Source of the DNA: Aureispira anguillae
GTDB lineage: Bacteria; Bacteroidota; Bacteroidia; Chitinophagales; Saprospiraceae
DNA: 64,000 nt
NCBI RefSeq assembly: GCF_026000115.1
Contig: NZ_AP026867.1
Coordinates: 5,320,001-5,384,000 of the forward strand
Direction: 5' to 3'
The first letter of the stretch is position 1; each line of letters opens with the position of its first letter. Below the pieces are notes generated by a model. The model worked only from the letters and a program-made list of their open reading frames with translations, was not told the origin of the DNA and ran no database searches. The translations under genes were made by a program, and so were the position numbers. Of the stretch, positions 1 through 64,000 are shown piece by piece.

Positions 1-1
1 A

Positions 2-409
2 CAAAGAAATTGGTCTAACCTATATTGTTGGAATCAGGCACTACAACAAATTTTTGAGCGACACAATTTTGCCTACTGCACGACTAGAGACAATTTGATT
101 AATTCTGATGCTGGCATTACTACTTGTGAGGCATTGATCGCTCGAACAGGATCTATTTTATTGAGTAGCAATTCTGAATCAGGTCGCAGCCTTTCTATCG
201 TCCCCCCCGTTCATATCGTTATTGCAACTCCCAATCAAGTTGTTTATAATTTGAAAGAAGTATTGAGTTTACAAACAGCTCGAGCAGACCAATGGCCTTC
301 TATGTTATGCTTTACCTCAACCAATAGCCGTACTGCCGATATTGAAAAAACACTAGTTAATGGTGCTCATGGTCCCAAAGAAATTTTTGTATTCATGTTA
401 GATATATAA
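2..409 (+). CDS. LUD-domain protein (LutC/YkgG-type), 5' end cut by window edge
   Basis: The frame is open from base 2 to the TAA ending at 409, so the gene begins before the window; the internal TTG at 95 is not its start. The visible 135 residues match the C-terminal half of the LUD domain: a TGSILL segment, then LPPV-like IVPPVHIV, then SRTADIEKTLVNGAHGPKE, which closes the family's active site. LutC-type proteins belong to the LutABC system, which oxidises L-lactate using iron-sulfur proteins. The family assignment is firm; the link to lactate is inferred because lutA and lutB would lie outside the window. No terminator is obvious before the next gene. Confidence 0.8.
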   Translation, partial: QRNWSNLYCWNQALQQIFERHNFAYCTTRDNLINSDAGITTCEALIARTGSILLSSNSESGRSLSIVPPVHIVIATPNQVVYNLKEVLSLQTARADQWPSMLCFTSTNSRTADIEKTLVNGAHGPKEIFVFMLDI

Positions 410-535
410 TAATCCTTTTTTTCAACCAAGAAACAATCATTAAAGAACAAAAGATCAATTAATAATGAAATTTCATTCCTAATAATATTTCATAAGATGA
501 TCTAATTACCTCATCCCCCTTTATAATAACAATCA

Positions 536-1813
536 ATGAGACTTTTTATTTTTCTTAGTATTTTATCGTTCTGTAGCCTTGGCTTACAGGCAACCACCCC
601 TAGTATTTCTGAAATTAAACAGCAACCTATAAAAATAGTCATTCAAGAAGCTGAAAAATTATACAACAATGCCATTTATGAAGAAGCCTATTATTATTAT
701 CAGGCATTGAGTGAAATGAAAAAAAAGCCTAGTGCCCAAGATTTATATCGCTTAGGAAAAACAGCACTCATTGCTAAAAAATACGATATATGTCAAGAGA
801 CTCTAGCCCCTCTCCTCTCCAAATCAAAACGATTTCCATTAATTCATTACGAATATGCCTCTGCGCTCAAGTATACAGGACAATATGTTTTAGCTAGCCA
901 ACATTTCCAATCTTATCTAAATGCCAATCAAAACGAACAGAACAACGATTATATAAAATTGGCACAAATGCATCTGAATATCTGTCAAAAAGCCTTAAAA
1001 GAACAAGAAAATACCTCCGCTTGGTTTTTTGATGCTTTAGCAAAAGAACAGACAGAAGAAGAAACAACATATAGAGCCTTGACACAAGCAAGTAAGTACA
1101 AAATTAGTTTAATTGAATGCCAAACTAGCAAAGGTACTTGCATCAAAAAAGTGTATCCTGATAATACCATTGAACCTCTTCAAAATTCAGTTGGTAATCC
1201 CATTTTTAATAGTTGCGCTCCACATATAGCCCCCGATGGTGAAACGGTCTATTTTGCACAACAAGAAATGGGAAAAACAGAATATCAAATTTTTACAGGA
1301 AAAATGACTTCTAATGGAGAAATTGAAGACATCAAAAAATTGGGTTCAGGGGTTAACCGAGCTGGTTTCTCAAGTACTCATCCTACCATTGGACTAACGA
1401 GTAAGGGGCAACAGATTTTGTACTTTGCCTCTACACTCCCTGGCAGTAAAGGAGGGTATGACATTTGGTATGCGGTCAAAACGTTAGATGGTCAATTTAC
1501 AATGGCTTACAACCTCGGAACTCGTGTCAATGGCGAAGGAGATGACATTACTCCTTTTTATTACCAAAATGATGGAGAGCTTTATTTTAGCTCTGAAAAA
1601 CCTAGGGGCTATGGTGGCTTAGATGTTTATAAAATGACTGGAGAGAAAAAACGCTGGCTGCAAGCAACTGCACAGCATTTAGAAAGCCCTGTTAACTCAA
1701 CAGCCAATGATTTTCATTTCAAAAAAACAGCACAGGGAAAAGGGCATTTTTCTAGCGATCGAAATGGAAAGAAAGAAGCAATCATCAAATACAAAAAAAA
1801 TATTGGTGCTTAA
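536..1813 (+). CDS. exported TPR + PD40 (WD40-like propeller) protein
   Basis: A protein of 425 residues with an N-terminal signal peptide (hydrophobic residues 3-19, likely cut after LQA). Residues 30-160 are helical and TPR-like. Residues about 215-420 carry PD40-type beta-propeller blades (NSCAPHIAPDGETVYFA; THPTIGL...YFAS; DITPFYYQNDGELYFSS...GGLDVYKM). This architecture is the front part of the Bacteroidota PD40/OmpA proteins such as the T9SS component PorE, but no C-terminal OmpA peptidoglycan-binding domain is present here. It is probably periplasmic or outer-membrane associated. Function is unknown; a scaffold role in secretion or gliding is a guess from architecture. Confidence 0.7.
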   Translation: MRLFIFLSILSFCSLGLQATTPSISEIKQQPIKIVIQEAEKLYNNAIYEEAYYYYQALSEMKKKPSAQDLYRLGKTALIAKKYDICQETLAPLLSKSKRFPLIHYEYASALKYTGQYVLASQHFQSYLNANQNEQNNDYIKLAQMHLNICQKALKEQENTSAWFFDALAKEQTEEETTYRALTQASKYKISLIECQTSKGTCIKKVYPDNTIEPLQNSVGNPIFNSCAPHIAPDGETVYFAQQEMGKTEYQIFTGKMTSNGEIEDIKKLGSGVNRAGFSSTHPTIGLTSKGQQILYFASTLPGSKGGYDIWYAVKTLDGQFTMAYNLGTRVNGEGDDITPFYYQNDGELYFSSEKPRGYGGLDVYKMTGEKKRWLQATAQHLESPVNSTANDFHFKKTAQGKGHFSSDRNGKKEAIIKYKKNIGA

Positions 1814-1943
1814 ATAATAGATGTTATTATCGTAGAATTGATGGGATCAAATGCAACAATGACCAACTATTTGCGTATACTATCTTGCAAAATTCATTTA
1901 TTTGATTACACAGATTAACTCAACGTGAATTTATATTATTTTT
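1814..1943. other. intergenic sequence before MITE-like element 1
   Basis: AT-rich spacer between the PD40 gene and the repeat element. I see no gene, terminator with a clear U-tract, or promoter here. Confidence 0.5.
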
Positions 1944-2142
1944 GGTTCTTTGACAAATTGTGTGGTATCGTAAACTACCTTGCCTGCTTATTACTACTTT
2001 TGTTATATGCTATAGGTCGTAAGTTGTATGCTTAGTTCCTGTAAATACAGGACATACGACTTAGGACCTATAACTTTCTTCTAAAAAAGTAATTAAAAGC
2101 TTACCCTTTTTTAGTGTTTACCACACAATTTTTCAAAGAACC
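1944..2142. mobile_element. MITE-like palindromic element, copy 1
   Basis: A 199-bp element with terminal inverted repeats. The left end reads GGTTCTTTGACAAATTGTGT and the reverse complement of the right end differs from it at a single base over about 23 bp. The centre is a long hairpin (2012-2072) whose arms pair across a CCTGTAAATACAGG core. The interior is nearly identical to the element at 15568-15795. It contains no ORF. Flanks are T-rich, so a target duplication cannot be resolved. It ends 33 bp before the start of the KTRYS-repeat gene, so it may contribute to that gene's 5' UTR. Confidence 0.8.
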
Positions 2143-2175
2143 TTATTTTTTAATCCATTATTATCCTACTATACA

Positions 2176-2709
2176 ATGAATACCATACTCAAACTATTAT
2201 TTACCTCTGTACTTTTAATATTTAGTGCTAATTTCATTTGGGGACAAACCACTAACCTAAAAACTCGTTATTCCAACGATTGGGATTCTTGGGAAAGTTC
2301 AGGAAGTCTAGATGCCAAAATCAAAACCCGTTATTCTAATGATTGGGACAATTGGGAATACAACATTGATGGTAAATCTGGCTCCATTAAAACTCGTTAT
2401 TCCAACGACTGGGATAGTTGGGAGGTAGGAAATATGCGAATTAAAACGAGATATTCAGAGGATTGGGATAATTGGGAAATTTCGGGCGATGGGTTTAACC
2501 TCAAAGCAAAAACTAGATACTCAGAAGATTGGGATAACTGGGAAATATCAGGAGATGTTAACCTCAAAATCAAAACTAGATATTCGGAAGATTGGGACAA
2601 TTGGGAAATATCAGGAGACTTATCCAAACTCAGTCCTGCAGCCAAAGCTGCTGTTCTTTTTATCCCTATTTTTGCGGCAAGTATCCATCAAAAGGGCATT
2701 CATAAATAA
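2176..2709 (+). CDS. small exported KTRYSxDWDxWE-repeat protein
   Basis: A protein of 177 residues with a signal peptide (residues 1-23, cut near IWG-Q). The mature part consists of six copies of KTRYS(N/E)DWD(S/N)WE starting at residues 29, 50, 72, 90, 112 and 133, spaced 18-22 residues apart. They are joined by short Gly/Ser/Asp linkers, often ISGD followed by a basic strand (NLKIK). A hydrophobic tail segment (AAVLFIPIFAA, about residues 157-167) follows, ending HQKGIHK. The W/Y/D-rich, short-period pattern suggests stacked beta hairpins. I do not recognise a named family. The three C-terminal repeats are more alike than the first three, which fits recent duplication. Confidence 0.7.
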   Translation: MNTILKLLFTSVLLIFSANFIWGQTTNLKTRYSNDWDSWESSGSLDAKIKTRYSNDWDNWEYNIDGKSGSIKTRYSNDWDSWEVGNMRIKTRYSEDWDNWEISGDGFNLKAKTRYSEDWDNWEISGDVNLKIKTRYSEDWDNWEISGDLSKLSPAAKAAVLFIPIFAASIHQKGIHK

Positions 2710-2735
2710 ACAAAATTTAATGTTCTAATACGTTT

Positions 2736-2777
2736 AATCAACCTCCAATAGCAAAGTTTATTGGAGGTTGATTTTTT
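2736..2777 (+). terminator. intrinsic terminator after the KTRYS-repeat gene
   Basis: A perfect 15-bp stem (2736-2750 with 2759-2773) and an 8-nt loop, followed by a run of T on the plus strand. It sits between two converging genes. Confidence 0.85.
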
Positions 2778-2788
2778 TATCATACTTC

Positions 2789-3445
2789 TTAGAATTTCCC
2801 ACCAATTGTTAATCCAATTAGAACATTTTCGTATTGCAGATCAGCTGCATTCAAATAATTTGCTGCCAAGATAGTCACATCAATTCCTACCGCAAATGAC
2901 CTATAGCGAAATTTCAGATTAGGATTGATTAAATATCCAAAAGCAGCATCACTAACGCTTGGATTAGCAACCATAGCCAACCCAAAATTAACATTTGCTT
3001 CTAGTCCAATTTTTCCTCCAAAACTAAAGGCATTCATTAAACCAAGATTGATCGGAGCAAGAACAAAATCGATGTTAAAATCACCAGGGTTATAAGTGGC
3101 ATTTCTTGAAAAAATCAGATGCACTCGTCCCCAAGTTGCTCCAATTCCAGGGCGATAGGTTTTCATCTTGCCAAAATACCATTTATTTCCTAAGCGAAAG
3201 CCTAATCCTGCCCCGCTAAGATCGTGTCTATAGCCCGAATTTGCGTCAGAATATTTAATGGTAGCAGCCTGAATCAAACCATCTAAGAAAAAACCATTTT
3301 CTAGAATATGCTCCTCATAATCTATTTCAGGATCAGCTGTTGTATTCTTTTTAGAATAATCAAATTCTTCCAAAGTATTTTTTTGGGCGATTACCGCCTC
3401 TTGCCCTAAGAACAGCAGCAAAGTTAAAATTAATGTAAAACGCAT
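2789..3445 (-). CDS. outer-membrane beta-barrel protein
   Basis: A protein of 218 residues with a signal peptide (hydrophobic residues 3-19, cut at VIA-QK). After an acidic linker (residues 22-50) come alternating amphipathic strands rich in Gly and aromatics (GLGFRLGNKWYFG, FSFGGKIGLEANVNFGL, FRYRSFAVGIDVTIL), and it ends in a strand with terminal Phe (IGLTIGGKF). Both are hallmarks of small Bacteroidota outer-membrane barrels inserted by BamA. No specific function can be assigned. It lies downstream of and co-directional with rpsA, but rpsA has its own terminator between them. Confidence 0.65.
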   Translation of the reverse strand: MRFTLILTLLLFLGQEAVIAQKNTLEEFDYSKKNTTADPEIDYEEHILENGFFLDGLIQAATIKYSDANSGYRHDLSGAGLGFRLGNKWYFGKMKTYRPGIGATWGRVHLIFSRNATYNPGDFNIDFVLAPINLGLMNAFSFGGKIGLEANVNFGLAMVANPSVSDAAFGYLINPNLKFRYRSFAVGIDVTILAANYLNAADLQYENVLIGLTIGGKF

Positions 3446-3488
3446 GGTTGTTTAGTTTTTTGTATAAAATTTTAGTCATCAGATCATC

Positions 3489-3527
3489 CAAAAAAAAACG
3501 GATGCACAACAATTGCGCATCCGTTTT
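3489..3527 (-). terminator. rpsA intrinsic terminator
   Basis: An 11-bp perfect stem (3495-3505 with 3517-3527); on the minus strand it is followed by a T run (complement of the A tract at 3489-3498). It lies about 30 nt past the rpsA stop. Confidence 0.85.
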
Positions 3528-3555
3528 ATATTCTTAAACAATAGAACGTAGAATA

Positions 3556-5466
3556 TTATTCACCGTCTTTATTGTCTCCTGCTTCTTCGTTTTTCAACTG
3601 CTCTTTCAATTCAGAGAAAGCACTCAAATCACCAAAGGTACTCTTTTCGTTGCTAGAGTTAACCTCATTAACCGCTTTCTTAGCAGCTTGTTTTTCTGCT
3701 TTGATTGCTTCTTTATCAGCTTGCTCAGCACTACGCTTAGCATCTGTGTAGAAACGAGAATGAGAAACTAAAATACGCTTATCATCACGGTTAAATTCAA
3801 TTACTTTGAACATCAATTGCTCATCTACTTCAGCTAAAGATCCATCTTCTTTTTTGATGTGACGGATAGGAGCAAATGCTTCTAGACCATAAGGCAACAA
3901 GACAATAGCACCTCTGTCATCACGACGCAAGATAGTAGCTTCATGAGAAGAACCTTCTGGGAACACATCAGCAAAAGTATCCCATGGATTCTCTTCCAAT
4001 TGTTTGTGTCCTAAAGATAGTTTACGGCTATCTTTGTCGATTTCAAGAATGATAATATCCAAAGTAGCACCTACTTTTGTAAATTCAGCAGGGTGAGCAA
4101 AACGCTTAGTCCAAGAAAGATCAGAAATGTGGATCATTCCACCAATACCTTCTTCCAATTCGATAAACACACCGTATGGAGTCAAGTTCTTAACTTCACC
4201 TTTGTGGCTAGAACCTTTAGGATATTTTTCTTCGATTTTTGTCCAAGGATCTTCTTGTAGTTTTCTCAAACTCAAAGACATTTTGCGATCATCACGGTCG
4301 ATGGTAACCACCTTAGCTTCATACTCGTCTCCTTCTTTAAAGAATTCACGAGAGTTGATTGGTTGGCTGCTCCAAGAAACCTCAGAAACGTGGATAAGAC
4401 CTTCAACACCAGGAGTAACTTCCAAGAAAGCACCATAATCCTCAATGTTAACGATTTTACCTTTCACGATAGAACCAGGTTGTACATCTTCTGCCAATAC
4501 ATCCCATGGATGAGGTTGTAATTGTTTTAGACCTAAAGAGATACGTTTTTTATCATCGTTAAAGTCTAATACTACAACATTTAGTTTTTGGCCATTTTCC
4601 AATACATCACTTGGGTGCTTAATACGTCCCCAAGAAATATCAGTAATGTACAACAAACCATCAACACCACCCAAATCCAAGAAAGCACCAAAGTCAGTAA
4701 GGTTTTTAACCGTACCTTCCAATACTTGACCTTTCTCCAATTTAGAGATAATTGCTTGACGTTGCTCTTCCAAATCACTTTCGATAAGTGCTTTGTGAGA
4801 TACAACTGCGTTTTTGATAGATTCGTTAATTTTAACAACTTTGAACTCCATTGTTTTACCAACGTAAGCATCATAGTCAATAATTGGACGAATATCAATT
4901 TGTGATCCAGGAAGGAAAGTTTCCAAACCATCGATGTCTACGATAAGACCACCTTTAGTTTTGCTAATTACTGTACCAGTAACTACTTTTCCTTCTTCGA
5001 AAGAAGAAACGATGTTAGCCCAAGCGCTCAACAATTTAGCTTTACGACGAGAAAGCACCAATTGTCCACGTTTGTCTTCTTGCGTTTCAACGTATACCTC
5101 TACTACATCACCAACAGCCAAATCAGGCATGTCACGGAATTCTGTACGAGATACTAAACCATCAGATTTACAGTTCAAATCCAAAACAACATCACTAGCA
5201 GTGATAAATACTACCTTACCAGCAACGATTTCAAATTCTTTGATAGAACTTAGTGTATTTTCATACAAAGCCTCATACTCCTCAATTACACTATCTTCGT
5301 AGTTCAATACACCTTTAGGACCTTTGTCCCAATCAAAATCATCAAAAGCAGTTTCTTCAACTACTTCTTCATTAGTTTCTACTGTTTGCTCAACAACAGG
5401 CTCTGTTGTTGGAGTGTTTTCAACAACTTTTTCTTCGTTGTTATTTTCGTTCTCAAGATTCTCCAT
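3556..5466 (-). CDS. rpsA: 30S ribosomal protein S1
   Basis: A protein of 636 residues with an acidic N-terminal extension (residues 1-75, Glu/Asn/Val-rich), typical of Bacteroidota S1. Six S1 (OB-fold) RNA-binding domains follow, at roughly 84-150, 160-225, 245-315, 332-402, 418-488 and 504-570. The repeats show the signature GxVxxxxxxGAF(L/I)...G(L/I)(L/I)(Y/H)(I/V)S(D/E)(I/V)SW. The tail is charged (Lys/Glu/Ala). S1 binds mRNA on the 30S subunit; in this phylum, with few Shine-Dalgarno sites, its role in start selection is of particular interest. A matching promoter lies upstream and a terminator downstream, so it appears monocistronic. Confidence 0.96.
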   Translation of the reverse strand: MENLENENNNEEKVVENTPTTEPVVEQTVETNEEVVEETAFDDFDWDKGPKGVLNYEDSVIEEYEALYENTLSSIKEFEIVAGKVVFITASDVVLDLNCKSDGLVSRTEFRDMPDLAVGDVVEVYVETQEDKRGQLVLSRRKAKLLSAWANIVSSFEEGKVVTGTVISKTKGGLIVDIDGLETFLPGSQIDIRPIIDYDAYVGKTMEFKVVKINESIKNAVVSHKALIESDLEEQRQAIISKLEKGQVLEGTVKNLTDFGAFLDLGGVDGLLYITDISWGRIKHPSDVLENGQKLNVVVLDFNDDKKRISLGLKQLQPHPWDVLAEDVQPGSIVKGKIVNIEDYGAFLEVTPGVEGLIHVSEVSWSSQPINSREFFKEGDEYEAKVVTIDRDDRKMSLSLRKLQEDPWTKIEEKYPKGSSHKGEVKNLTPYGVFIELEEGIGGMIHISDLSWTKRFAHPAEFTKVGATLDIIILEIDKDSRKLSLGHKQLEENPWDTFADVFPEGSSHEATILRRDDRGAIVLLPYGLEAFAPIRHIKKEDGSLAEVDEQLMFKVIEFNRDDKRILVSHSRFYTDAKRSAEQADKEAIKAEKQAAKKAVNEVNSSNEKSTFGDLSAFSELKEQLKNEEAGDNKDGE

Positions 5467-5560
5467 TATAGAAAAAGCTTGTTTTTAAAAGGTTAAGAAA
5501 TAATTTTTCGATCAGCTTTTTGATTTCCAAATAGTTAAACACTTGAATAAAAAGCGAGTG

Positions 5561-5592
5561 CAAAGATAACAATAAAGCTGTTGAGAACCAAA
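5561..5592 (-). promoter_or_regulatory. rpsA promoter, Bacteroidota type
   Basis: On the minus strand TTTG (5589-5592), 20 nt, then TATCTTTG (5561-5568) fits the TTTG-N19..21-TAnnTTTG consensus of the phylum's main sigma factor. This leaves a 5' UTR of roughly 90 nt before the rpsA ATG. Confidence 0.7.
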
Positions 5593-5688
5593 TAATTTTA
5601 GTCCTATTCAATATTTTTTTTGTTTAGAATAGTAGCGTTGTCCAATAACCACTCCTCTATACACTTACAAAAGATAGAAAGGAGGTCT

Positions 5689-6423
5689 CTATCCTAGAAA
5701 AAAACGTTGCTCTTGAATGAACTGTGCTTTGCGACGAGTGGACACATCAAGGTATTTATTATTGACCAATACCACTTCACCCCCTCGTCCTTTAATGTAT
5801 CGAACAACATGTTCTAAATTGACAAGATATTTATCGTGAATACGAGAAAAAAAAGCCCCCTTTAATTGTTTTTCGTAAACCCCAATAGGTTTTGAAGATA
5901 AAACAGTGGTCTCATCCAATAAATAAAATTTGGTATAGCTTCTATCTGCTTCCAAATAGAGTACATCATTCAAATTGACAAAAGATAAGTCTGTAAGCGA
6001 TGGAACCATAATTTTTTTGATCGCCTTATGTTCTAAATTTATCAATAAGTTGGATGATTCTTCTGAGCTTGCTTTAAGGCAACGATTAATGGCTTGATCT
6101 AGGGCATCTTCATCAATTGGTTTGAGCAAATAATGCTTTGCAGCAAAATCAAACGCTTTTAAAGAGTATTCGCTAAAAGCAGTTGTAAAAATTACTTCAT
6201 AATTATAATCTGAAGTTCGATTCAAGACCTCAAATCCATCTCCATCTGGCAAGTGAACATCTAAGAAAATTAAATCTGGATTTAATGCTTTGATTAGCCG
6301 CACAGCCTCTTTTAAGGTCTGTGCCTTGGCAACAATCGAGATGTCTTTTTTATAGGGAATTAACAACTCGCTTAGAAGCTCAAGATTATGGAAATCATCT
6401 TCTACCAATATTGTTCGGAGCAT
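5689..6423 (-). CDS. LytTR-family response regulator
   Basis: A protein of 244 residues. Residues 1-115 form a receiver domain with acidic pocket D9/D10, phospho-acceptor D55 in LIFLDVHLPDGDG, conserved Thr near 80-81 and K101-P102. Residues about 135-240 form a LytTR DNA-binding domain (FVNLNDVLYLEADRSYTKFY; LSSKPIGVYEKQL; RIHDKYLVNLEHVVRY). Only one base separates it from the upstream kinase stop, so the two are a translationally close pair. LytTR regulators bind direct repeats near target promoters. The target here cannot be read from the sequence. Confidence 0.93.
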   Translation of the reverse strand: MLRTILVEDDFHNLELLSELLIPYKKDISIVAKAQTLKEAVRLIKALNPDLIFLDVHLPDGDGFEVLNRTSDYNYEVIFTTAFSEYSLKAFDFAAKHYLLKPIDEDALDQAINRCLKASSEESSNLLINLEHKAIKKIMVPSLTDLSFVNLNDVLYLEADRSYTKFYLLDETTVLSSKPIGVYEKQLKGAFFSRIHDKYLVNLEHVVRYIKGRGGEVVLVNNKYLDVSTRRKAQFIQEQRFFLG

Positions 6424-6424
6424 C

Positions 6425-9373
6425 TTATTTATTTTTTAGCGTTGAAGGAAAATGCAGGATAAATCTAGTACTACAATTAAAATCGTCTACGACATCTTCT
6501 ACAGATATTTTAATGTGTACGTGCAACAGCTTATTAATCGTGTTTATCCTTTGCTTTAACAGGTTTAATCCTTGTGATGTCTTTTTAACAAAAAATTGCT
6601 TTTTAATTTCTTTTGCCCTTGCTCTTCCGATTCCATTGTCTTCAATCTTAATCCTTAGACCATTGTCTATTTCTTCTAATACAATCAACAATTTACGATT
6701 TCCTTCTTTGGGAGCCAAACCGTGAATAATGGCATTTTCGACCAAAGGCTGAAGAAGCATGGGGGGTATGTTCCATTTTTTTACATCTATTTTATTCAAA
6801 TGGACAATTTCAAAATCATGTCTATAGCTGCTGCCACTAGATAGGCGCTCGTATTCCATTTCCAAATAAAGTTGTAGATGATTAATTTCTTTTTCCAACA
6901 AGATCAAGGAATGTTGGCTGTTCTCCAAAGTACTTCGCATCAGAGCAGCGAATTTCTGCAGAAATTTTAAGGCTTGCTTTTTTTGATTTTTGTACAAAAA
7001 ATAAACCACTGAATTAATAGCATTAAATAAGAAATGCGGTTTTAGTTGACTCCTTAATGATTTCTGCTCTGCTTCTGCCAATTCTTTTTCCAAATTCTTT
7101 TGGGCTATAATATGACGAATATAAATCGCAACAGCTAACACAATAAGCGTGGTAATTAACAATAGAAAACTCCAGGTTTGTGTAAAATGGGGATAAATTT
7201 CAAAAGACAGTTTTATTCCTTTTTTTTGCCATTCACCATTCTTCTTTTTGGTTTCTATCATCAACTCATAATAATCAGGCGCTAGATTATTGCAATTGAT
7301 TTGAGGCAATTTGGTATATACCCAATCTTTAGATTGGCTCTTCTGATTACTTAGCCGATAACGATAACTAACAGAATTTGTTGCATTAAATGACAATGCT
7401 AAAAAATCAACTACAATATTATATTGATTATAAGACAGCGTGTAGTGGTCTTTTAGCGTTACAGCGTTGCCATTGATGCGAATTTGTTTTATATAAATTG
7501 GTATTTCAAAATCAAATTTTGCAGGCGATAAGACTTTTTGAGGAAGCTGAGCTATTCCCCTATCTGTAGCAAACCAAAGCATAGCTCCTTGAATCAGTAT
7601 GTCATTAACTCCATTGGAGGGCAAATAATTATGAACATCAAATGTTTTTGAAAATTTAATTTTGCCCTCAACAATTGTTAGACGATTTGCTCCTTGATTG
7701 GTTCCTACCCATAAAGTAGAGTCATTTTCAGCCGTTAAACAATGTACAAATACATTAGACAATCCATCCAATGTTGTCCATTGTTGAAGAACCTGAAAAG
7801 TTGTTGGATCAAGGACAATGATTCCGTTTCCCTTGGTGCCTACTAAAAGATAATTTTGAAAATAATTTATCGCCAGAATACTTTGCGATAAGAGTCGATT
7901 TTGTTTTCCTAAACTAACCAACTCCCCTCGATCTTTGTGATAATAAAAAAGTCCCTTTGTTGTCCCTAACCACCATTCATTTTTTGCTTTTTTCTCAATA
8001 GCATTAATCCAATGATTTTTGCAAAGCTGTTCTTTTTGAAAATTTTTATCAATTTCCCAAAGGCCTTTAGCATAGCCAACCATTATTTTTTCTTCGTCTT
8101 TATCCACAAAAATGGATTTTCCTGAATAGCGATGACTGGTATAGTATTTTTTATCGAACAGCAAATCCCCTCCTTTCTGTTCTCCTATAAAGCCATTAGA
8201 AACAAGCAACTTATTTTGCCACTTTTTAAGATCATATAAATCTATTGATGGGTCAATCGTTCTCACTGCTTTCTCAAATGGATAATGCTGATTCAGTTGA
8301 TAAACACGATTCCCCCCAACGCCTATTATTTGATCGTTATAAGCTACAATCTTAACGATTTTCATTGCTTCTTCCTTAAAAAAGTGAAGCAACTCCCAAT
8401 GGCTTATAACAAACACTCCTTTATTAAGTGTTGCTAGCCAATAATTCCCTTCTTTATCTTCATAAATTGAAGCAATTCGAACATCTTTGAAAAAAAGTTT
8501 AGGCTTATCCAAAAATGGTGCAGCGCCATAAAAAAGAAGCCCTTTAGTTGTAGACAACCAAAGTTGTTCCTTCTGATCTAAGTAAGCAGACAAAATAACC
8601 TTGTCTTGCTGTTTCAACTTTAATTGAAAAAGAGAATTTTTAATGCGATCATATATAAACACAAGATCATTCTTAAAAAAAACTTGTTTGGAATCCGAAG
8701 ATATATATTCTCTCTTAACACCTCCTACATCCAAAAGGTTAGCCACAGCAACCTGATGTTCTTTTAGCTCCCCCTTCCAAGTTTGTCCCTTAACAGCTTT
8801 ATTGGCATTGGTTAGTAATAAACTGGTCGTTTCATTTAATAGTAATAAACTCGTGTTTTTAAGATTGGGATCGTCTAATATGGTAAGATAGAGTATGGTA
8901 TCCTCAACCCCTACCCGATAATATTCCTTACCATCAATATTTTTCACCCTAGTTGTAAAATACAGGACATCATTAGAGTCAACTGCGACATTCGCAAAAG
9001 AAGCACGATAATTGAGTATTTTTTCGATTTGTGTATTTGCTGGATGCTGAATAATCGTGTCCTTGTCCCAATAACATAAAGTCCCTGACATGCCTAAAAA
9101 CCATAGGCGATTTTTATAGTCTTGATAAATTCTGAAGACGGTATTTTCTACCAATCCATTTGCTGTTGAAAACAACTCAAAATCCTGCCCGTTATACCGT
9201 ACCACTCCATGGTCTGTACAAATCCAAATAAACCCTTTATTGTCTTGTGTTACTTGATAAGTTTCATTGCTAGGCAATCCATTTTCCAAATTCCAATTAA
9301 CAGAATTTACTTCTTGGGAATACATTGGATTGGCTACTAAAAAGCAAAAAATCAAATGGATAATGTACTTCAT
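6425..9373 (-). CDS. propeller-sensor histidine kinase (Reg_prop + Y_Y_Y + His_kinase)
   Basis: A protein of 982 residues. It has a signal peptide (1-19), then two-component-regulator propeller blades across about 25-640 (GFIWICTDHGVVRYNG; NYWLATLNKGVFVI; EWWLGTTKGLFYY; TLWVGTNQGANRL). A Y_Y_Y Ig-like domain follows at about 650-725 and one membrane helix near 735-757. A short coiled coil leads to a LytS-type kinase: phospho-His H780 in LKPHFLFNAINS, N-box Asn near 880 (LVENAIIHGL) and DNGIG near 912. The large periplasmic propeller presumably senses an extracellular ligand or envelope state. It is immediately followed by its LytTR partner. Unlike hybrid two-component systems, the receiver is on a separate protein. 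Confidence 0.92.
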   Translation of the reverse strand: MKYIIHLIFCFLVANPMYSQEVNSVNWNLENGLPSNETYQVTQDNKGFIWICTDHGVVRYNGQDFELFSTANGLVENTVFRIYQDYKNRLWFLGMSGTLCYWDKDTIIQHPANTQIEKILNYRASFANVAVDSNDVLYFTTRVKNIDGKEYYRVGVEDTILYLTILDDPNLKNTSLLLLNETTSLLLTNANKAVKGQTWKGELKEHQVAVANLLDVGGVKREYISSDSKQVFFKNDLVFIYDRIKNSLFQLKLKQQDKVILSAYLDQKEQLWLSTTKGLLFYGAAPFLDKPKLFFKDVRIASIYEDKEGNYWLATLNKGVFVISHWELLHFFKEEAMKIVKIVAYNDQIIGVGGNRVYQLNQHYPFEKAVRTIDPSIDLYDLKKWQNKLLVSNGFIGEQKGGDLLFDKKYYTSHRYSGKSIFVDKDEEKIMVGYAKGLWEIDKNFQKEQLCKNHWINAIEKKAKNEWWLGTTKGLFYYHKDRGELVSLGKQNRLLSQSILAINYFQNYLLVGTKGNGIIVLDPTTFQVLQQWTTLDGLSNVFVHCLTAENDSTLWVGTNQGANRLTIVEGKIKFSKTFDVHNYLPSNGVNDILIQGAMLWFATDRGIAQLPQKVLSPAKFDFEIPIYIKQIRINGNAVTLKDHYTLSYNQYNIVVDFLALSFNATNSVSYRYRLSNQKSQSKDWVYTKLPQINCNNLAPDYYELMIETKKKNGEWQKKGIKLSFEIYPHFTQTWSFLLLITTLIVLAVAIYIRHIIAQKNLEKELAEAEQKSLRSQLKPHFLFNAINSVVYFLYKNQKKQALKFLQKFAALMRSTLENSQHSLILLEKEINHLQLYLEMEYERLSSGSSYRHDFEIVHLNKIDVKKWNIPPMLLQPLVENAIIHGLAPKEGNRKLLIVLEEIDNGLRIKIEDNGIGRARAKEIKKQFFVKKTSQGLNLLKQRINTINKLLHVHIKISVEDVVDDFNCSTRFILHFPSTLKNK

Positions 9374-9734
9374 TATTGGTAAGGATTCATAATCTAATTG
9401 TTTTAAGATATGGATTTAAAACAACATATACAAAAGCCTCTAAGCTGATATTTCCGCTGATTCCTAAACCAAATACACAGTTATCAAAAACATAAGCACA
9501 TTGGTTGATGGAGCGTTGACACTTGTTAAATCTCACTTTTTTTCCCTTAAAAAGTGCCCTAATTTTGGGCTATAAGAAATGATCACAGCTATCCTATTTT
9601 TTGTTTTGTACTTCCCTCCACAAACACTTAACAGTTATAAGTTGGATCCATCTTTTAAATCTAAACTAAGTAGATGGTCAAAATTATACAAGATTAAAAT
9701 TTCAGTACATTTTTTAACAAAATTCAAATTTATT

Positions 9735-11870
9735 ATGAAAATTCATATTTTTTTAGCGCTTCTTTGTCTTTGGCTCCTCTCTACAGGAAGTGCCGTTGGG
9801 CAAACTGATTTTACTTTAAAATTCAAAGTTTGGAAAAACACTGCCAATGCAGCCAATTACCTTGGTGAGTACCATTTTAATGCAGGTCATCCTCATAATT
9901 TTGGAAATTCTGTGCCCCCCAGTATTACGAGTCAATTATGCCCAGGAGATCGTTTAGTTTTAGAAAATCGCTGTATCTATAAGGGAAATCCACATTCTTT
10001 TCATGGAGGTTCAACAACGGCTGGAGGCAATAATCGATATGGAGAATGCACAATTGGTTTAACCAGTAGCAACCACTGTTCAAGTACTAATAATCCTAAT
10101 TATATCCTTCACTTGGCAGACATTAGCTCTATTTCGACTTATAATTCTAGTTTGCCAACCTACCAAAGCTGGTCCAACTGGAATTATGGCACCCAAAAAA
10201 CAATTACGCTTCCTCGCTATAATTCTACCGCAACAAACGGAAATATCTACCTTGCTATTTCTGCGGGATTCTTTGCAAATAAGGTTAACAATTGCGGTTG
10301 TGGGGCACGTTATTATTTTATTGGGCTTAACCTCAAAAGAGGTGTAGACCCCATTGGCGATCAAAGCATTTGTTCAGGAGATGCTGTCAATCTAGGGTTA
10401 AATCCAAACTACAGCTATACCAACTGGAGTCCTAACAACCCAAATGGAACACCCCTCAATACAACAACAGATTATACAGTAAATGTAACCAATACTGCGA
10501 CAGGATGTTCGATTACTGATGAGTTTGAAATCAAAGTTCACAGCCCTACCCAAGAACTTATTACAACAACGGTTTTATGTTATACCGAAAGCCTTTTGCT
10601 TACTAGTCAAAATTTGCCCGATCTTACCTCAAAAATTATTGTTGATGGCGAAGTCATTTATGATGTATTGGCAGGCATTAATTTATTGCCCTTAACGATT
10701 AGTGGCTCCATACAAGGTGCAGGAGTGATTAATATTGAATATGTATATTGGGTAGATGATCGCTACAGTGCCATTTGTACCAAAACATACCAACTCCTAA
10801 TTGACGAGCAAATTATCACAGATTTACAAAGTAGTTATCCGATTTGTGGTGGTTATTTCCAACCTATTTGCATCAATAGCAGTGGATCACCACAGCCCAA
10901 TGTAATGTATCAATGGTCAAGTGGAGGAAATCTACTCTCAACGAATAGCTGTTTTACGCCAACAGCTTATGGAAACTATTCCCTATATGCCTATACCCCA
11001 GCAGGCTGTTTTATAACCCGCAGCTTTAATGTCTATGATCCAGGAGTAGGAATTGAAGCGCCCGAAGATATAACCTATTGTTCCTTGACCGAAACTCCTC
11101 CAAGTGTGATTGGGTGGGATCAAAATCCTTTTTCGTTAACAACATTCTATGGTATTTCTTGGAGTTATCAAGACTTGAATGGAACTGTAACTACAATACC
11201 TACTTCTGGAGGACACTATCAGATACCTTACATGGGAGATGGTACGTACACCGCTTCTGTTGTGACAGGCAATGGGTGTTCAGAGGTATTCACCATCACA
11301 GTAATGGATGCACTGCAAACGTTTAACAGCCATCCTGCTGCCCAGTTTAATACAATAACATTAGGAGGAAATCAATTCGCTTGTTCCCCCTTGGCTAGTG
11401 TACCAGGGTCAGATATATGGGAAGTTTTAGACGCAGCTGGCAATCTTGTTCCACACATTCCCTATCCCAGTAATAATCCGTATGGAATTAAATATACCTC
11501 TTTGACAGGAGCGCCCTATACCGTTATTTTAAAAAGATACCTCTTTGATGAATGTATCATTTACACTTGCTCAAATAAAGGCATGGAACGAATCCAAGAA
11601 CGAAATCAGTCTATCGATATCACCAAGGAATTAACAGTTAGCACGTTTCCTAATCCAACAAATGGATTGGTCAATATCCAATTATCAAACGCATCTAAGC
11701 CCAATACTTCTATTCAGGTAATGAATAGTTTAGGGCAGGTAATTTTAGAAACCGAAGTACAAGAACAGCACAACATTGAACTTGACTTAAGTAAAGAAAA
11801 TAGTGGCGTTTATATGATCCAACTCACCAATGGAGAGGATAAATTGATTGAGAAAATAATTAAACAATAA
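9735..11870 (+). CDS. T9SS-secreted surface protein with type A sorting domain
   Basis: The open frame extends up to 9579, but the start at about 9735 is preferred because it directly gives a signal peptide (MKIHIFLALLCLWLL...VGQ); the protein is then about 711 residues. The N-terminal 200 residues are rich in Asn, Ser, Tyr and Cys. Ig-like segments follow (ICSGDAVNLGLNPNYSYTNWSP; CSITDEFEIKVHSP; YSLYAYTPAGC). The last 75 residues are a classic type A T9SS sorting domain (STFPNPTNGLVNIQ ... VMNSLGQVI ... SGVYMIQLTNG ... EKIIKQ). It should be exported by Sec, then T9SS, and anchored on the cell surface or released. Ligand or activity is unknown; no catalytic motif was seen. Confidence 0.85.
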   Translation: MKIHIFLALLCLWLLSTGSAVGQTDFTLKFKVWKNTANAANYLGEYHFNAGHPHNFGNSVPPSITSQLCPGDRLVLENRCIYKGNPHSFHGGSTTAGGNNRYGECTIGLTSSNHCSSTNNPNYILHLADISSISTYNSSLPTYQSWSNWNYGTQKTITLPRYNSTATNGNIYLAISAGFFANKVNNCGCGARYYFIGLNLKRGVDPIGDQSICSGDAVNLGLNPNYSYTNWSPNNPNGTPLNTTTDYTVNVTNTATGCSITDEFEIKVHSPTQELITTTVLCYTESLLLTSQNLPDLTSKIIVDGEVIYDVLAGINLLPLTISGSIQGAGVINIEYVYWVDDRYSAICTKTYQLLIDEQIITDLQSSYPICGGYFQPICINSSGSPQPNVMYQWSSGGNLLSTNSCFTPTAYGNYSLYAYTPAGCFITRSFNVYDPGVGIEAPEDITYCSLTETPPSVIGWDQNPFSLTTFYGISWSYQDLNGTVTTIPTSGGHYQIPYMGDGTYTASVVTGNGCSEVFTITVMDALQTFNSHPAAQFNTITLGGNQFACSPLASVPGSDIWEVLDAAGNLVPHIPYPSNNPYGIKYTSLTGAPYTVILKRYLFDECIIYTCSNKGMERIQERNQSIDITKELTVSTFPNPTNGLVNIQLSNASKPNTSIQVMNSLGQVILETEVQEQHNIELDLSKENSGVYMIQLTNGEDKLIEKIIKQ

Positions 11871-11884
11871 GTTGAAGGTATAAG

Positions 11885-11928
11885 AACAGCACACTAAATA
11901 GTAATTAAACTAGTGTGCTGTTTTTTTT
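11885..11928 (+). terminator. intrinsic terminator after the T9SS protein gene
   Basis: A 12-bp perfect stem (11885-11896 with 11911-11922) and a run of eight T on the plus strand. Confidence 0.88.
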
Positions 11929-11958
11929 CATCATAGCACCTTCTATTCTTATCAACAC

Positions 11959-11990
11959 AAAAAAAGGCAACACAAAAATATTGTGTCACC
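11959..11990 (-). terminator. intrinsic terminator closing the sulfur operon
   Basis: A 10-bp stem with G-U wobbles (11966-11975 with 11981-11990), followed on the minus strand by seven T. It lies about 50 nt past the ferredoxin-NADP reductase stop. Confidence 0.75.
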
Positions 11991-12040
11991 TCTTCTTCAA
12001 ACCAGCTCTACCCCTAAAACCGATTATATTTTTAGGTTCA

Positions 12041-13045
12041 TCAGAACCCTTCTATACCATTAACCGTGGTATATTTAAGCGTTATCTTTTTTTCAGGATG
12101 AATTATTTTAAACGCAGATTGTACCATCAAAGTAGCTTCGTGAAAACCGCACAATATGAGTTTCAATTTCCCTTCGTAGGTATTAATATCTCCAATAGCA
12201 TAAATACCAGGTATGTTGGTGCTATAATCTAAGGTATTGACCTCAATGGCATTTTTAGAAATATTGAGTTTCCAATCGGCAATAGGTCCCAATTTGGGAG
12301 ACAAACCAAAAAGAGGAATAAAATGATCTAATTGTTGCGTGTAGGTTGCTTTGGCTTTGGGTTGAATGACCACTTCTTCCAATGCTTGAATTCCATTTAG
12401 ACCAACCACCTGCGCATCTGTTATAATATTAATTTTTCCTGCTTCCGCCAATTCATAAGCCTTTGAAACAGAATCTGGCGCAGCTCTAAATTTATTGCGT
12501 CTATGAATCAATGTAACTTCTTGAGCTATATCTGCCAAATGAATGCTCCAATCCAAGGCAGAATCTCCCCCTCCTGCTACCCAAACTCGCTTATTGGCAT
12601 AAAAAGCAGGATCTTTGATGATGTACTCAACGCCATTATTTTCATACTTTGCAATATTATCAATAGGAGGTTTACGAGGCTCAAAACAGCCTAAGCCTCC
12701 CGCAATTGCAATAACAGGTGCATTAATTTCTGTTCCATGACTTGTGGTCAATTTAAAACTGCCATCCTCCAAACGCTCGATTTCTTCTGCACGCTCTCCC
12801 AAGGTAAATTCAGGCTTAAAAGGAGCAATTTGTTGCATCAAGTTGTCAATCAAATCTCCCGCCAAGATAGAAGGAAAACCAGGAATATCATAAATTGGTT
12901 TTTTAGGATAAATTTCCGAACACTGCCCTCCTACCTGAGGCAAGGAATCTACCAAATGACACTTCAAGCGTAATAAACCTGCTTCAAAAACAGTAAATAA
13001 ACCAGTAGGTCCCGCTCCAATAATGATAATATCTGTCTTTTTCAT
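12041..13045 (-). CDS. TrxR-like ferredoxin/flavodoxin-NADP+ reductase
   Basis: A protein of 334 residues. It has an FAD-binding motif GAGPTG (10-15), the conserved QVGGQCSEIYPKKPIYDIPGFP segment (37-58), an NADPH motif GGGDSALDW (158-166), basic HRRNKFRA (181-188) for the 2'-phosphate, and a C-terminal FAD closure YAIGDINTYEGKLKLI. The redox CxxC of thioredoxin reductase is absent, which marks the TrxR-like (YumC-type) ferredoxin-NADP reductase family. It is last in the sulfur assimilation cluster. The inferred job is to pass NADPH electrons through ferredoxin to the siroheme sulfite reductase upstream. Confidence 0.9.
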   Translation of the reverse strand: MKKTDIIIIGAGPTGLFTVFEAGLLRLKCHLVDSLPQVGGQCSEIYPKKPIYDIPGFPSILAGDLIDNLMQQIAPFKPEFTLGERAEEIERLEDGSFKLTTSHGTEINAPVIAIAGGLGCFEPRKPPIDNIAKYENNGVEYIIKDPAFYANKRVWVAGGGDSALDWSIHLADIAQEVTLIHRRNKFRAAPDSVSKAYELAEAGKINIITDAQVVGLNGIQALEEVVIQPKAKATYTQQLDHFIPLFGLSPKLGPIADWKLNISKNAIEVNTLDYSTNIPGIYAIGDINTYEGKLKLILCGFHEATLMVQSAFKIIHPEKKITLKYTTVNGIEGF

Positions 13046-13131
13046 TTCATGTATTTATTTTTGCTTTTTTATAACCACTCATGCGCCATATTACTGCATG
13101 GTGATTGTTGAAAATTATATGCAGAAGTTGT

Positions 13132-13818
13132 TTAAAAATGTAAGCCACACTCTGTTTTTAAGCTCCCTGTCCAGCGACCATTTCGCCCTTGCCCCCTCTT
13201 CGTACAATGCAAGCAACCAATAGAGTCATACCCCAATGCTTCCAAAGGGTGAGCTGGTAAATCTGCTTGTTGATAATAGTGGTTAAAATCTGCTTCCGTA
13301 AGATCTATTAGTGGATAAAATTTTAGAATGTTATCCTTTTGCTCAAAGATGTCTAAGTTTCTTCGATAAGGTGTTTGATAAGCCATCAAGCCAGAAATCC
13401 AAACTTCATAATTCAACTTTACCTCTTCCAATGGCGCAACCTTATTAATACGACAACATTTACTAGCATTGGTTTTCCACATTTCTGCTGTAAGGCTCTG
13501 CTGATGTAATGCTTCTTTGGGATAGATATTAACAACCTTTAGGTTAAAAGCAGCGGTTAACTTTTCTTTATAAGTCAACGTTTCTTCGAAATGATAACCC
13601 GTGTCCAAAAAATGAATCGGTTGTTTGGCTTTTATATTACTCATCCAATAAAGCAATAAAGCTGATTTTGTCCCAAAGGAGGAAGTCAATAAAACATCCT
13701 CTAGTTTAAAATAAGAATACAGCAATTCTAAGCGTTCGATAGGTTCTAATAATTTGAATCGATTGTTCAGTGCCTGTAACTGCTCTGAACTAATCTTGCT
13801 GTCTAGTTTTAGCTGCAT
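13132..13818 (-). CDS. cysH: [4Fe-4S] adenylyl-sulfate / PAPS reductase
   Basis: The start at 13818 (MQLKLDSK) gives the normal length of 228 residues; the frame runs further up but would extend deep into the preceding gene. Family motifs are SSFGTKSA (47-53), the LDTGYHF segment (71-77), and cysteine pairs C121-C122 and C202-x2-C205, which ligate the iron-sulfur cluster of APS-type reductases. Catalytic C224 lies in the C-terminal ECGLHF. It reduces APS (possibly PAPS) to sulfite with thioredoxin electrons. The four cluster cysteines favour APS as substrate. The start overlaps the end of the DUF2061 gene by 29 bp. ATP sulfurylase genes are not in the window. Confidence 0.93.
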   Translation of the reverse strand: MQLKLDSKISSEQLQALNNRFKLLEPIERLELLYSYFKLEDVLLTSSFGTKSALLLYWMSNIKAKQPIHFLDTGYHFEETLTYKEKLTAAFNLKVVNIYPKEALHQQSLTAEMWKTNASKCCRINKVAPLEEVKLNYEVWISGLMAYQTPYRRNLDIFEQKDNILKFYPLIDLTEADFNHYYQQADLPAHPLEALGYDSIGCLHCTKRGQGRNGRWTGSLKTECGLHF

Positions 13819-14068
13819 ATTTTTGATTTTTTTGCACCACATCATTACCCTTAGGCATAGAAAAAGAGTAGCCCCAATTGATTTTAATCCAAATTCGCTC
13901 GTTGACATAAAACAACATAAATTTTACCACTGTATCCGTTAGCCCTATTGTTGTTGCCAATTCAAGATTACCCGTAAAAATCAAGGCAATAGAAAACGTT
14001 GCTATTGTTGCCCCAGCCCTATAGCTAACTGCCTTGGTAACCGTTCGTCGTTTTTGTTCTTTTATCAT
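13790..14068 (-). CDS. DUF2061 small membrane protein in sulfur operon
   Basis: A protein of 92 residues: basic N-terminus (MIKEQKRRTVTKAVSYR), two hydrophobic segments (about 18-36 and 40-55), and conserved family residues in SYRAGATIATF, TIGLTDTVVKFMLFYVNERIW. It matches the DUF2061 (predicted membrane) family, often found beside sulfate assimilation genes. It starts one base after the upstream siroheme gene and overlaps cysH by 29 bp, so it is translated as part of the operon. Its role is unknown; association with sulfate or sulfite handling is suggested only by context. Confidence 0.82.
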   Translation of the reverse strand: MIKEQKRRTVTKAVSYRAGATIATFSIALIFTGNLELATTIGLTDTVVKFMLFYVNERIWIKINWGYSFSMPKGNDVVQKNQKYAAKTRQQD

Positions 14069-14069
14069 A

Positions 14070-14651
14070 CTAAGCTGACTTTTCTAATAAACTTTCTGTC
14101 AACGCATTTAGAATTTTGACTTTTCGCTGAAAATCAACCCCCAACGTTTGTCTAAAATCATACATATTGTCCAATAAATCTTCTATTTCATCGGGTAGAA
14201 TATGCTCTAATAATTGGCGCAAACGTTTGGCAAAAGTTGGAGATTTGCCATTGGTAGAAATCGCAATTTTTAAATCGCCTTTGCTCACAATAGAACCCAA
14301 GTAAAAATCGCATAACATTGGGGTATCTGCCACATTTACCACAATCCCCCTTGTTTTGGCTTCTCCCCAAATGTATTTGTTCAAGGAATTATTATTCGTT
14401 GCAGCAATAACAAAACTCTTTTTTTCTAAGTCATACAATTGAAAAGAGCGTTCAATTAGGGTTACTTGATGTCTGCGGCCAAAAAGTAGCGATCGAATTT
14501 TTGGCGAAATTTCTTTAGCCACCAAAATGACCCTTGCTTGTGGGCTATTTTTGATCAAAAGACTCAATTTTTCATAACCAACATGACCTCCTCCGACTAT
14601 GAGTATCGGCAATTGATTGACCTTTAGGAAAACAGGATATAATTCATTCAT
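14070..14651 (-). CDS. precorrin-2 dehydrogenase / sirohydrochlorin ferrochelatase (CysG N-domain type)
   Basis: A protein of 193 residues matching the Met8p/SirC/CysG-B module: Rossmann motif GGGHVGYEK (20-28), VAATNN near 100-ish (VIAATNNNSLNKYI), VNVADTPMLCDFYLGSIV with the family's catalytic Asp, and ISTNGKSPTFAKRLRQLLE. It oxidises precorrin-2 with NAD+ and may insert iron to give siroheme, the cofactor of the sulfite reductase encoded in the same cluster. The methyltransferase half of classical CysG is a separate gene immediately upstream. Confidence 0.92.
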   Translation of the reverse strand: MNELYPVFLKVNQLPILIVGGGHVGYEKLSLLIKNSPQARVILVAKEISPKIRSLLFGRRHQVTLIERSFQLYDLEKKSFVIAATNNNSLNKYIWGEAKTRGIVVNVADTPMLCDFYLGSIVSKGDLKIAISTNGKSPTFAKRLRQLLEHILPDEIEDLLDNMYDFRQTLGVDFQRKVKILNALTESLLEKSA

Positions 14652-14731
14652 GACAATTATTTTTTAGTATTTTGGAAACAACTCAACTTGTTTGCTTTAG
14701 TTGACCAAAACAGGTTATTATTCTATCGTTT

Positions 14732-15505
14732 TTAGTTTTTAAGTGCTGTGGCAATCGCATAATCTCTTGCCAAGGTAGGGTGCAGCCCTACGACCTCTCC
14801 GATTACAATAATTGCAGGCGTTTGGATGTTTTTTTCATGGACGCTTTTTGCTATATTTTTGATTGTTCCTATCGCAACTTTTTCATTTGCCAAAGAGCCG
14901 TTTTGAATCACCATAACAGGCGTATCGTGCTTTCTATGTTTTCGCAACAAACTTGTTATTTCTGCTAATTTTTTTAGCCCCATCAACACGACCAAGGTTG
15001 AATTGGATTGAGCCGCCAAAGAAAAATCGCTGGGCAATTCCCCATATTTAGTTGTCCCTGTCAAAACCCAAAAGCTTTGGCTATACTCTCTATGAGTTAA
15101 AGGAACCTGTTGTAAAGCCGCCAAGGCTGTACTACTTGATACACCAGGTACAACAACCGTTTCGATATTAAATGCTTCTGCATACTGCAATTCCTCTTGT
15201 CCTCGTCCAAAAATAAAAGGGTCGCCTCCTTTTAGACGCACAACATGACCATGCGAAAAAGCATAACCAACGGCCATCAAATTAATTTCAGATTGGGTAA
15301 ATCGATGTTTATTGGCTCGTTTTCCCACATCAATTTTTAGCGCATTCTTAGGGACATTATTTAACAATTCTGCGTTTGCCAAAGCATCATAAAGTACCAC
15401 ATCAGCCGTTCGTAAGGCTCTTAAACCTCTTACCGTAATCAAATCGGCACTTCCTGGACCTGCGCCAATCAGGGTTATTTTAGGTTGGTTTTTAATTCTC
15501 TTCAT
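14732..15505 (-). CDS. cobA: uroporphyrinogen-III C-methyltransferase (SUMT)
   Basis: A protein of 257 residues with GAGPGSADLITVRG (14-27) for SAM binding, YDALAN (40-45), RLKGGDPFIFGRGQEE (91-106), VVPGVSSSTA and PLTHRE, all diagnostic of SUMT. It methylates uroporphyrinogen III at C2 and C7 to precorrin-2, feeding the dehydrogenase encoded 80 bp downstream. A MITE-like palindrome separates it from the sulfite reductase gene upstream, so read-through transcription across that element may control its level. Confidence 0.94.
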   Translation of the reverse strand: MKRIKNQPKITLIGAGPGSADLITVRGLRALRTADVVLYDALANAELLNNVPKNALKIDVGKRANKHRFTQSEINLMAVGYAFSHGHVVRLKGGDPFIFGRGQEELQYAEAFNIETVVVPGVSSSTALAALQQVPLTHREYSQSFWVLTGTTKYGELPSDFSLAAQSNSTLVVLMGLKKLAEITSLLRKHRKHDTPVMVIQNGSLANEKVAIGTIKNIAKSVHEKNIQTPAIIVIGEVVGLHPTLARDYAIATALKN

Positions 15506-15567
15506 AACTTTTTATTTAGCGCTCCATTTGTTCTTCGATAATAACAACAAAGCTTGTTTTGTTTTTT

Positions 15568-15795
15568 GGTTCTTTGACAACTCTATCACGAAGTAAATTG
15601 TGTGGAATCGTAAACTACCTTGCCTGCTTATTACTACTTTTGTTATAGGTCGTAAGTCGTATGCTTAGTTCCTGTAAATACAGGACATACGACTTACGAC
15701 CTATAACTTTCTACTAAAAAAGTAGTTAAAAGCTTACCCTTCTTTAGTGTTTACCACACGATTTACTACGTGAGCCTACGGGTTATCAAAGAACC
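15568..15795. mobile_element. MITE-like palindromic element, copy 2 (inside the sulfur cluster)
   Basis: A 228-bp element. The left end GGTTCTTTGACAACTCTATC pairs with the right end, whose reverse complement begins GGTTCTTTGATAACCC. The interior is near-identical to copy 1, including the central hairpin with CCTGTAAATACAGG. Relative to copy 1, each arm carries an extra block of about 19-20 bp (TATCACGAAGTAAA on the left, TTACTACGTGAGCC on the right), so the arm length differs in a paired way. It has no coding capacity. It sits between two co-directional genes of the sulfur pathway. Confidence 0.82.
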
Positions 15796-15836
15796 TGTTT
15801 TTTAAAAAATATGTTTTACTTAAGTTAGGTGGATCG

Positions 15837-17966
15837 TTAAGCTTTGTAATGCTCTGATAAAACCCGTTTACTTCCATCCAATTCCTTGCGTCGATATTCA
15901 ATTACCTGCTCTAAAAATGCGGCTGCTTGCTGCCAATAAGTCACAGCAAATACCTCCTCTGGTGTATTTTTATTGATTTGTAATACCAGCTCTGCAAAAT
16001 TTCCATCCAAGTCAAACTTTCCCGTTTCGATCAATTCCTTATCAAAATCATTGATAATTCCAATTTGTGTATTACACTTTATATCTACCCCTAGCAATAC
16101 TGCTTTGGCAGCAATTACAAAGGCTCCATAACTGAGGTAGATGCTATCTCCCCATAAGTTTTCTTTTAATGCTTGATTGCTCAATTGAATTTTTTCTTTG
16201 GCATCATTAATAATCGTAGCAACCATATCAAAAGCCACCCCTGCACACTCTCCTACTCCAATTTCTTTTTGGTAGGGTTTTTCTTGTCCCCAATCCCAAA
16301 AATCACTTGGATGTAAATTGTCTTTAATCGCCAATGCTTTTAATAAGTTGTAGAAATATCGTTTTCCTTGTCGTTTTACATAATCATTAAAATACTCTCC
16401 TCCTAACTCCTTTTCTTCATAATCATCCAGCAGCCAAACCAAAGCAGTAGGGATTCGTTTAGAGGGTAGTTTGATAATTTTTTCAGCAATAAATCCATTA
16501 CCTTTTTCGTCTACTCCTCCTCCCAACACCACCTGCATTGCAGGCAGTACTTCTTTGCCAACTTTGATGGAACTTCCATGAAATCCAATATTCGCAGCCA
16601 TGTGTTGCCCACAAGCATTCATACAACCACTAATCTTTATTTGGATTGCCTTTTCACCAATCAGATGCGCATAATTTTCTAGCAACACATTTTCCAATTG
16701 CTTGGCCAAAGCAGTACTATTGCTCACTCCAAGATTACAAGTATCTGTTCCAGGACAAGCCGTAATATCAACAATAGCCCCAAAGCCTGCATCAGCCAAT
16801 CCCAATTCATCTAAAGCATTATACAAAGCAGCTAAAGAAGCCTTAGGAACGTATTTTATCAAAATCCCCTGATTGACGGTCAAGCGTAATTCATTGGCAG
16901 CATATTGTCGAATAATAGCTGCTAATTTTAGTGCCGAAGAAGCGCTAATATCCCCCAACCTAATTTTGAGCAAAACGGCATAATATCCTGCTTGTTTTTG
17001 TTCGAAAGTATTGGTCAATTGCCATAATTTATAGCTGGTAACATTAGCAATTGTTGGTTCTTTATGGTCAAGATCAGAAGCAGGAGGCGTAGGTTGCCAA
17101 TTCCCCGTTGTGTCAATATGTACCGTTAGCTGCTCTAAGGAAGGATATTCCTTTTCTACTAAGGATAAAAAATGAGCAACGCCCCACTTTTTTAATAAAA
17201 ACTTCATGCGAGCCTTCATCCTTTTCTCTCGCTCTCCATAACGATCAAAGACACGAATAGCAGCTTCTACAAATGGGATAATACGTTCTTCTTCTAAAAA
17301 CTCATACACCGTTGGAGCTACCATTGCCTGTGCCCCCAATCCACCACCCAATAAGACCTTGAAGCCACGCTTTCCTTCTTTCAATCTGGGTATAAATCCA
17401 AAGTCGTGGAAATAAGCAAAAGCAGAATCTTCGTCTGTCGCCGAAAAAGCAATTTTAATTTTACGTCCCATTTCTTGGCAAATAGGATTTCTTAGGAAGT
17501 ACTCAAACATTGCTTGTACATAGGGAGATACATCAAATAGCTCCTCTGGATGAATTCCTGCTTTGGCGGATGCTGTAATATTACGTACCGTGTTTCCACA
17601 AGCCCCCATGGCAGTAACCCCAGCTCTAGACAAATCTGCCCACAAATGGGGTGAATCGCCTAATTTGACATAGTGTAATTGGATATTTTGACGGGTAGTT
17701 AGATGCAAATTTCCAGTACTGTATTGGATAGAAGCTTGCGCCAAGGCTTCTAGTTGTTCTGTTGTTAAGCGTCCAAAAGGGATTTTAGTTCTAAACATTT
17801 GTACCCCTACCTGACGTTGCCCATAGACTCCTCTTGTTAGTCGATAATGTTTAAACCGTTCTTCATCTATTCGTCCGAGTCGCACGTCTGTAATTTTACG
17901 ATCAAGCTCAATAATATCCTGCTTGTCTACCGATTGTATATTTTCTAAATTTAATTTTGTTGCCAT
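15837..17966 (-). CDS. siroheme [4Fe-4S] sulfite reductase (nitrite/sulfite reductase family) with C-terminal extension
   Basis: A protein of 709 residues. Ferredoxin-like NIR_SIR domains flank the catalytic halves: GRLTTEQLEALAQ and YSTGNLHLTTRQNIQLHYV (81-100), then GNTVRNI (124-130). The cluster/siroheme ligands are C404-x5-C410 (TACPGTDTC) and C448-x3-C452 (GCMNACGQH). It reduces sulfite to sulfide with ferredoxin electrons. Nitrite as substrate cannot be excluded from motifs, but the neighbours (cysH, siroheme genes) favour sulfite. Residues about 575-700 form an extra helical C-terminal domain (GECAGVAFDMVATII; SIYLSYGAFVIAAKAVL; AAAFLEQVIEYRR) absent from short enzymes, resembling a HEPN-like helical bundle. 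The gene is preceded by two cysteine leader attenuators. Confidence 0.9.
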   Translation of the reverse strand: MATKLNLENIQSVDKQDIIELDRKITDVRLGRIDEERFKHYRLTRGVYGQRQVGVQMFRTKIPFGRLTTEQLEALAQASIQYSTGNLHLTTRQNIQLHYVKLGDSPHLWADLSRAGVTAMGACGNTVRNITASAKAGIHPEELFDVSPYVQAMFEYFLRNPICQEMGRKIKIAFSATDEDSAFAYFHDFGFIPRLKEGKRGFKVLLGGGLGAQAMVAPTVYEFLEEERIIPFVEAAIRVFDRYGEREKRMKARMKFLLKKWGVAHFLSLVEKEYPSLEQLTVHIDTTGNWQPTPPASDLDHKEPTIANVTSYKLWQLTNTFEQKQAGYYAVLLKIRLGDISASSALKLAAIIRQYAANELRLTVNQGILIKYVPKASLAALYNALDELGLADAGFGAIVDITACPGTDTCNLGVSNSTALAKQLENVLLENYAHLIGEKAIQIKISGCMNACGQHMAANIGFHGSSIKVGKEVLPAMQVVLGGGVDEKGNGFIAEKIIKLPSKRIPTALVWLLDDYEEKELGGEYFNDYVKRQGKRYFYNLLKALAIKDNLHPSDFWDWGQEKPYQKEIGVGECAGVAFDMVATIINDAKEKIQLSNQALKENLWGDSIYLSYGAFVIAAKAVLLGVDIKCNTQIGIINDFDKELIETGKFDLDGNFAELVLQINKNTPEEVFAVTYWQQAAAFLEQVIEYRRKELDGSKRVLSEHYKA

Positions 17967-18054
17967 GGTTGTCTTGTTTCTTTTGTTGTAAATTAGCTAT
18001 GATCTTAGGTTCGTGTTTTGTCACTTGTGCAATTGTTGGAGGTGGTCGAATGCT

Positions 18055-18105
18055 GCTAAAACAGAAAAAGCCCTTTCAGGAAAAATAATTTCCTGAAAGG
18101 GCTTT
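18055..18105 (-). terminator. proximal attenuator terminator upstream of sulfite reductase
   Basis: A perfect 17-bp stem (18067-18083 with 18089-18105) and a 5-nt loop. On the minus strand it runs straight into TTTTTCTGTTTT. It lies after the stop of the cysteine leader at 18130-18228 and about 100 nt before the sulfite reductase ATG, the position of an attenuator rather than of a gene-end terminator. Confidence 0.88.
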
Positions 18106-18129
18106 CGCACTGGATGGATAATCGTTCGT

Positions 18130-18228
18130 CTATACTTTCATCCATAGCATGCTCATCCGCTCACAAGAAATTAACTTGTAAAAGCAACAACAACAGATGC
18201 AACAGATATGGATGGTATTAATTAACAT
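18130..18228 (-). CDS. proximal cysteine-run leader peptide (32 aa), predicted attenuator
   Basis: A short frame ATG-TTA-ATT...GTA-TAG encoding MLINTIHICCICCCCFYKLI and 12 more residues. Cysteines occupy positions 9, 10, 12-15 and 22; five of the six in the run region use or neighbour TGT codons. Four consecutive Cys codons by chance are very unlikely in AT-rich non-coding DNA. The stop is 25 nt before a strong terminator. By analogy with known amino-acid leader peptides, stalling at Cys codons under cysteine or Cys-tRNA shortage would relieve termination and allow sulfite reductase expression. Translation itself is not proven. Confidence 0.75.
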   Translation of the reverse strand: MLINTIHICCICCCCFYKLISCERMSMLWMKV

Positions 18229-18269
18229 AATGTATGTGATAAATAATTTTAAAGATTGAGTTATAAAAA

Positions 18270-18304
18270 CAAAAAACCTCCTAGAAAAAGATCTCTAGAA
18301 GGTT
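18270..18304 (-). terminator. distal attenuator terminator between the two cysteine leaders
   Basis: An 11-bp stem with one G-U pair (18275-18285 with 18294-18304), followed on the minus strand by TTTTGTTTTT. It lies 42 nt after the stop of the distal cysteine leader and 42 nt before the ATG of the proximal one. Confidence 0.8.
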
Positions 18305-18345
18305 GCTTATTTATTATTGAAAATAGACATCATACAGCTTGCATC

Positions 18346-18414
18346 CTACCAGAGTTTTTTCTGACAAGTGCAACAACAACTTAAGTTAAGTGAGTATGTA
18401 GTACTAATTTTCAT
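18346..18414 (-). CDS. distal cysteine-run leader peptide (22 aa), predicted attenuator
   Basis: ATG-AAA-ATT ... TGG-TAG encodes MKISTTYSLNLSCCCTCQKK plus LW. Cys codons TGT-TGT-TGC-ACT-TGT cover residues 13-17. The Cys run (TTGCA, 18369-18373) can pair with TGCAA just past the stop (18339-18343), a possible pause hairpin. A terminator follows at 18270-18304. The frame starts about 40 nt after a consensus promoter, so it is the first thing translated on the transcript. It has no sequence similarity to the proximal leader outside the Cys run, so it is not a simple duplicate. Confidence 0.72.
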   Translation of the reverse strand: MKISTTYSLNLSCCCTCQKKLW

Positions 18415-18455
18415 GTTTATTTTTTAGTTCAAAACCTTTATCTGGTTTGTTGACA

Positions 18456-18488
18456 CAAATTTAGTGCATTTTAAATTACAATACCAAA
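18456..18488 (-). promoter_or_regulatory. promoter of the sulfite reductase leader transcript
   Basis: On the minus strand TTTG (18485-18488), 21 nt, then TAAATTTG (18456-18463) fits the Bacteroidota consensus. No second promoter of this type was seen between the two leaders, so both attenuators appear to lie in series on one transcript. Confidence 0.7.
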
Positions 18489-18649
18489 TTTGATGGCTAT
18501 TTTTTTTCAAATAAAAAAAATACTCAAAAAAAAACGATGCTTTAATGCCCCACAAAAAATGAATAATTTATAGCTAGAGTGGAACTTTATAACAACGATC
18601 TAAGTTCATTAGTTGCTATTCCCTAATACAGATTTAATATTAAAAACAA
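18489..18649. other. divergent intergenic spacer
   Basis: An A/T-homopolymer-rich spacer between the sulfur leader promoter (minus) and the first nucleotidyltransferase (plus). No convincing promoter for the plus-strand gene was found. Confidence 0.4.
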
Positions 18650-19408
18650 ATGAAAACGCTAATCATAAATCGATTAAAAGCATTAGAAAAAACTTATAAA
18701 ATCACAATACTTTATGCCTGTGAATCGGGTAGCAGAGCTTGGGGTTTTGCCTCTCCTAATAGCGATTGGGATGTGCGGTTTATCTATGTTCATACTCAAG
18801 ACTGGTACCTGTCTATCAACGAACAAAAAGACAGCATGGATTTTGCCATTGACCAAAATGATTTAGATCTAAGTGGTTGGGAATTGCGCAAAACATTAGG
18901 TCTATTAAGCAGTTCTAACGCTAGCCCTTTTGAGTGGTTACAATCTCCTATTGTTTATTTAGATCCCTATCGTTTTAGATCGAGTTTATCCAACTTATTT
19001 CCTGTATATTTTAAACCTCGCTCTACAGCTTTTCATTATTTAGGCTTGGCAAAAAGTTCTATGAAAAAAGGCTTGATTAATGGTCAAATGGACATCAAAA
19101 AATATTTCTATGTACTGCGTCCTCTTCTTGCTGCGTATTGGATTTGTCACAAAAATAGTATTCCTCCTATGGAGTTTGCTCCTTTGTTAGAACAACTAAA
19201 AGACAACCGTCCTTTGTATTCAGCCATTAAGGAATTGGTCATCCAAAAAAAAGCAGCCTTAGAGGGCGATTTTACAAGTCCTATTCCCCTTATTCAAGCG
19301 TTTATCGATTATCAATTGAATGCCTGTGGTCTTTTAGCTAAAAACTTAGAGGCAAAACAACAAGATAATGAACCACTAAATCGCTTGTTTAGGGAATTTA
19401 TCATCTAG
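18650..19408 (+). CDS. RlaP-type nucleotidyltransferase (DNA polymerase beta superfamily), first of a tandem pair
   Basis: A protein of 252 residues matching the COG3541/PF10127 predicted nucleotidyltransferases. The nucleotidyltransferase signature GSRAWGFASPNSDWDVRFIY (about residues 27-46) supplies G-S and the D-x-D metal ligands. A helical C-terminal half (MKKGLINGQMDIKKYFYVLRPLLAAYWI) is typical of the family. Comparative genomics has linked RlaP enzymes with RNA repair and ligation modules. No ligase or 2',3'-phosphatase gene is seen here. The second family member follows 56 bp downstream, in the same direction. Substrate unknown. Confidence 0.82.
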   Translation: MKTLIINRLKALEKTYKITILYACESGSRAWGFASPNSDWDVRFIYVHTQDWYLSINEQKDSMDFAIDQNDLDLSGWELRKTLGLLSSSNASPFEWLQSPIVYLDPYRFRSSLSNLFPVYFKPRSTAFHYLGLAKSSMKKGLINGQMDIKKYFYVLRPLLAAYWICHKNSIPPMEFAPLLEQLKDNRPLYSAIKELVIQKKAALEGDFTSPIPLIQAFIDYQLNACGLLAKNLEAKQQDNEPLNRLFREFII

Positions 19409-19464
19409 GCGATTTACTTCGTTACTTACTTATAAATTCACCATTATTTTATAATTATTTAAGC

Positions 19465-20535
19465 ATGTTGAGCATAAAAGATATAAAAGAAAAAAAACTA
19501 CTGTTATTTGAATGTATCAGTGGAAGTAAAGCTTATGGCTTAGATTTACCGACTTCAGACACGGACATCAAAGGTGTTTTTGTACTTCCAAAATCGATGT
19601 TTTATGGGTTAGAATATATTTCTCAAATTAATGGTGCCAATAATGATGAGGTTTATTACGAGTTGACCCGTTTTATAGAATTGCTTTACAAGAACAATCC
19701 CAATATTTTAGAGTTGTTAAATACGCCCAAAGATTGTATTTTATACAAACACCCCCTATTTGACTATTTAAAACCTGACTTATTTCTATCCAAACAATGT
19801 CGAGATACTTTTGGGGGCTATGCCATGTCTCAAATAAAAAAAGCCAGAGGGTTAAACAAAAAGATCATGAACCCAATGGAAAAAAAGCGAAAATCGGTAT
19901 TGGACTTTTGTTATGTACAGTATCAACAAGGAGCACTTAGTCTAGGCGCTTGGCTTGACAAAAAAGGTTTTAAGCAGGAAAATTGTGGCTTAGTTAATAT
20001 TCCTAATATGCGAGATCTTTATGGCTTGTATTATGACAGCAACAAGGAATACAATTTCCAAGGAATTATCCGCTCTAACACTGTTGACACTGTTGCTTTG
20101 AGTAGTGTTCCGCAAGAAGCACAGCAGGTCGCAATCCTTTCTTTTAATAAAGATGGTTATAAAAAGTATTGTAAGGATTATAAACAATATTGGGACTGGG
20201 TGAGCAAACGCAACAACAGTCGTTACGAAAATACAATTGCTCATGGAAAAAACTACGATGCAAAAAATAGCATGCATACCTTCAGGTTATTGGATATGGC
20301 AGAAGAAATTTTAGCCTTGGGCAAAATTAGAGTAAAACGCCCCAATCGAGAACAGTTGTTAAAAATAAGAAAGGGAGAATTTGAATACCAAGAATTAATA
20401 AATCAGGCAAAAGCAAAAATAAGTCGGATTGATGCCTTATTTGATCAATCACCACTTCCTATGGCACCTGATAAGGAAAAAATAGAACAGCTCTTAGTTC
20501 AAATTAGAACAGAATTTTACCGCTTACATTCATAA
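19465..20535 (+). CDS. RlaP-type nucleotidyltransferase, second of a tandem pair
   Basis: A protein of 356 residues from the same superfamily as its neighbour but strongly diverged: catalytic signature GSKAYGLDLPTSDTDIKGVF (about 20-39) with D-T-D metal ligands. This is followed by YELTRFIELLYKNNPNILELL and a helical region with SQIKKARGLNKK and FRLLDMAEEIL. It is about 100 residues longer than the first gene, with an insertion rich in aromatic residues (YKQYWDWVSKRNN). Probably co-transcribed with the gene upstream. Whether the two act as a heteromeric enzyme or on different RNA or protein targets cannot be told. Confidence 0.8.
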   Translation: MLSIKDIKEKKLLLFECISGSKAYGLDLPTSDTDIKGVFVLPKSMFYGLEYISQINGANNDEVYYELTRFIELLYKNNPNILELLNTPKDCILYKHPLFDYLKPDLFLSKQCRDTFGGYAMSQIKKARGLNKKIMNPMEKKRKSVLDFCYVQYQQGALSLGAWLDKKGFKQENCGLVNIPNMRDLYGLYYDSNKEYNFQGIIRSNTVDTVALSSVPQEAQQVAILSFNKDGYKKYCKDYKQYWDWVSKRNNSRYENTIAHGKNYDAKNSMHTFRLLDMAEEILALGKIRVKRPNREQLLKIRKGEFEYQELINQAKAKISRIDALFDQSPLPMAPDKEKIEQLLVQIRTEFYRLHS

Positions 20536-20570
20536 AAAAAGGTCAGAACTTTTGCGTTCTGACCTTTGTA
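20534..20570. terminator. bidirectional terminator between converging genes
   Basis: A 12-bp perfect stem (20538-20549 with 20556-20567) with seven A before it, giving a U-tract on the minus strand for the giant HYR gene, and T-rich sequence after it on the plus strand for the nucleotidyltransferase pair. Confidence 0.82.
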
Positions 20571-20590
20571 TTTTATCGATTTATAAGCTT

Positions 20591-23500
20591 CTAACGTTGA
20601 AGCATTATATAACCTGAGTATTGATCTCCAACTCTACCTTCACTCTTATTGGTTCCAGTTCCAGTATGCGTTGTATCGTTTAATTTAAGAATATAGAAAT
20701 AAGTACCATCTGGTAAATCTTTTCCATTAAACTGCCCATTCCATCCTGATGGCGCTCCTTCGTAAACTAATGTTCCCCAACGAGAGAATATTTGCATTAA
20801 AGCATTAGGGTAGTTGTTTCTACAACGAACAATCATTTCATCGTTTACTCCATCACCATTAGGAGAAATACCTTGTGGAACAAAGCACTCAAAATCTGTT
20901 GTTACCTCAATCAGTACTTCTATTGTATCACAACTATTAGGACATTGAGCATCACACAAAGAATAATGCAAGGTATCCACCCCAAAGAAACCTGAACGAG
21001 GATAATAGTTGATTGTTCCATTTACTTCATCTAAACGAATCGTTCCTCCATCTGTGCTATCAACAATTGTTAGTAAATGACCATCTGGATTTGGATTATC
21101 ATTATTGATAATCTTATTACCACCTGCTGTTGCACTAGTTAATGAATCTCTAAACTCAATGGTAAAGAAGTCATCTCCTCCTGTTGGAATAGTTTTATAA
21201 ACAACATTTGCCGTATCCCCTACCACAGAAAGACAACCATTCATAGAAACCGTCAACATATACTCCCCTACACTTGCATTGGACAAGACCAATTGCCCAA
21301 TAGTAGTCGTATCAATCGTTCCTGTTGGAGTCTCCCAATAATACAACACAGGAGGTGAAGTATAAATAGAAGTGTCTTGTAGTTCTAACAAATCACCTAC
21401 ACACAATGGCTGCGTATAGAATAGACTTGGTTGTGCAGGAGTTGGACTAATCGTTACATTTACGGTTCCATCATTTGAACAGTTATTCGCATCCGTAATC
21501 GTCAAGGAATAAAGCCCTGCAAATGCTTGCGTCGCATTTAAACGAACTGGATCTGCTGTTGTCGTACTAAATCCTGCTGGACCATTCCAATTATAAGTAT
21601 ACCCCGCTGAATTATTAAACAAAGTCAAGCTTTGTCCTTCACAAGGAATATTGGCGGTAGGAATTGGCGCTATTGGTAAATCTAGTACATCAAAATTAAA
21701 GCCAGCAGTTGAACTATCAGAACAAATAGAGGCTCCCTGCTCAACTTGTATTGCCATTGAATAACTCCCACTATCTGCCGCAGACATATTTGGTATAATC
21801 AATGAATCTGTATTATTGGCAATTAAATTTCCATTAAAATACCAATCGTAAGTAATTGTACTACCTACATAAGTTGAGCTATTTGACAAATGGATAATCG
21901 CCGTATCCCCGTCACATGGTGCTGTTCCAATCAAGACAGGAGGCTGTACTTCATTAATATCTAAATAAATAGAATCAGAAGCTGGACAACCACCAGAAGG
22001 AGGTATAATGGTGAAAATATAATACCCTTCATCTGCAATTCCTACATTTGCTATCATCGTGTCCTTAACCGTTGGATCCTGTGTTATTTGTATTCCAGAG
22101 CCCTTACTCCAAGCATAATCATAATTAATACCATTAGGGTCTACAAATGCACTTAATGGTAACGTATCGCCTTCACAAAGTGTTGTATCTTGCGATGGAA
22201 TTAAAATACTTGGATACTCCAAAAATACACTAGCTGTATCTTGACAAGTTCCTATGTTTCCGCTATGATCTCTTGCGGTCAATGTAAAGACAATATCTCC
22301 TCTATCCGTACAGGTAATTGTATCTGGCGTTACCCATGCCGTATCGATTCCACAATGATCAAAAACAGTTCCTACACTATAAAGTCCAGTATCAATAGTC
22401 AACACAACAGAACCATTCTGTCTCAAATCGACAATCACATTATTACAAGTAACGGTTGGTTTAGTCGTATCTTTTACTGTCACTACCGCCGTACAAGAAT
22501 CTGTATTATTGTAAATGTCGGTGACAATAAGCGTGACATTGATACTTCCTGTATCGGAACAATTAAATGACATAGAAGTCGCTCCTCCACTAAATGTTCT
22601 ACTAGCAATATAGGTACAGTTATCAGAGCTTCCTCCATCTACACTATCTGCTATAATACTAGCATTTCCATTGCTATTTAGATAAACATCTATATCTCGG
22701 CAAATTACAGTTGGTGGTTCATTATCGACCACTTGCATAACACTAGTACAGTTGCTTTGATTATTACTAGCATCTAACACCGTTAATACAACCGTATTAT
22801 TAGCTCCTACATCAGAACAATCAAAAGTATCGCTAGCTAGTCCATTAATTAAGAAAGAATCCACCGTACAGTTATCCGAAATATTATCCACCAGATGGAT
22901 AGCTGGTACAATTGCAATCCCAAATGGGTCTAGTTGTGCAACAACCGTATCATGACAGTTGACTGTAGGCGCAATATTATCTAGCAAGGTAATTGTTGAC
23001 TGACAAGTATTTTGATTACCAGCAGCATCCGTTACGGTTAGTACTGCGACAATAGAATCACCAGACGCAGGAATACTATCACAAGTATATACAATACTAT
23101 TTTGACCATTGATGAGTGTATCAACTATTGCACAGTTATCTGTATTAAAGGCTCCAATATCAGCTCCTGTTACGGTAACACTTCCTGCTGAATCCAAAGC
23201 AACTGTTAAGTTTTGACAAAATGCAGTTGGAGGAATCGTATCACGGATATTAAGAATCGCATTACATTGTGCAAAATTACCACTTGGATCTTCTACTCTA
23301 ATGGTAACCAATTGGGCAATTCCTACATGAGAGCAATCAAAAGTAGAATCTGGAGCACCATTGATATACCAATACAAAATAGAACAAACATCATTAGCGG
23401 TAGCAACATCCCTTGGATCTACATTGACTACCCCATTTGCTCCTAAATAAAAATCTACAGCAGCTAATGGACATTGAATACTTGGTGGTGTTCGGTCTTC

Positions 23501-26500
23501 AACGGTAACATTTGTCGCACAGAAACTAGCATTGTTATATTGGTCAATTACCGTTAATACAACCGTATTGGTGATTCCTACATTTGAACAATCAAAGGTA
23601 TCTTGTAATTGATTATTGATTAAGTATTCACGAATGCCACAGTTATCTGAACTCAAACTATCGATATCTGATGCTCCAACATAGGCTATTCCAGCTGGGC
23701 TTAAAGTAACCGTTATACTACTACATTGAGCAACAGGAGGAATTGTATCCAATACGTCGATGTCAACGATACAAGTACTGCTATTATTGGATGAGTCAAT
23801 TACCGTTAAGGTTGCTGATGGGTAAGAACCGATCTGACCACAATTGTACAAAACAGAATCGGTACCGTTTATCTGATAATCTATAATTTGGCAATTGTCA
23901 AAACTAGCACTATCTATAGCTGCTGCTGTTACCCAAACAATACTATTATCATTCAAATAAGCAGGAACAGGGTTGGTAGGACAAATTGCCGTAGGATTAA
24001 TATTATCGGTCACATTAACAATAGCATTACAAGTAAATGTATTTCCTGAAGAATCGGTTACGACAACTGATATTTGGTTGTTGCCAATACTGTCACAAGT
24101 AAATATCAAAGTATCTTGACCGTTGCCCTGTATTGAACTAATACCACAGTTATCTGAAGAGGAAACGATCAAATTGTTTGCTAACAATGAAACGGATCCC
24201 GTAGAATCTAATGTTAGGTTTGTTGTAAATTGACAAGTTGCCGTTGGAGGTGTAATGTCCTGTACATTTACAGTAGCATGACAAGTATCAAAATTTCCAC
24301 TTTGATCTACAACTCTCAATACAGCAGTATTTGCTCCTAACATAGAACAATCATAGGTAGCTTGTGCTTGCCCATTAATTAAAAAGGTAGCGATTCCACA
24401 GTTATCTGTACTGGTATTTATGGTACTGTTTAAATTGAAAGCAGGAACAACAAATTGTCCAGTTGAAGCAGAAAGAACTGCATTGATAGAACTACCACAA
24501 CGAGCAATAGGACTAACAGTATCTTGTATTGTGATCGTAGAAATACAAGTATCGGTGTTACCAGAAAAATCCGAAACGGTAAACATAACCGTCATTGGGG
24601 TTCCTATAAAATTACAGCTATACGTCAAACTATCCTGTCCATCAATTCTAAAGGTCGTTGAATCTATATTACAGTCATCTGTACTTCCAAAATCCAAATC
24701 AATAGCATGCACTGTCGCAAAACCATTCGCCCCTACTTGTGCAACGTAATTGGTTTTACAAACAGCTGTAGGAGCCGTACAATCCCGTACCGTCACATTT
24801 GCAGTACAAGTAGCAGAATTTCCATTTATATCTTGTCTTAGTAACGTTACAGTCTGAACGCCCAAATCAGCACAAGTATAAATAATGTTATTGGTTCCAT
24901 TAATCGTCTGTATTGCTGATAAACCACAAGCATCTGTGGTACCTCCATCAACATCAGCCGCTATAACATTTACAAAACCACCACTAACACAAACGGTTGT
25001 ATCTCTACATACCATTGTAGGAGGAACGGTATCTACTACTTCTATATTACCATTACAACTACTTGAGTTTCCGTTTATATCTACAACCGTCAATGTTACA
25101 GTATTGAATGGTCCAACATTCGCACAAGTCAATGTATCAGGACTTGTATAAGCTGTATCCACTCCACAAGCCTCAATAATATTGGCTGTAATCCAAGTAG
25201 GATCTACTGCCAAAACGCCATTGGTATCCAAATATTGGGTGGTAATCGCACAAGTTACAGAAGGAGGGGTAACATCTCTAACGGTAATAACAGCATTACA
25301 AGAAGCCGTATTGCCACTAACATCGGTAGCTGTTAAAACAACCGTATCTAACCCAACATCTGCACAAGTATAATTAACAACATTACTACCATTTAACGTT
25401 AATGTACTTACTCCACAAGCATCTACAACGGTATATAAACTAGTATTAGAAGAATCTATAGTGGCATTTCCAAAACCATTTAAATCAACTGTAATATTAT
25501 TACAAGTAATTGTTGGCGAAACGGTATCTAGTACGGTCAATGTTGTAATACAAGAATCCATATTTCCATTCGCATCGGTAGCAATTAAGGTAATAGGGTG
25601 TGTACCAACATGCGCACAAGTTACTAAGTTAGGAGCACCTGTAAAACTTAAGTTAGCAATTCCACAAGCATCTGCCGTTCCTGCATCAAACATAGAAGCA
25701 GAAACAGGAGCAACTCCCCCAGCACTCAAATGGATATTAACAGTTACTGGCTGACAAGCCATTACTGGTCGAATGGTATCTGTAATATTTACCTGTGCTA
25801 TACAGTTATCTGAATTATTACTCTGATCTGTTACTGTTAAGGTTACGTTGTTAGGGTTATTTCCAATATTAGAACAATTGAATGTATCTTGTGAAAGCAC
25901 CATACTTGTAATCGTACAATTATCTGTGCTTCCTGCATTTATATCTACAGGAGACAATACAGCAATTCCTGCGGTATCCAAAACCAATTGGACAACGGTT
26001 CCTATACAATTTGCAGTTGGGTTTACATTATCAACTACTGTAATTGTTGAAGAACAATTTGCGGTATTACCACTTGGATCTCTCATAAACACGGTTGCAA
26101 TAACAGGAGTTCCTAAATTAGCACAAGTAAGTGTAATTGAATCTTGCCCATTGACCAACATAGTATCTATAGAACAATTATCAAAACTACCAGGAGCTAA
26201 ATCCGTTGCAGCTACTCTTACATTTCCATTCGCATCCAATGTTACTGTTGGATTAGAACAGAATGGCGTTGGACTTAAGGTATCAGAAACATTTACAATA
26301 GCATTACAAAATCCTGAATTATTACTTGAATCCGTTACTGTCAATGTAACTACATTGGTACCAATATTTGTACAGTTAAATGTCGATTGGCTTAAACTTA
26401 TATTGTCAATGGCACAATTATCCGTACTTCCGTTATTAATTGCTGCGGCTGTCGTTGAAACCGTTGATCCTACTAAGTATAAATCTAATGGTGTTGTAAT

Positions 26501-29500
26501 ACAATTTGCTACAGGAGCAACCGTATCGGCAACTGTAACTAAAGTAGTACATGAATCTCTATTCCCACTCTGGTCTGTTACAACCATTGTTACAGTATGT
26601 GTATTGTTAGGAATATCTCCACAAGAGAAAACAGATCTAGAAAGTGTATAATTAACAATATTACAGTTATCCGTACTTCCGTTATCTACATCCGTCGTCA
26701 ATAATGTCCCTGTGCTAGTAAAAGCATCTAAGATCAAGGTCACCATTCCATTACAAGAAGCATTAGGAGCTGTTACATCTTCTACAAATACTGTTGTTGT
26801 ACAAGAATCTGAGTTACCACTTTGATCCATACCAACTAAGGTCACATTATTCGATCCTAAGTCAGCACAAGTCATATTTACAAATGGTCCTCCATTAATA
26901 GTATACGTTGGTACATTACAGTTATCAGAACTTCCTCCATTAATATTATTAGGAACAACAATAGCGTTTCCTGTACCATCTAATTGTACCGTATCAGGAC
27001 GACAAACCATAGAAGGAGGGGTACTATCTCTTACAATAACCGTTGTATTACAAGTAGAACAATTGTTAGAGCCATCACAAACGGTTAAAACAAGTGGATT
27101 AGGGTTGGTGGCTAAATTTGCAGAAGTAAAGGTAGCATTTGGTAAACCTCCTACTCTAAATGTTAATGAGCCACTACAGTTATCGGTACTACCATTATCA
27201 AATGTAGACGCTGGAACCGAGGCAAAACAAGTATTATCTAAATAAACAGTACGTACATTAGGTCCTATACAGTTGGCAACTGGTGTTATGGTATCCAGTA
27301 CTGTTATATTAGCAGAACATTGTGCCAAATTACCAGCACCATCTATAATAAGCAATTGTGCAGTGTTTACTCCTACTTGATTACAATTATAAGTAACAGA
27401 TGGTAAGTTATTAATTCGACGAGTAAAGGTACAATTATCAGAACTTCCTGCATCTATATCAGCAGGGAATACAGTAACCACACCTGCCGCATTTAAATAA
27501 AGTGTTGTATCGTGGCAAAGTGCTGTAGGATCAAGATTATCTTCAACAACAACATTTGCAATACAAGTACTTTGATTTCCAGATTGATCTAATACAGATA
27601 AAGTAACAGCTGTATTACCAAGACTTGCACAAGTATAAAAGAATGAATCAACTCCATTGACTAGCATCGTATCCACTCCACAAATATCAGAACTACCATT
27701 ATTGACGTTCAAAGGAACAACAAAACCATTTCCTGAAGCATCTAGTTGTACTGGATATGGCACAGGACGACAGCTAGCTGTTGGTGAAATCGTATCTAAA
27801 ACGGTTACGGTTGTTTGACAAGTTGATGTATTTGATGAAGCATCTGTAACAACAACATTTACCGTACGAGGTCCAATACTATCACAATTGTATATAATAT
27901 TAGAACCACCTCCTTGGAAGGTAGTCGTAATGGTTCCACAATTATCATTGGTAGCAGGAAAAGCCAAGACGGTATTAGGTGTAATTGCTACCGTACCAGA
28001 AGCTCCTAAATAAACATTTGTGATTTGGCAAGAAGCTGTTGGAGGGCTATTATCAACTACATTAATCGTCGTTGGACAAGTAGCGATATTCCCTGAAGAA
28101 TCTCTTACTGTCAATACAGCCCCTAAAGAACCTACATCCGCACAGGTGTACGTTTGAACACTAGATCCATTAATCAAATATTCTACTAATCCACAGTTAT
28201 CGGTACTAGCAGAATCAATATTAGATGGTGTTACAGTAGCCAAACCAAGTGCATTAAGTGTTGTTGTATAACTAGCTTCACAAAGTGCTGTAGGATTAAC
28301 AGTATCTACTACTGTTACTGTTGTATTACAGCTTCCTGTATTCCCCGCAGCATCTTGTATAATGAGCGTTGTTGGTTGAGGGGTAAAGATAGCTGAACAA
28401 GTAAAGTTCGCAGATGAAATTCCTACCACATTAACAAAGCTATCAACAACACTACAGTTGTCCGAGCTTCCCATACTTAATTGTGTAGAAGTTACTGTAG
28501 CCAAACCTGCATTATTCAAATAAACAGTAGGAGAAGCACAATTTGCAACAGGATCAATTGTATCTAGTACTGTTACATTAGCTGCACAAGTACTTCCATT
28601 CCCATAACTATCTTGCACCGTTAAGGTTACTGTATTAGGATTACTAAGGGTATTTGTACAGTCAAAATTAGCTGTGGAGCTACCATTAATTAAGAAATTT
28701 AGGTTGTTTCCCGTACAAACATCCACACTATTATTGTTTAGACTATCTGCTTGTAGCGTTGCAGCCCCTGTTCCATCAACATAAATTGTAAAGTTTCTAC
28801 AAATAGCTGTTGGAGGAAAGGTATCTAATACGGTCACTGTAGATACACAAGAATCTACATTTCCACTTGCATCAAATACATGTAGTGTAACATTTTGTGT
28901 TGTTCCTATATGAGAACAATTATAAGAAACACTTGCTACTCCATTAATATCAAGGCTATCTACAGAACAAATATCTACAGAGTTGTTGTCTACTTCTGAA
29001 GCTAATAACGTTCCTGTTCCTGTCGCATTAAGGTACACGGTAACGTTTTGACAAATTGCAGTAGGTGCTGTAGTATCTAAAACAATAACTACTGCATTGT
29101 GGCAGGTATCCAAATTGCCAGAATTATCTGAAACAATCAACATAACAGTATCCGATCCTATATCTGCACAGGTATAAACAGGATCAGGACCAGTATGTAC
29201 ATCAACCCATCGTCCAGCAATCGGTGGACAAACATCAAAACTTCCATTGTCCAAATTGATAGCAGGCATCGTAAAAGGACCATTTCCTACATAGGCAGTA
29301 TCTTGCCCACAAACAGCAGTTGGGGCGATGGTATCAAAGACTTGTACAATAACTCTACAAGAATCTGCATTTCCATTGCCATCTTCTCCTTTTACAAAAA
29401 ATTGTTGGAATCCCGTTACACAATCAAACTCAATGTAAGATTGCCAAGGACTACCAGGTGTGATATTTCGTACTTGTTTTGTGATTGGACCACAATTGTC

Positions 29501-30526
29501 CGTCATAAACATAGTATTTGCAAAGAACGTATCTACACCCGCTGTATTCAAATAATGATTGCCATAAATTGTCCCAAATGGTTGAGAACAATATGGAATT
29601 ACAGGAGGTGTATTATCAACTACTGTAACTGTACTCATACAAGATGAGACATTATTTAGATGGTCACGAATTGTCATCGTTACAGGAAGTGGTGCCGCCA
29701 AATTTGCACAAGTGGCTGTTGCAGGTGCAAAAGTGATGCTCTTTGTTATACAAGAAACATCGCTCAAACTATCTAAATCTGCAAATTCAAATACATGCAC
29801 TCCTGCTGCATCTAATGTTACAGTAGGAAAAGCTTCACAAGTAGCCGACAAGCTCGTTGGATCGCATGTTATTAGCGTAATACAATAAGACTGAATACAC
29901 AAACTTGGAGATCCAGCCCCAGGAAGATCGTCTATAGCACCTACCGACCAGTTGCCATGAGGTGCCATGTTGCAATAGAAATTTAGAGAATCATTATTGG
30001 GGGCTATCGTGTCCAACCCCGTTGGAGAAACAGGCAAGGTAGAAGAATAACCATCTCGGAATACAATGGTATCTTGAACGATACCAGGTGTACCTCCTGG
30101 AAAGGTTCCTGTAAAAGTATTGGTTGTTGGTACAGTCGGAAAAGCAGCCGTTGCCGCAGAAGCCGCCAAATAACGTGCTCCTCCAACAGGTCCAGCAATT
30201 TGAAACCCTACATGGCTTAAATCTGCCAAACCTCCAGTAATAGAAGTACAAGAACCATCGTCTGTTTTAGACCAAACAATCTCTACAATTACATCAACCA
30301 CCCTATGATTGGCTGGTATCTGCCCTGCTCCTGTCCCAACGGGAAAGTTTACAGCAGGCAGTAAAGTTCCTGAAGTATTAGAAAAGCTCAAAGTAGGTCC
30401 CGAGTAACACTTTGACGTTGTCCTTTGACTATTAGTAGTCTGAGCTTCAAGGCTATGATAACCTAATATCATTAGAACAATCGCAAAGAATTTACAACAA
30501 TGCGATAACGTAAATTTCTTTTTCAT
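20591..30526 (-). CDS. giant HYR-repeat T9SS surface protein with CHU_C sorting domain
   Basis: A protein of 3311 residues with a signal peptide (residues 1-29, SLEA-QT). The N-terminal 200 residues form a jelly-roll-like domain. Then come about 29 tandem HYR-like (Ig-fold) repeats of 80-100 residues, each opening with a V-x-D-x-x-x-PT-x-x-C boundary and carrying a mid-repeat S(T/S)DNC motif, an N-G centre and D-x-SGN-x-x-x-C near the end, so Cys pairs are regularly spaced. PKD/Ig-like domains and a cadherin-like FFGVDTLHYSLC module follow. The last 90 residues are the CHU_C/gliding-associated type B T9SS domain (ISPNGDGVNDEM ... IFSRWGTLVYEG ... LPDGTYFYIL). It probably acts as a long adhesin or filament on the cell surface. 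Confidence 0.9.
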   Translation of the reverse strand: MKKKFTLSHCCKFFAIVLMILGYHSLEAQTTNSQRTTSKCYSGPTLSFSNTSGTLLPAVNFPVGTGAGQIPANHRVVDVIVEIVWSKTDDGSCTSITGGLADLSHVGFQIAGPVGGARYLAASAATAAFPTVPTTNTFTGTFPGGTPGIVQDTIVFRDGYSSTLPVSPTGLDTIAPNNDSLNFYCNMAPHGNWSVGAIDDLPGAGSPSLCIQSYCITLITCDPTSLSATCEAFPTVTLDAAGVHVFEFADLDSLSDVSCITKSITFAPATATCANLAAPLPVTMTIRDHLNNVSSCMSTVTVVDNTPPVIPYCSQPFGTIYGNHYLNTAGVDTFFANTMFMTDNCGPITKQVRNITPGSPWQSYIEFDCVTGFQQFFVKGEDGNGNADSCRVIVQVFDTIAPTAVCGQDTAYVGNGPFTMPAINLDNGSFDVCPPIAGRWVDVHTGPDPVYTCADIGSDTVMLIVSDNSGNLDTCHNAVVIVLDTTAPTAICQNVTVYLNATGTGTLLASEVDNNSVDICSVDSLDINGVASVSYNCSHIGTTQNVTLHVFDASGNVDSCVSTVTVLDTFPPTAICRNFTIYVDGTGAATLQADSLNNNSVDVCTGNNLNFLINGSSTANFDCTNTLSNPNTVTLTVQDSYGNGSTCAANVTVLDTIDPVANCASPTVYLNNAGLATVTSTQLSMGSSDNCSVVDSFVNVVGISSANFTCSAIFTPQPTTLIIQDAAGNTGSCNTTVTVVDTVNPTALCEASYTTTLNALGLATVTPSNIDSASTDNCGLVEYLINGSSVQTYTCADVGSLGAVLTVRDSSGNIATCPTTINVVDNSPPTASCQITNVYLGASGTVAITPNTVLAFPATNDNCGTITTTFQGGGSNIIYNCDSIGPRTVNVVVTDASSNTSTCQTTVTVLDTISPTASCRPVPYPVQLDASGNGFVVPLNVNNGSSDICGVDTMLVNGVDSFFYTCASLGNTAVTLSVLDQSGNQSTCIANVVVEDNLDPTALCHDTTLYLNAAGVVTVFPADIDAGSSDNCTFTRRINNLPSVTYNCNQVGVNTAQLLIIDGAGNLAQCSANITVLDTITPVANCIGPNVRTVYLDNTCFASVPASTFDNGSTDNCSGSLTFRVGGLPNATFTSANLATNPNPLVLTVCDGSNNCSTCNTTVIVRDSTPPSMVCRPDTVQLDGTGNAIVVPNNINGGSSDNCNVPTYTINGGPFVNMTCADLGSNNVTLVGMDQSGNSDSCTTTVFVEDVTAPNASCNGMVTLILDAFTSTGTLLTTDVDNGSTDNCNIVNYTLSRSVFSCGDIPNNTHTVTMVVTDQSGNRDSCTTLVTVADTVAPVANCITTPLDLYLVGSTVSTTAAAINNGSTDNCAIDNISLSQSTFNCTNIGTNVVTLTVTDSSNNSGFCNAIVNVSDTLSPTPFCSNPTVTLDANGNVRVAATDLAPGSFDNCSIDTMLVNGQDSITLTCANLGTPVIATVFMRDPSGNTANCSSTITVVDNVNPTANCIGTVVQLVLDTAGIAVLSPVDINAGSTDNCTITSMVLSQDTFNCSNIGNNPNNVTLTVTDQSNNSDNCIAQVNITDTIRPVMACQPVTVNIHLSAGGVAPVSASMFDAGTADACGIANLSFTGAPNLVTCAHVGTHPITLIATDANGNMDSCITTLTVLDTVSPTITCNNITVDLNGFGNATIDSSNTSLYTVVDACGVSTLTLNGSNVVNYTCADVGLDTVVLTATDVSGNTASCNAVITVRDVTPPSVTCAITTQYLDTNGVLAVDPTWITANIIEACGVDTAYTSPDTLTCANVGPFNTVTLTVVDINGNSSSCNGNIEVVDTVPPTMVCRDTTVCVSGGFVNVIAADVDGGTTDACGLSAIQTINGTNNIIYTCADLGVQTVTLLRQDINGNSATCTANVTVRDCTAPTAVCKTNYVAQVGANGFATVHAIDLDFGSTDDCNIDSTTFRIDGQDSLTYSCNFIGTPMTVMFTVSDFSGNTDTCISTITIQDTVSPIARCGSSINAVLSASTGQFVVPAFNLNSTINTSTDNCGIATFLINGQAQATYDCSMLGANTAVLRVVDQSGNFDTCHATVNVQDITPPTATCQFTTNLTLDSTGSVSLLANNLIVSSSDNCGISSIQGNGQDTLIFTCDSIGNNQISVVVTDSSGNTFTCNAIVNVTDNINPTAICPTNPVPAYLNDNSIVWVTAAAIDSASFDNCQIIDYQINGTDSVLYNCGQIGSYPSATLTVIDSSNNSSTCIVDIDVLDTIPPVAQCSSITVTLSPAGIAYVGASDIDSLSSDNCGIREYLINNQLQDTFDCSNVGITNTVVLTVIDQYNNASFCATNVTVEDRTPPSIQCPLAAVDFYLGANGVVNVDPRDVATANDVCSILYWYINGAPDSTFDCSHVGIAQLVTIRVEDPSGNFAQCNAILNIRDTIPPTAFCQNLTVALDSAGSVTVTGADIGAFNTDNCAIVDTLINGQNSIVYTCDSIPASGDSIVAVLTVTDAAGNQNTCQSTITLLDNIAPTVNCHDTVVAQLDPFGIAIVPAIHLVDNISDNCTVDSFLINGLASDTFDCSDVGANNTVVLTVLDASNNQSNCTSVMQVVDNEPPTVICRDIDVYLNSNGNASIIADSVDGGSSDNCTYIASRTFSGGATSMSFNCSDTGSINVTLIVTDIYNNTDSCTAVVTVKDTTKPTVTCNNVIVDLRQNGSVVLTIDTGLYSVGTVFDHCGIDTAWVTPDTITCTDRGDIVFTLTARDHSGNIGTCQDTASVFLEYPSILIPSQDTTLCEGDTLPLSAFVDPNGINYDYAWSKGSGIQITQDPTVKDTMIANVGIADEGYYIFTIIPPSGGCPASDSIYLDINEVQPPVLIGTAPCDGDTAIIHLSNSSTYVGSTITYDWYFNGNLIANNTDSLIIPNMSAADSGSYSMAIQVEQGASICSDSSTAGFNFDVLDLPIAPIPTANIPCEGQSLTLFNNSAGYTYNWNGPAGFSTTTADPVRLNATQAFAGLYSLTITDANNCSNDGTVNVTISPTPAQPSLFYTQPLCVGDLLELQDTSIYTSPPVLYYWETPTGTIDTTTIGQLVLSNASVGEYMLTVSMNGCLSVVGDTANVVYKTIPTGGDDFFTIEFRDSLTSATAGGNKIINNDNPNPDGHLLTIVDSTDGGTIRLDEVNGTINYYPRSGFFGVDTLHYSLCDAQCPNSCDTIEVLIEVTTDFECFVPQGISPNGDGVNDEMIVRCRNNYPNALMQIFSRWGTLVYEGAPSGWNGQFNGKDLPDGTYFYILKLNDTTHTGTGTNKSEGRVGDQYSGYIMLQR

Positions 30527-31077
30527 ATATCTCTATAATTTTCTATGCATGCTAAGGAACAAAAATAAAACAAATTAGCAGATTCTTCTAATTTGAACTG
30601 GTGTTTTGGCATTTAGTTTTTTGCCTTGTTTTTTTTTATAAAATAAGAAGCATCAAATCATCTAATAAAATACTGAGAATAAAGCTTAACAATTTTTTTT
30701 CTTAACCTTTTTTAGGTTTAATCTGATGAGTATATGCCCCGTTGTTTCCTGTCCAAAGGTTTTATAAAAAATAGTATATTCATACTGTTATCCCTTTGAT
30801 GGAAATAGATTGATAGAGGTAACCTATTTATTGTTAAAAAACTAATTTTTTATGCGCACAATCGCCTAAAAAAACTACAAACCTTAGATTCAAACAAATA
30901 TTATTTTAATTTTAGTACCAAAACGTACTGCACTGCGTTCTTACTAAAAAGCATCTGAAAATGTACTAATTGCAGTAGTATTTCAACCATTGTAGACAAT
31001 GCTTATAGCTCTATCGCTTTTTAGGGCAACGTCGTGTACCGTTTATTCTTTAAAAAATATTTCACTTAACTATTCTT
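30527..31077. other. divergent intergenic region, nothing recognised
   Basis: A 551-bp AT-rich region between the giant surface protein (minus) and a small lipoprotein gene (plus). I find no ORF with a credible product, no RNA-like structure, and no full consensus promoter; a TATTTTTG box near 30560-30567 (minus) lacks a matching TTTG partner. Confidence 0.5.
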
Positions 31078-31551
31078 ATGCGTTCTATTACATCAATTTG
31101 CACTTACCTATTCGTTAGTTGTTATTTATTAATGGTTGCCAGCTGTTCCAACTTTATCAGTTGTGGCGGAGATAAAGACACATTTATAAATAACTTTTAT
31201 GCTTTTGTAGAAGAAATCCGAGCGGAACAAAAAAATGGAACAATTCCAGCGGATCAATGGGAAAAATACGATGAGCAATTTAATAAATTGACAAATGAGT
31301 GTTATCCACAATTTGAAGCCGACCTAAACACCAATGACCAACTAGGAGTTGCCACCTGTGTAGGTTTTTATTTTTATGCTAAATATGGGCTAACTGCGGT
31401 TCTAAAATTGGCACAAACGGATGCCGCTATCAAAAAGATTTTACTTGAAATCGATTACACCGTCTTACTCAATATGGCAAAAGAAATTGTCAACAACCCT
31501 GAAGAAATTCACAAAATCATGGGTGATTTAGAAAAACGATATGGCAATTAG
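31078..31551 (+). CDS. small lipoprotein of unknown function
   Basis: A protein of 157 residues with a lipoprotein signal peptide: hydrophobic stretch 9-20 and lipobox LMVASC with lipidated C23. The mature part is helical and charged (AFVEEIRAEQKNGTIPADQWEKYDEQFNKL), followed by a mid-protein segment VATCVGFYFYAKYG and a helical end. No domain is recognised. The stop overlaps the converging rnz stop by 4 bp. Confidence 0.6.
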   Translation: MRSITSICTYLFVSCYLLMVASCSNFISCGGDKDTFINNFYAFVEEIRAEQKNGTIPADQWEKYDEQFNKLTNECYPQFEADLNTNDQLGVATCVGFYFYAKYGLTAVLKLAQTDAAIKKILLEIDYTVLLNMAKEIVNNPEEIHKIMGDLEKRYGN

Positions 31552-32456
31552 TTTTTAACTTTGATTTTCTCCCCTTCTATTGCTAAAGAAGTGGCTTTAA
31601 AAACAGTTTGTGCTTCTTTTTTTAAGGGGGTTAAATCTTGATATCTAGAAGAGAAATGTCCAATAATCAAACGTTTTACATTTGCTTGTTTAGCAATGGA
31701 TGCCGCTTGATAAGCAGTGGAATGCATTCTACTTTGAGCTTGGTGTAATAAATCATGCATAAAGGTAGCCTCATGATAGAGCAGGTCAACTCCTTCTATC
31801 AAAGGAACAATTGCTTCGGAATACATCGTATCTGAACAGTAAGCAAATTTACAGGGAGCAGCAGCAGGCAGGGTCAATTCGGAATGAGGAATAACTAAAC
31901 CTGTTTCTGTTACATAATCTGCTCCTGCTTTTATTGCAGGAATTTGCTGATAGGGAATCTTATATTCTTTAATTTTATCCTTGCGCATATTTGCTGCTGC
32001 CTGCTTTTCTGCAAACAAAAAACCATGACAAGGCACTCCATGAACCAATGGGATGGAATAAACCTCAGCGGTTTCATTTTCAAAAAGTAATGCAAATTTT
32101 TCAGGATCAGTGGTGTGAAAATGCAACGGATAAGTTAAGGGTCGTTGCAACTGAATATTAAGAATGGGTTGTAAGCCCTTGGGACTATAGATATGCAGTG
32201 GTTTCTCTCGACCATTTAGCCCATAAGTCATCAATAAACCTATAAGCCCAAAGATGTGATCGCCATGCAAATGACTGATAAAAATTCGATTGATTTTATG
32301 CATCTTGATCTGATATTTCATCATCTGCATTTGGGTACCTTCCCCACAATCAATCAAAAACGACTCACTTCCTAGGGTTACAACCTGAGCGGACAGGTGC
32401 CGTCCATAAGCAGGCACGGCAGAGTTAGAACCAAGTATTGTGAGTTCAAAAGCCAT
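31548..32456 (-). CDS. rnz: ribonuclease Z
   Basis: A protein of 302 residues in the metallo-beta-lactamase fold: LGSNSAVPAYGRH near the start, the metal motif HLHGDH (62-67), then VHGVPCHGF, CSDT and LYHEATF. The C-terminal IGHFSSRY carries the last ligand. All are standard RNase Z features and the length is normal. It cleaves 3' trailers of tRNA precursors in the cytoplasm. It follows the STAS gene in the same direction after a 249-bp gap that contains an inverted repeat. Confidence 0.95.
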   Translation of the reverse strand: MAFELTILGSNSAVPAYGRHLSAQVVTLGSESFLIDCGEGTQMQMMKYQIKMHKINRIFISHLHGDHIFGLIGLLMTYGLNGREKPLHIYSPKGLQPILNIQLQRPLTYPLHFHTTDPEKFALLFENETAEVYSIPLVHGVPCHGFLFAEKQAAANMRKDKIKEYKIPYQQIPAIKAGADYVTETGLVIPHSELTLPAAAPCKFAYCSDTMYSEAIVPLIEGVDLLYHEATFMHDLLHQAQSRMHSTAYQAASIAKQANVKRLIIGHFSSRYQDLTPLKKEAQTVFKATSLAIEGEKIKVKN

Positions 32457-32499
32457 TTTATGTTTTTGGTTGATTTATCTAAGAGCGATGCTAAAAAAA

Positions 32500-32675
32500 G
32501 CATCCCGAATTCAAAAAGTCCTTAAACAATTGCTCTAACAATCATTCCTCATATTAAAGGCTCAAAACAACGTTTTAAGGTTCCAGATGAGGACATTAAA
32601 TACAATCACAAATACAGAATAGTTGTTGGTATAGGCGATGGTATAAATGCAGGTCTTTATAAAAATTCGGGATGC
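32500..32675. repeat. inverted-repeat-bounded element between STAS gene and rnz
   Basis: GCATCCCGAATT (32500-32511) and its exact reverse complement (32664-32675) bound a 176-bp segment; similarity continues imperfectly inward (AAAGTCC against AAAGACC). No coding capacity. It could be a second small MITE-like family, or an unusually placed structural element in the 5' region of rnz. Confidence 0.45.
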
Positions 32676-32705
32676 TCTATGTTATTTACTAGTATATGAT
32701 TAGAC

Positions 32706-33104
32706 TTACTCGTCCTCGTCAGTTGCTTCAGACTCTCCCCCTAATTCATTCTTGAAGGTTGCCATCATAACATATTTGATTGCATCACTCAAGGTTTCTT
32801 TAATGGTTAATACACTATCCAATCTAGAGATTGTAATCAGCATTTTTACGCTAGGATGCACCAAACCTGTCAGCACAAAAGCATTTTTTGATTCTGCCCA
32901 AAGACGATTTCCTGTCAATATGGCACTTAATCCAGATGAATCAACAAATTTAGTATTAGACAAGTCCATAATTAAATTTTTGATTCCAGCATTATGTAAC
33001 ACAATAAGTTCTGCCTTCAAGTCAGGAGCCTTTAGAGAGTTCAAATTTTCTTCTCCAAGAGTCAAAACCGCATAATCTTCTTTCTTATCAACAGAATATT
33101 TCAT
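32706..33104 (-). CDS. STAS-domain anti-sigma-factor antagonist-like protein
   Basis: A protein of 132 residues made of a single STAS domain. The phosphorylatable motif D55-S56-S57-G58 lies in TKFVDSSGLSAIL, preceded by a parallel strand LIMDLS. The C-terminus is acidic (GESEATDEDE). In SpoIIAA/RsbV-type partner switching, an anti-sigma kinase phosphorylates this serine. No kinase or PP2C gene is adjacent here, so the partner is encoded elsewhere. The motif shows the site is intact. Confidence 0.85.
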   Translation of the reverse strand: MKYSVDKKEDYAVLTLGEENLNSLKAPDLKAELIVLHNAGIKNLIMDLSNTKFVDSSGLSAILTGNRLWAESKNAFVLTGLVHPSVKMLITISRLDSVLTIKETLSDAIKYVMMATFKNELGGESEATDEDE

Positions 33105-33669
33105 AAAGTTTGGTATTTCATGATCAAAATTAATGTAATGAAATTTTTATTTTCTATCAATTAGAGAAGCATTCCCTTTTTTTATCTTATTTTATACCTT
33201 TTTGCATTCCTCAAAAAGTAGTTAGCTCATTAAATATCCAGTTAGCACTTGAAGTTTGACAAAACACAAAACAAACTGAAAGTCAACAAAATAAACTTAC
33301 ACACAAAATAAGTTAGTTCTTCCCTTTATGATTAAAAAAATAAGTTATTGGCTAAAGTAATCAATTTTCTACAAAAAATACAAAATTAGCTTGGCACTAT
33401 TTTCGTCAAGAATTAAAAGTAGAAGTTCTTCCATTCTAAAAAGGAAAATTTGGCAAAACAATTCTATATAGATAAATAATAATAATAACAAAAGGAAGAC
33501 AAAAAAAAATCAAAAATTTTCCTTTTTTGAAAATATTATCTACCTTTCTTAGCAAGGAACAAACTAGAACTTTTTAGGGGTAATTATTGTTCTTGTTAAA
33601 AAATTATATCCATAAATCTAAAACTATTTACTAGGCGATTGTAAGTCTAGCAATCCATAAACTAAAAAT
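33105..33669. other. divergent AT-rich region upstream of clpC
   Basis: 565 bp with many A/T homopolymers between the STAS gene (minus) and clpC (plus). I find no ORF and no CIRCE/CtsR-type operator. A TAATTTTG box on the minus strand (33125-33132) might serve the STAS gene but its TTTG partner is not at the right distance. Confidence 0.45.
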
Positions 33670-36213
33670 ATGCCTAACAACAGATTTTCTCCCAAAGTAA
33701 AAGAGATCATCTCACACAGTCGAGAAGAAGCTCTTAAGTTTGGTCATGATTACATAGGTACAGAGCATCTTTTATTAGGAGTCCTAAAAGAGCCAACTAG
33801 CCTAGCTGTACGTGTCTTAGAATCTCTTAATATTGATTCTCATCATTTAAGCAAAGCTGTTGAAGATTCTATTAATCAAAATACAAATACTCTTCCTACT
33901 TCTTATAATATAGGAAACTTACCATTAACTAAACAAGCCGAAAAAGTATTAAAAGTAACTTTCTTGGAGGCCAAATTACTCAAAAGTGAAATCATAGGCA
34001 CAGAACACATCTTGTTATCTGTTCTTAAGCATAAGGACAATTTGGCTGCTCGTGTTTTGTCCCAATTTGATGTTTCTTATGAGGTATTCAAAACAGAATT
34101 AGAGTTTGTAGGAACAGAAATCAATCCTGACATCACTGCTGACTTGCCCGATGAATTTGAGGACGAAGACGATGCAAGAGGAGGTGATAGTGGCTCTCAA
34201 TCGAGAAGTCGTGGCAAAGGAAAATCTCATACACCAGTATTAGATAATTTTGGCAGAGATATTTCAAAATTAGCAGAAGAAGATAAATTAGATCCAATTA
34301 TTGGTCGAGAAGTAGAAATTGAGCGAGTTTCTCAGATTCTTTCTCGACGCAAGAAAAACAACCCAATTCTTATTGGGGAACCTGGTGTTGGTAAAACAGC
34401 TGTGGTTGAGGGTCTTGCGCTACGTATTTACCAGCGTAAAGTTTCTCGTACCTTATTCAACAAACGCATTGTTATGTTGGATTTGGCAGCCTTGGTGGCA
34501 GGTACTAAATATCGTGGACAGTTTGAAGAGCGTATGAAAGCAATTATGACAGAGTTGGAAAAATCTCGTGATGTCATTTTGTTTATTGATGAAATTCACA
34601 CCATTGTTGGTGCTGGTGGTGCAACAGGATCCTTGGATGCCTCCAACATCTTTAAACCTGCTTTGGCTCGTGGCGAACTTCAATGTATCGGTGCTTCTAC
34701 ACTTGATGAATATCGTCAATACATTGAGAAAGATGGTGCGCTAGATCGTCGTTTCCAAAAAGTAGTGATTGATCCTCCAACTCCTGAAGAGGCTGTACAT
34801 ATCTTGCGTAATATTAAGGAGAAATATGAAGAGTTTCATCATGTCTTATATTCTGATGATGCCATAGAGGCCTGTGTAAAATTGAGTGATCGTTATATCT
34901 CTGATCGCTTTTTGCCAGACAAAGCAATTGATGTAATGGATGAGGTTGGGGCTCGTGTTCACCTCAAAAATATTCATGTTCCTAAGCACATTGTTCAATT
35001 AGAAGATGAAATTGAACAAACTAAAGAGCATAAAAATCAAGCTGTTCGTGACCAAGAGTACGAAAAAGCAGCCAATTATAGAGATAAGGAGTCTAAGCTA
35101 ATTCGCCAATTGGAACAAGCAAAAAAACAATGGGATGAAGAAGCTAAAACCAAACGTTATCCTGTCGGTGAAGCTGATATTGCTGAAGTAGTTTCTATGA
35201 TGACGGGTATTCCTGTTAGTAGTGTTGCTGAAAATGAAAGCCACAAACTCTTGAGCATGACAACGGATCTTCAAGGAGAAGTTATTGGTCAAGATGAAGC
35301 CATTTTGAAGGTAACCAAAGCCATTCAACGTAATCGTGTTGGTCTAAAAGATCCAAACAAACCAATTGGCACATTTATTTTCTTGGGACCTACTGGTGTT
35401 GGAAAGACAGAATTGGCAAAAGTATTGGCTCGTCAACTATTTACTTCTGAAGATTCTCTAATTCGTATTGACATGAGTGAATACATGGAGAAATTCGCAG
35501 TAAGTCGTTTGATTGGTGCGCCTCCTGGCTATGTAGGTTACGAAGAAGGTGGACAACTAACAGAAAAAGTCCGTCGTAAACCTTACTCTGTTATTTTGCT
35601 GGATGAAATTGAAAAAGCACATCCTGACATCTTTAATATCTTATTGCAAGTCTTGGATGATGGACAACTAACAGATGGTTTGGGTAGAAAAGTAGACTTT
35701 AAGAACACGTTGATTATTATGACTTCTAATGTAGGTGCTCGTCGCCTCAAAGATTTTGGGCAAGGAGTTGGTTTTGCTACTCAAGCTCGTAAGGAAGACA
35801 CCGATACCAATGCCAAAAGTGTTATCCAAGGAGCATTAAAACGTACTTTTTCTCCTGAATTCTTAAATAGAATTGATGATGTTATTGTCTTCAATAGCTT
35901 GGATCAAGATGATATTTTCCGTATTATTGATATTACTTTAAAGGATTTATTTGGTCGTATCCAAGAACTAGGTTATAACCTAGAATTGGATGAGAAAGCA
36001 AAAACTTTCTTGGCAGAAAAAGGTTATGATCCTCAATTTGGAGCAAGACCACTCAATAGAGCCATTCAAAAATATTTGGAAGATCCATTGGCTGAATTCA
36101 TCCTTAACAATCAGCAAACCTTAGAAGAAGGTGCGGTTTTGGTTGCAACCTTGGGTGAGGACGACAAAATGATTATCACTGTAAAAAAGAAAAAGAAGGC
36201 TACTAAGAAATAG
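33670..36213 (+). CDS. clpC: ClpC-type AAA+ chaperone/protease ATPase
   Basis: A protein of 847 residues. It has a double Clp_N repeat (about 1-145; [14 protein letters not shown] and [13 protein letters not shown]), then a charged linker. The first AAA module has Walker A GEPGVGKT (236-243) and [12 protein letters not shown]-type middle segment follows ([14 protein letters not shown], about residues 460-475), then the second AAA module with Walker A GPTGVGKT (573-580), LLDEIEKA and arginine finger region [11 protein letters not shown]. The C-terminal D2-small domain ends in a lysine-rich tail. The UVR motif distinguishes ClpC from ClpB. It unfolds substrates for ClpP; in firmicutes it works with McsB-type adaptors. 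None is encoded nearby. Confidence 0.95.
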
Positions 36214-36236
36214 TCTTTGATATAACTAAATTGGTT

Positions 36237-36276
36237 AAGTGCCGAGACTCTATGGGGTTTCGGCACTTTTTTTTGA
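36237..36276 (+). terminator. clpC intrinsic terminator
   Basis: Stem AAGTGCCGA / TCGGCACTT (36237-36245 with 36260-36268), extendable inward, followed by eight T. Because it overlaps the upstream part of the next open frame, it supports the downstream start for that gene. Confidence 0.88.
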
Positions 36277-36299
36277 AAAAGAGCTTTTATTTCTCATAC

Positions 36300-38042
36300 A
36301 TGAAGCAGCGAATCACATTATATAGCATTGATGACTTAGAAACCATTGAAGATTATGAAGAAATCGTTTGTATCCGCACAAACAGTTATTATAAATCGAA
36401 TCGTTTCGGCAATTTAATTAGCAAGTGTACGAATCTAGAAGAGCTCTATTTTTTAGAAAGTTATTTTAATGTAACCATTCCGAAAGCCATTCTCCAACTT
36501 CCCAAATTGCACACCTTAGTGTTCAAGGGGGTTGATTTTGATCAAATTTTGCCTTCTATTGGTCAACTAAAAAATTTGAAAACCTTAGGGTTACAAGAGC
36601 ATTTTATTGCCAACTTTCCAAGTTCTTTAGTGGAACTTCCGCTCCTCGAAGAACTAGATCTCAACCATACTAAATTTGACAAAAATTTTCAAGGGTGGCT
36701 TCTGTTAAACGATATAAAAACCTTAAAATACCTCAACCTACTAAATGCCAAATTAGCTACTTTTCCTGTTGAACTTACCAAACACAAGAACTTACAGATT
36801 TTAGCCTTACCCAAAAAGCACTACAATCAGTTAATAAAAAAACATCCTGCTTTTTGTGAACAAATCCCTTACCTCTATAGTCACTCTGTTTTAGAGAAAA
36901 AATACTTTTATAACCTATTAAACATCTGTCGAAAAAATAATTTTGACTGGTCATTTAGGGTTATTTTAATGAACTTATTGGCAGATAATGCATCCAAATT
37001 AGATCGTTTGGCAACCAAGGAACAAATCTTAAAAGTTACGGATGTTAAGTTATTAGAAACCATTCGACTCAAAGCCTTAGAATATTACAACAATAGATGG
37101 GGAAAAAATCCTCTGACTCCATTAAAAGAAAATGCCGTCATTGCTGTTGCGGGAAAACTGGGAATTAATAAAAAGGAGTTGCAAAAAAAATTAAAAGCAT
37201 TAAACATCAAGTACAGTGCTAAAATTACTGAGCAAACCACCCATTTATTACTTGGGCAATTATCAAATGCTGCTTACGAAAAAGCATTGCTAAAAAATAT
37301 TCCCATCTTATCTGAGCAATATGTTCTAGCTTTCATCAATCAACATTCAGAACAGTACCTAGTCGATGATTCAGACGAAAATACAGCGCAAACAGAACAG
37401 GTTGCGCAATTGCTTTTGAGTGGTCAAGACGAAAATATTTTACTCGCATTAGAATTATTCAAGCAAGGAGGTTTTCCCAAAGTATTGTTAACAGAGTTAT
37501 TCATCGCTCACCAACAAACAGAAAACCTTGCTATCCAACGAGAAACGCAACGACTATTTCGTCAATATGGCTCCATTCAGTTAGTGGATCGATTAAAAAA
37601 AGATGAGTATCTTTTTTCTAAATACAGTTCTGAAATCAGCCTTAAGCGCAAACTCAAAAGATTAGAAAAACAAACTGAGTTAGATTGCCTAAAAATTGCT
37701 TGGCACGCTTATAATAGGTATCAAAAAGGAATTACCTACCTTCTAACGGCACTACCGCTAGAAAAAAGCACTTCCCTATTACAACAACTGGTTCAGAACA
37801 ATAAGCTATCTCTTGCTCATATTGGCTTAACAAGTGTTCCTCCAGCTGTTTTTGAATTAGAGAACTTGACGGTATTAGATTTGTCTCATAATCATCAATT
37901 GCATACCATTTCTTTCAAATTACTTACTAAGTTAACCAACTTAGAGCAATTGATCCTAACAGACAATTATAACCTACGAGACAACCATCAATTGCTTCAA
38001 AAAATAGAAGAGCGGCTACCTCAAATCCAAATTCAATTTTAG
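36300..38042 (+). CDS. leucine-rich-repeat protein with central BRCT-like domain
   Basis: The start at 36300 (MKQRITLYSI) is preferred over the upstream ATG at 36231, because that one lies inside the clpC terminator; the product is about 580 residues. N-terminal LRRs: NLEELYFL, KLHTLVFKGV, NLKTLGLQ, LLEELDLN, TLKYLNLL, NLQILALP. A central segment at about residues 275-345 looks BRCT-like (AVIAVAGKLGINKKELQKKLKAL ... TTHLLLGQ ... IPILSEQYVLAFI). This is followed by a helical region and two C-terminal LRRs (LTVLDLSHNHQL, LEQLILTDNYNL). No signal peptide, so cytoplasmic. Function unknown. Confidence 0.75.
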   Translation: MKQRITLYSIDDLETIEDYEEIVCIRTNSYYKSNRFGNLISKCTNLEELYFLESYFNVTIPKAILQLPKLHTLVFKGVDFDQILPSIGQLKNLKTLGLQEHFIANFPSSLVELPLLEELDLNHTKFDKNFQGWLLLNDIKTLKYLNLLNAKLATFPVELTKHKNLQILALPKKHYNQLIKKHPAFCEQIPYLYSHSVLEKKYFYNLLNICRKNNFDWSFRVILMNLLADNASKLDRLATKEQILKVTDVKLLETIRLKALEYYNNRWGKNPLTPLKENAVIAVAGKLGINKKELQKKLKALNIKYSAKITEQTTHLLLGQLSNAAYEKALLKNIPILSEQYVLAFINQHSEQYLVDDSDENTAQTEQVAQLLLSGQDENILLALELFKQGGFPKVLLTELFIAHQQTENLAIQRETQRLFRQYGSIQLVDRLKKDEYLFSKYSSEISLKRKLKRLEKQTELDCLKIAWHAYNRYQKGITYLLTALPLEKSTSLLQQLVQNNKLSLAHIGLTSVPPAVFELENLTVLDLSHNHQLHTISFKLLTKLTNLEQLILTDNYNLRDNHQLLQKIEERLPQIQIQF

Positions 38043-39169
38043 AATAGCTGGTTGATTTCTTCAAAATAACGTGCAATAATAGCTTGTTCGTCAAATTCCT
38101 TCAAGGCCATTTGACGACCATTTGCTCCCATTTTTTGTCGTTGTTCGTCACTCAATTGATACATTTTAATCATGGCATCGGCTAAAGCTTCGGCATTTTT
38201 GATTGGAACTAGGTACCCATTTTCTCCTTCGACAACCGTTTCTCGACAGCCTGCTGTTTGCGTAGTAATAACAGGTTTGCCCATTGCCAAACTTTCTAGC
38301 ATAACTCGTGGAAGTCCCTCTCGATAAGATGGCAGTAAAACAACATCGGCATTCTGCATAATCGATCGCACATCAGAAGATAAACCTAAATAGTTGATGA
38401 TCCCATTACTATGCTGTTCTTCTACTAATTTTCGATCTACTGCCGAGGGGTTTCCTTCGTCTATTCCTCCTACTACCCAAATTTCTACGGCAGCATATTT
38501 CTTTTTGACTTGTTGGGCAGCCTCAAACAACTCTCTCACTCCTTTGTCGTACAACAAACGCCCAACAAATAAATAAACTAGCTTGGTTGTTTCTTTTGTT
38601 TTGGGCAAGGGTTTAAAATAAGAAGTATTAATTCCAGAACCTTTAATCAAAGCTGTTTTTGTTGCAGGACAAAGCCCCAATCGCTCAAATAAAGCTTGAT
38701 CGTCTTGGTTTTGAAAAGCGACGCAATTAGCAGATTTAAATGCAGTCTTGTATAACTTTTTGACGACTTTGTTAACAATTCCCTCTGTCAAAAAACTATA
38801 GCCCAATCCAGTTACTGTTGAAATCGTCTTAACTTTTGCCATCCTTGCAGCAAAGCAACCATAAATATTAGGTTTTATAGTATACTGCAAGACAAGATCC
38901 AGTTGCTTATTTTTATAAATTTTGTACAATTCATAAGTAAATTTTAAATCTTGTACAGGATTTACTCCCTTTCTGCTCAAATGTACAATAGGAACAAAGT
39001 GGCAGCCTGTGGCTTTGATTTTTTCTACAAAATCATCAACTGGAGCTATGGCAAAAACTTCATGCCCTGCCGCTAAAAATGCTTTGACCAATCCCAATCT
39101 AAAATTATAAATATTCCAAGCGGTATTAAGCACGATACCAATTTTCAGTTTCTTTGTCCCTAGACTCAT
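38039..39169 (-). CDS. GT4-family glycosyltransferase
   Basis: The frame opens at 39193; the start at 39169 (MSLGTKKLKIGIVLN) places the Rossmann strand near the N-terminus as usual. The product is 376 residues. It shows the GT-B fold: acceptor half with NIYNFRLGLVKAFLAAGHEV, then a donor half with LVYLFVGRLLYDKGVRELFEA, and the E-x7-E element in SYREGLPRVMLESLAMGKPVI. Closest in character to capsule/O-antigen GT4 enzymes with the GLGYSF motif. It retains sugar configuration; donor unknown. The stop overlaps the converging LRR gene by 4 bp. Confidence 0.88.
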   Translation of the reverse strand: MSLGTKKLKIGIVLNTAWNIYNFRLGLVKAFLAAGHEVFAIAPVDDFVEKIKATGCHFVPIVHLSRKGVNPVQDLKFTYELYKIYKNKQLDLVLQYTIKPNIYGCFAARMAKVKTISTVTGLGYSFLTEGIVNKVVKKLYKTAFKSANCVAFQNQDDQALFERLGLCPATKTALIKGSGINTSYFKPLPKTKETTKLVYLFVGRLLYDKGVRELFEAAQQVKKKYAAVEIWVVGGIDEGNPSAVDRKLVEEQHSNGIINYLGLSSDVRSIMQNADVVLLPSYREGLPRVMLESLAMGKPVITTQTAGCRETVVEGENGYLVPIKNAEALADAMIKMYQLSDEQRQKMGANGRQMALKEFDEQAIIARYFEEINQLF

Positions 39170-39309
39170 TTGTTTTTTTGTTGTAAATGCCAACTAAAAT
39201 GCATTATAATGATTGAGGTTAAATCTTTTTAGTTCTTTTTTAGTTTTTGCCAAAAATTTAAAAAATTGATGAACTTCTAAAAGTTAATGTTTAGTGGATA
39301 ATATTTACT

Positions 39310-39317
39310 TATCTTTG
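39310..39317 (+). promoter_or_regulatory. possible -7 box of the polytopic membrane protein gene
   Basis: TATCTTTG matches the TAnnTTTG box about 50 nt before the start at 39368. A proper TTTG at 19-21 nt upstream is missing, so this is a weak call. Confidence 0.35.
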
Positions 39318-39367
39318 TGGCTTAACATTCTACAAACCTTCGGACACAAAATACAGCTTTATCCAGT

Positions 39368-40723
39368 ATGTTTTTACTTGTGTGGCAAATACTTTTTACG
39401 AAAGACTTCATATTATTACCCTTCTTTTTAATAATGTGGTTTCTAATTTTTTATTTCTACAGAAATAGAAAATACAAAAATAGTATCCTAAAGAAATATT
39501 TTTTACCCGCTTTAGGCTTGCGTCTATTAGGAGCTGTTTTGACGGCCTTAATGTATCAATATTATTATGGATATGGCGACACTTTTTTTTATTTTTTTGG
39601 TGCTAGAGACATTTATAACGCCTTGCTTAACAGCCCTCAAACAGCTTATGAAATTTTAGCTGTAGATTATCACAAATGGTCCCTTAACACCTATAATTCC
39701 GTTACGTTACGAGGTTTCTTTATGCACCCCAAAGAAGCCATGGTTATTCGACTAGCAGGTATTGTTAGCCCCATAGGCTTGGGTTCTTATATTGGTACTT
39801 CCTTTGCTTTAACTGTTTTTAGTTTTTTAGGCTGTTGGGCCTTGTATCGGGTCTTTTATGATATAAGCCCACATTTGCATTGGCCACTAGCATTGGCTGT
39901 TTTATTCTTGCCTTCTATGTGGTTTTGGAGTACTGGAATTATGAAAGATTCTATTGTAATTGGGGCACTAGGATTTTTTGTAAATGGCATTTATTATAGC
40001 ATCATCAGCAAGAGAAAAAAGATCCTGCGTTCTATTTTCTTTATTATAATGGGCATTTATTTGATGAAGAATATCAAGGTTTATGTACTTGCCGCCATTT
40101 TTCCAGCAACTGTTGTTTGGATCTTTTTTATGTTTAAAGAGCGTATTAAAAACGATAATTTACGAAAACTTGCCACTCCTCTATTCTTTGGAATAGGCAC
40201 CTTAGGGGGCGCTGTGGCTATACAACAATTAGGAGCTGTATTTTCAGAATATACCTTTGAAGGATTTATGGAGGAAGCTGCAAAAATGCAATGGTGGTTA
40301 AAATTGAGTACCGAACGAGACAATGGTACAGGTTATGATTTAGGAACCTTAGATCCCTCCTTTTGGGGGCTCATTAGCACCTTTCCCAAAGCCGTTAATG
40401 TAGCTTTGTTTCGCCCCTATCCATGGGAAGCCACAAAAATAATTGTACTTCCTTCGGCTGCCGAGGCTTTATTTACCTTGGGGCTAACGGTCTATGTCTT
40501 TTTTAAAGTGGGAATCTCTAAGACTTTAATTTCAATTCTAAGCGACCCCGTCATACTATTCTGTCTTATTTTTGCTATTATTTTTGCATTTGCAGTAGGA
40601 TTTACTTCCTTCAATTTTGGAGCTTTAGCCCGATATAAAATCCCCTGTTTGCCTTTTTATTATATTGCTATGATTCTACTGTTAGACAAAGTTCGCAAAC
40701 CGACCAAAGCAGCCCTTCCTTAA
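39368..40723 (+). CDS. polytopic membrane protein, glycan-polymer-related (unassigned)
   Basis: A protein of 451 residues with about ten hydrophobic helices (for example 2-28, 43-60, 145-165, 175-195, 210-230, 236-255, 370-390, 398-420, 428-443). A long extracytoplasmic loop includes YYYGYGDTFFYFFGARDIYN. The pattern resembles membrane glycosyltransferases or EpsG/Wzy-like proteins. A position between a GT4 enzyme and a NodB deacetylase supports a role in surface polysaccharide. The loop's GYGDTFFYF with an early acidic residue is reminiscent of GT-C enzymes, but no firm family match can be claimed. Confidence 0.6.
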   Translation: MFLLVWQILFTKDFILLPFFLIMWFLIFYFYRNRKYKNSILKKYFLPALGLRLLGAVLTALMYQYYYGYGDTFFYFFGARDIYNALLNSPQTAYEILAVDYHKWSLNTYNSVTLRGFFMHPKEAMVIRLAGIVSPIGLGSYIGTSFALTVFSFLGCWALYRVFYDISPHLHWPLALAVLFLPSMWFWSTGIMKDSIVIGALGFFVNGIYYSIISKRKKILRSIFFIIMGIYLMKNIKVYVLAAIFPATVVWIFFMFKERIKNDNLRKLATPLFFGIGTLGGAVAIQQLGAVFSEYTFEGFMEEAAKMQWWLKLSTERDNGTGYDLGTLDPSFWGLISTFPKAVNVALFRPYPWEATKIIVLPSAAEALFTLGLTVYVFFKVGISKTLISILSDPVILFCLIFAIIFAFAVGFTSFNFGALARYKIPCLPFYYIAMILLLDKVRKPTKAALP

Positions 40724-40724
40724 T

Positions 40725-41345
40725 TTACTGGGGAATTGCCTCAAAGACAAAGCCCCTTTCGTTATAATAAGCTAATAATTTGGGCAATACATACCTTAGG
40801 CGTTCCCAAGCTTTTTTACTATCGTGCAGTACAATAACAGATCCATTGGAAGCATGCTTAAGGATATTTTGCCAACAATCTTCTCCCGAAATATTAGGGT
40901 CAAAATCGCCTGCGATGACATCCCACATAACAATTTTATACTGCTTTTTTAAAGCCCTTGCTTGTCTCCAACTAAGCCGCCCGTATGGAGGACGAAATAA
41001 ATTCGTTTGGATTTCATCTTGGCAACGAGCAACATTCTCTAAATATTTTTTTTTAGAACATGTCCAGCCATTTAAATGATTAAAGGTATGATTGCCAACG
41101 CTATGCCCTTCTGTTAATAACTGTTGGTAAATCATGGGATTTTTTTGAACATTTGCCCCAACACAAAAAAACGTTGCTTTAGCATTATAACGTCTTAATT
41201 CTTCCAATACCCAAGGCGTTATCATAGGAATTGGACCATCATCAAACGTAATAAAAAGCTTTTTGGAAGTTGTTGCTTCCATTCTCCATAGATAACTCGG
41301 AAACAACCATTGAATCCATTTAGAAGTATAGACAGGATAATACAT
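40725..41345 (-). CDS. NodB-type polysaccharide deacetylase
   Basis: A protein of 206 residues with all five family motifs: TFDDGP (33-38, catalytic base D35 and metal D36), H86-x3-H90 in GNHTFNH, RPPYGRLS (118-125), WDVIAGDFDP (141-150) and LHDS (173-176). It removes N- or O-acetyl groups from carbohydrate polymers (peptidoglycan, chitin-like or exopolysaccharide). There is no cleavable signal peptide, only a weakly hydrophobic start (YLWRM), so it may be cytoplasmic or membrane attached. Its stop adjoins that of the converging membrane protein. Confidence 0.92.
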   Translation of the reverse strand: MYYPVYTSKWIQWLFPSYLWRMEATTSKKLFITFDDGPIPMITPWVLEELRRYNAKATFFCVGANVQKNPMIYQQLLTEGHSVGNHTFNHLNGWTCSKKKYLENVARCQDEIQTNLFRPPYGRLSWRQARALKKQYKIVMWDVIAGDFDPNISGEDCWQNILKHASNGSVIVLHDSKKAWERLRYVLPKLLAYYNERGFVFEAIPQ

Positions 41346-41501
41346 TTGGGTACAATAATTTGATTCATTTCTTTATAAAATTGCCACATTATAGCAATCC
41401 CCTATTAATTCCCAACTAAAGAATTACATTACTTTGTGGGAAAACCAATGGCTCACATAGTAGCAACGCAACTAATCGCATAAGATCTAAATACCCTAAT
41501 T

Positions 41502-41801
41502 TTATTTTAAAGTCATAGTAAACTCAACCACGGCTTTAATCTCTTCTTCAGACATGATTCCCTTGAACTTGGGCATAATATTCTTTCCATTGGTCACTAC
41601 TTCTATTCGTTGTGCAACATTTAATGGAGAAGAAGACAAATCTTTTGCTCCATTCATTCCCATTTTTCCATCTGTTCCATGACAAACTAAGCAGCGTGTT
41701 TTATAAATTTCTACTCCCGAAACTTCTTTTGGACTACTCTCGCAAGAAGTGCAGTTCCATAAAAAAAAACTTAATATAACTAAAACGCTTATGATTCTCA
41801 T
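41502..41801 (-). CDS. monoheme cytochrome c lipoprotein
   Basis: A protein of 99 residues. A lipoprotein signal (SFFLWNC, lipidated Cys at 17 or 20) is followed by one c-type haem site C37-x2-C40-H41 (CLVCHGTDGKMGMNGAKDL) and a probable distal Met near 76 (NIMPKFKG). The final helix contains EEEIKAVVEFTM. It is a small cytochrome c553/c6-like electron carrier on the outer face of a membrane. No oxidase subunits are adjacent. Confidence 0.92.
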   Translation of the reverse strand: MRIISVLVILSFFLWNCTSCESSPKEVSGVEIYKTRCLVCHGTDGKMGMNGAKDLSSSPLNVAQRIEVVTNGKNIMPKFKGIMSEEEIKAVVEFTMTLK

Positions 41802-41973
41802 CTTTTTTATGATTATGCGGGAACTCTTATCCTCTGTTCCACATTATTTATTATATTAGGTATACCAACAATGATTCAATATTCATCGATATCTAAGTAC
41901 AAAAATATCAAAAAGGCTGGATATTTTCCAGGTTAATCTTAATTAATAACCACTCTCAAACAACACTATACTT

Positions 41974-42963
41974 ATGTCAGTATTCTTCATTGCCATGCTC
42001 ATTATTTTTCTTTTCTTTTTCTTCTCTACGGTCAAGGTAGTTCAAGAAAAATCAGCAAAAATAGTACAGCGCCTAGGTAGCTTTAATCGAATTTTACATC
42101 CAGGAATCAATTTCTGTGTTCCTCTGCTAGAAAATATTGCTGGTACTGTTAACTTAAAAGTTCAACAGTTAGATATTCACATTGAAACCAAAACAAAGGA
42201 TGATGTATTTGTTAAGTTACAAGTTTCTGTTCATGTTCAAATTATGAAAAGCAAAGTAAGAGAAGCATTTTATGAATTGGACGACCCATATAGCCAAATT
42301 TCGTCTTACATTTTTGATACCGTTCGTGCAGAAGTTCCTAAACTAGAATTAGACGATGTATTTGCTCGTAAGGATGATATTGCGACTGCCGTAAAAACCG
42401 AACTTTCTGAGCACATGGAAAAATATGGTTATAGCATTGTACAAACCCTGATTACAGATATTGACCCTGATGCTTTAGTAAAAGAGTCTATGAACCGTAT
42501 TAATGCTGCTAAACGTAACAAAGAGGCCATCTCTGAAGATGCAGAAGGTCGTAAAATTGCAAAAATCAAAGATGCAGAAGCTGATAAAGAATCCAAACGT
42601 TTGCAGGGAGAGGGGGTAGCAGATCAACGTTTAGCTATTATTAAAGGTTTTGCAGACTCTGTAGAGGACTTTAGCAACACTTTAAACGATGTTTCTCCTA
42701 TCGAAATCATGCAATTTGTATTGCTCACCCAACACTATGATACCATCAAGGAAATCGGAGAGAAAAACAGCTCTATCATCGTTCCTTATTCTCCAGGTAA
42801 TCTGCAAAACTTGCAGCAGCAATTAATGGAAGGAAACCTTATGGCCGATGAGATTAACAGACTCAGTAAGGAGCGTACAAAAATTCCTACGTCTCAAAAG
42901 ACTTTTGCGCAAAAAGAGCAATCAATTTTAGATATTGATAAAAATATTTCGGACGGCTTATAA
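41974..42963 (+). CDS. SPFH/Band 7 (stomatin-like) membrane protein
   Basis: A protein of 329 residues with an N-terminal membrane hairpin (2-21). An SPFH domain follows at about 25-200 (VQEKSAKIVQRLGSFNRILHPGINFCVPLLENI; DDVFVKLQVSVHVQI; DDPYSQISSYIFDTVRAEV). Then comes a helical coiled coil (RNKEAISEDAEGRKIAKIKDAEADKESKRLQGEG) and a C-terminal Gln/Glu-rich tail. The family forms ring oligomers in membrane microdomains and often partners with NfeD proteases; no NfeD gene is adjacent here. Confidence 0.93.
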   Translation: MSVFFIAMLIIFLFFFFSTVKVVQEKSAKIVQRLGSFNRILHPGINFCVPLLENIAGTVNLKVQQLDIHIETKTKDDVFVKLQVSVHVQIMKSKVREAFYELDDPYSQISSYIFDTVRAEVPKLELDDVFARKDDIATAVKTELSEHMEKYGYSIVQTLITDIDPDALVKESMNRINAAKRNKEAISEDAEGRKIAKIKDAEADKESKRLQGEGVADQRLAIIKGFADSVEDFSNTLNDVSPIEIMQFVLLTQHYDTIKEIGEKNSSIIVPYSPGNLQNLQQQLMEGNLMADEINRLSKERTKIPTSQKTFAQKEQSILDIDKNISDGL

Positions 42964-42987
42964 TCTCAATTGCCTCCTAAAGTATTG

Positions 42988-43030
42988 AAGAGGATATTGT
43001 AACGACTGTTGCAATATCCTCTTTTTTTTT
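42988..43030 (+). terminator. intrinsic terminator of the stomatin gene
   Basis: A 12-bp stem (42988-42999 with 43012-43023), extendable by AAC/GTT, then a run of nine or more T. Confidence 0.88.
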
Positions 43031-43484
43031 GACGCTCTCTCCTCCTCCCCTCCTATTCACGCTTAAAAATGAAAAATTTAAAAAATCACAATACCCTTAC
43101 TATTAGATGACTATTTAGATACAATAAAGCGATGAAGTATCTTTCTGATTAAATACTCCTAAACTAAATGCTGTAGTTTACACAAGTCTTTACATAAAAA
43201 AAAACAAAATATTAGTATTTACATTAAGTACTAGCCAAAAAAAACAAAAAAATTCCCTGTCACAGTTTATTGTTTTTTAATTATTGTCGAAATATTATTA
43301 CTCCTTAATGACAAACAAGCAACCCTTTCATTATCAACCCAATCCCTTTAAAAATCAAGTTTAGAGCCTTTTTTGCTTTGTCATATTTACATTTTTAGAT
43401 TGAACTTCTGCACAGAAGTTGTTAATTTTGTTTGTCCTAAAAAATAATTTTTCAATCTATTTATCACTAATTTACTTTAATTAC
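43031..43484. other. intergenic region before the FN3 surface protein
   Basis: An AT-rich region of about 450 bp with no ORF beyond the preferred start of the next gene. No canonical promoter with correct spacing was found. Confidence 0.4.
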
Positions 43485-46400
43485 ATGAAAGAAATTTTAA
43501 TGTTTTTTTTAGCGTATTTTCTCCTGAGTACGCTTTCTTATGCGCAGCCCTGCCCTGGGCCTGTCACCCCTACCTATTCCGAAGATTTTACCACATTCCT
43601 AGATCCTTGTTGGTCAGAAGCTCAAGGAAGATTAGCGACTAGCACAAGCTTATCAGGTACTAGTTCTAGCTGGACTTCTGATGGTTTTGCCAATTCAGGA
43701 TCAACTGGTGCTGCAAAAATCAATCTATATGGCACTTCTGCCGATGAATGGTTGCTTAGCCCAAGTATTGATCTTGGTACAGCCGCTACTTCTTATCAAT
43801 TAGAATTTGATATTGCTTTAACAGATTGGAACAATACCTCCGTAACAACACTAGGTGCTGACGATACCATCGCTGTTGTTATCTCTACCGATAATGGAGC
43901 TACTTGGGAAAAGGCAAATATCCTACAACATTGGTTAGCAGGTTCTGAACCAAGTCATACTGGTGAGCGTATTGTAATTAATCTAGCCGCTTATACAGGG
44001 CTTGTTAAAATTGGTTTCTATACTGCTTCTTCTTCTACTAATGCAGATAACGATGTTTTTATTGACAACTTTGTCGTAACAAATCTTGCTAGCTGTGCTG
44101 CTCCTTCTGCTCTAACGGCTACCAATATTACTTCTACCTCGGTTGATTTTTCTTGGACAGAAAATGGTACCGCTACTTCTTGGGAAGTAGAATATGGTGC
44201 ACAAGGTTTTACTCAAGGTTCTGGTACTGCTGCCGTAACTAGTAACAATCCTGAGAGCATTGCAGCTTTAAGCGCTAACACCTCTTATGACTTTTATGTT
44301 AGAGCGATTTGTGGTGCTGGCGACTCTAGTGCTTGGGTAGGACCTTTTGTTCTTACAACACCATGTCCAACATCTTATACACCTACTTATTCTGAAGACT
44401 TTACTACGTTCTTAGATGCTTGTTGGTCAGAAGCTCAAGGAAGACTTGCCACTAGTACAACGTTAACGGGTACAACTTCTAGTTGGACCAATGACGGTTT
44501 CAGTAATGCAGGTACAACTGGTGCTGCTAGAATGGAAATATACAGCACGACTAGAGATGAGTGGTTGATTAGCCCTAGCATTGATTTGGGAACTGCTGCA
44601 ACTTCTTATCAATTGGAATTTGATATTGCATTAACCCATTGGAATAGTACAGCTGCTGGTACCTTAGGGGCTGATGATACCATTGCAGTTGTTATTTCTA
44701 CTGATAATGGAGCTACTTGGGAAAAAGCAAACATCCTACAACATTGGTTAGCAGGTGGTGAGCCTAGTACTACTGGTGACCACATCGTCATCAACTTATC
44801 TGCTTATACAGGTGTTGTTAAATTTGGTTTTTATGCTGCTTCTTCAGTTTCTAACGAAGACAATAATGTTTATATCGATAACTTTTTAGTTACAAACCTT
44901 GCTAGCTGTGCTGCTCCTTCTGCTTTAACAGCTTCTAATATCACTACGACTACTGCTGATTTAGCTTGGACGGAAAATGGTACGGCTACTTCTTGGCAAA
45001 TTGAATATGGTGCATTAGGCTTTACACAAGGTACAGGTACTACTGCTCTTGCTGGAAGCAACCCTCATAACCAAACAGGTTTGATGCCTAGCAGCGACTA
45101 TCAATTTTATGTTAGAGCGATTTGTGGTGCTGGTGATTCTAGTGCTTGGGCTGGTCCATTTAACTTCCAAACGGCTTGTGGTGCTATTGTTGCCCCATGG
45201 ACTGAATCATTTAGTGGTGGTTTGCCCAACTGTTGGACAGACAGAGGAAACGACGCTTATATCTTTAATACAAGTGCTGCTTATGGTGCTGCTGTTGCTG
45301 GTGATTATACCGCTGGTGGAGGTACCAACTATGCATGGGTTGACGGTTCTGGTGCTACTGGAACATTTGATACCTTAACAACTCCTCTGATTGATATTTC
45401 GGGGCTAGCTACACCACACTTGTGCTTTGGTTTGTTTAGTAACAACATCAATGATGCAGGCAACAACACCATTATGATCGAATTCTTTGATGGTGCTGCT
45501 TGGAATCTATTGGCTACGTTCCAACAAAACTTAGGTCCAGCATGGGCTCCACTTAGCTATGATCTTTCTAGCTATACAGTTACAGGTAATACGCAAGTAA
45601 GATTTATTATCAATACCAATTCTACAGGTGATGCTTATAACAATGATATTCTAATTGATGAAGTGAGTATGAACAATGGAGGTTGTCCTCAGTTCTGTAT
45701 TGCTCCATCTGCTTTAGGTATTGCCAACTTGCTTCAAACTACTGTAGATTTAAATTGGACAGAAAATGGTGCCGCTACTTCTTGGCAGGTAGAATATGGT
45801 GCTCAAGGTTTTGCTCAAGGTTCTGGTACTGCTGTTGTTACAGCAACCAACCCACATAGCTTGACGGGTCTAACCGATAATACTTCTTATGATTTTTATG
45901 TTAGAGCAATTTGTGGTGGTGGTGACTCTAGTTTGTGGGTAGGACCATTTAACTTTACTACACTAGCAAACTGTCCATTCCCTTCTGCTTTAACAGCAAC
46001 GAATATTACTCCTACTTCTGCTGATTTAGGTTGGACAGAAAATGGTACCGCTACTTCTTGGCAAGTAGAATATGGTACACAAGGCTTTGCGCAAGGTTCT
46101 GGTACTGCTGTTGTTACTGGAAACAACCCTGAGAACATTACCGCTCTAGCTTCTAATACCAACTATAGCTTTTATGTAAGAGCAATTTGTGGTGCTGGTG
46201 ATTCTAGTGCTTGGGTTGGACCATTTAACTTTGCTACTCCTTGTGCTTTAGTTCCTGGTGATACTCCTGACGATGCGATTATGGTAACTAGCCTTCCATA
46301 CAGCACAACAGGTAAAACAGATTCTTGTTATATGGATTCTAGAGGAAATGCCAGTGCAGATGTTTGGTATCAATACATTCTTGCTCCATGTACTGATTCT

Positions 46401-48287
46401 TTGACCGTTTCTTTGTGTGGTTCTGCTTTTGATACTTACCTACGTATTTTTGCAAGCGATACGACTACTCAGATCTTTTTCAATGATGACAATTGTAGTA
46501 CTCGATCTGAGGTTGTAATTGATGTTACCGCTTCATCGGCTATCAACCCTGGTGATACCATCTTTATTTTGGTAGAAGGATACAGTAGTAACGAAGGGGC
46601 TTACAACTTGAATATTTCAGATGTTGTTCAATGTCCTCCTCCTCCTTATTACCACATCGACCAAATCAATTCGGTTGATACCAATGGTGTTGCAGATTCT
46701 TTAGGCGTAATTGCTAGAATTAGAGGAGTTGTACACTGTATTGATTTTAGAGCAGGTACTGGACTAGAGTTCTTCCTTGCTGAATATAACAATACTGGTA
46801 TCAAAGTATTTGACTTTGCTGATGTAAACGGTTATGCTGTTACAGAAGGTGATTCTTTAGAAGTATGGGGAACCGTTAGTCAATTTAATGGGCACTTGCA
46901 ATTTGATCCTGACAGCATTGTTGTTGTTTCTTCAGGAAACCCACTAGTAATGCCAACTACTGTTAGTCAGTTGAGCGAAGCAACAGAAAACAAATTTGTA
47001 GACTTCCAAAATGCATGGTTAGTAGATCCTGCACAATGGACTGGTTCTGGTTCTGGATTTAATGTAGATGTTACCAATGGTACCGATACCATTTTAGTAC
47101 GTGTTGACAATGCGACCAACTTGTATGCTCAACCAGCACCAACAGGAATTTTCCATATTTCAGGATGGGGTGGTCAATTTGATTCTTCTAATCCACACAC
47201 AGAAGGCTATCAGTTGTTCCCTTGTGGAATAGCTTCTGTTGTTCCTTATGTTGAAGATGTAGCGGTAACAGCTTTCTTGAACTTAGATTCTACTTATTGT
47301 AATGTAGCAACTGTTTCTGGTTCTGTTATCATTACCAATATGACTGCTAACAATACCGATAGCATTCCTTACACCATCACTGCTAATGGTATTCCATTGG
47401 TTATGGATACCATCTTAATGTTGAATGGAAATGCGTCTGATACCATCACTGTTGGTCCTATCTCTGTTTCTACAACGGTTGCCGTTGTTCAAGTTACTAC
47501 TGCATTGAATGGAGATGTTGATGCAACAAATGATACGTTGGCTATGACTGTTTCTATATCAAACACTGCTGCTGCTGCAAGTGTAACGGCTACGATTTTG
47601 TGTAACAATGATTCTACAGGAGAAGTTACAGCGATGGCATCTAATGGTATTGGTGCTTATAACTATGCATGGGATGCAAATGCAGGTAATGCAACAACGG
47701 CTGTTGTACCTAACTTGCCTGCTGGTGCTTATACTGTTATTGTTACCGATTCTATTGGTTGTACAGATACTGCTAGTGTTACACTAACAGAACCAACTGC
47801 TCTTAACGCATCAATCGTAGACAATGGAGATGGTACAGCTGTTGCTGTTGGTACAGGAGGAACGCCTTCTTATACCTTTGCTTGGGATGCTGCTGCTGGT
47901 AACCAAACTACTGATACGGCTACTGCTTTGGTACATAATGGTACTTATGTTGTGACAATTACAGATGCCAATGGTTGTACAGACACTTCTTCTGTGGTTA
48001 TTAACTTCATTGGTGTTCAAACCATTGCTAACCTTTCTAGCCTTAACTTATTCCCTAATCCAACTACTCATAATGCATTTGTAGCGTTGGATTTGGTAGA
48101 ACAAGCTGAGGTTCAAATCAACATCATCAATTCTATTGGTCAAGTTGTTGAAAGCAAAAACTTGGGTACGGTACAATCTGAAACCGTAGAGCTAAATACT
48201 GCTGCTTTGGCTTCTGGTATTTATATGGTTCAATTTAACATTGGACAAGAACAAGTAACTAGAAAGCTTATTGTAAGCAAACAATAA
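43485..48287 (+). CDS. T9SS-secreted FN3-repeat protein with type A sorting domain
   Basis: The start at 43485 is chosen because it opens with a signal peptide (MKEILMFFLAYFLLSTLSYAQ); the frame extends 22 codons upstream without reason. The product is 1600 residues. Two near-identical MAM/choice-of-anchor-like domains (PTYSEDFTTFL...CWSEAQGR; about 20-210 and 300-490) alternate with four FN3 domains ending FYVRAICG(A/G)GDSS. Then come a third jelly-roll domain, an exported-peptidase-like C-terminal domain region, an OB-fold nuclease-like segment (HIDQINSVDTNGVADSLG) and SprB-type repeats. The C-terminal type A T9SS domain reads LFPNPTTHNAFV ... SIGQVV ... SGIYMVQF ... KLIVSKQ. Probably an adhesin or matrix-binding enzyme-like protein. 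Confidence 0.87.
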   Translation: MKEILMFFLAYFLLSTLSYAQPCPGPVTPTYSEDFTTFLDPCWSEAQGRLATSTSLSGTSSSWTSDGFANSGSTGAAKINLYGTSADEWLLSPSIDLGTAATSYQLEFDIALTDWNNTSVTTLGADDTIAVVISTDNGATWEKANILQHWLAGSEPSHTGERIVINLAAYTGLVKIGFYTASSSTNADNDVFIDNFVVTNLASCAAPSALTATNITSTSVDFSWTENGTATSWEVEYGAQGFTQGSGTAAVTSNNPESIAALSANTSYDFYVRAICGAGDSSAWVGPFVLTTPCPTSYTPTYSEDFTTFLDACWSEAQGRLATSTTLTGTTSSWTNDGFSNAGTTGAARMEIYSTTRDEWLISPSIDLGTAATSYQLEFDIALTHWNSTAAGTLGADDTIAVVISTDNGATWEKANILQHWLAGGEPSTTGDHIVINLSAYTGVVKFGFYAASSVSNEDNNVYIDNFLVTNLASCAAPSALTASNITTTTADLAWTENGTATSWQIEYGALGFTQGTGTTALAGSNPHNQTGLMPSSDYQFYVRAICGAGDSSAWAGPFNFQTACGAIVAPWTESFSGGLPNCWTDRGNDAYIFNTSAAYGAAVAGDYTAGGGTNYAWVDGSGATGTFDTLTTPLIDISGLATPHLCFGLFSNNINDAGNNTIMIEFFDGAAWNLLATFQQNLGPAWAPLSYDLSSYTVTGNTQVRFIINTNSTGDAYNNDILIDEVSMNNGGCPQFCIAPSALGIANLLQTTVDLNWTENGAATSWQVEYGAQGFAQGSGTAVVTATNPHSLTGLTDNTSYDFYVRAICGGGDSSLWVGPFNFTTLANCPFPSALTATNITPTSADLGWTENGTATSWQVEYGTQGFAQGSGTAVVTGNNPENITALASNTNYSFYVRAICGAGDSSAWVGPFNFATPCALVPGDTPDDAIMVTSLPYSTTGKTDSCYMDSRGNASADVWYQYILAPCTDSLTVSLCGSAFDTYLRIFASDTTTQIFFNDDNCSTRSEVVIDVTASSAINPGDTIFILVEGYSSNEGAYNLNISDVVQCPPPPYYHIDQINSVDTNGVADSLGVIARIRGVVHCIDFRAGTGLEFFLAEYNNTGIKVFDFADVNGYAVTEGDSLEVWGTVSQFNGHLQFDPDSIVVVSSGNPLVMPTTVSQLSEATENKFVDFQNAWLVDPAQWTGSGSGFNVDVTNGTDTILVRVDNATNLYAQPAPTGIFHISGWGGQFDSSNPHTEGYQLFPCGIASVVPYVEDVAVTAFLNLDSTYCNVATVSGSVIITNMTANNTDSIPYTITANGIPLVMDTILMLNGNASDTITVGPISVSTTVAVVQVTTALNGDVDATNDTLAMTVSISNTAAAASVTATILCNNDSTGEVTAMASNGIGAYNYAWDANAGNATTAVVPNLPAGAYTVIVTDSIGCTDTASVTLTEPTALNASIVDNGDGTAVAVGTGGTPSYTFAWDAAAGNQTTDTATALVHNGTYVVTITDANGCTDTSSVVINFIGVQTIANLSSLNLFPNPTTHNAFVALDLVEQAEVQINIINSIGQVVESKNLGTVQSETVELNTAALASGIYMVQFNIGQEQVTRKLIVSKQ

Positions 48288-48336
48288 ATATAGCTATACC
48301 TAAGCGTTTAGAACTATAAAACACTAGTTCTTATCC

Positions 48337-48376
48337 AGAAATCGGCATTGAAGCAATTCAATGTCGATTTCTTATT
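48337..48376 (+). terminator. terminator after the FN3 surface protein
   Basis: A 16-bp stem with one G-U pair (48337-48352 with 48357-48372) and a GCAA tetraloop. The T-tract after it is short and interrupted. A second 12-bp hairpin without a U-tract lies at 48411-48439. Confidence 0.65.
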
Positions 48377-48509
48377 TTGGGGAAGTCGCTTTTCTTTCGA
48401 TCCATTAGATAAATACCTGTTTCATAAAAACAGGTATTTATACCCTTTGAAAGCTGCCATTAAAATAACATTTTAGCCTTATTATTTTTCACCCCAAAAA
48501 GACTAAAAT

Positions 48510-49640
48510 ATGAAAGCAAAATTAGGAAAATTGGATGCGATCAAGAATACAAAATACAGTGGTTATCAATCCTTACTAAAGAAAGAAATAATTGCGGTCT
48601 TAAAAGATCCCAAAGCCAAAGGTCTTTGTGACTATGTCTTGGTTAGCGGTCAGCATTTGACATGGGGAGGAGACAGTCCTAGTGAAGATCAACCTTTACT
48701 TTATCTAGGCCAAAAAAATACATGGGAAAAAGATCTAAAAGCAGACAAAAAAATAGATTTGAAAGCTTATTCTTATGGTACTTGCAAATTAGTCAAAGTT
48801 GGAGCTGATGTACAAATTGCACTCTGTCCTGAAAAGGGAAAATTAACACAAGACACACTACTAAAGCCGCTTAAAAAGGTTTTCAAATCCTTTAAACCTA
48901 AAACATTTTTAGAAGTAGTTAGCGATTTAAATACCGTAGAAACGTCCACTAGTGAAACGACGACTTTGGATGAGGTAGAGCAATCTGCAAAGGAAATTTT
49001 ACAAACCATTGGCACTGATTTACAAAAGTATCATTTAGCCATAGAAAAGATAAAACAGTCCATTAGCAAGGTTAAAACAGAAGAAGAAAAAATGCCACTG
49101 CTCGTTAAACAAAACCAAATACTAAAGCGAATCAAGCATTTATGTGCGTCTTGGACCACAGATATTGCCCCCCAAGCTGAACAATTAGTACTAGACAAAA
49201 CAAGTGAAACTTGGCAAAAAATTTACCAAAAATGGAATGCTTTTTTTGAGAAACGCCAAGCAGCCAAAACAGGAAAAACGCAAGACCAAAATGCAATGCA
49301 AGCAGAAGAGGAACGCATCTATACCAAAGCATTGGGCAACTTGCAACAGTTTGTATCCAACCTTGAAAAAGGAAATTTGATCGATCCTAGTGTCATTGAT
49401 AGCAATATTTCTAATATGGAGGAACAGCTAAAAAAATGGAAAGAATTTGCCAAAAATAAATCCACTTTCCCTAAGGAGCTAAAATTATTTGAGGAAAAGG
49501 TTGATTCAATTAAAGATGGATGGAAAAAAGAGCGAAGTCGATATGCTGCTTTTTCTAAAGCAAAAAAATTGATTAATGAGAAAATAGAGGCTGGCGATTT
49601 TGTAGCCGCTCAAAAGTTATTGGATCAATTATCGACATAA
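48510..49640 (+). CDS. coiled-coil protein of unknown function
   Basis: A protein of 376 residues without signal peptide or membrane segment. The N-terminal 130 residues are mixed alpha/beta (LCDYVLVSGQHLTWGGDSPSEDQPLLYLGQ; YSYGTCKLVKVGADVQIALC). Residues about 150-376 are almost entirely helical, lysine/glutamate-rich and predicted coiled coil, with a repeated-helix look (QKIYQKWNAFFEKRQAAKTG; VSNLEKGNLIDPSVI; EAGDFVAAQKLLDQL). No family is recognised. It may be co-transcribed with nothing, since a terminator-like hairpin follows. Confidence 0.55.
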   Translation: MKAKLGKLDAIKNTKYSGYQSLLKKEIIAVLKDPKAKGLCDYVLVSGQHLTWGGDSPSEDQPLLYLGQKNTWEKDLKADKKIDLKAYSYGTCKLVKVGADVQIALCPEKGKLTQDTLLKPLKKVFKSFKPKTFLEVVSDLNTVETSTSETTTLDEVEQSAKEILQTIGTDLQKYHLAIEKIKQSISKVKTEEEKMPLLVKQNQILKRIKHLCASWTTDIAPQAEQLVLDKTSETWQKIYQKWNAFFEKRQAAKTGKTQDQNAMQAEEERIYTKALGNLQQFVSNLEKGNLIDPSVIDSNISNMEEQLKKWKEFAKNKSTFPKELKLFEEKVDSIKDGWKKERSRYAAFSKAKKLINEKIEAGDFVAAQKLLDQLST

Positions 49641-49641
49641 C

Positions 49642-49677
49642 AGCCTATTTTTTCAAAGAACTCCTAGGCTTTTTTTA
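49642..49677 (+). terminator. short terminator after the coiled-coil gene
   Basis: A 6-bp stem AGCCTA/TAGGCT (49642-49647 with 49665-49670) and seven T. Confidence 0.55.
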
Positions 49678-49746
49678 GCCTAACAACAAGCAATAAAATT
49701 TTAACTACTCCTATAGCATGTACCGTGTTATATTAAAAACATAAAA

Positions 49747-50298
49747 ATGGAATCAATCAAAGAATTTATTTGGGGAAAAAGTCTAGAGACGCAAGAAAAA
49801 GAGATGCAGGAAATAATAAATAATGGCTTAAGAGACCTGAAATATGATGAAATAAAAGTATTAAGACGACCTGTTTCTAGTAATATTAATCTAATTGTAG
49901 AGGTAGCTACCCATGTCTATTTGGGATATTTTGAAAATAAAAAACTCGTGGATAGTCTTTCATTTGATCCCAATGAGGGGCAAGGCATCAAAGATCCCAA
50001 AGAAGAATGGAACAATGAATTTACGGTTATAGTTGGTGAAAGAAAAAAGCTACAAGCATACTGGAGTGCAATGAAAGACACTCGAAAAGGTTTTGATGAA
50101 AAAAAATACATCCTTCTGAAATGGAACTGCGGTCATGTAGCTTCTTATCTTCTAGATAACTGTCCTGTCCATAAAGATGATCTTTCAAAATTTAAAAATG
50201 GTGCCGCATGGGCATTGGCAGCCAATAAAGTGGCCAATATAACCAACCAAACTTCCTATGATATTTATAGCGAAAGTGACCAGAAAAAAGACCAATAG
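49747..50298 (+). CDS. unknown protein with NC...H-type motif
   Basis: A protein of 183 residues, soluble. A compact fold with VATHVYLGYFENKKLVDSLSFDP and then LLKWNCGHVASYLLDNCPVH. The N-C-G-H and preceding strand-helix layout resembles papain-like or LRAT/PPPDE cysteine hydrolase cores, which use a helix-start cysteine and a histidine from a neighbouring strand (here perhaps H in VATHVYL). That is a motif-level suggestion only. Its stop overlaps the start codon region of the GNAT gene by one base (TAGTG), indicating translational coupling. Confidence 0.5.
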   Translation: MESIKEFIWGKSLETQEKEMQEIINNGLRDLKYDEIKVLRRPVSSNINLIVEVATHVYLGYFENKKLVDSLSFDPNEGQGIKDPKEEWNNEFTVIVGERKKLQAYWSAMKDTRKGFDEKKYILLKWNCGHVASYLLDNCPVHKDDLSKFKNGAAWALAANKVANITNQTSYDIYSESDQKKDQ

Positions 50299-50303
50299 TG
50301 GCT

Positions 50304-50849
50304 ATGCTCTATCTCCAAAAAGCAAAACCTCAGAACGCTTCTAAATGGTTACGTTTAGTTCAAGAAAATCGTCAAGAACTAGAATACTGGATGCCGCATT
50401 TGAAAGAGATTAGAACGATAGAAGATGCTCAGCACTACATTAACAAAAATGCGCAGGTAGATTTTTATTTAGCTGCGCATATTTATGAAATGTGGACGAC
50501 TAACGCCCTAATAGGTTTAATCGCTTTGCACAGTGGATGCATTCAACAACAACGGGTAGCCTTGTCTTATTGGCTAGGGAAAACCTATAGAGGAAAAGGA
50601 TTCGCTACAAGGGCTTGTCAATTGCTTATTTCTAAGACTTTTGTGCATTTTCCGATTCAGACTTTGTGCATTGATTGCCAAATGAATAATCAAGCGAGTC
50701 AAGCCGTGGCTGTTCGATTAGGTTTTCTATTCAACAGTCAAGAAGGAGATATTCTTCACTTTGAAATGCATCGAAAAAAATGGATGGAAGTCCATTATGA
50801 CAGGTTAGATTTATTGGGATTTTTAGAAGAGATAGATTTGCCAGAATAA
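50304..50849 (+). CDS. GNAT N-acetyltransferase (RimJ/RimL-like)
   Basis: A GTG at 50298 overlaps the upstream stop, but the ATG at 50304 gives the better start; the product is 181 residues. RimJ/RimL-type layout: ENRQELEYWMPHL near the start, TTNALIGLIALHSG, SYWLGKTYRGKGFATRACQLL (the R/Q-x-x-G-x-G/A acetyl-CoA loop, GKTYRGKGFA) and NNQASQAVAVRLGF, where a new residue pairing typically seats the substrate. Substrate is unknown; overlap with the preceding gene suggests they act on a common target. Confidence 0.85.
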   Translation: MLYLQKAKPQNASKWLRLVQENRQELEYWMPHLKEIRTIEDAQHYINKNAQVDFYLAAHIYEMWTTNALIGLIALHSGCIQQQRVALSYWLGKTYRGKGFATRACQLLISKTFVHFPIQTLCIDCQMNNQASQAVAVRLGFLFNSQEGDILHFEMHRKKWMEVHYDRLDLLGFLEEIDLPE

Positions 50850-50855
50850 ATAATC

Positions 50856-51578
50856 TTAACCCTTTTTAAATTCAAATTTTTTGCTTTTAAATTCTGGCGA
50901 AAGTAACTCATGTGCCCAATAAACAACTACAGCAATTAGAAAGCCCGTTAACATTCCCGTTGTTACATCTTTGAGAAAATGTTGCACCAAATACATTCGA
51001 GATAATCCGACTAAAAAGGCTAAAACCAAGCAGAGTAATTTGATCCATTTATTGGGAATAAAAAAGGCTAACAAGGTATAAAAAGCAAAAGAAGAAGTGG
51101 TATGCCCAGAAGGAAAACTAGTCGTCCAACCATCTAATAAAACAACATCTGGAACATAATTCGGCAACTCTGGCTGTTCCAATAAATTATTAAAATAGCG
51201 ATATGGGCGTTCATGCTTAAAAAATGTTTTTAAAACTTGACTAACTCCCAATACCAATAAGGCATTAACACAAATCGCTAAACTGCGAGAATAGCCCACA
51301 AAAACCAATGCAATAGTTGCTAATACATAAACATAGCCCTCTCCAATATAGGTGCAAAACATAAAAAATAGATTCTGTGCCTCACTTCTATTTCCAGCAA
51401 AATAAAGTATAATTTCCCCCTTATTTACCAATCCCATCAATAAAAAACAAGCCATTCCCCACAACAGCAAAAAGCCACCAATATAAACACGATTTTCTAA
51501 GACAAAATGATCAATCTTACGTTGAAGAGAAGCATCCGCTTTACTCAAGGTTATTTCTTCTTGTTCTTTCTTAGTCAT
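50856..51578 (-). CDS. PAP2-family membrane phosphatase
   Basis: A protein of 240 residues with about six membrane helices and the three PAP2 motifs: K117-x6-R124-P125 (KTFFKHERP), PSGH (156-159) in TSFPSGHTTSS, and S193-R194-x5-H200-x3-D204 (SRMYLVQHFLKD). The active site faces outside the cytoplasm. Likely an undecaprenyl-pyrophosphate or lipid phosphate phosphatase. A degenerate MITE-like element lies directly upstream. Confidence 0.92.
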   Translation of the reverse strand: MTKKEQEEITLSKADASLQRKIDHFVLENRVYIGGFLLLWGMACFLLMGLVNKGEIILYFAGNRSEAQNLFFMFCTYIGEGYVYVLATIALVFVGYSRSLAICVNALLVLGVSQVLKTFFKHERPYRYFNNLLEQPELPNYVPDVVLLDGWTTSFPSGHTTSSFAFYTLLAFFIPNKWIKLLCLVLAFLVGLSRMYLVQHFLKDVTTGMLTGFLIAVVVYWAHELLSPEFKSKKFEFKKG

Positions 51579-51599
51579 TCCTAGGGTTTTTATAATTTT

Positions 51600-51710
51600 C
51601 GTTCTTTGACAACTCTATCACGCTGTAACCACAGTGCCCTCTAGTAACAAAGCTAAAGTAGTAAAAAGCTTACCCCTTATTAGAGTTTGTCACATTCTTT
51701 GTCGAAGAAC
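51600..51710. mobile_element. MITE-like element, copy 3 (shortened, degenerate)
   Basis: A 111-bp sequence. The left end has 22 nt identical to copy 2 (GTTCTTTGACAACTCTATCA and onward), the interior keeps AGTA(G)TAAAAAGCTTACCC and a GTTTGTCACA segment, and the right end reads GTCGAAGAAC, the reverse complement of a one-base variant of the left. The central hairpin of copies 1 and 2 has been lost. Confidence 0.7.
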
Positions 51711-51731
51711 TATAACTTTTTAATCAATCGT

Positions 51732-53297
51732 TTAAGATGAGGAGCGAAATAAGGACTTTAAGGCTCTAAAAAGCACTAGAATTCTATCTGTGTTAATAAT
51801 CCTAGAATCATACAATGCTTTGTGAGTCAACAGAATTCCAAAAGGCAACAAAACCAAATTAGGGAGCCATGATCCCACCCAACACGGAACAGACAAACTG
51901 GTCGCTAATCGTTCTCCTACTAAAAATAACACAAAAAATGCCATAAAAAAGATAAACGCTACCAATATTGGCCAGCCAAAACCTCCTTTTCTGATAATCG
52001 CTCCCATTGGTGCCCCTATAAAAAGAAAGAGCAAACAAGCTAAAGCAAATGAAATTTTTTGATAGATTTCGTTTTCATGTTCAGCATGTACTCGTTGATT
52101 GGTCTTGCAATATTTTTGCACTCCATTTGCCTGATCTTTTATATTTTGACAAAAACCAACGGCACGTTGGTAGATATAATCCCGTTTTTCGGTTGGAATT
52201 AACTCATAAAAATGCTGAATGGAACTGTCTACAACTACTTTAGGAGCATTAACAACCATGGGAGCATAATAATGTTTCGCATGCCGAGTAGGAATTATTT
52301 CTACGGTATCACAGTCAAACTCTGCCAAGCCTTCTCGTCTAAATTGAAACATGGCATCTGCATTTCGCTTAAGCATCACATAACGCTCAACACGTTTTTT
52401 GTACAATGAATCTCTCGCCTTTAACAACTGTTTTGTCGTTAACAAACTATAATGCCCTTTGAATAAATCTTCATTGGTTTCATTAAATTCAAACTCACTC
52501 ATATCAAATAACGTAGTATACGTATCAAAGTTCATCTCAACATGAGGATAAGCATGTGGTCGATCGGGCTCTGGATTTAGTTCTTCATAACGTGTTCCTT
52601 TCTCTAGCTTCACAACCAAAAAACTTCGATGTATTGTAGTATCTTTTTGAACAATACTATCCTTTTCAGAAACTTTTATAGTCGTATCAAGGGTATCACG
52701 AGCATAAAACAGGCTTCCTTTTTTTGCATTGATTTGCCCTTTATAACCAACGGTCATTGTGTGGTCATATATCTTTACCTCCTCCAATGCTTTTCCGCTC
52801 TGAGCCTTTTTTCCTACAAAAATGGAAACGCTCTGAAAATCGTCGTTGAATTGTCCTTCATTAAAAGACAATGCTGGCTTTTGCTTTCTAATATCATAAA
52901 GCGTTGATTTAAATTTCAGAGCCGTTACAGGGATTAATTGATCCGAAAACAGAAACGAAACCCCAGCCAACGTAAAGGCAAAAAAGATAAGCGGCAACAT
53001 TACTCGGAACAGCGACAAACCTGCTGATTTCATCGTCACCAGTTCATAATGTTCTGCTAAATTTCCCAAAGTCATGACAGAAGCAATCAATACACCAAAA
53101 ACCATCGCTCTCGGAATCATTGCCAAAGACTGGTAGAACAAAAGTTCAAAAATAATAGACAAATCAAGCCCCTTTCCTATTATATCATCAATATATTTCC
53201 AAAGAAACTGCATATTGAAAATAAACATCGCCACCAATGTCCAAATTATTAGAGGGGGCAAAAAGCTTCGTACTATTAATTGATCAATTTTTTTCAA
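51732..53297 (-). CDS. LptF/LptG-family permease
   Basis: A protein of 521 residues with the YjgP/YjgQ layout: an N-terminal helix group (about 10-33, 58-80, 95-120; FGVLIASVMTLGNLAEHYELVTMKSAGLSLFRVM) and a periplasmic beta-jellyroll region about 125-420. A C-terminal helix group follows (ISFALACLLFLFIGAPMGAIIRKGGFG; VAFIFFMAFFVLFLVG; LPNLVLLPFGILL). The family's usual length is near 360, so the periplasmic portion carries about 150 extra residues (VERYVMLKRNADAMFQFRR; HAKHYYAPMVVN). Together with LptB it extracts LPS. The LptB and partner permease genes are not next to it. Confidence 0.9.
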   Translation of the reverse strand: MKKIDQLIVRSFLPPLIIWTLVAMFIFNMQFLWKYIDDIIGKGLDLSIIFELLFYQSLAMIPRAMVFGVLIASVMTLGNLAEHYELVTMKSAGLSLFRVMLPLIFFAFTLAGVSFLFSDQLIPVTALKFKSTLYDIRKQKPALSFNEGQFNDDFQSVSIFVGKKAQSGKALEEVKIYDHTMTVGYKGQINAKKGSLFYARDTLDTTIKVSEKDSIVQKDTTIHRSFLVVKLEKGTRYEELNPEPDRPHAYPHVEMNFDTYTTLFDMSEFEFNETNEDLFKGHYSLLTTKQLLKARDSLYKKRVERYVMLKRNADAMFQFRREGLAEFDCDTVEIIPTRHAKHYYAPMVVNAPKVVVDSSIQHFYELIPTEKRDYIYQRAVGFCQNIKDQANGVQKYCKTNQRVHAEHENEIYQKISFALACLLFLFIGAPMGAIIRKGGFGWPILVAFIFFMAFFVLFLVGERLATSLSVPCWVGSWLPNLVLLPFGILLTHKALYDSRIINTDRILVLFRALKSLFRSSS

Positions 53298-53391
53298 AAT
53301 AAAATCTCTGGATTAAAAATATAAAAGTGTCCCTTTTACGATGAACTCCCAAAAGGGCTTTTTTGATGAATAAACAACACCCAATATATAT

Positions 53392-53428
53392 AAAAGCCAC
53401 TTAAACAACGATTGTCTAAATGGCTTTT
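53392..53428 (-). terminator. long hairpin after map, possible terminator
   Basis: A 17-bp stem with two G-U pairs (53392-53408 with 53412-53428). On the minus strand it ends in TTTT followed by alternating AT, so the U-tract is weak. It lies between map and the LptF/G gene and could attenuate read-through. Confidence 0.45.
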
Positions 53429-53497
53429 GCATTTTTTTATCATTAACATAGGCTTTTGTTAAAACAGTAGTTCGGTCAAATACCCAACTACTTAAAA

Positions 53498-54298
53498 CTA
53501 TGCCTGTACCTTTTTCTTTGCCAAAGCAGCATCAATATAATCAAATGTAGAAAGGATATCTGGCTTACCGTCTACAATAGCTACATCGTGCTCAAAATGA
53601 GCAGAAGGCTTGCCATCCCTTGTTAGAATCGTCCAACCATCGGACAACTGCTTAATTTTAGCCGTTCCCATATTAATCATGGGCTCAATTGCCAAAACCA
53701 TTCCGTTTTTCAACATTTTTCCTCTACCTCTACGACCATAATTGGGCACCTGTGGTTCTTCGTGCATCGTACGCCCCAAACCATGTCCAACTAGCTCTTT
53801 GACCACGCCATAACCGTGCTTTTCTGTATAGTTTTGAATGGCAAAACCTATATCACCAATACGATTTCCAACACAACATTGTTCTATTCCTAAATAAAGA
53901 CTTTTTTTAGTCACCTCCAATAGCTTTTCTATTTTGGGATCTACTTCTCCTACGGCAAAGGTATAAGCATGATCGCCATAAAAGCCGTTCATCAAGACCC
54001 CACAATCTACCGAAATAATATCCCCACTTTCTAAAGGAATATCGGTAGGAATTCCATGGACTACTTGTGCATTGGGAGACATACAAAGTGTATTGGGAAA
54101 ATCATACAAGCCCAAAAAGCCAGGTACGCCTCCATTATCCCGAATAAACTCTTCCGCAAGTTTATCCAACTCTAATGTCGTTACTCCTGGTTCAATATGT
54201 TCTGCAACCAACCCTAATGTTTTAGATACGAGTTGAGCGCTCTGCCGCATCAATTCTATTTCTTCCCTTGTTTTGTATATAATTGGTGTATTCGCCAT
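53498..54298 (-). CDS. map: methionine aminopeptidase type I
   Basis: A protein of 266 residues with all the expected pocket residues: H81, metal ligands D98 and D109, H172 (GHGLGRTMHE), H179, E205 (AIEPM) and E236 (HFEHDVA). Removes the initiator Met co-translationally. The start at 54298 gives MANTPIIYKT and a normal family length. In many bacteria map follows secY or rpsB; neither is near here. Confidence 0.96.
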   Translation of the reverse strand: MANTPIIYKTREEIELMRQSAQLVSKTLGLVAEHIEPGVTTLELDKLAEEFIRDNGGVPGFLGLYDFPNTLCMSPNAQVVHGIPTDIPLESGDIISVDCGVLMNGFYGDHAYTFAVGEVDPKIEKLLEVTKKSLYLGIEQCCVGNRIGDIGFAIQNYTEKHGYGVVKELVGHGLGRTMHEEPQVPNYGRRGRGKMLKNGMVLAIEPMINMGTAKIKQLSDGWTILTRDGKPSAHFEHDVAIVDGKPDILSTFDYIDAALAKKKVQA

Positions 54299-54562
54299 CT
54301 TCTTTTTATAATCTAGTAAAAAGTCTAAAGAACTTAAACGACAAAAATACGCAATCCAAAAAGAATAGTAAAGATTTAATGTATTATTTTATTAAAATGC
54401 TGCGGTTACGGGCTAAACCCAAAGAGGTACTAGTAATTTCTATCACAATTAATGCTCTGAATACTTAAAACAACCATAACTTTTTGGCGAGATACACTAT
54501 ATTCTAAAAGAATAGTTCTTTTATTTGCTTTTGCTCTAGTTAGAAAATTTAGCATTAGAACT

Positions 54563-55480
54563 ATGAATCAATCGTATAAGTATTATTTTCAGGTACATCT
54601 AGCAGTATTACTATTTGGTGCAGTTGGCTTATTTGGCAAATTAATTCAGTTATCCTCAGGCGGTATTGTATTGGGACGTGCCTTATTGGGCGCCATTTTT
54701 ATACTTGGGGTTAGCCCAATTTATACCCTTTACCAAAATCAAAAACGAGCTACGCTCCCTCTTGATTCTTTTGCTAAACCTAAAACAGCTCTCTTTGAGC
54801 AATTTAGACCTAAAACGGTCAAGGATCTGCTGTTTTTTGGAATACTAGGCAGTATACTTGCTTTCCATTGGATTGCTTTTTTTGAGGCTATTCAACGATC
54901 TAGCGTTACAATTGGAGTACTTACTTTTTCAACTTTTCCAATTTTTACCATCTTATTTGCCCCTTGGTTTAATAAAGAGCGCTTATTATTTTCGGATTTA
55001 GTTTTAGCCGTTATTGCCTTTGGGGGGATCTTATTAGTCATGCCTTCTTTTTCATTTGAACACCAACATACACAAGGTGCTCTGTGGGGAGTAGCATCAG
55101 GTGCCTCCTTTGCTATTTTAACCCTAATTAGTCAACTAATGATTAATGGCTACTCTAGCAACTGTGTGTCTTTTTATCAAAATGGTGTTGCCGCTTTAAT
55201 TTTATTGCCTTTTTTTAGTGCCGACGTATTAGCAGGAAGCTCAAAAGACTGGTTTTATTTGGTCTTATTGGGAGTTATTTTCACAGGAATTGCTCACACC
55301 ATGTTCATCAATAGTATGAATGGCATCAAGGCACAAACAGCAAGCCTAATTACCAATTTGGAACCTGTTTATGGAATTCTATTAGCTTGGTTATTCCTTG
55401 GAGAAACGCCTCATGCCAATGTACTATTGGGTGGAGGGCTAATTCTAGCTGTTGCATTTTTTGCAATGAAAAAAAAATAA
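54563..55480 (+). CDS. EamA/DMT-family transporter
   Basis: A protein of 305 residues with ten predicted membrane helices in two EamA repeats. Repeat one is interrupted by a loop of charged residues (YQNQKRATLPLDSFAKPKTA), followed by FWSIL-type FFGILGSILAFHWIAFFEAIQ and VTIGVLTFSTFPIFTILFAP. Repeat two ends in ASLITNLEPVYGILLAWLFLGE, the family signature. Exporter of metabolites or amino acids; substrate unknown. Confidence 0.9.
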   Translation: MNQSYKYYFQVHLAVLLFGAVGLFGKLIQLSSGGIVLGRALLGAIFILGVSPIYTLYQNQKRATLPLDSFAKPKTALFEQFRPKTVKDLLFFGILGSILAFHWIAFFEAIQRSSVTIGVLTFSTFPIFTILFAPWFNKERLLFSDLVLAVIAFGGILLVMPSFSFEHQHTQGALWGVASGASFAILTLISQLMINGYSSNCVSFYQNGVAALILLPFFSADVLAGSSKDWFYLVLLGVIFTGIAHTMFINSMNGIKAQTASLITNLEPVYGILLAWLFLGETPHANVLLGGGLILAVAFFAMKKK

Positions 55481-55707
55481 TTATATTTACTACTCTACAC
55501 GATGGTTTTTAAAATTTAACAGAATGGGCTTTTCTAGCCATCTATTAGACGCTAGATTGTTTCACTCTTAGAGCAAAATGATCTAAAAATAGATAAAAGC
55601 TGCCCCAATTTTAATTTTCACAAAAATCATTGGGTAGAGAATATATGTACTACACCGTAACAAAACTTAGATGCGCTCTAATCATTTTATAGCTATAACA
55701 ATTCAAT

Positions 55708-56139
55708 ATGTCCAAATCTGTATGGTGGATTGGCTTATCCAATGAATGGAATGTCATCCAAAAAACCAGTTGGAATGCTCCTCGCCCAACACTTAATCCA
55801 AATGTACACATGTGGATCAAAAAGATGGAAACAGAAAATTTCATTAGAAGTTCTAACCTAAAAAAAATAATGCTGTACGACTATTCTGTTTGGGATACAA
55901 GATTTAGACGACGAGCTTTTTTCCCCATCAACAAATGGTCATTAGTTGGTCTGAGTACGCCTTTAGAACTCAATATCAGCTCAAAAGTTTATTTACATCT
56001 GCAAGATCCAGAAAAGGAAGTAAAAAAAATTCTCATTGATTCAGACAATAATTGGAACCTAACCAAAGCTTTTACTCATATAGATTATAACATCTCTGTT
56101 TTTGACAATTGGGCAAGTTACGAGCAGCAGACTACCTAA
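55708..56139 (+). CDS. hypothetical protein
   Basis: A protein of 143 residues, soluble and aromatic-rich (MSKSVWWIGLSNEWNVIQKTSW; YDYSVWDTRFRRRAFFPINKW; VFDNWASYEQ). No signal peptide and no domain I recognise. It converges on the outer-membrane barrel gene with one base between them, and has no close co-directional neighbour (the DMT gene ends 227 bp before). Its coding status is supported by an uninterrupted frame filling the gap and sensible composition, not by homology. Confidence 0.5.
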   Translation: MSKSVWWIGLSNEWNVIQKTSWNAPRPTLNPNVHMWIKKMETENFIRSSNLKKIMLYDYSVWDTRFRRRAFFPINKWSLVGLSTPLELNISSKVYLHLQDPEKEVKKILIDSDNNWNLTKAFTHIDYNISVFDNWASYEQQTT

Positions 56140-56140
56140 G

Positions 56141-57379
56141 TTAAAAACTAAACTTAATCCTTAAAAAGACAACTTGAACAGGGCTGACATAATAATTTCC
56201 AGACTGATTGAATGAAATTTGCCCCACCAACGATAAGTCCCATTTTTCATTAATCGTATAAGCAAAATTAGGACTGAGAAACAAAGAGTGGCTTTCGCCT
56301 GGGCTATAAATTGCTGTGAGCCCTAGGTTAAAAATTTCTTTGATAGGCTGAGAAAAGGTCAAGAAAACAGCATACCGATAAGGATATAGATTTTTAGCAG
56401 AAGGTCTATAAGCAAACAGTTCATTGCTATTAGCGGTGGTGGAACCATTCATATTATACATAAGCCCCGCAACTAGATAGGTCTTTGTTTTAAAAATATA
56501 ATCGACGCTCAAAGTTCCTGTAAAACTATGTCGATTGCTGGTTGTATCTCCAAAATTGTAAAAATAAGCCAACTCTCCCTTAAAACCAGCTCCTTTGATA
56601 TTTCCTGCCCAACCACCACCAACAACAACATCCTGTCCAACAATTCCTGCCAACACCTGAAAATCATACTCCCACTTATTGGTTTTCCAAAGAAAGGCAG
56701 CGGTTGCATTTTCCCAGCGTGTAAACGCTTTAGCAGCAAATTCGATGCTTGAAGCCACTCCTGTAAAATACTGTATTCTCAAGGCATCACTCCCTGGTCG
56801 TTCTTCATAATCAAAATCCGTAAAAGAATAAGCATTAAAAATATCATTGGGATTCCAAATGGTATTAATTCCCCAATTAATTCGTTGCCTTCCTAAGCGA
56901 ATGTCCCAATTTCCTTTAGAATATTGCAAATACAAGCGATCTAAAGTACTGTGAATTACAGCACCTCGTTCGTCCAACAAAGCCCAAGAAAGATAATCGT
57001 AATAACCATTTTTGGCACTATCAGCGGTTACAATTGCTTTGCCATAATTAGGCCTCAACTTGGTGTATTCGCCAAAAAAAAGCCTCGTTCTTAATTCTGC
57101 TTTTAGCGTAATGGCATCGCTGGCAAACCATTTAAAATTAAGTCGATTGTGCACCAAATTATCTTGCAACATTATCTTGGTCGGTTGATGTACAAAATAG
57201 ACAGAAGTTAGATATTTGACATAACCATTTAGTTCCCAATTTTTGGGTGCATTAGGGTCTTTCTTTTTTTTCTTTTTTTCTTTAATTGGTAATTTAACAG
57301 TAGCTGCTGTCGTATCTTGGCTCATTGCACCAATAGGCAATAACACCAACAATACACCAATAATAAATGAGTAAATCAT
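56141..57379 (-). CDS. outer-membrane beta-barrel protein of the ABC envelope operon
   Basis: A protein of 412 residues: signal peptide (1-20, AMS-QD), a lysine-rich spacer (KEKKKKKKDPNAPKN, 34-48), then beta-barrel strands with the WDIRLGRQRINWG motif seen in DUF1302/alginate-export-like barrels. It ends in an aromatic-terminal strand (VVFLRIKFSF) for BamA recognition. It follows the ATPase gene by 20 bp and is the last of five genes reading from 61445. A barrel in this operon suggests transport or lipid trafficking across the whole envelope, but the cargo is not evident. Confidence 0.72.
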   Translation of the reverse strand: MIYSFIIGVLLVLLPIGAMSQDTTAATVKLPIKEKKKKKKDPNAPKNWELNGYVKYLTSVYFVHQPTKIMLQDNLVHNRLNFKWFASDAITLKAELRTRLFFGEYTKLRPNYGKAIVTADSAKNGYYDYLSWALLDERGAVIHSTLDRLYLQYSKGNWDIRLGRQRINWGINTIWNPNDIFNAYSFTDFDYEERPGSDALRIQYFTGVASSIEFAAKAFTRWENATAAFLWKTNKWEYDFQVLAGIVGQDVVVGGGWAGNIKGAGFKGELAYFYNFGDTTSNRHSFTGTLSVDYIFKTKTYLVAGLMYNMNGSTTANSNELFAYRPSAKNLYPYRYAVFLTFSQPIKEIFNLGLTAIYSPGESHSLFLSPNFAYTINEKWDLSLVGQISFNQSGNYYVSPVQVVFLRIKFSF

Positions 57380-57399
57380 GCTTGTAAATTAGGGAGTTT

Positions 57400-58089
57400 T
57401 TAGGCGAACTTTTGGTCTGAAATAATGGCTCCATCCTCCAAGGTAACGACTCGCCTAGCACGGTCAATTACACGTTGATCATGCGTAGAAAATAAAAAAG
57501 TAATATTTTCTTCTTTGTTTAACCTAGCCATAATATCCAACAAATCTGTTGTCGATTTAGAATCCAAATTTGCCGTAGGTTCATCGGCCAAGACAAACAT
57601 AGGTTTGGAAGCTAATGCACGAGCAACCGCCACCCGTTGCTGTTGTCCTCCTGATAATTGCGAAGGGCGTCTATCGATCTGTTCTTCTAGACCAACAGCA
57701 CTAAGCAATTCCTTCACCCTAACATCTCGTTCTGCTTGAGATCGCCCTTGTAATAACATCACAAATTCTACATTTTCCTTAGCCGTCAAAACAGGAATTA
57801 AATTATAAGCCTGAAAAACAAAGCCAATATTTTGTTTGCGAAATTCAATCATCGCAGAGTCGGATAGGCTAGCAATATCTTGATCATTAATGATTACACT
57901 TCCACTGGTTGCAGTATCCAGCCCACCAATGGTATTCAACAAGGTAGTTTTACCAGACCCTGAAGGACCAACCAACGCTGTAAATTCGCCCTGTCCAATC
58001 TCTAAATCTACCCCTCTCAATGCATGAACAGGAATCGTATCAGGATTATAAACCTTAGTCAGCCCTTTTACTGTTATTACATTTTTCAT
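57400..58089 (-). CDS. LolD/MacB-type ABC transporter ATPase
   Basis: A protein of 229 residues: Walker A GPSGSGKT (41-48), Q-loop Q93 (FVFQAYNLIPVLT), ABC signature LSGGQQQR (145-152), Walker B with catalytic Glu LADEPT (167-172), and switch His in FSTHDQRV. Sequence and length match the LolD/MacB class that pairs with FtsX-like permeases. It lies 20 bp before the barrel gene and 19 bp after a permease gene. Confidence 0.95.
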   Translation of the reverse strand: MKNVITVKGLTKVYNPDTIPVHALRGVDLEIGQGEFTALVGPSGSGKTTLLNTIGGLDTATSGSVIINDQDIASLSDSAMIEFRKQNIGFVFQAYNLIPVLTAKENVEFVMLLQGRSQAERDVRVKELLSAVGLEEQIDRRPSQLSGGQQQRVAVARALASKPMFVLADEPTANLDSKSTTDLLDIMARLNKEENITFLFSTHDQRVIDRARRVVTLEDGAIISDQKFA

Positions 58090-58108
58090 TTTAAATGGTA
58101 TTTTTTAA

Positions 58109-59332
58109 TTAAATTTTACGCATTGCTTCCACTGGATTTAGGCGGGTTGCCTTCAGCGCAGGGTATAGCGCAGCAAGAATGGCTGTAATCGCAACAGAAA
58201 CAGTCACGGTTACAAATGAAGCTAGATCCAAAGTAGTATAAACTCGATCACTCAATCCAAATTTATCCATTCCCTCCGAATAAGCACTTAGATCAATCCC
58301 TACAGCACCATAATACGTTACGGTCAAATAGCCTAACAACAAACCAATAGGTGCTGCAATCAATCCCAAACAAAGTGTTTCTATAATAATCATCATAAAT
58401 AGTTGCCAACGCTTCATTCCTACCGCCATCAACACGCCTAACTCCTTGCTGCGCTCTAACACAGCCATTAGCATAGTATTGATAATACCAAAAATAAGTG
58501 CTAACATCACAATCACGGTTATCACATAAGTAGAGACCGACATTTGAGATTCATAAAGATTGACATCTGGAGAAATTTCCTTATAGTTTTCCACCAATGC
58601 CTCTGGAAAATTAGCGGCTAAAATTGATTTTGTTGAATCCAACTGATCTATATCATGCAGCATTAGAGCTACCTCATGAATCATTTCTTCGCTGCCCAAC
58701 AAACGGCTTAGATCCTTTTGTTGTACAAAAACATTCACTTCTTCAAAAATTGCATTCCCTGTTTCATACAATCCAATAATTTTGAAGGCAGCAGAAGTTA
58801 ATTCACCATTTGCTTCTTGAAATGTTAAGACTACTTTAGATTTCAATCGAAGTTTTAGTTTTTTAGCCAATCGCTTGCTGACAATAATCGGATTTTTCTT
58901 TTTGCTTTTTTCAAAGTATTTGCCCTCTACAATTTTTTGATCCAATTTTGTTAAAGCAGCTTCTTGCTGGGGCAATACCCCTCTAATCTGTACCCCTCTA
59001 GATCCTTTTGCGGTTGCCAACATTCCATTGTTGAGGGAACGTGTTGTATAAACAGCAACCGATGGATTGGCTGCTATTTCTTGACTGATTTTTTCAACAT
59101 TTTTTAAGGTGTACTGTACCTCTTTTTCTTCCTTAAAATCAGGATTGTGAAGTTGAAGGTGTGATATTTCATTTTCAATCGCTCCGTTAATATACGAATC
59201 AATAAAGCCTGCCGTAAAAGCTAGAAAAAAGATAAGCGCCCACACCCCAACAATAACAGAACCCATTACCGTAAAACTTCGGATTTTGTTCCGCCAAATA
59301 TTTCGCCATGCTATTTTTAATATCATGTTCAT
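58109..59332 (-). CDS. FtsX/MacB-type ABC permease (second of pair)
   Basis: A protein of 407 residues: an N-terminal helix (about 20-42, IRSFTVMGSVIVGVWALIFF), a large MacB-type periplasmic domain (about 45-275), and three C-terminal helices (TYVITVIVMLALIFGIINTM; LFMMIIIETLCLGLIAAPIG; LASFVTVTVSVAITAILAAL). It ends in the family's LKATRLNPVEAMRKI. Starts with MNMILKIAWRNIWRNK, near-identical to its paralogue upstream, so the ATG two codons further in may be the true start. Forms a heterodimer with that paralogue, driven by the ATPase downstream. Confidence 0.92.
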   Translation of the reverse strand: MNMILKIAWRNIWRNKIRSFTVMGSVIVGVWALIFFLAFTAGFIDSYINGAIENEISHLQLHNPDFKEEKEVQYTLKNVEKISQEIAANPSVAVYTTRSLNNGMLATAKGSRGVQIRGVLPQQEAALTKLDQKIVEGKYFEKSKKKNPIIVSKRLAKKLKLRLKSKVVLTFQEANGELTSAAFKIIGLYETGNAIFEEVNVFVQQKDLSRLLGSEEMIHEVALMLHDIDQLDSTKSILAANFPEALVENYKEISPDVNLYESQMSVSTYVITVIVMLALIFGIINTMLMAVLERSKELGVLMAVGMKRWQLFMMIIIETLCLGLIAAPIGLLLGYLTVTYYGAVGIDLSAYSEGMDKFGLSDRVYTTLDLASFVTVTVSVAITAILAALYPALKATRLNPVEAMRKI

Positions 59333-59417
59333 TATAGTTAATTATGTTATAGATTTCAGCTAAGTAGGAAACAATCCTTGGCAAAAAACAACGGTGTACC
59401 TTCTGCCAATTATAGGA

Positions 59418-60638
59418 TTAAGCTCTCATTGCATCAATAGGCTTCATTCTCCATATTTTGAGACAGGGATATAAGGCCAATACAGTCGTTATTATCATAA
59501 CAATAATTCCCTGCATATAAAAAAGATCGAGGTCTACTGAAGCGGGTAGTTTGGCCTCGATTCCAAACTTGGCATAAGTCTCTGCCATATCACCTGTTAC
59601 AACAATAGGATTAACCGACAAATAATACATCAAGCCGTAGGAAATAACGATTCCTAACATAGCCCCTAAAAAGCCCAACAAGAGCGTTTCCATCCAAGTA
59701 GTTAGAGCCAATTGGCTCCTTTTCATGCCTATAGAAAGCAAAATTCCAAACTCATACTGTCGCTCTTTAGTCATCATTAGAATGGTTCCGAAAATGCCAA
59801 AAGAAACAATAAAATAAAGGATAAAAACCGTAATCATATTACTACTTTCTTTCAGGTCTTTCATTTCCATTAAATCGGGCATCATCTCCTTCCAGCCCAT
59901 AATTTCATAAGTAACTGCCGTATCAATTGTATGGGTTAGTTCCTTTAAGACCTTATCGGCGATGGTTCGATTATCAATCGTTAGAACGGCTGAGGTAATC
60001 ATTTGATTGGTGCCATAAAACCACTGTGCGGCCGCCAAAGGCATATAAATCATTTTGGAATTTAGGTCTGGAGATCCAAAGGAAACAATCCCCTTAATAG
60101 GATATTTACCTGCGGCATTCACCCCTCTATAACCTTGACTTATCAAAACAATAGTATCGCTAATCGTCAATTTTAATTTTTCAGCCAAGCCCTCACTAAT
60201 CAAAACTGCTTGATCTTCAAGATTAAGATATTCTCCTTGTTTTACTCGTTTTTTTAGCCCCGTCAAATCATCCTCTTTGGTTGGGTCTATTCCAATAACC
60301 ATAGCACTTTTAGTAATTTTACCAAAAGAAGCTAAGGCAAATGACTCTAAACGAGGAACGACCTCATTAATCCCTTTGGTCTCCATTAGTTGAGTTCTTA
60401 AAGAAGCCGTCAACTCAAAAGAATGATCCAAGGAACGATCGTCCCAATACCCTTTCTGAACCACTTGGGCAAAGCCGCTATAAAAACTTACGGAATCATT
60501 AATCATTTTGTCAAAGATTCCTCTGTTCATAGAGTTGGTGGCAACAGCCAATAAAACCGCAAAGAAAATAGATGCAGCAGTAATTGCTGTTCGGCGTTTG
60601 TTTCGCCAAATATTTCGCCATGCTATTTTTAATATCAT
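59418..60638 (-). CDS. FtsX/MacB-type ABC permease (first of pair)
   Basis: A protein of 406 residues with the same topology: MILKIAWRNIWRNKRR at the start, an N-terminal helix (17-37), a periplasmic MacB_PCD domain (about 40-270), three C-terminal helices, and an ending LKIWRMKPIDAMRA. The two permeases are diverged in the periplasmic part but share both termini, as in LolC/LolE pairs. It follows the LolA-like gene by 60 bp. Confidence 0.92.
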   Translation of the reverse strand: MILKIAWRNIWRNKRRTAITAASIFFAVLLAVATNSMNRGIFDKMINDSVSFYSGFAQVVQKGYWDDRSLDHSFELTASLRTQLMETKGINEVVPRLESFALASFGKITKSAMVIGIDPTKEDDLTGLKKRVKQGEYLNLEDQAVLISEGLAEKLKLTISDTIVLISQGYRGVNAAGKYPIKGIVSFGSPDLNSKMIYMPLAAAQWFYGTNQMITSAVLTIDNRTIADKVLKELTHTIDTAVTYEIMGWKEMMPDLMEMKDLKESSNMITVFILYFIVSFGIFGTILMMTKERQYEFGILLSIGMKRSQLALTTWMETLLLGFLGAMLGIVISYGLMYYLSVNPIVVTGDMAETYAKFGIEAKLPASVDLDLFYMQGIIVMIITTVLALYPCLKIWRMKPIDAMRA

Positions 60639-60698
60639 TTTTATCAGATTAGTCGTTCATTGATGTTTTACTACAGCGTAAAAAATCTATAGATTAGG

Positions 60699-61445
60699 TT
60701 AGCGAACCCGTTTCATGTTTTGCGTAGAAAAAAATCGAGCATCAAAAGTAGCATCAAACTCTATGCTTTGATATTCCATAATTGTTTTGTGCCCTTCTTC
60801 GTCCGCAGGAATCAACACCATTTTAGTAGGCAGAAGTCGCCCTCCTATTTCCTTAATATTTTGCCCATAACTAGTATCCACCAATTCGTCATCTTCATCA
60901 TAATGCTCTGTTTTAAGGTTCAAATAATTTTTGGTATCGACCCAAATAATTACTTTTCCCCAAACAACAGGAGCATCCTCATTGGGAATGAGTTGGATTT
61001 TATAACATAACCTGCCTTCAATCTCTTCTTTGCCAATTATTTCATGGGTATAATCCTTCACAATAGAAGATTGGCGCACCAAATCATCGTTCTTAAAATC
61101 CGAGCCCATCCACGACTGCATCATCATAGAGGGAGGCATTTTGATCGTTCGATCAATAGAAGGCTGAAAGTTCCACATTTCTTTTTCTCGTTTGAGATAA
61201 CTAATTCCCTTTTCTCGTGCAGGAGCTGTAATCAAAATCAATGAGTAGTCTGTTCCATCTGCCCAGCTTTTTAGTTCCATCGTTCTAGACCAAGTAGGGC
61301 GTACGATTGTCATTTTCATGCTGGATTTAATACGCCCACCAAAGGCATTTTCATCCATTTTCTGAATAATCTCTTTAGCCGATTGCCCATAAGTGGTTAT
61401 GGTTAAGCCCAGAGAAAAAAGCATTAAAAAAAAAGTGTTTTTCAT
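60699..61445 (-). CDS. LolA-like periplasmic lipoprotein-sorting protein
   Basis: A protein of 248 residues: signal peptide (1-20, TYG-QS) and the PF17131-type LolA-like half-barrel. Conserved segments are SMKMTIVRPTWSRTMELKSW, REKGISYLKREKEMWNFQPSIDRTIKMPPSMMMQSWMGSDFKNDDLV and ILIWVDT-like VIIWVDTKNYLN. First gene of the operon with two FtsX-like permeases, a LolD-like ATPase and an outer-membrane barrel. The combination is a Lol-like machine, but the cargo (lipoprotein or lipid) is not known. A TetR-type operator half lies about 51-63 bp upstream of the start. Confidence 0.87.
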   Translation of the reverse strand: MKNTFFLMLFSLGLTITTYGQSAKEIIQKMDENAFGGRIKSSMKMTIVRPTWSRTMELKSWADGTDYSLILITAPAREKGISYLKREKEMWNFQPSIDRTIKMPPSMMMQSWMGSDFKNDDLVRQSSIVKDYTHEIIGKEEIEGRLCYKIQLIPNEDAPVVWGKVIIWVDTKNYLNLKTEHYDEDDELVDTSYGQNIKEIGGRLLPTKMVLIPADEEGHKTIMEYQSIEFDATFDARFFSTQNMKRVR

Positions 61446-61469
61446 GATGTATTTTTTATAAAAAAATAA

Positions 61470-61687
61470 GGTTCTTTTACAACTTGTATGCTAATCGTAA
61501 AACGTAAGGTAAAATGCTTCTATTTTGGGATATTAGAGCCTAGATCACGTTGTTTTTTAACACAGCACCTAAGTTCTAAAATCTAATACCCAAACGGCAT
61601 AATTAAAGACGTTAATTAAAATTTCCACACAATTAGCTTCGCTGCTACTGCGTGGTTACTACGTGATCCTATGGGTTATCAAAGAGC
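61470..61687. repeat. possible MITE-like element, copy 4 (divergent), between TetR and LolA-like genes
   Basis: The right part (61625-61687, CCACACAATT ... GGGTTATCAAAGAGC) is clearly related to the right end of copy 2, with a 20-bp insertion. A left end matching at 15 of 16 bases (GGTTCTTTTACAACTT) starts at 61470. The interior is unrelated to the other copies. A lone end-like sequence GGTTCTTTGATACCC also lies at 62418-62432. Confidence 0.55.
61496..61508 (-). promoter_or_regulatory. putative TetR operator half upstream of the envelope operon
   Basis: The 13-mer CGTAAAACGTAAG is identical, in inverted orientation, to 62325-62337 in front of the tetR-family gene. It lies 51 bp before the LolA-like start, a position suitable for repression. 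The palindromic partner half is imperfect here. Confidence 0.55.
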
Positions 61688-61697
61688 GAAAAATAAT

Positions 61698-62291
61698 TTA
61701 TTCATCTTCCTTATGTACCAAAAGACCATAGAAAAAGAAATTGGTCAATTCCATTGTCAATTCCTGTGGGTTCTTATATAAAGCCAGTAGTTTTTCATCC
61801 AACATCATCTCTCTCATTTTGTACAGTTGGTAAGCCATAAATTCACGTTTAATATCAGCTCGTACATAACCATCTTTTTGTGCTTGTTCATAATCATCCA
61901 ATACCATATCCATCATGGCATTTCCTTTTTCTTCTATATAAGTTAGAAGCCCCAACTCTTGGTTCTTGTAGATGTCCATAATAAACTCTTGACTAATATC
62001 TTGACTGTTTCTAAACTTAGCCAAAAGTGTCATTCTTACTTTTTCAGAAAAAGAGACCTTACTAGCCATAATACTCTTATATTCTGCTAACCCCTTATTA
62101 AAAATAAGGTCCAACAAGGTCTTGGCCAAATCCAGCTTATTGTCAAAAAAACGATAAAAGGTCATCTTACTCACCTTTGCTTCTTTACAAATCTCCTGTA
62201 TAGAAACCCGTTTAATTCCATGTTTCCAGAATAAACGTCTAGCGGTTTCTAGAATATCCTGGCATTTTGCATTCTCTAAATCTCTACTCAT
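61698..62291 (-). CDS. TetR/AcrR-family regulator
   Basis: A protein of 197 residues. A TetR helix-turn-helix at about 15-60 (ILETARRLFWKHGIKRVSIQEICKEAKVSKMTFYRFFDNKLDLAKTLL), then a helical ligand/dimer domain (residues 70-190; FIMDIYKNQELGLLTYIEEKG; YQLYKMREMMLDEKLL). It is the nearest regulator to the envelope operon, read in the same direction 253 bp downstream, and both promoters share a 13-bp motif, so it probably represses itself and that operon. Inducer unknown. Confidence 0.9.
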   Translation of the reverse strand: MSRDLENAKCQDILETARRLFWKHGIKRVSIQEICKEAKVSKMTFYRFFDNKLDLAKTLLDLIFNKGLAEYKSIMASKVSFSEKVRMTLLAKFRNSQDISQEFIMDIYKNQELGLLTYIEEKGNAMMDMVLDDYEQAQKDGYVRADIKREFMAYQLYKMREMMLDEKLLALYKNPQELTMELTNFFFYGLLVHKEDE

Positions 62292-62324
62292 AAATCACAA
62301 TATATCTTACACACAATATTAAAA

Positions 62325-62340
62325 CTTACGTTTTACGTAA
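62325..62340 (-). promoter_or_regulatory. palindromic TetR-type operator in the tetR promoter
   Basis: TTACGT-TTT-ACGTAA is a perfect 6-3-6 inverted repeat at 62326-62340, 35 bp before the tetR-family ATG. The 13-mer inside it recurs before the envelope operon. Autorepression is inferred. Confidence 0.65.
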
Positions 62341-62445
62341 AAAGTTCCTTAAATCGTAAGTTAATAAAACAAACGTAATCTTTTAAATTAATAAATACTT
62401 TTTTTCTAATTATTTATGGTTCTTTGATACCCCGAACTGCTACTG

Positions 62446-63546
62446 TTACCAATTATAGCCTATGACTAATTCGACAAATTCTGCTTCTCCAGCATAAGCA
62501 CGGATATGGCAGCCCATCCAGAGTTGATGTTTAAATTTTTTGAAATAATTGTGGAGGTAAAAGTTAAATCCTACTTTGCTAGCAATGACACTACGTTGAA
62601 AGCGATGTTTGTTTACATAAACACCGATTGCTGTTACCAATCCCCAGTGTCCAAAAAGGAGTTCATGAGTTGCTAAAACAGAGAGTCGAGCATAGTTCAA
62701 ATGTTCTAATTTTAATCCACCATTGTGCCGATCAAAAACATAAGGAGCAGTATTATATAAATACTCCACAGACAAACTCAGTTTGCTAATCCGAGCCATT
62801 AATCTGGAAACACCAAGCGAAATACTATAAATCGGATATTTGGGTCCCCTTGTTCCATTTTCTGTCAGACCTAAGCCAATATTGATAAATGGTCGGAAGC
62901 TCTGATTAAGAGCAGGCAACTTAGCCAGAACCTGTTGAGACAAGCTATCTGGGATTTTGGGTGCATTGAAACTATATTGAATCCCAATTTGAGCAAAAGG
63001 GATATTAATTCCTAAATTAGGATTGGTAAAACCACCATTGGAATAATGCGTAATTCCTGCGCCTATATAAAGGTGTAGAGGATCTGCTATTTGATACCGA
63101 AATAAGGTTCGAACCGTTGCACAAGCATTAATAGGTGCCCCTATCACAATGTTCTTTTTATTGGTAAAACTATTGAAGGTTTTAGTAATTAATCCAGCCC
63201 CCCATCCTACTCTCAACAACCAATCAAAACGCTTAGCCTTAAACAATTTAAAATCTAGGCAGGGAACAAGATAAAAAGCCTCCCCTAAGACATCCTTATT
63301 TCCTAACGTTTGATAAGCCAACAAATAAGCTACCGTAGGTTGTTTGTATAAAATAGACCAAATTTTCTTGCCCTGCGTTCTTTGCAGCCAAGCAATTTCT
63401 GTTGTCTGAACCAGCTCTTTGATCGCAGGATAACGAGGATGAATTGGAATATTCGTTCCTAATTGGTAATTCACTTCTACTCCATGTTGTTGCCCAAAGG
63501 CAACAGTTCCTACTAATAATTGAAGAACGAATATCAGTCTTTTCAT
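62446..63546 (-). CDS. PagL-like lipid A 3-O-deacylase / acyloxyacyl hydrolase
   Basis: A protein of 366 residues with a signal peptide (1-18, AFG-QQ). The catalytic region is THYSNGGFTNPNLGIN (166-181), with H167 and S169 as the PagL-type His-Ser pair in an outer-membrane barrel. Gly/aromatic beta strands on both sides form the barrel. It removes an acyl chain from lipid A. The family in Bacteroidota carries a longer C-terminal half, as here. It follows a TPR gene by 20 bp. Confidence 0.85.
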   Translation of the reverse strand: MKRLIFVLQLLVGTVAFGQQHGVEVNYQLGTNIPIHPRYPAIKELVQTTEIAWLQRTQGKKIWSILYKQPTVAYLLAYQTLGNKDVLGEAFYLVPCLDFKLFKAKRFDWLLRVGWGAGLITKTFNSFTNKKNIVIGAPINACATVRTLFRYQIADPLHLYIGAGITHYSNGGFTNPNLGINIPFAQIGIQYSFNAPKIPDSLSQQVLAKLPALNQSFRPFINIGLGLTENGTRGPKYPIYSISLGVSRLMARISKLSLSVEYLYNTAPYVFDRHNGGLKLEHLNYARLSVLATHELLFGHWGLVTAIGVYVNKHRFQRSVIASKVGFNFYLHNYFKKFKHQLWMGCHIRAYAGEAEFVELVIGYNW

Positions 63547-63566
63547 AGTTGTGTAAGCATCATCAT

Positions 63567-64000
63567 CTAATTATCGCCAGCAGCTCCTCCTCCAATAAAC
63601 TCATCATCGTCGTCGTCATCATCAATCAAATCATCAGGATCTATATCATCATCTATATATTCACTAATTTGATGCATTACTTTTAAAGCACTCTCGCAAG
63701 ACTCATCAATCTTTAAAGCCTGATCCAACTGTACTTTGGCAAAGTCATAATCGTGCATATATTTTATCAAAAAGTTAGCATAATCAACATAGACAGAGGC
63801 ATTGTTTTGATCTACTAAAAGGTAGTTTTCATAGCACATAGAGATGGCTCCATAATCTTGGTAAATATTTTCTAAAATAGCAATCAAATTTCGAAGGGTT
63901 TGGGGCTGTTTGGGAGCAACCTTTAATGATTTTTCATAATAAACCTTTGCCTTGTCATGCTCCCCCAAATGAGAATTATACAGATTTCCTAAACTCGTTA
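63567..64000 (-). CDS. TPR protein with acidic tail, N-terminus cut by window edge
   Basis: The frame stays open to base 64000, so the true start is outside the window (an internal TTG at 63968 is not a start). Visible TPR repeats: LGNLYNSHLGEHDKAKVYYEKSL and later DYGAISMCYENYLLVD, DYDFAKVQLDQALKID. The C-terminus is strikingly acidic (DDDIDPDDLIDDDDDDDEF) and ends GGGAAGDN. Probably a scaffold or complex-assembly protein; role unknown. It is the first gene of the pair with the PagL-like gene. Confidence 0.75.
   Translation of the reverse strand, partial: TSLGNLYNSHLGEHDKAKVYYEKSLKVAPKQPQTLRNLIAILENIYQDYGAISMCYENYLLVDQNNASVYVDYANFLIKYMHDYDFAKVQLDQALKIDESCESALKVMHQISEYIDDDIDPDDLIDDDDDDDEFIGGGAAGDN

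Follow-up and report, generated by a model that had tools for sequence, protein, structure and literature searches.

The siroheme sulfite reductase gene in the window, by which we mean the whole 64,000-nucleotide stretch of Aureispira anguillae DNA under analysis, is very probably preceded by two ribosome-mediated transcription attenuators in series. An earlier note on this DNA had described two tandem Cys-codon leaders, each with its own terminator, in front of sulfite reductase, and direct reading of the sequence confirms this arrangement together with the NIR_SIR-type gene behind it. That the arrangement is a duplicated cysteine attenuator, as the note also held, is supported by the Cys frames, their mixed codons, the spacing of the terminators and an antiterminator pairing that is kept. 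To this we add the antiterminator itself, further genes that carry such leaders, versions with Cys and Met codons and lineages that lack the device. The full anatomy has comparative support, and it suggests how these bacteria control sulfate assimilation and cysteine synthesis.

Anatomy of the window locus

A promoter, two leader frames and two terminators follow one another on the minus strand ahead of sulfite reductase (Table 1). The promoter claimed in the earlier note is present and can be assigned to the Bacteroidota type by what we take to be the consensus of that phylum; a scan for sigma-70-type sites found none on the minus strand of 18055-18488. Its position predicts a transcript start about 35 nt upstream of the first AUG. 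The second terminator is likewise there, although by our scoring its hairpin has 18 pairs around a loop of 5 nt, not the 17 bp previously given to it, and terminator-like sites in 1.7 kb number three, terminators 1 and 2 included, against 1.1 (sd 1.1) in shuffles.

Table 1. Features of the sulfite reductase locus in the window (positions count from the first letter of the window)
Feature	Position	Strand	Remarks
Promoter, Bacteroidota type	18456-18487	-	TTG (-33) at 18485-18487; -7 element TAAATTTG at 18456-18463; read directly
Leader ORF 1	18346-18414	-	22 codons + stop; MKISTTYSLNLSCCCTCQKKLW; read directly
Cys codons of leader ORF 1 (CCC-T-C)	18364-18378	-	
Antiterminator 1, 5' strand	18345-18354	-	CTCTGGTAGG; codons Leu-Trp-stop + G
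Antiterminator 1, 3' strand	18293-18302	-	CCTTCTAGAG; equals 5' arm of terminator 1
Terminator 1 hairpin	18275-18304	-	T-rich tail follows
Leader ORF 2	18130-18228	-	32 codons + stop; MLINTIHICCICCCCFYKLISCERMSMLWMKV; read directly
Cys codons of leader ORF 2 (CC-I-CCCC)	18184-18204	-	
Antiterminator 2, 5' strand	18157-18172	-	AATTTCTTGTGAGCGG; within leader 2, past the Cys run
Helper hairpin inside antiterminator 2	18107-18152	-	arms 18138-18152 and 18107-18121
Antiterminator 2, 3' strand	18087-18101	-	CCCTTTCAGGAAATT; equals 5' arm of terminator 2
Terminator 2 hairpin	18066-18106	-	T-rich tail follows
Siroheme sulfite reductase, first structural gene	15837-17966	-	Pfam NIR_SIR, 3.5e-46
Remaining sulfur cluster	12041-15505	-	tetrapyrrole methylase, siroheme synthase type, DUF2061, PAPS reductase (CysH), pyridine-nucleotide oxidoreductase (FNR-like); Pfam

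Leader 1 can be aligned in two near-identical relatives of the genus Aureispira (L002, L051), its length being off by one codon; the counterpart in L002 reads MKIIITYSINTCCCSCQKKLW and the string CCC-x-C-QKKLW is kept in two genus relatives. Leader 2 is conserved in L002 and L051 as well. The reductase is 77% identical to that of Aureispira sp. CCB-QB1, the nearest named relative (Saprospiraceae), and judging from gene order it would form one operon with the genes that follow. Within this cluster the DUF2061 membrane protein gene (13790-14068) lies with siroheme synthase on one side and CysH on the other. Divergent from the cluster are two adjacent genes (18650-19408 and 19465-20535) with matches to RlaP, an RNA repair nucleotidyltransferase family, and 20591-30526 on the minus strand encodes a repetitive, secreted-looking protein of 3311 residues.

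Conservation and mutually exclusive pairings

Conservation of the Cys frames in relatives, a check proposed in the earlier note, was assessed in 130 loci with homologous reductases (30 + 20 + 80), of which 106 were distinct, had at least 300 nt upstream and were kept. With a detector that asks for a Cys-run ORF and then a terminator at a set distance, the frames prove conserved: at least one unit is present on the sense strand of 68 and at least two on that of 43 of the 106 upstream regions, while the same detector finds none on the 106 antisense strands and none in 318 dinucleotide shuffles. The twin arrangement of Cys leader and terminator is thus confirmed to be far from chance. Looser rules place leaders in 72 loci (44 double, 28 single), one of which (L107) looks false, and score 34 as being without; these 34 include one poly-Cys frame that anchoring missed (L125), one locus with little upstream sequence (L004) and two with sparser Cys frames plus terminator by eye (L022, L130). 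Beyond the Saprospiraceae, named bearers include two Cyclobacteriaceae MAGs (L083, L096), Marivirga aurantiaca (L127) and a Flavobacteriales MAG (L086). A plain pattern search (TGYx4 or TGYx6) gave a leader unit outside longer frames in 5 of 56 loci (L131-L186). As to duplication history, terminators within one locus score 9.2 alike, against 9.0 for first terminators across loci.

Cys runs, which reach 11 Cys at most, mix TGT (446) and TGC (225) in 105 of 112 cases, which indicates that the amino acid is conserved and rules out a triplet-repeat artefact. Second leaders are richer in Cys than first ones (6.9 vs 5.7; p = 0.0003, n = 44), and the distance from last Cys to terminator in first leaders is 55.6 nt (sd 7.0). 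Met is frequent in the three codons before the runs (76 of 334 residues; elsewhere 129 of 2415), an excess that may partly reflect true start codons because the farthest start was taken, and no residue is more common than Met in the three codons behind them (43).

A terminator below -10 kcal/mol lies behind 112 of 116 leaders, and among 52 units compensatory changes are seen at every one of the 13 terminator pairs. Within the linker that joins Cys run and terminator, a strand pairs with the terminator 5' arm, so that this pairing and the terminator exclude each other. A linker pairs with its own arm at -10.6 kcal/mol on average, compared with -7.7 (sd 0.2) for permuted partners, and none of 10,000 permutations does as well, be it with all leaders or with the 92 non-redundant ones; the own arm is also preferred over that of the other leader at the same locus (p = 7e-5, n = 70). 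Leader by leader the signal is uneven: duplexes reach z < -1.64 against shuffled linkers in 65 of 112 leaders and stay above it in 47, leader 2 of the window included, and own-versus-other-locus pairing reaches that level in only 26 of 112. The strand that pairs best begins at a median of 14 nt past the last Cys codon. In 111 of 112 cases its start precedes the first base of the stop codon or lies no more than 15 nt from it, where a ribosome on the stop codon would cover the strand. If a ribosome is placed on the last Cys, the RNA left free has a folding energy of -14.7, compared with -8.2 once the linkers are shuffled (82 of 112 have z < -1.64), and with a ribosome at the stop the pairing drops to -1.6 kcal/mol, which is partly a mere effect of the shorter RNA. 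In all states modelled, equilibrium favours the terminator (mean probability 0.92-0.96). Hence antitermination must be kinetic, much as timing decides it in classical attenuators.

In the window, CTCTGGTAGG, which includes the stop codon of leader 1, pairs with CCTTCTAGAG and forms the core of a 16-nt duplex with the 5' arm of terminator 1 (-16.7 kcal/mol, z -5.0 against shuffled linker). A ribosome at the first Cys of leader 1 gives moderate support (fold z -1.7, 12 of 200 shuffles as good), while for the last, isolated Cys there is no support for a stall (z +0.8, 162 of 200 as good). In leader 2, AATTTCTTGTGAGCGG closes over the helper hairpin onto CCCTTTCAGGAAATT. Here the fold is strongly supported when the ribosome stands on the final Cys of the run (-27.0 kcal/mol against -16.6, sd 3.0, for shuffled linker; 0 of 200 as good) and 2 of 200 shuffles are as good when it stands on the first Cys, although antiterminator 2 as a simple duplex reaches a z of only -1.0.

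Proposed serial gates, rival readings and known systems

Of the 44 double loci, 15 have the exact element TAnnTTTG upstream of leader 1 (shuffled 4.4, sd 2.0), whereas 29 lack it there; upstream of leader 2 it occurs in one of 44 (shuffled 4.5, sd 2.0) and, as a bare count with no control, upstream of single leaders in 5 of 28. We reject a second promoter between the leaders, since the element is scarcer there than in shuffles. These counts favour one start and two gates in series, and a single transcription start would thus serve both leaders. Across the set, what is found in sequence are leader ORFs with clustered Cys codons, intrinsic terminators, an antiterminator that (for the set as a whole) excludes them and Cys-making genes as the presumed targets; leader translation, ribosome stalling, termination in vivo and a response to cysteine are what we infer. 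From one promoter, the transcript would have to pass both terminators before sulfite reductase. When charged Cys-tRNA is plentiful, a ribosome at the leader stop would cover the 5' strand of the antiterminator and allow the terminator to form. When it is scarce, the ribosome would stall among the Cys codons, as a rule about 14 nt short of that strand, leaving the strand to pair with the terminator 5' arm, and RNA polymerase would read on. Since both terminators must be passed, escape probabilities should multiply, and multiplied escape may in turn provide for low leak and a steep response. With two attenuators for the same signal kept in 44 of 106 loci and recurring before other genes, the contribution of the second one is directly testable.

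An alternative model sees the poly-Cys nascent chain itself as the sensor, its thiols being modified by a metal, an oxidant or reactive sulfur species, which would arrest the ribosome and operate the same RNA switch. Runs of up to 11 Cys seem to exceed what codon-specific stalling would need, and units also precede peroxiredoxin-like genes (L283, L232). However, residues flanking the runs vary, inserts are tolerated (CCICCCC, CCPCCCCC, CCCRCCCC), and the mixed Cys/Met clusters of relatives suit codon demand better than a peptide motif, so we regard this model as improbable. Somewhat less probable again is the mode put forward for mycobacterial poly-Cys ORFs, in which attenuation is translational or depends on Rho, with the hairpins merely capping short transcripts. 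Such a mode would be in line with the Actinobacterial Cys leaders, which according to the available part of PMC1262725 have no conserved terminator hairpins in Mycobacterium, yet it is at odds with intrinsic terminators behind nearly all leaders of our set and with 5' arms that match their own linkers. Scarcely credible is a role of the frames as genes for small functional proteins rich in Cys, metal-binding ones for example, followed by ordinary terminators: long Cys runs would fit, but by eye only Cys and the neighbouring Met are common across loci, and the pairing of linker and terminator is left unexplained. A known riboswitch or T-box was rejected, the window having no match to an Rfam family at gathering thresholds.

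We keep to ribosome-mediated attenuation of transcription, the mode of the trp, his and ilv systems. Like these, the units described here combine a short ORF rich in codons for the pathway product, an intrinsic terminator and an exclusive antiterminator that a ribosome on the stop codon would mask; unlike them, they concern cysteine, and often one full unit follows another with codons for the same amino acid in both. Among published systems, all cited here for the parts of the papers available, ilvB1 of Mtb is an example of such an attenuator (PMC13236596), and the same paper mentions mycobacterial poly-Cys leaderless ORFs (Canestrari 2020). Those ORFs and the Actinobacterial Cys leaders (PMC1262725) resemble ours in being poly-Cys leaders upstream of sulfur or Cys genes. 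They are, as far as these sources go, translational or without conserved terminators, whereas ours have terminators and antiterminator pairing; absence of an intrinsic terminator, a criterion for the mycobacterial class, does not describe a set in which 112 of 116 leaders have one. The mycobacterial ORFs are also leaderless, in contrast to the predicted stretch of about 35 nt ahead of the first AUG here. In Rhodobacterales, the uORFC-8-2 motif ahead of cysS similarly has uORF Cys codons and then an intrinsic terminator (PMC8632094), but it has two Cys codons, serves a tRNA synthetase gene and belongs to alpha-proteobacteria, and the available text does not mention a second unit. Tandem attenuators with two leader ORFs in one 5' region are described for Salmonella mgtCBR (PMC3641672), where the signals differ (ATP, proline), while both leader ORFs here carry Cys runs. 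For Bacteroidota, a study of the Flavobacterium psychrophilum transcriptome mentions leader-peptide attenuation at amino-acid operons, the available main text using 'cysteine' only for a protease (PMC9723704), and sORFs resembling leader peptides are mentioned for B. thetaiotaomicron (PMC7366714, in part). In the main texts of open-licence papers, we found neither a cysteine attenuator nor any worked-out amino-acid attenuator from this phylum.

Leaders before other genes and reductase loci without them

A further 40 loci, nearly all non-reductase and high-scoring, were hand-picked from listed matches to an RNA model. The model has a match in 139 of 150 and 201 of 296 genomes, figures that should not be taken for numbers of leaders because many of the weak matches look like plain terminators. 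A unit lies before a clear gene in 27 of the 40, two are doubtful (L257, L271) and 11 have none; double units occur in 11 of the 27. Genes behind these 27 are cysteine-synthase-like (PALP; 11), RimK/glutathione-synthetase-like ATP-grasp (8) and CysH-like (3) and, once each, FNR-like, Cys_Met_Meta_PP (MetY-like), JAB-like, AhpC-TSA and sulfite reductase, as named by Pfam for six representatives (the JAB match being below cut-off) and by resemblance for the others.

Surveys of 80 family genomes lead in several cases to loci already among the 27. With one leader-bearing protein as query, a cysteine-synthase-like homologue was found in 20 genomes; at 53% identity or more, 12 of 13 have a unit (one doubtful, L367) and 10 have two, and at 36-39% identity none of seven has one. 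An ATP-grasp homologue was found in eight genomes, with a unit before five. All eight RimK/glutathione-synthetase-like genes among the picked loci (L252, L254, L256, L258-L260, L263, L267) have a single Cys leader unit, and their product may be a Cys-containing thiol or peptide. Because units precede unrelated sulfur genes, they can flag unrecognised ones, the ATP-grasp family being an example. In the window genome itself, units stand only at sulfite reductase among the 10 of 32 model matches scanned, and taking in two genus members (30 of 74 matches scanned) leaders stand at sulfite reductase plus one doubtful site (L413). In another family (f17), Cys-run units with terminators are seen in L225, L228 and L247 with no obvious sulfur gene directly behind, and L246 has a Cys-run unit upstream of a gene that by eye is carbonic-anhydrase-like.

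Outside the family, Cys or Cys/Met leaders with terminators occur up to about 4 kb upstream of a CysH/CysD-type gene in 6 of 40 genomes (7 leaders, one region being double), with none on the 40 antisense strands. Examples are an MMMCMCC frame and then an MMMMCC frame upstream of a CysH-like gene, and MCCMMCCMMM upstream of a gene that is sulfurtransferase-like by eye; in two other families MetY-like genes have such leaders (L235, L240). Some mixed leaders may hence read both sulfur amino acids. Whether all this amounts to a Bacteroidota-wide sulfur amino acid regulon built on serial attenuators for the same signal, Cys-rich in Saprospiraceae, mixed and reading both amino acids elsewhere and swapped for promoter operators in some lineages, is to us an evenly balanced question. 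If it does, serial identical attenuators would be a general route to a steep, low-leak switch built from RNA alone.

Leaderless reductase loci bear on the last of these points. An inverted-repeat-like motif near the promoter is common to 11 of the 34 and present in one of the 72 leader loci, while TTCATATGATC or close forms are common to nine other leaderless loci and present in none of the 72; both motifs were picked by eye from the same sequences, so these counts are descriptive. They suggest that attenuators are replaced by DNA-binding regulators in leaderless lineages. The TTCATATGATC type is seen in L080, L082, L085, L089, L092, L114 and L129 (Neolewinella/Lewinella), and an inverted repeat like CTACTAATTTGGTAG in L081, L095, L098, L099, L103, L106, L110, L112, L116 and L122 (Roseivirga, Sinomicrobium).
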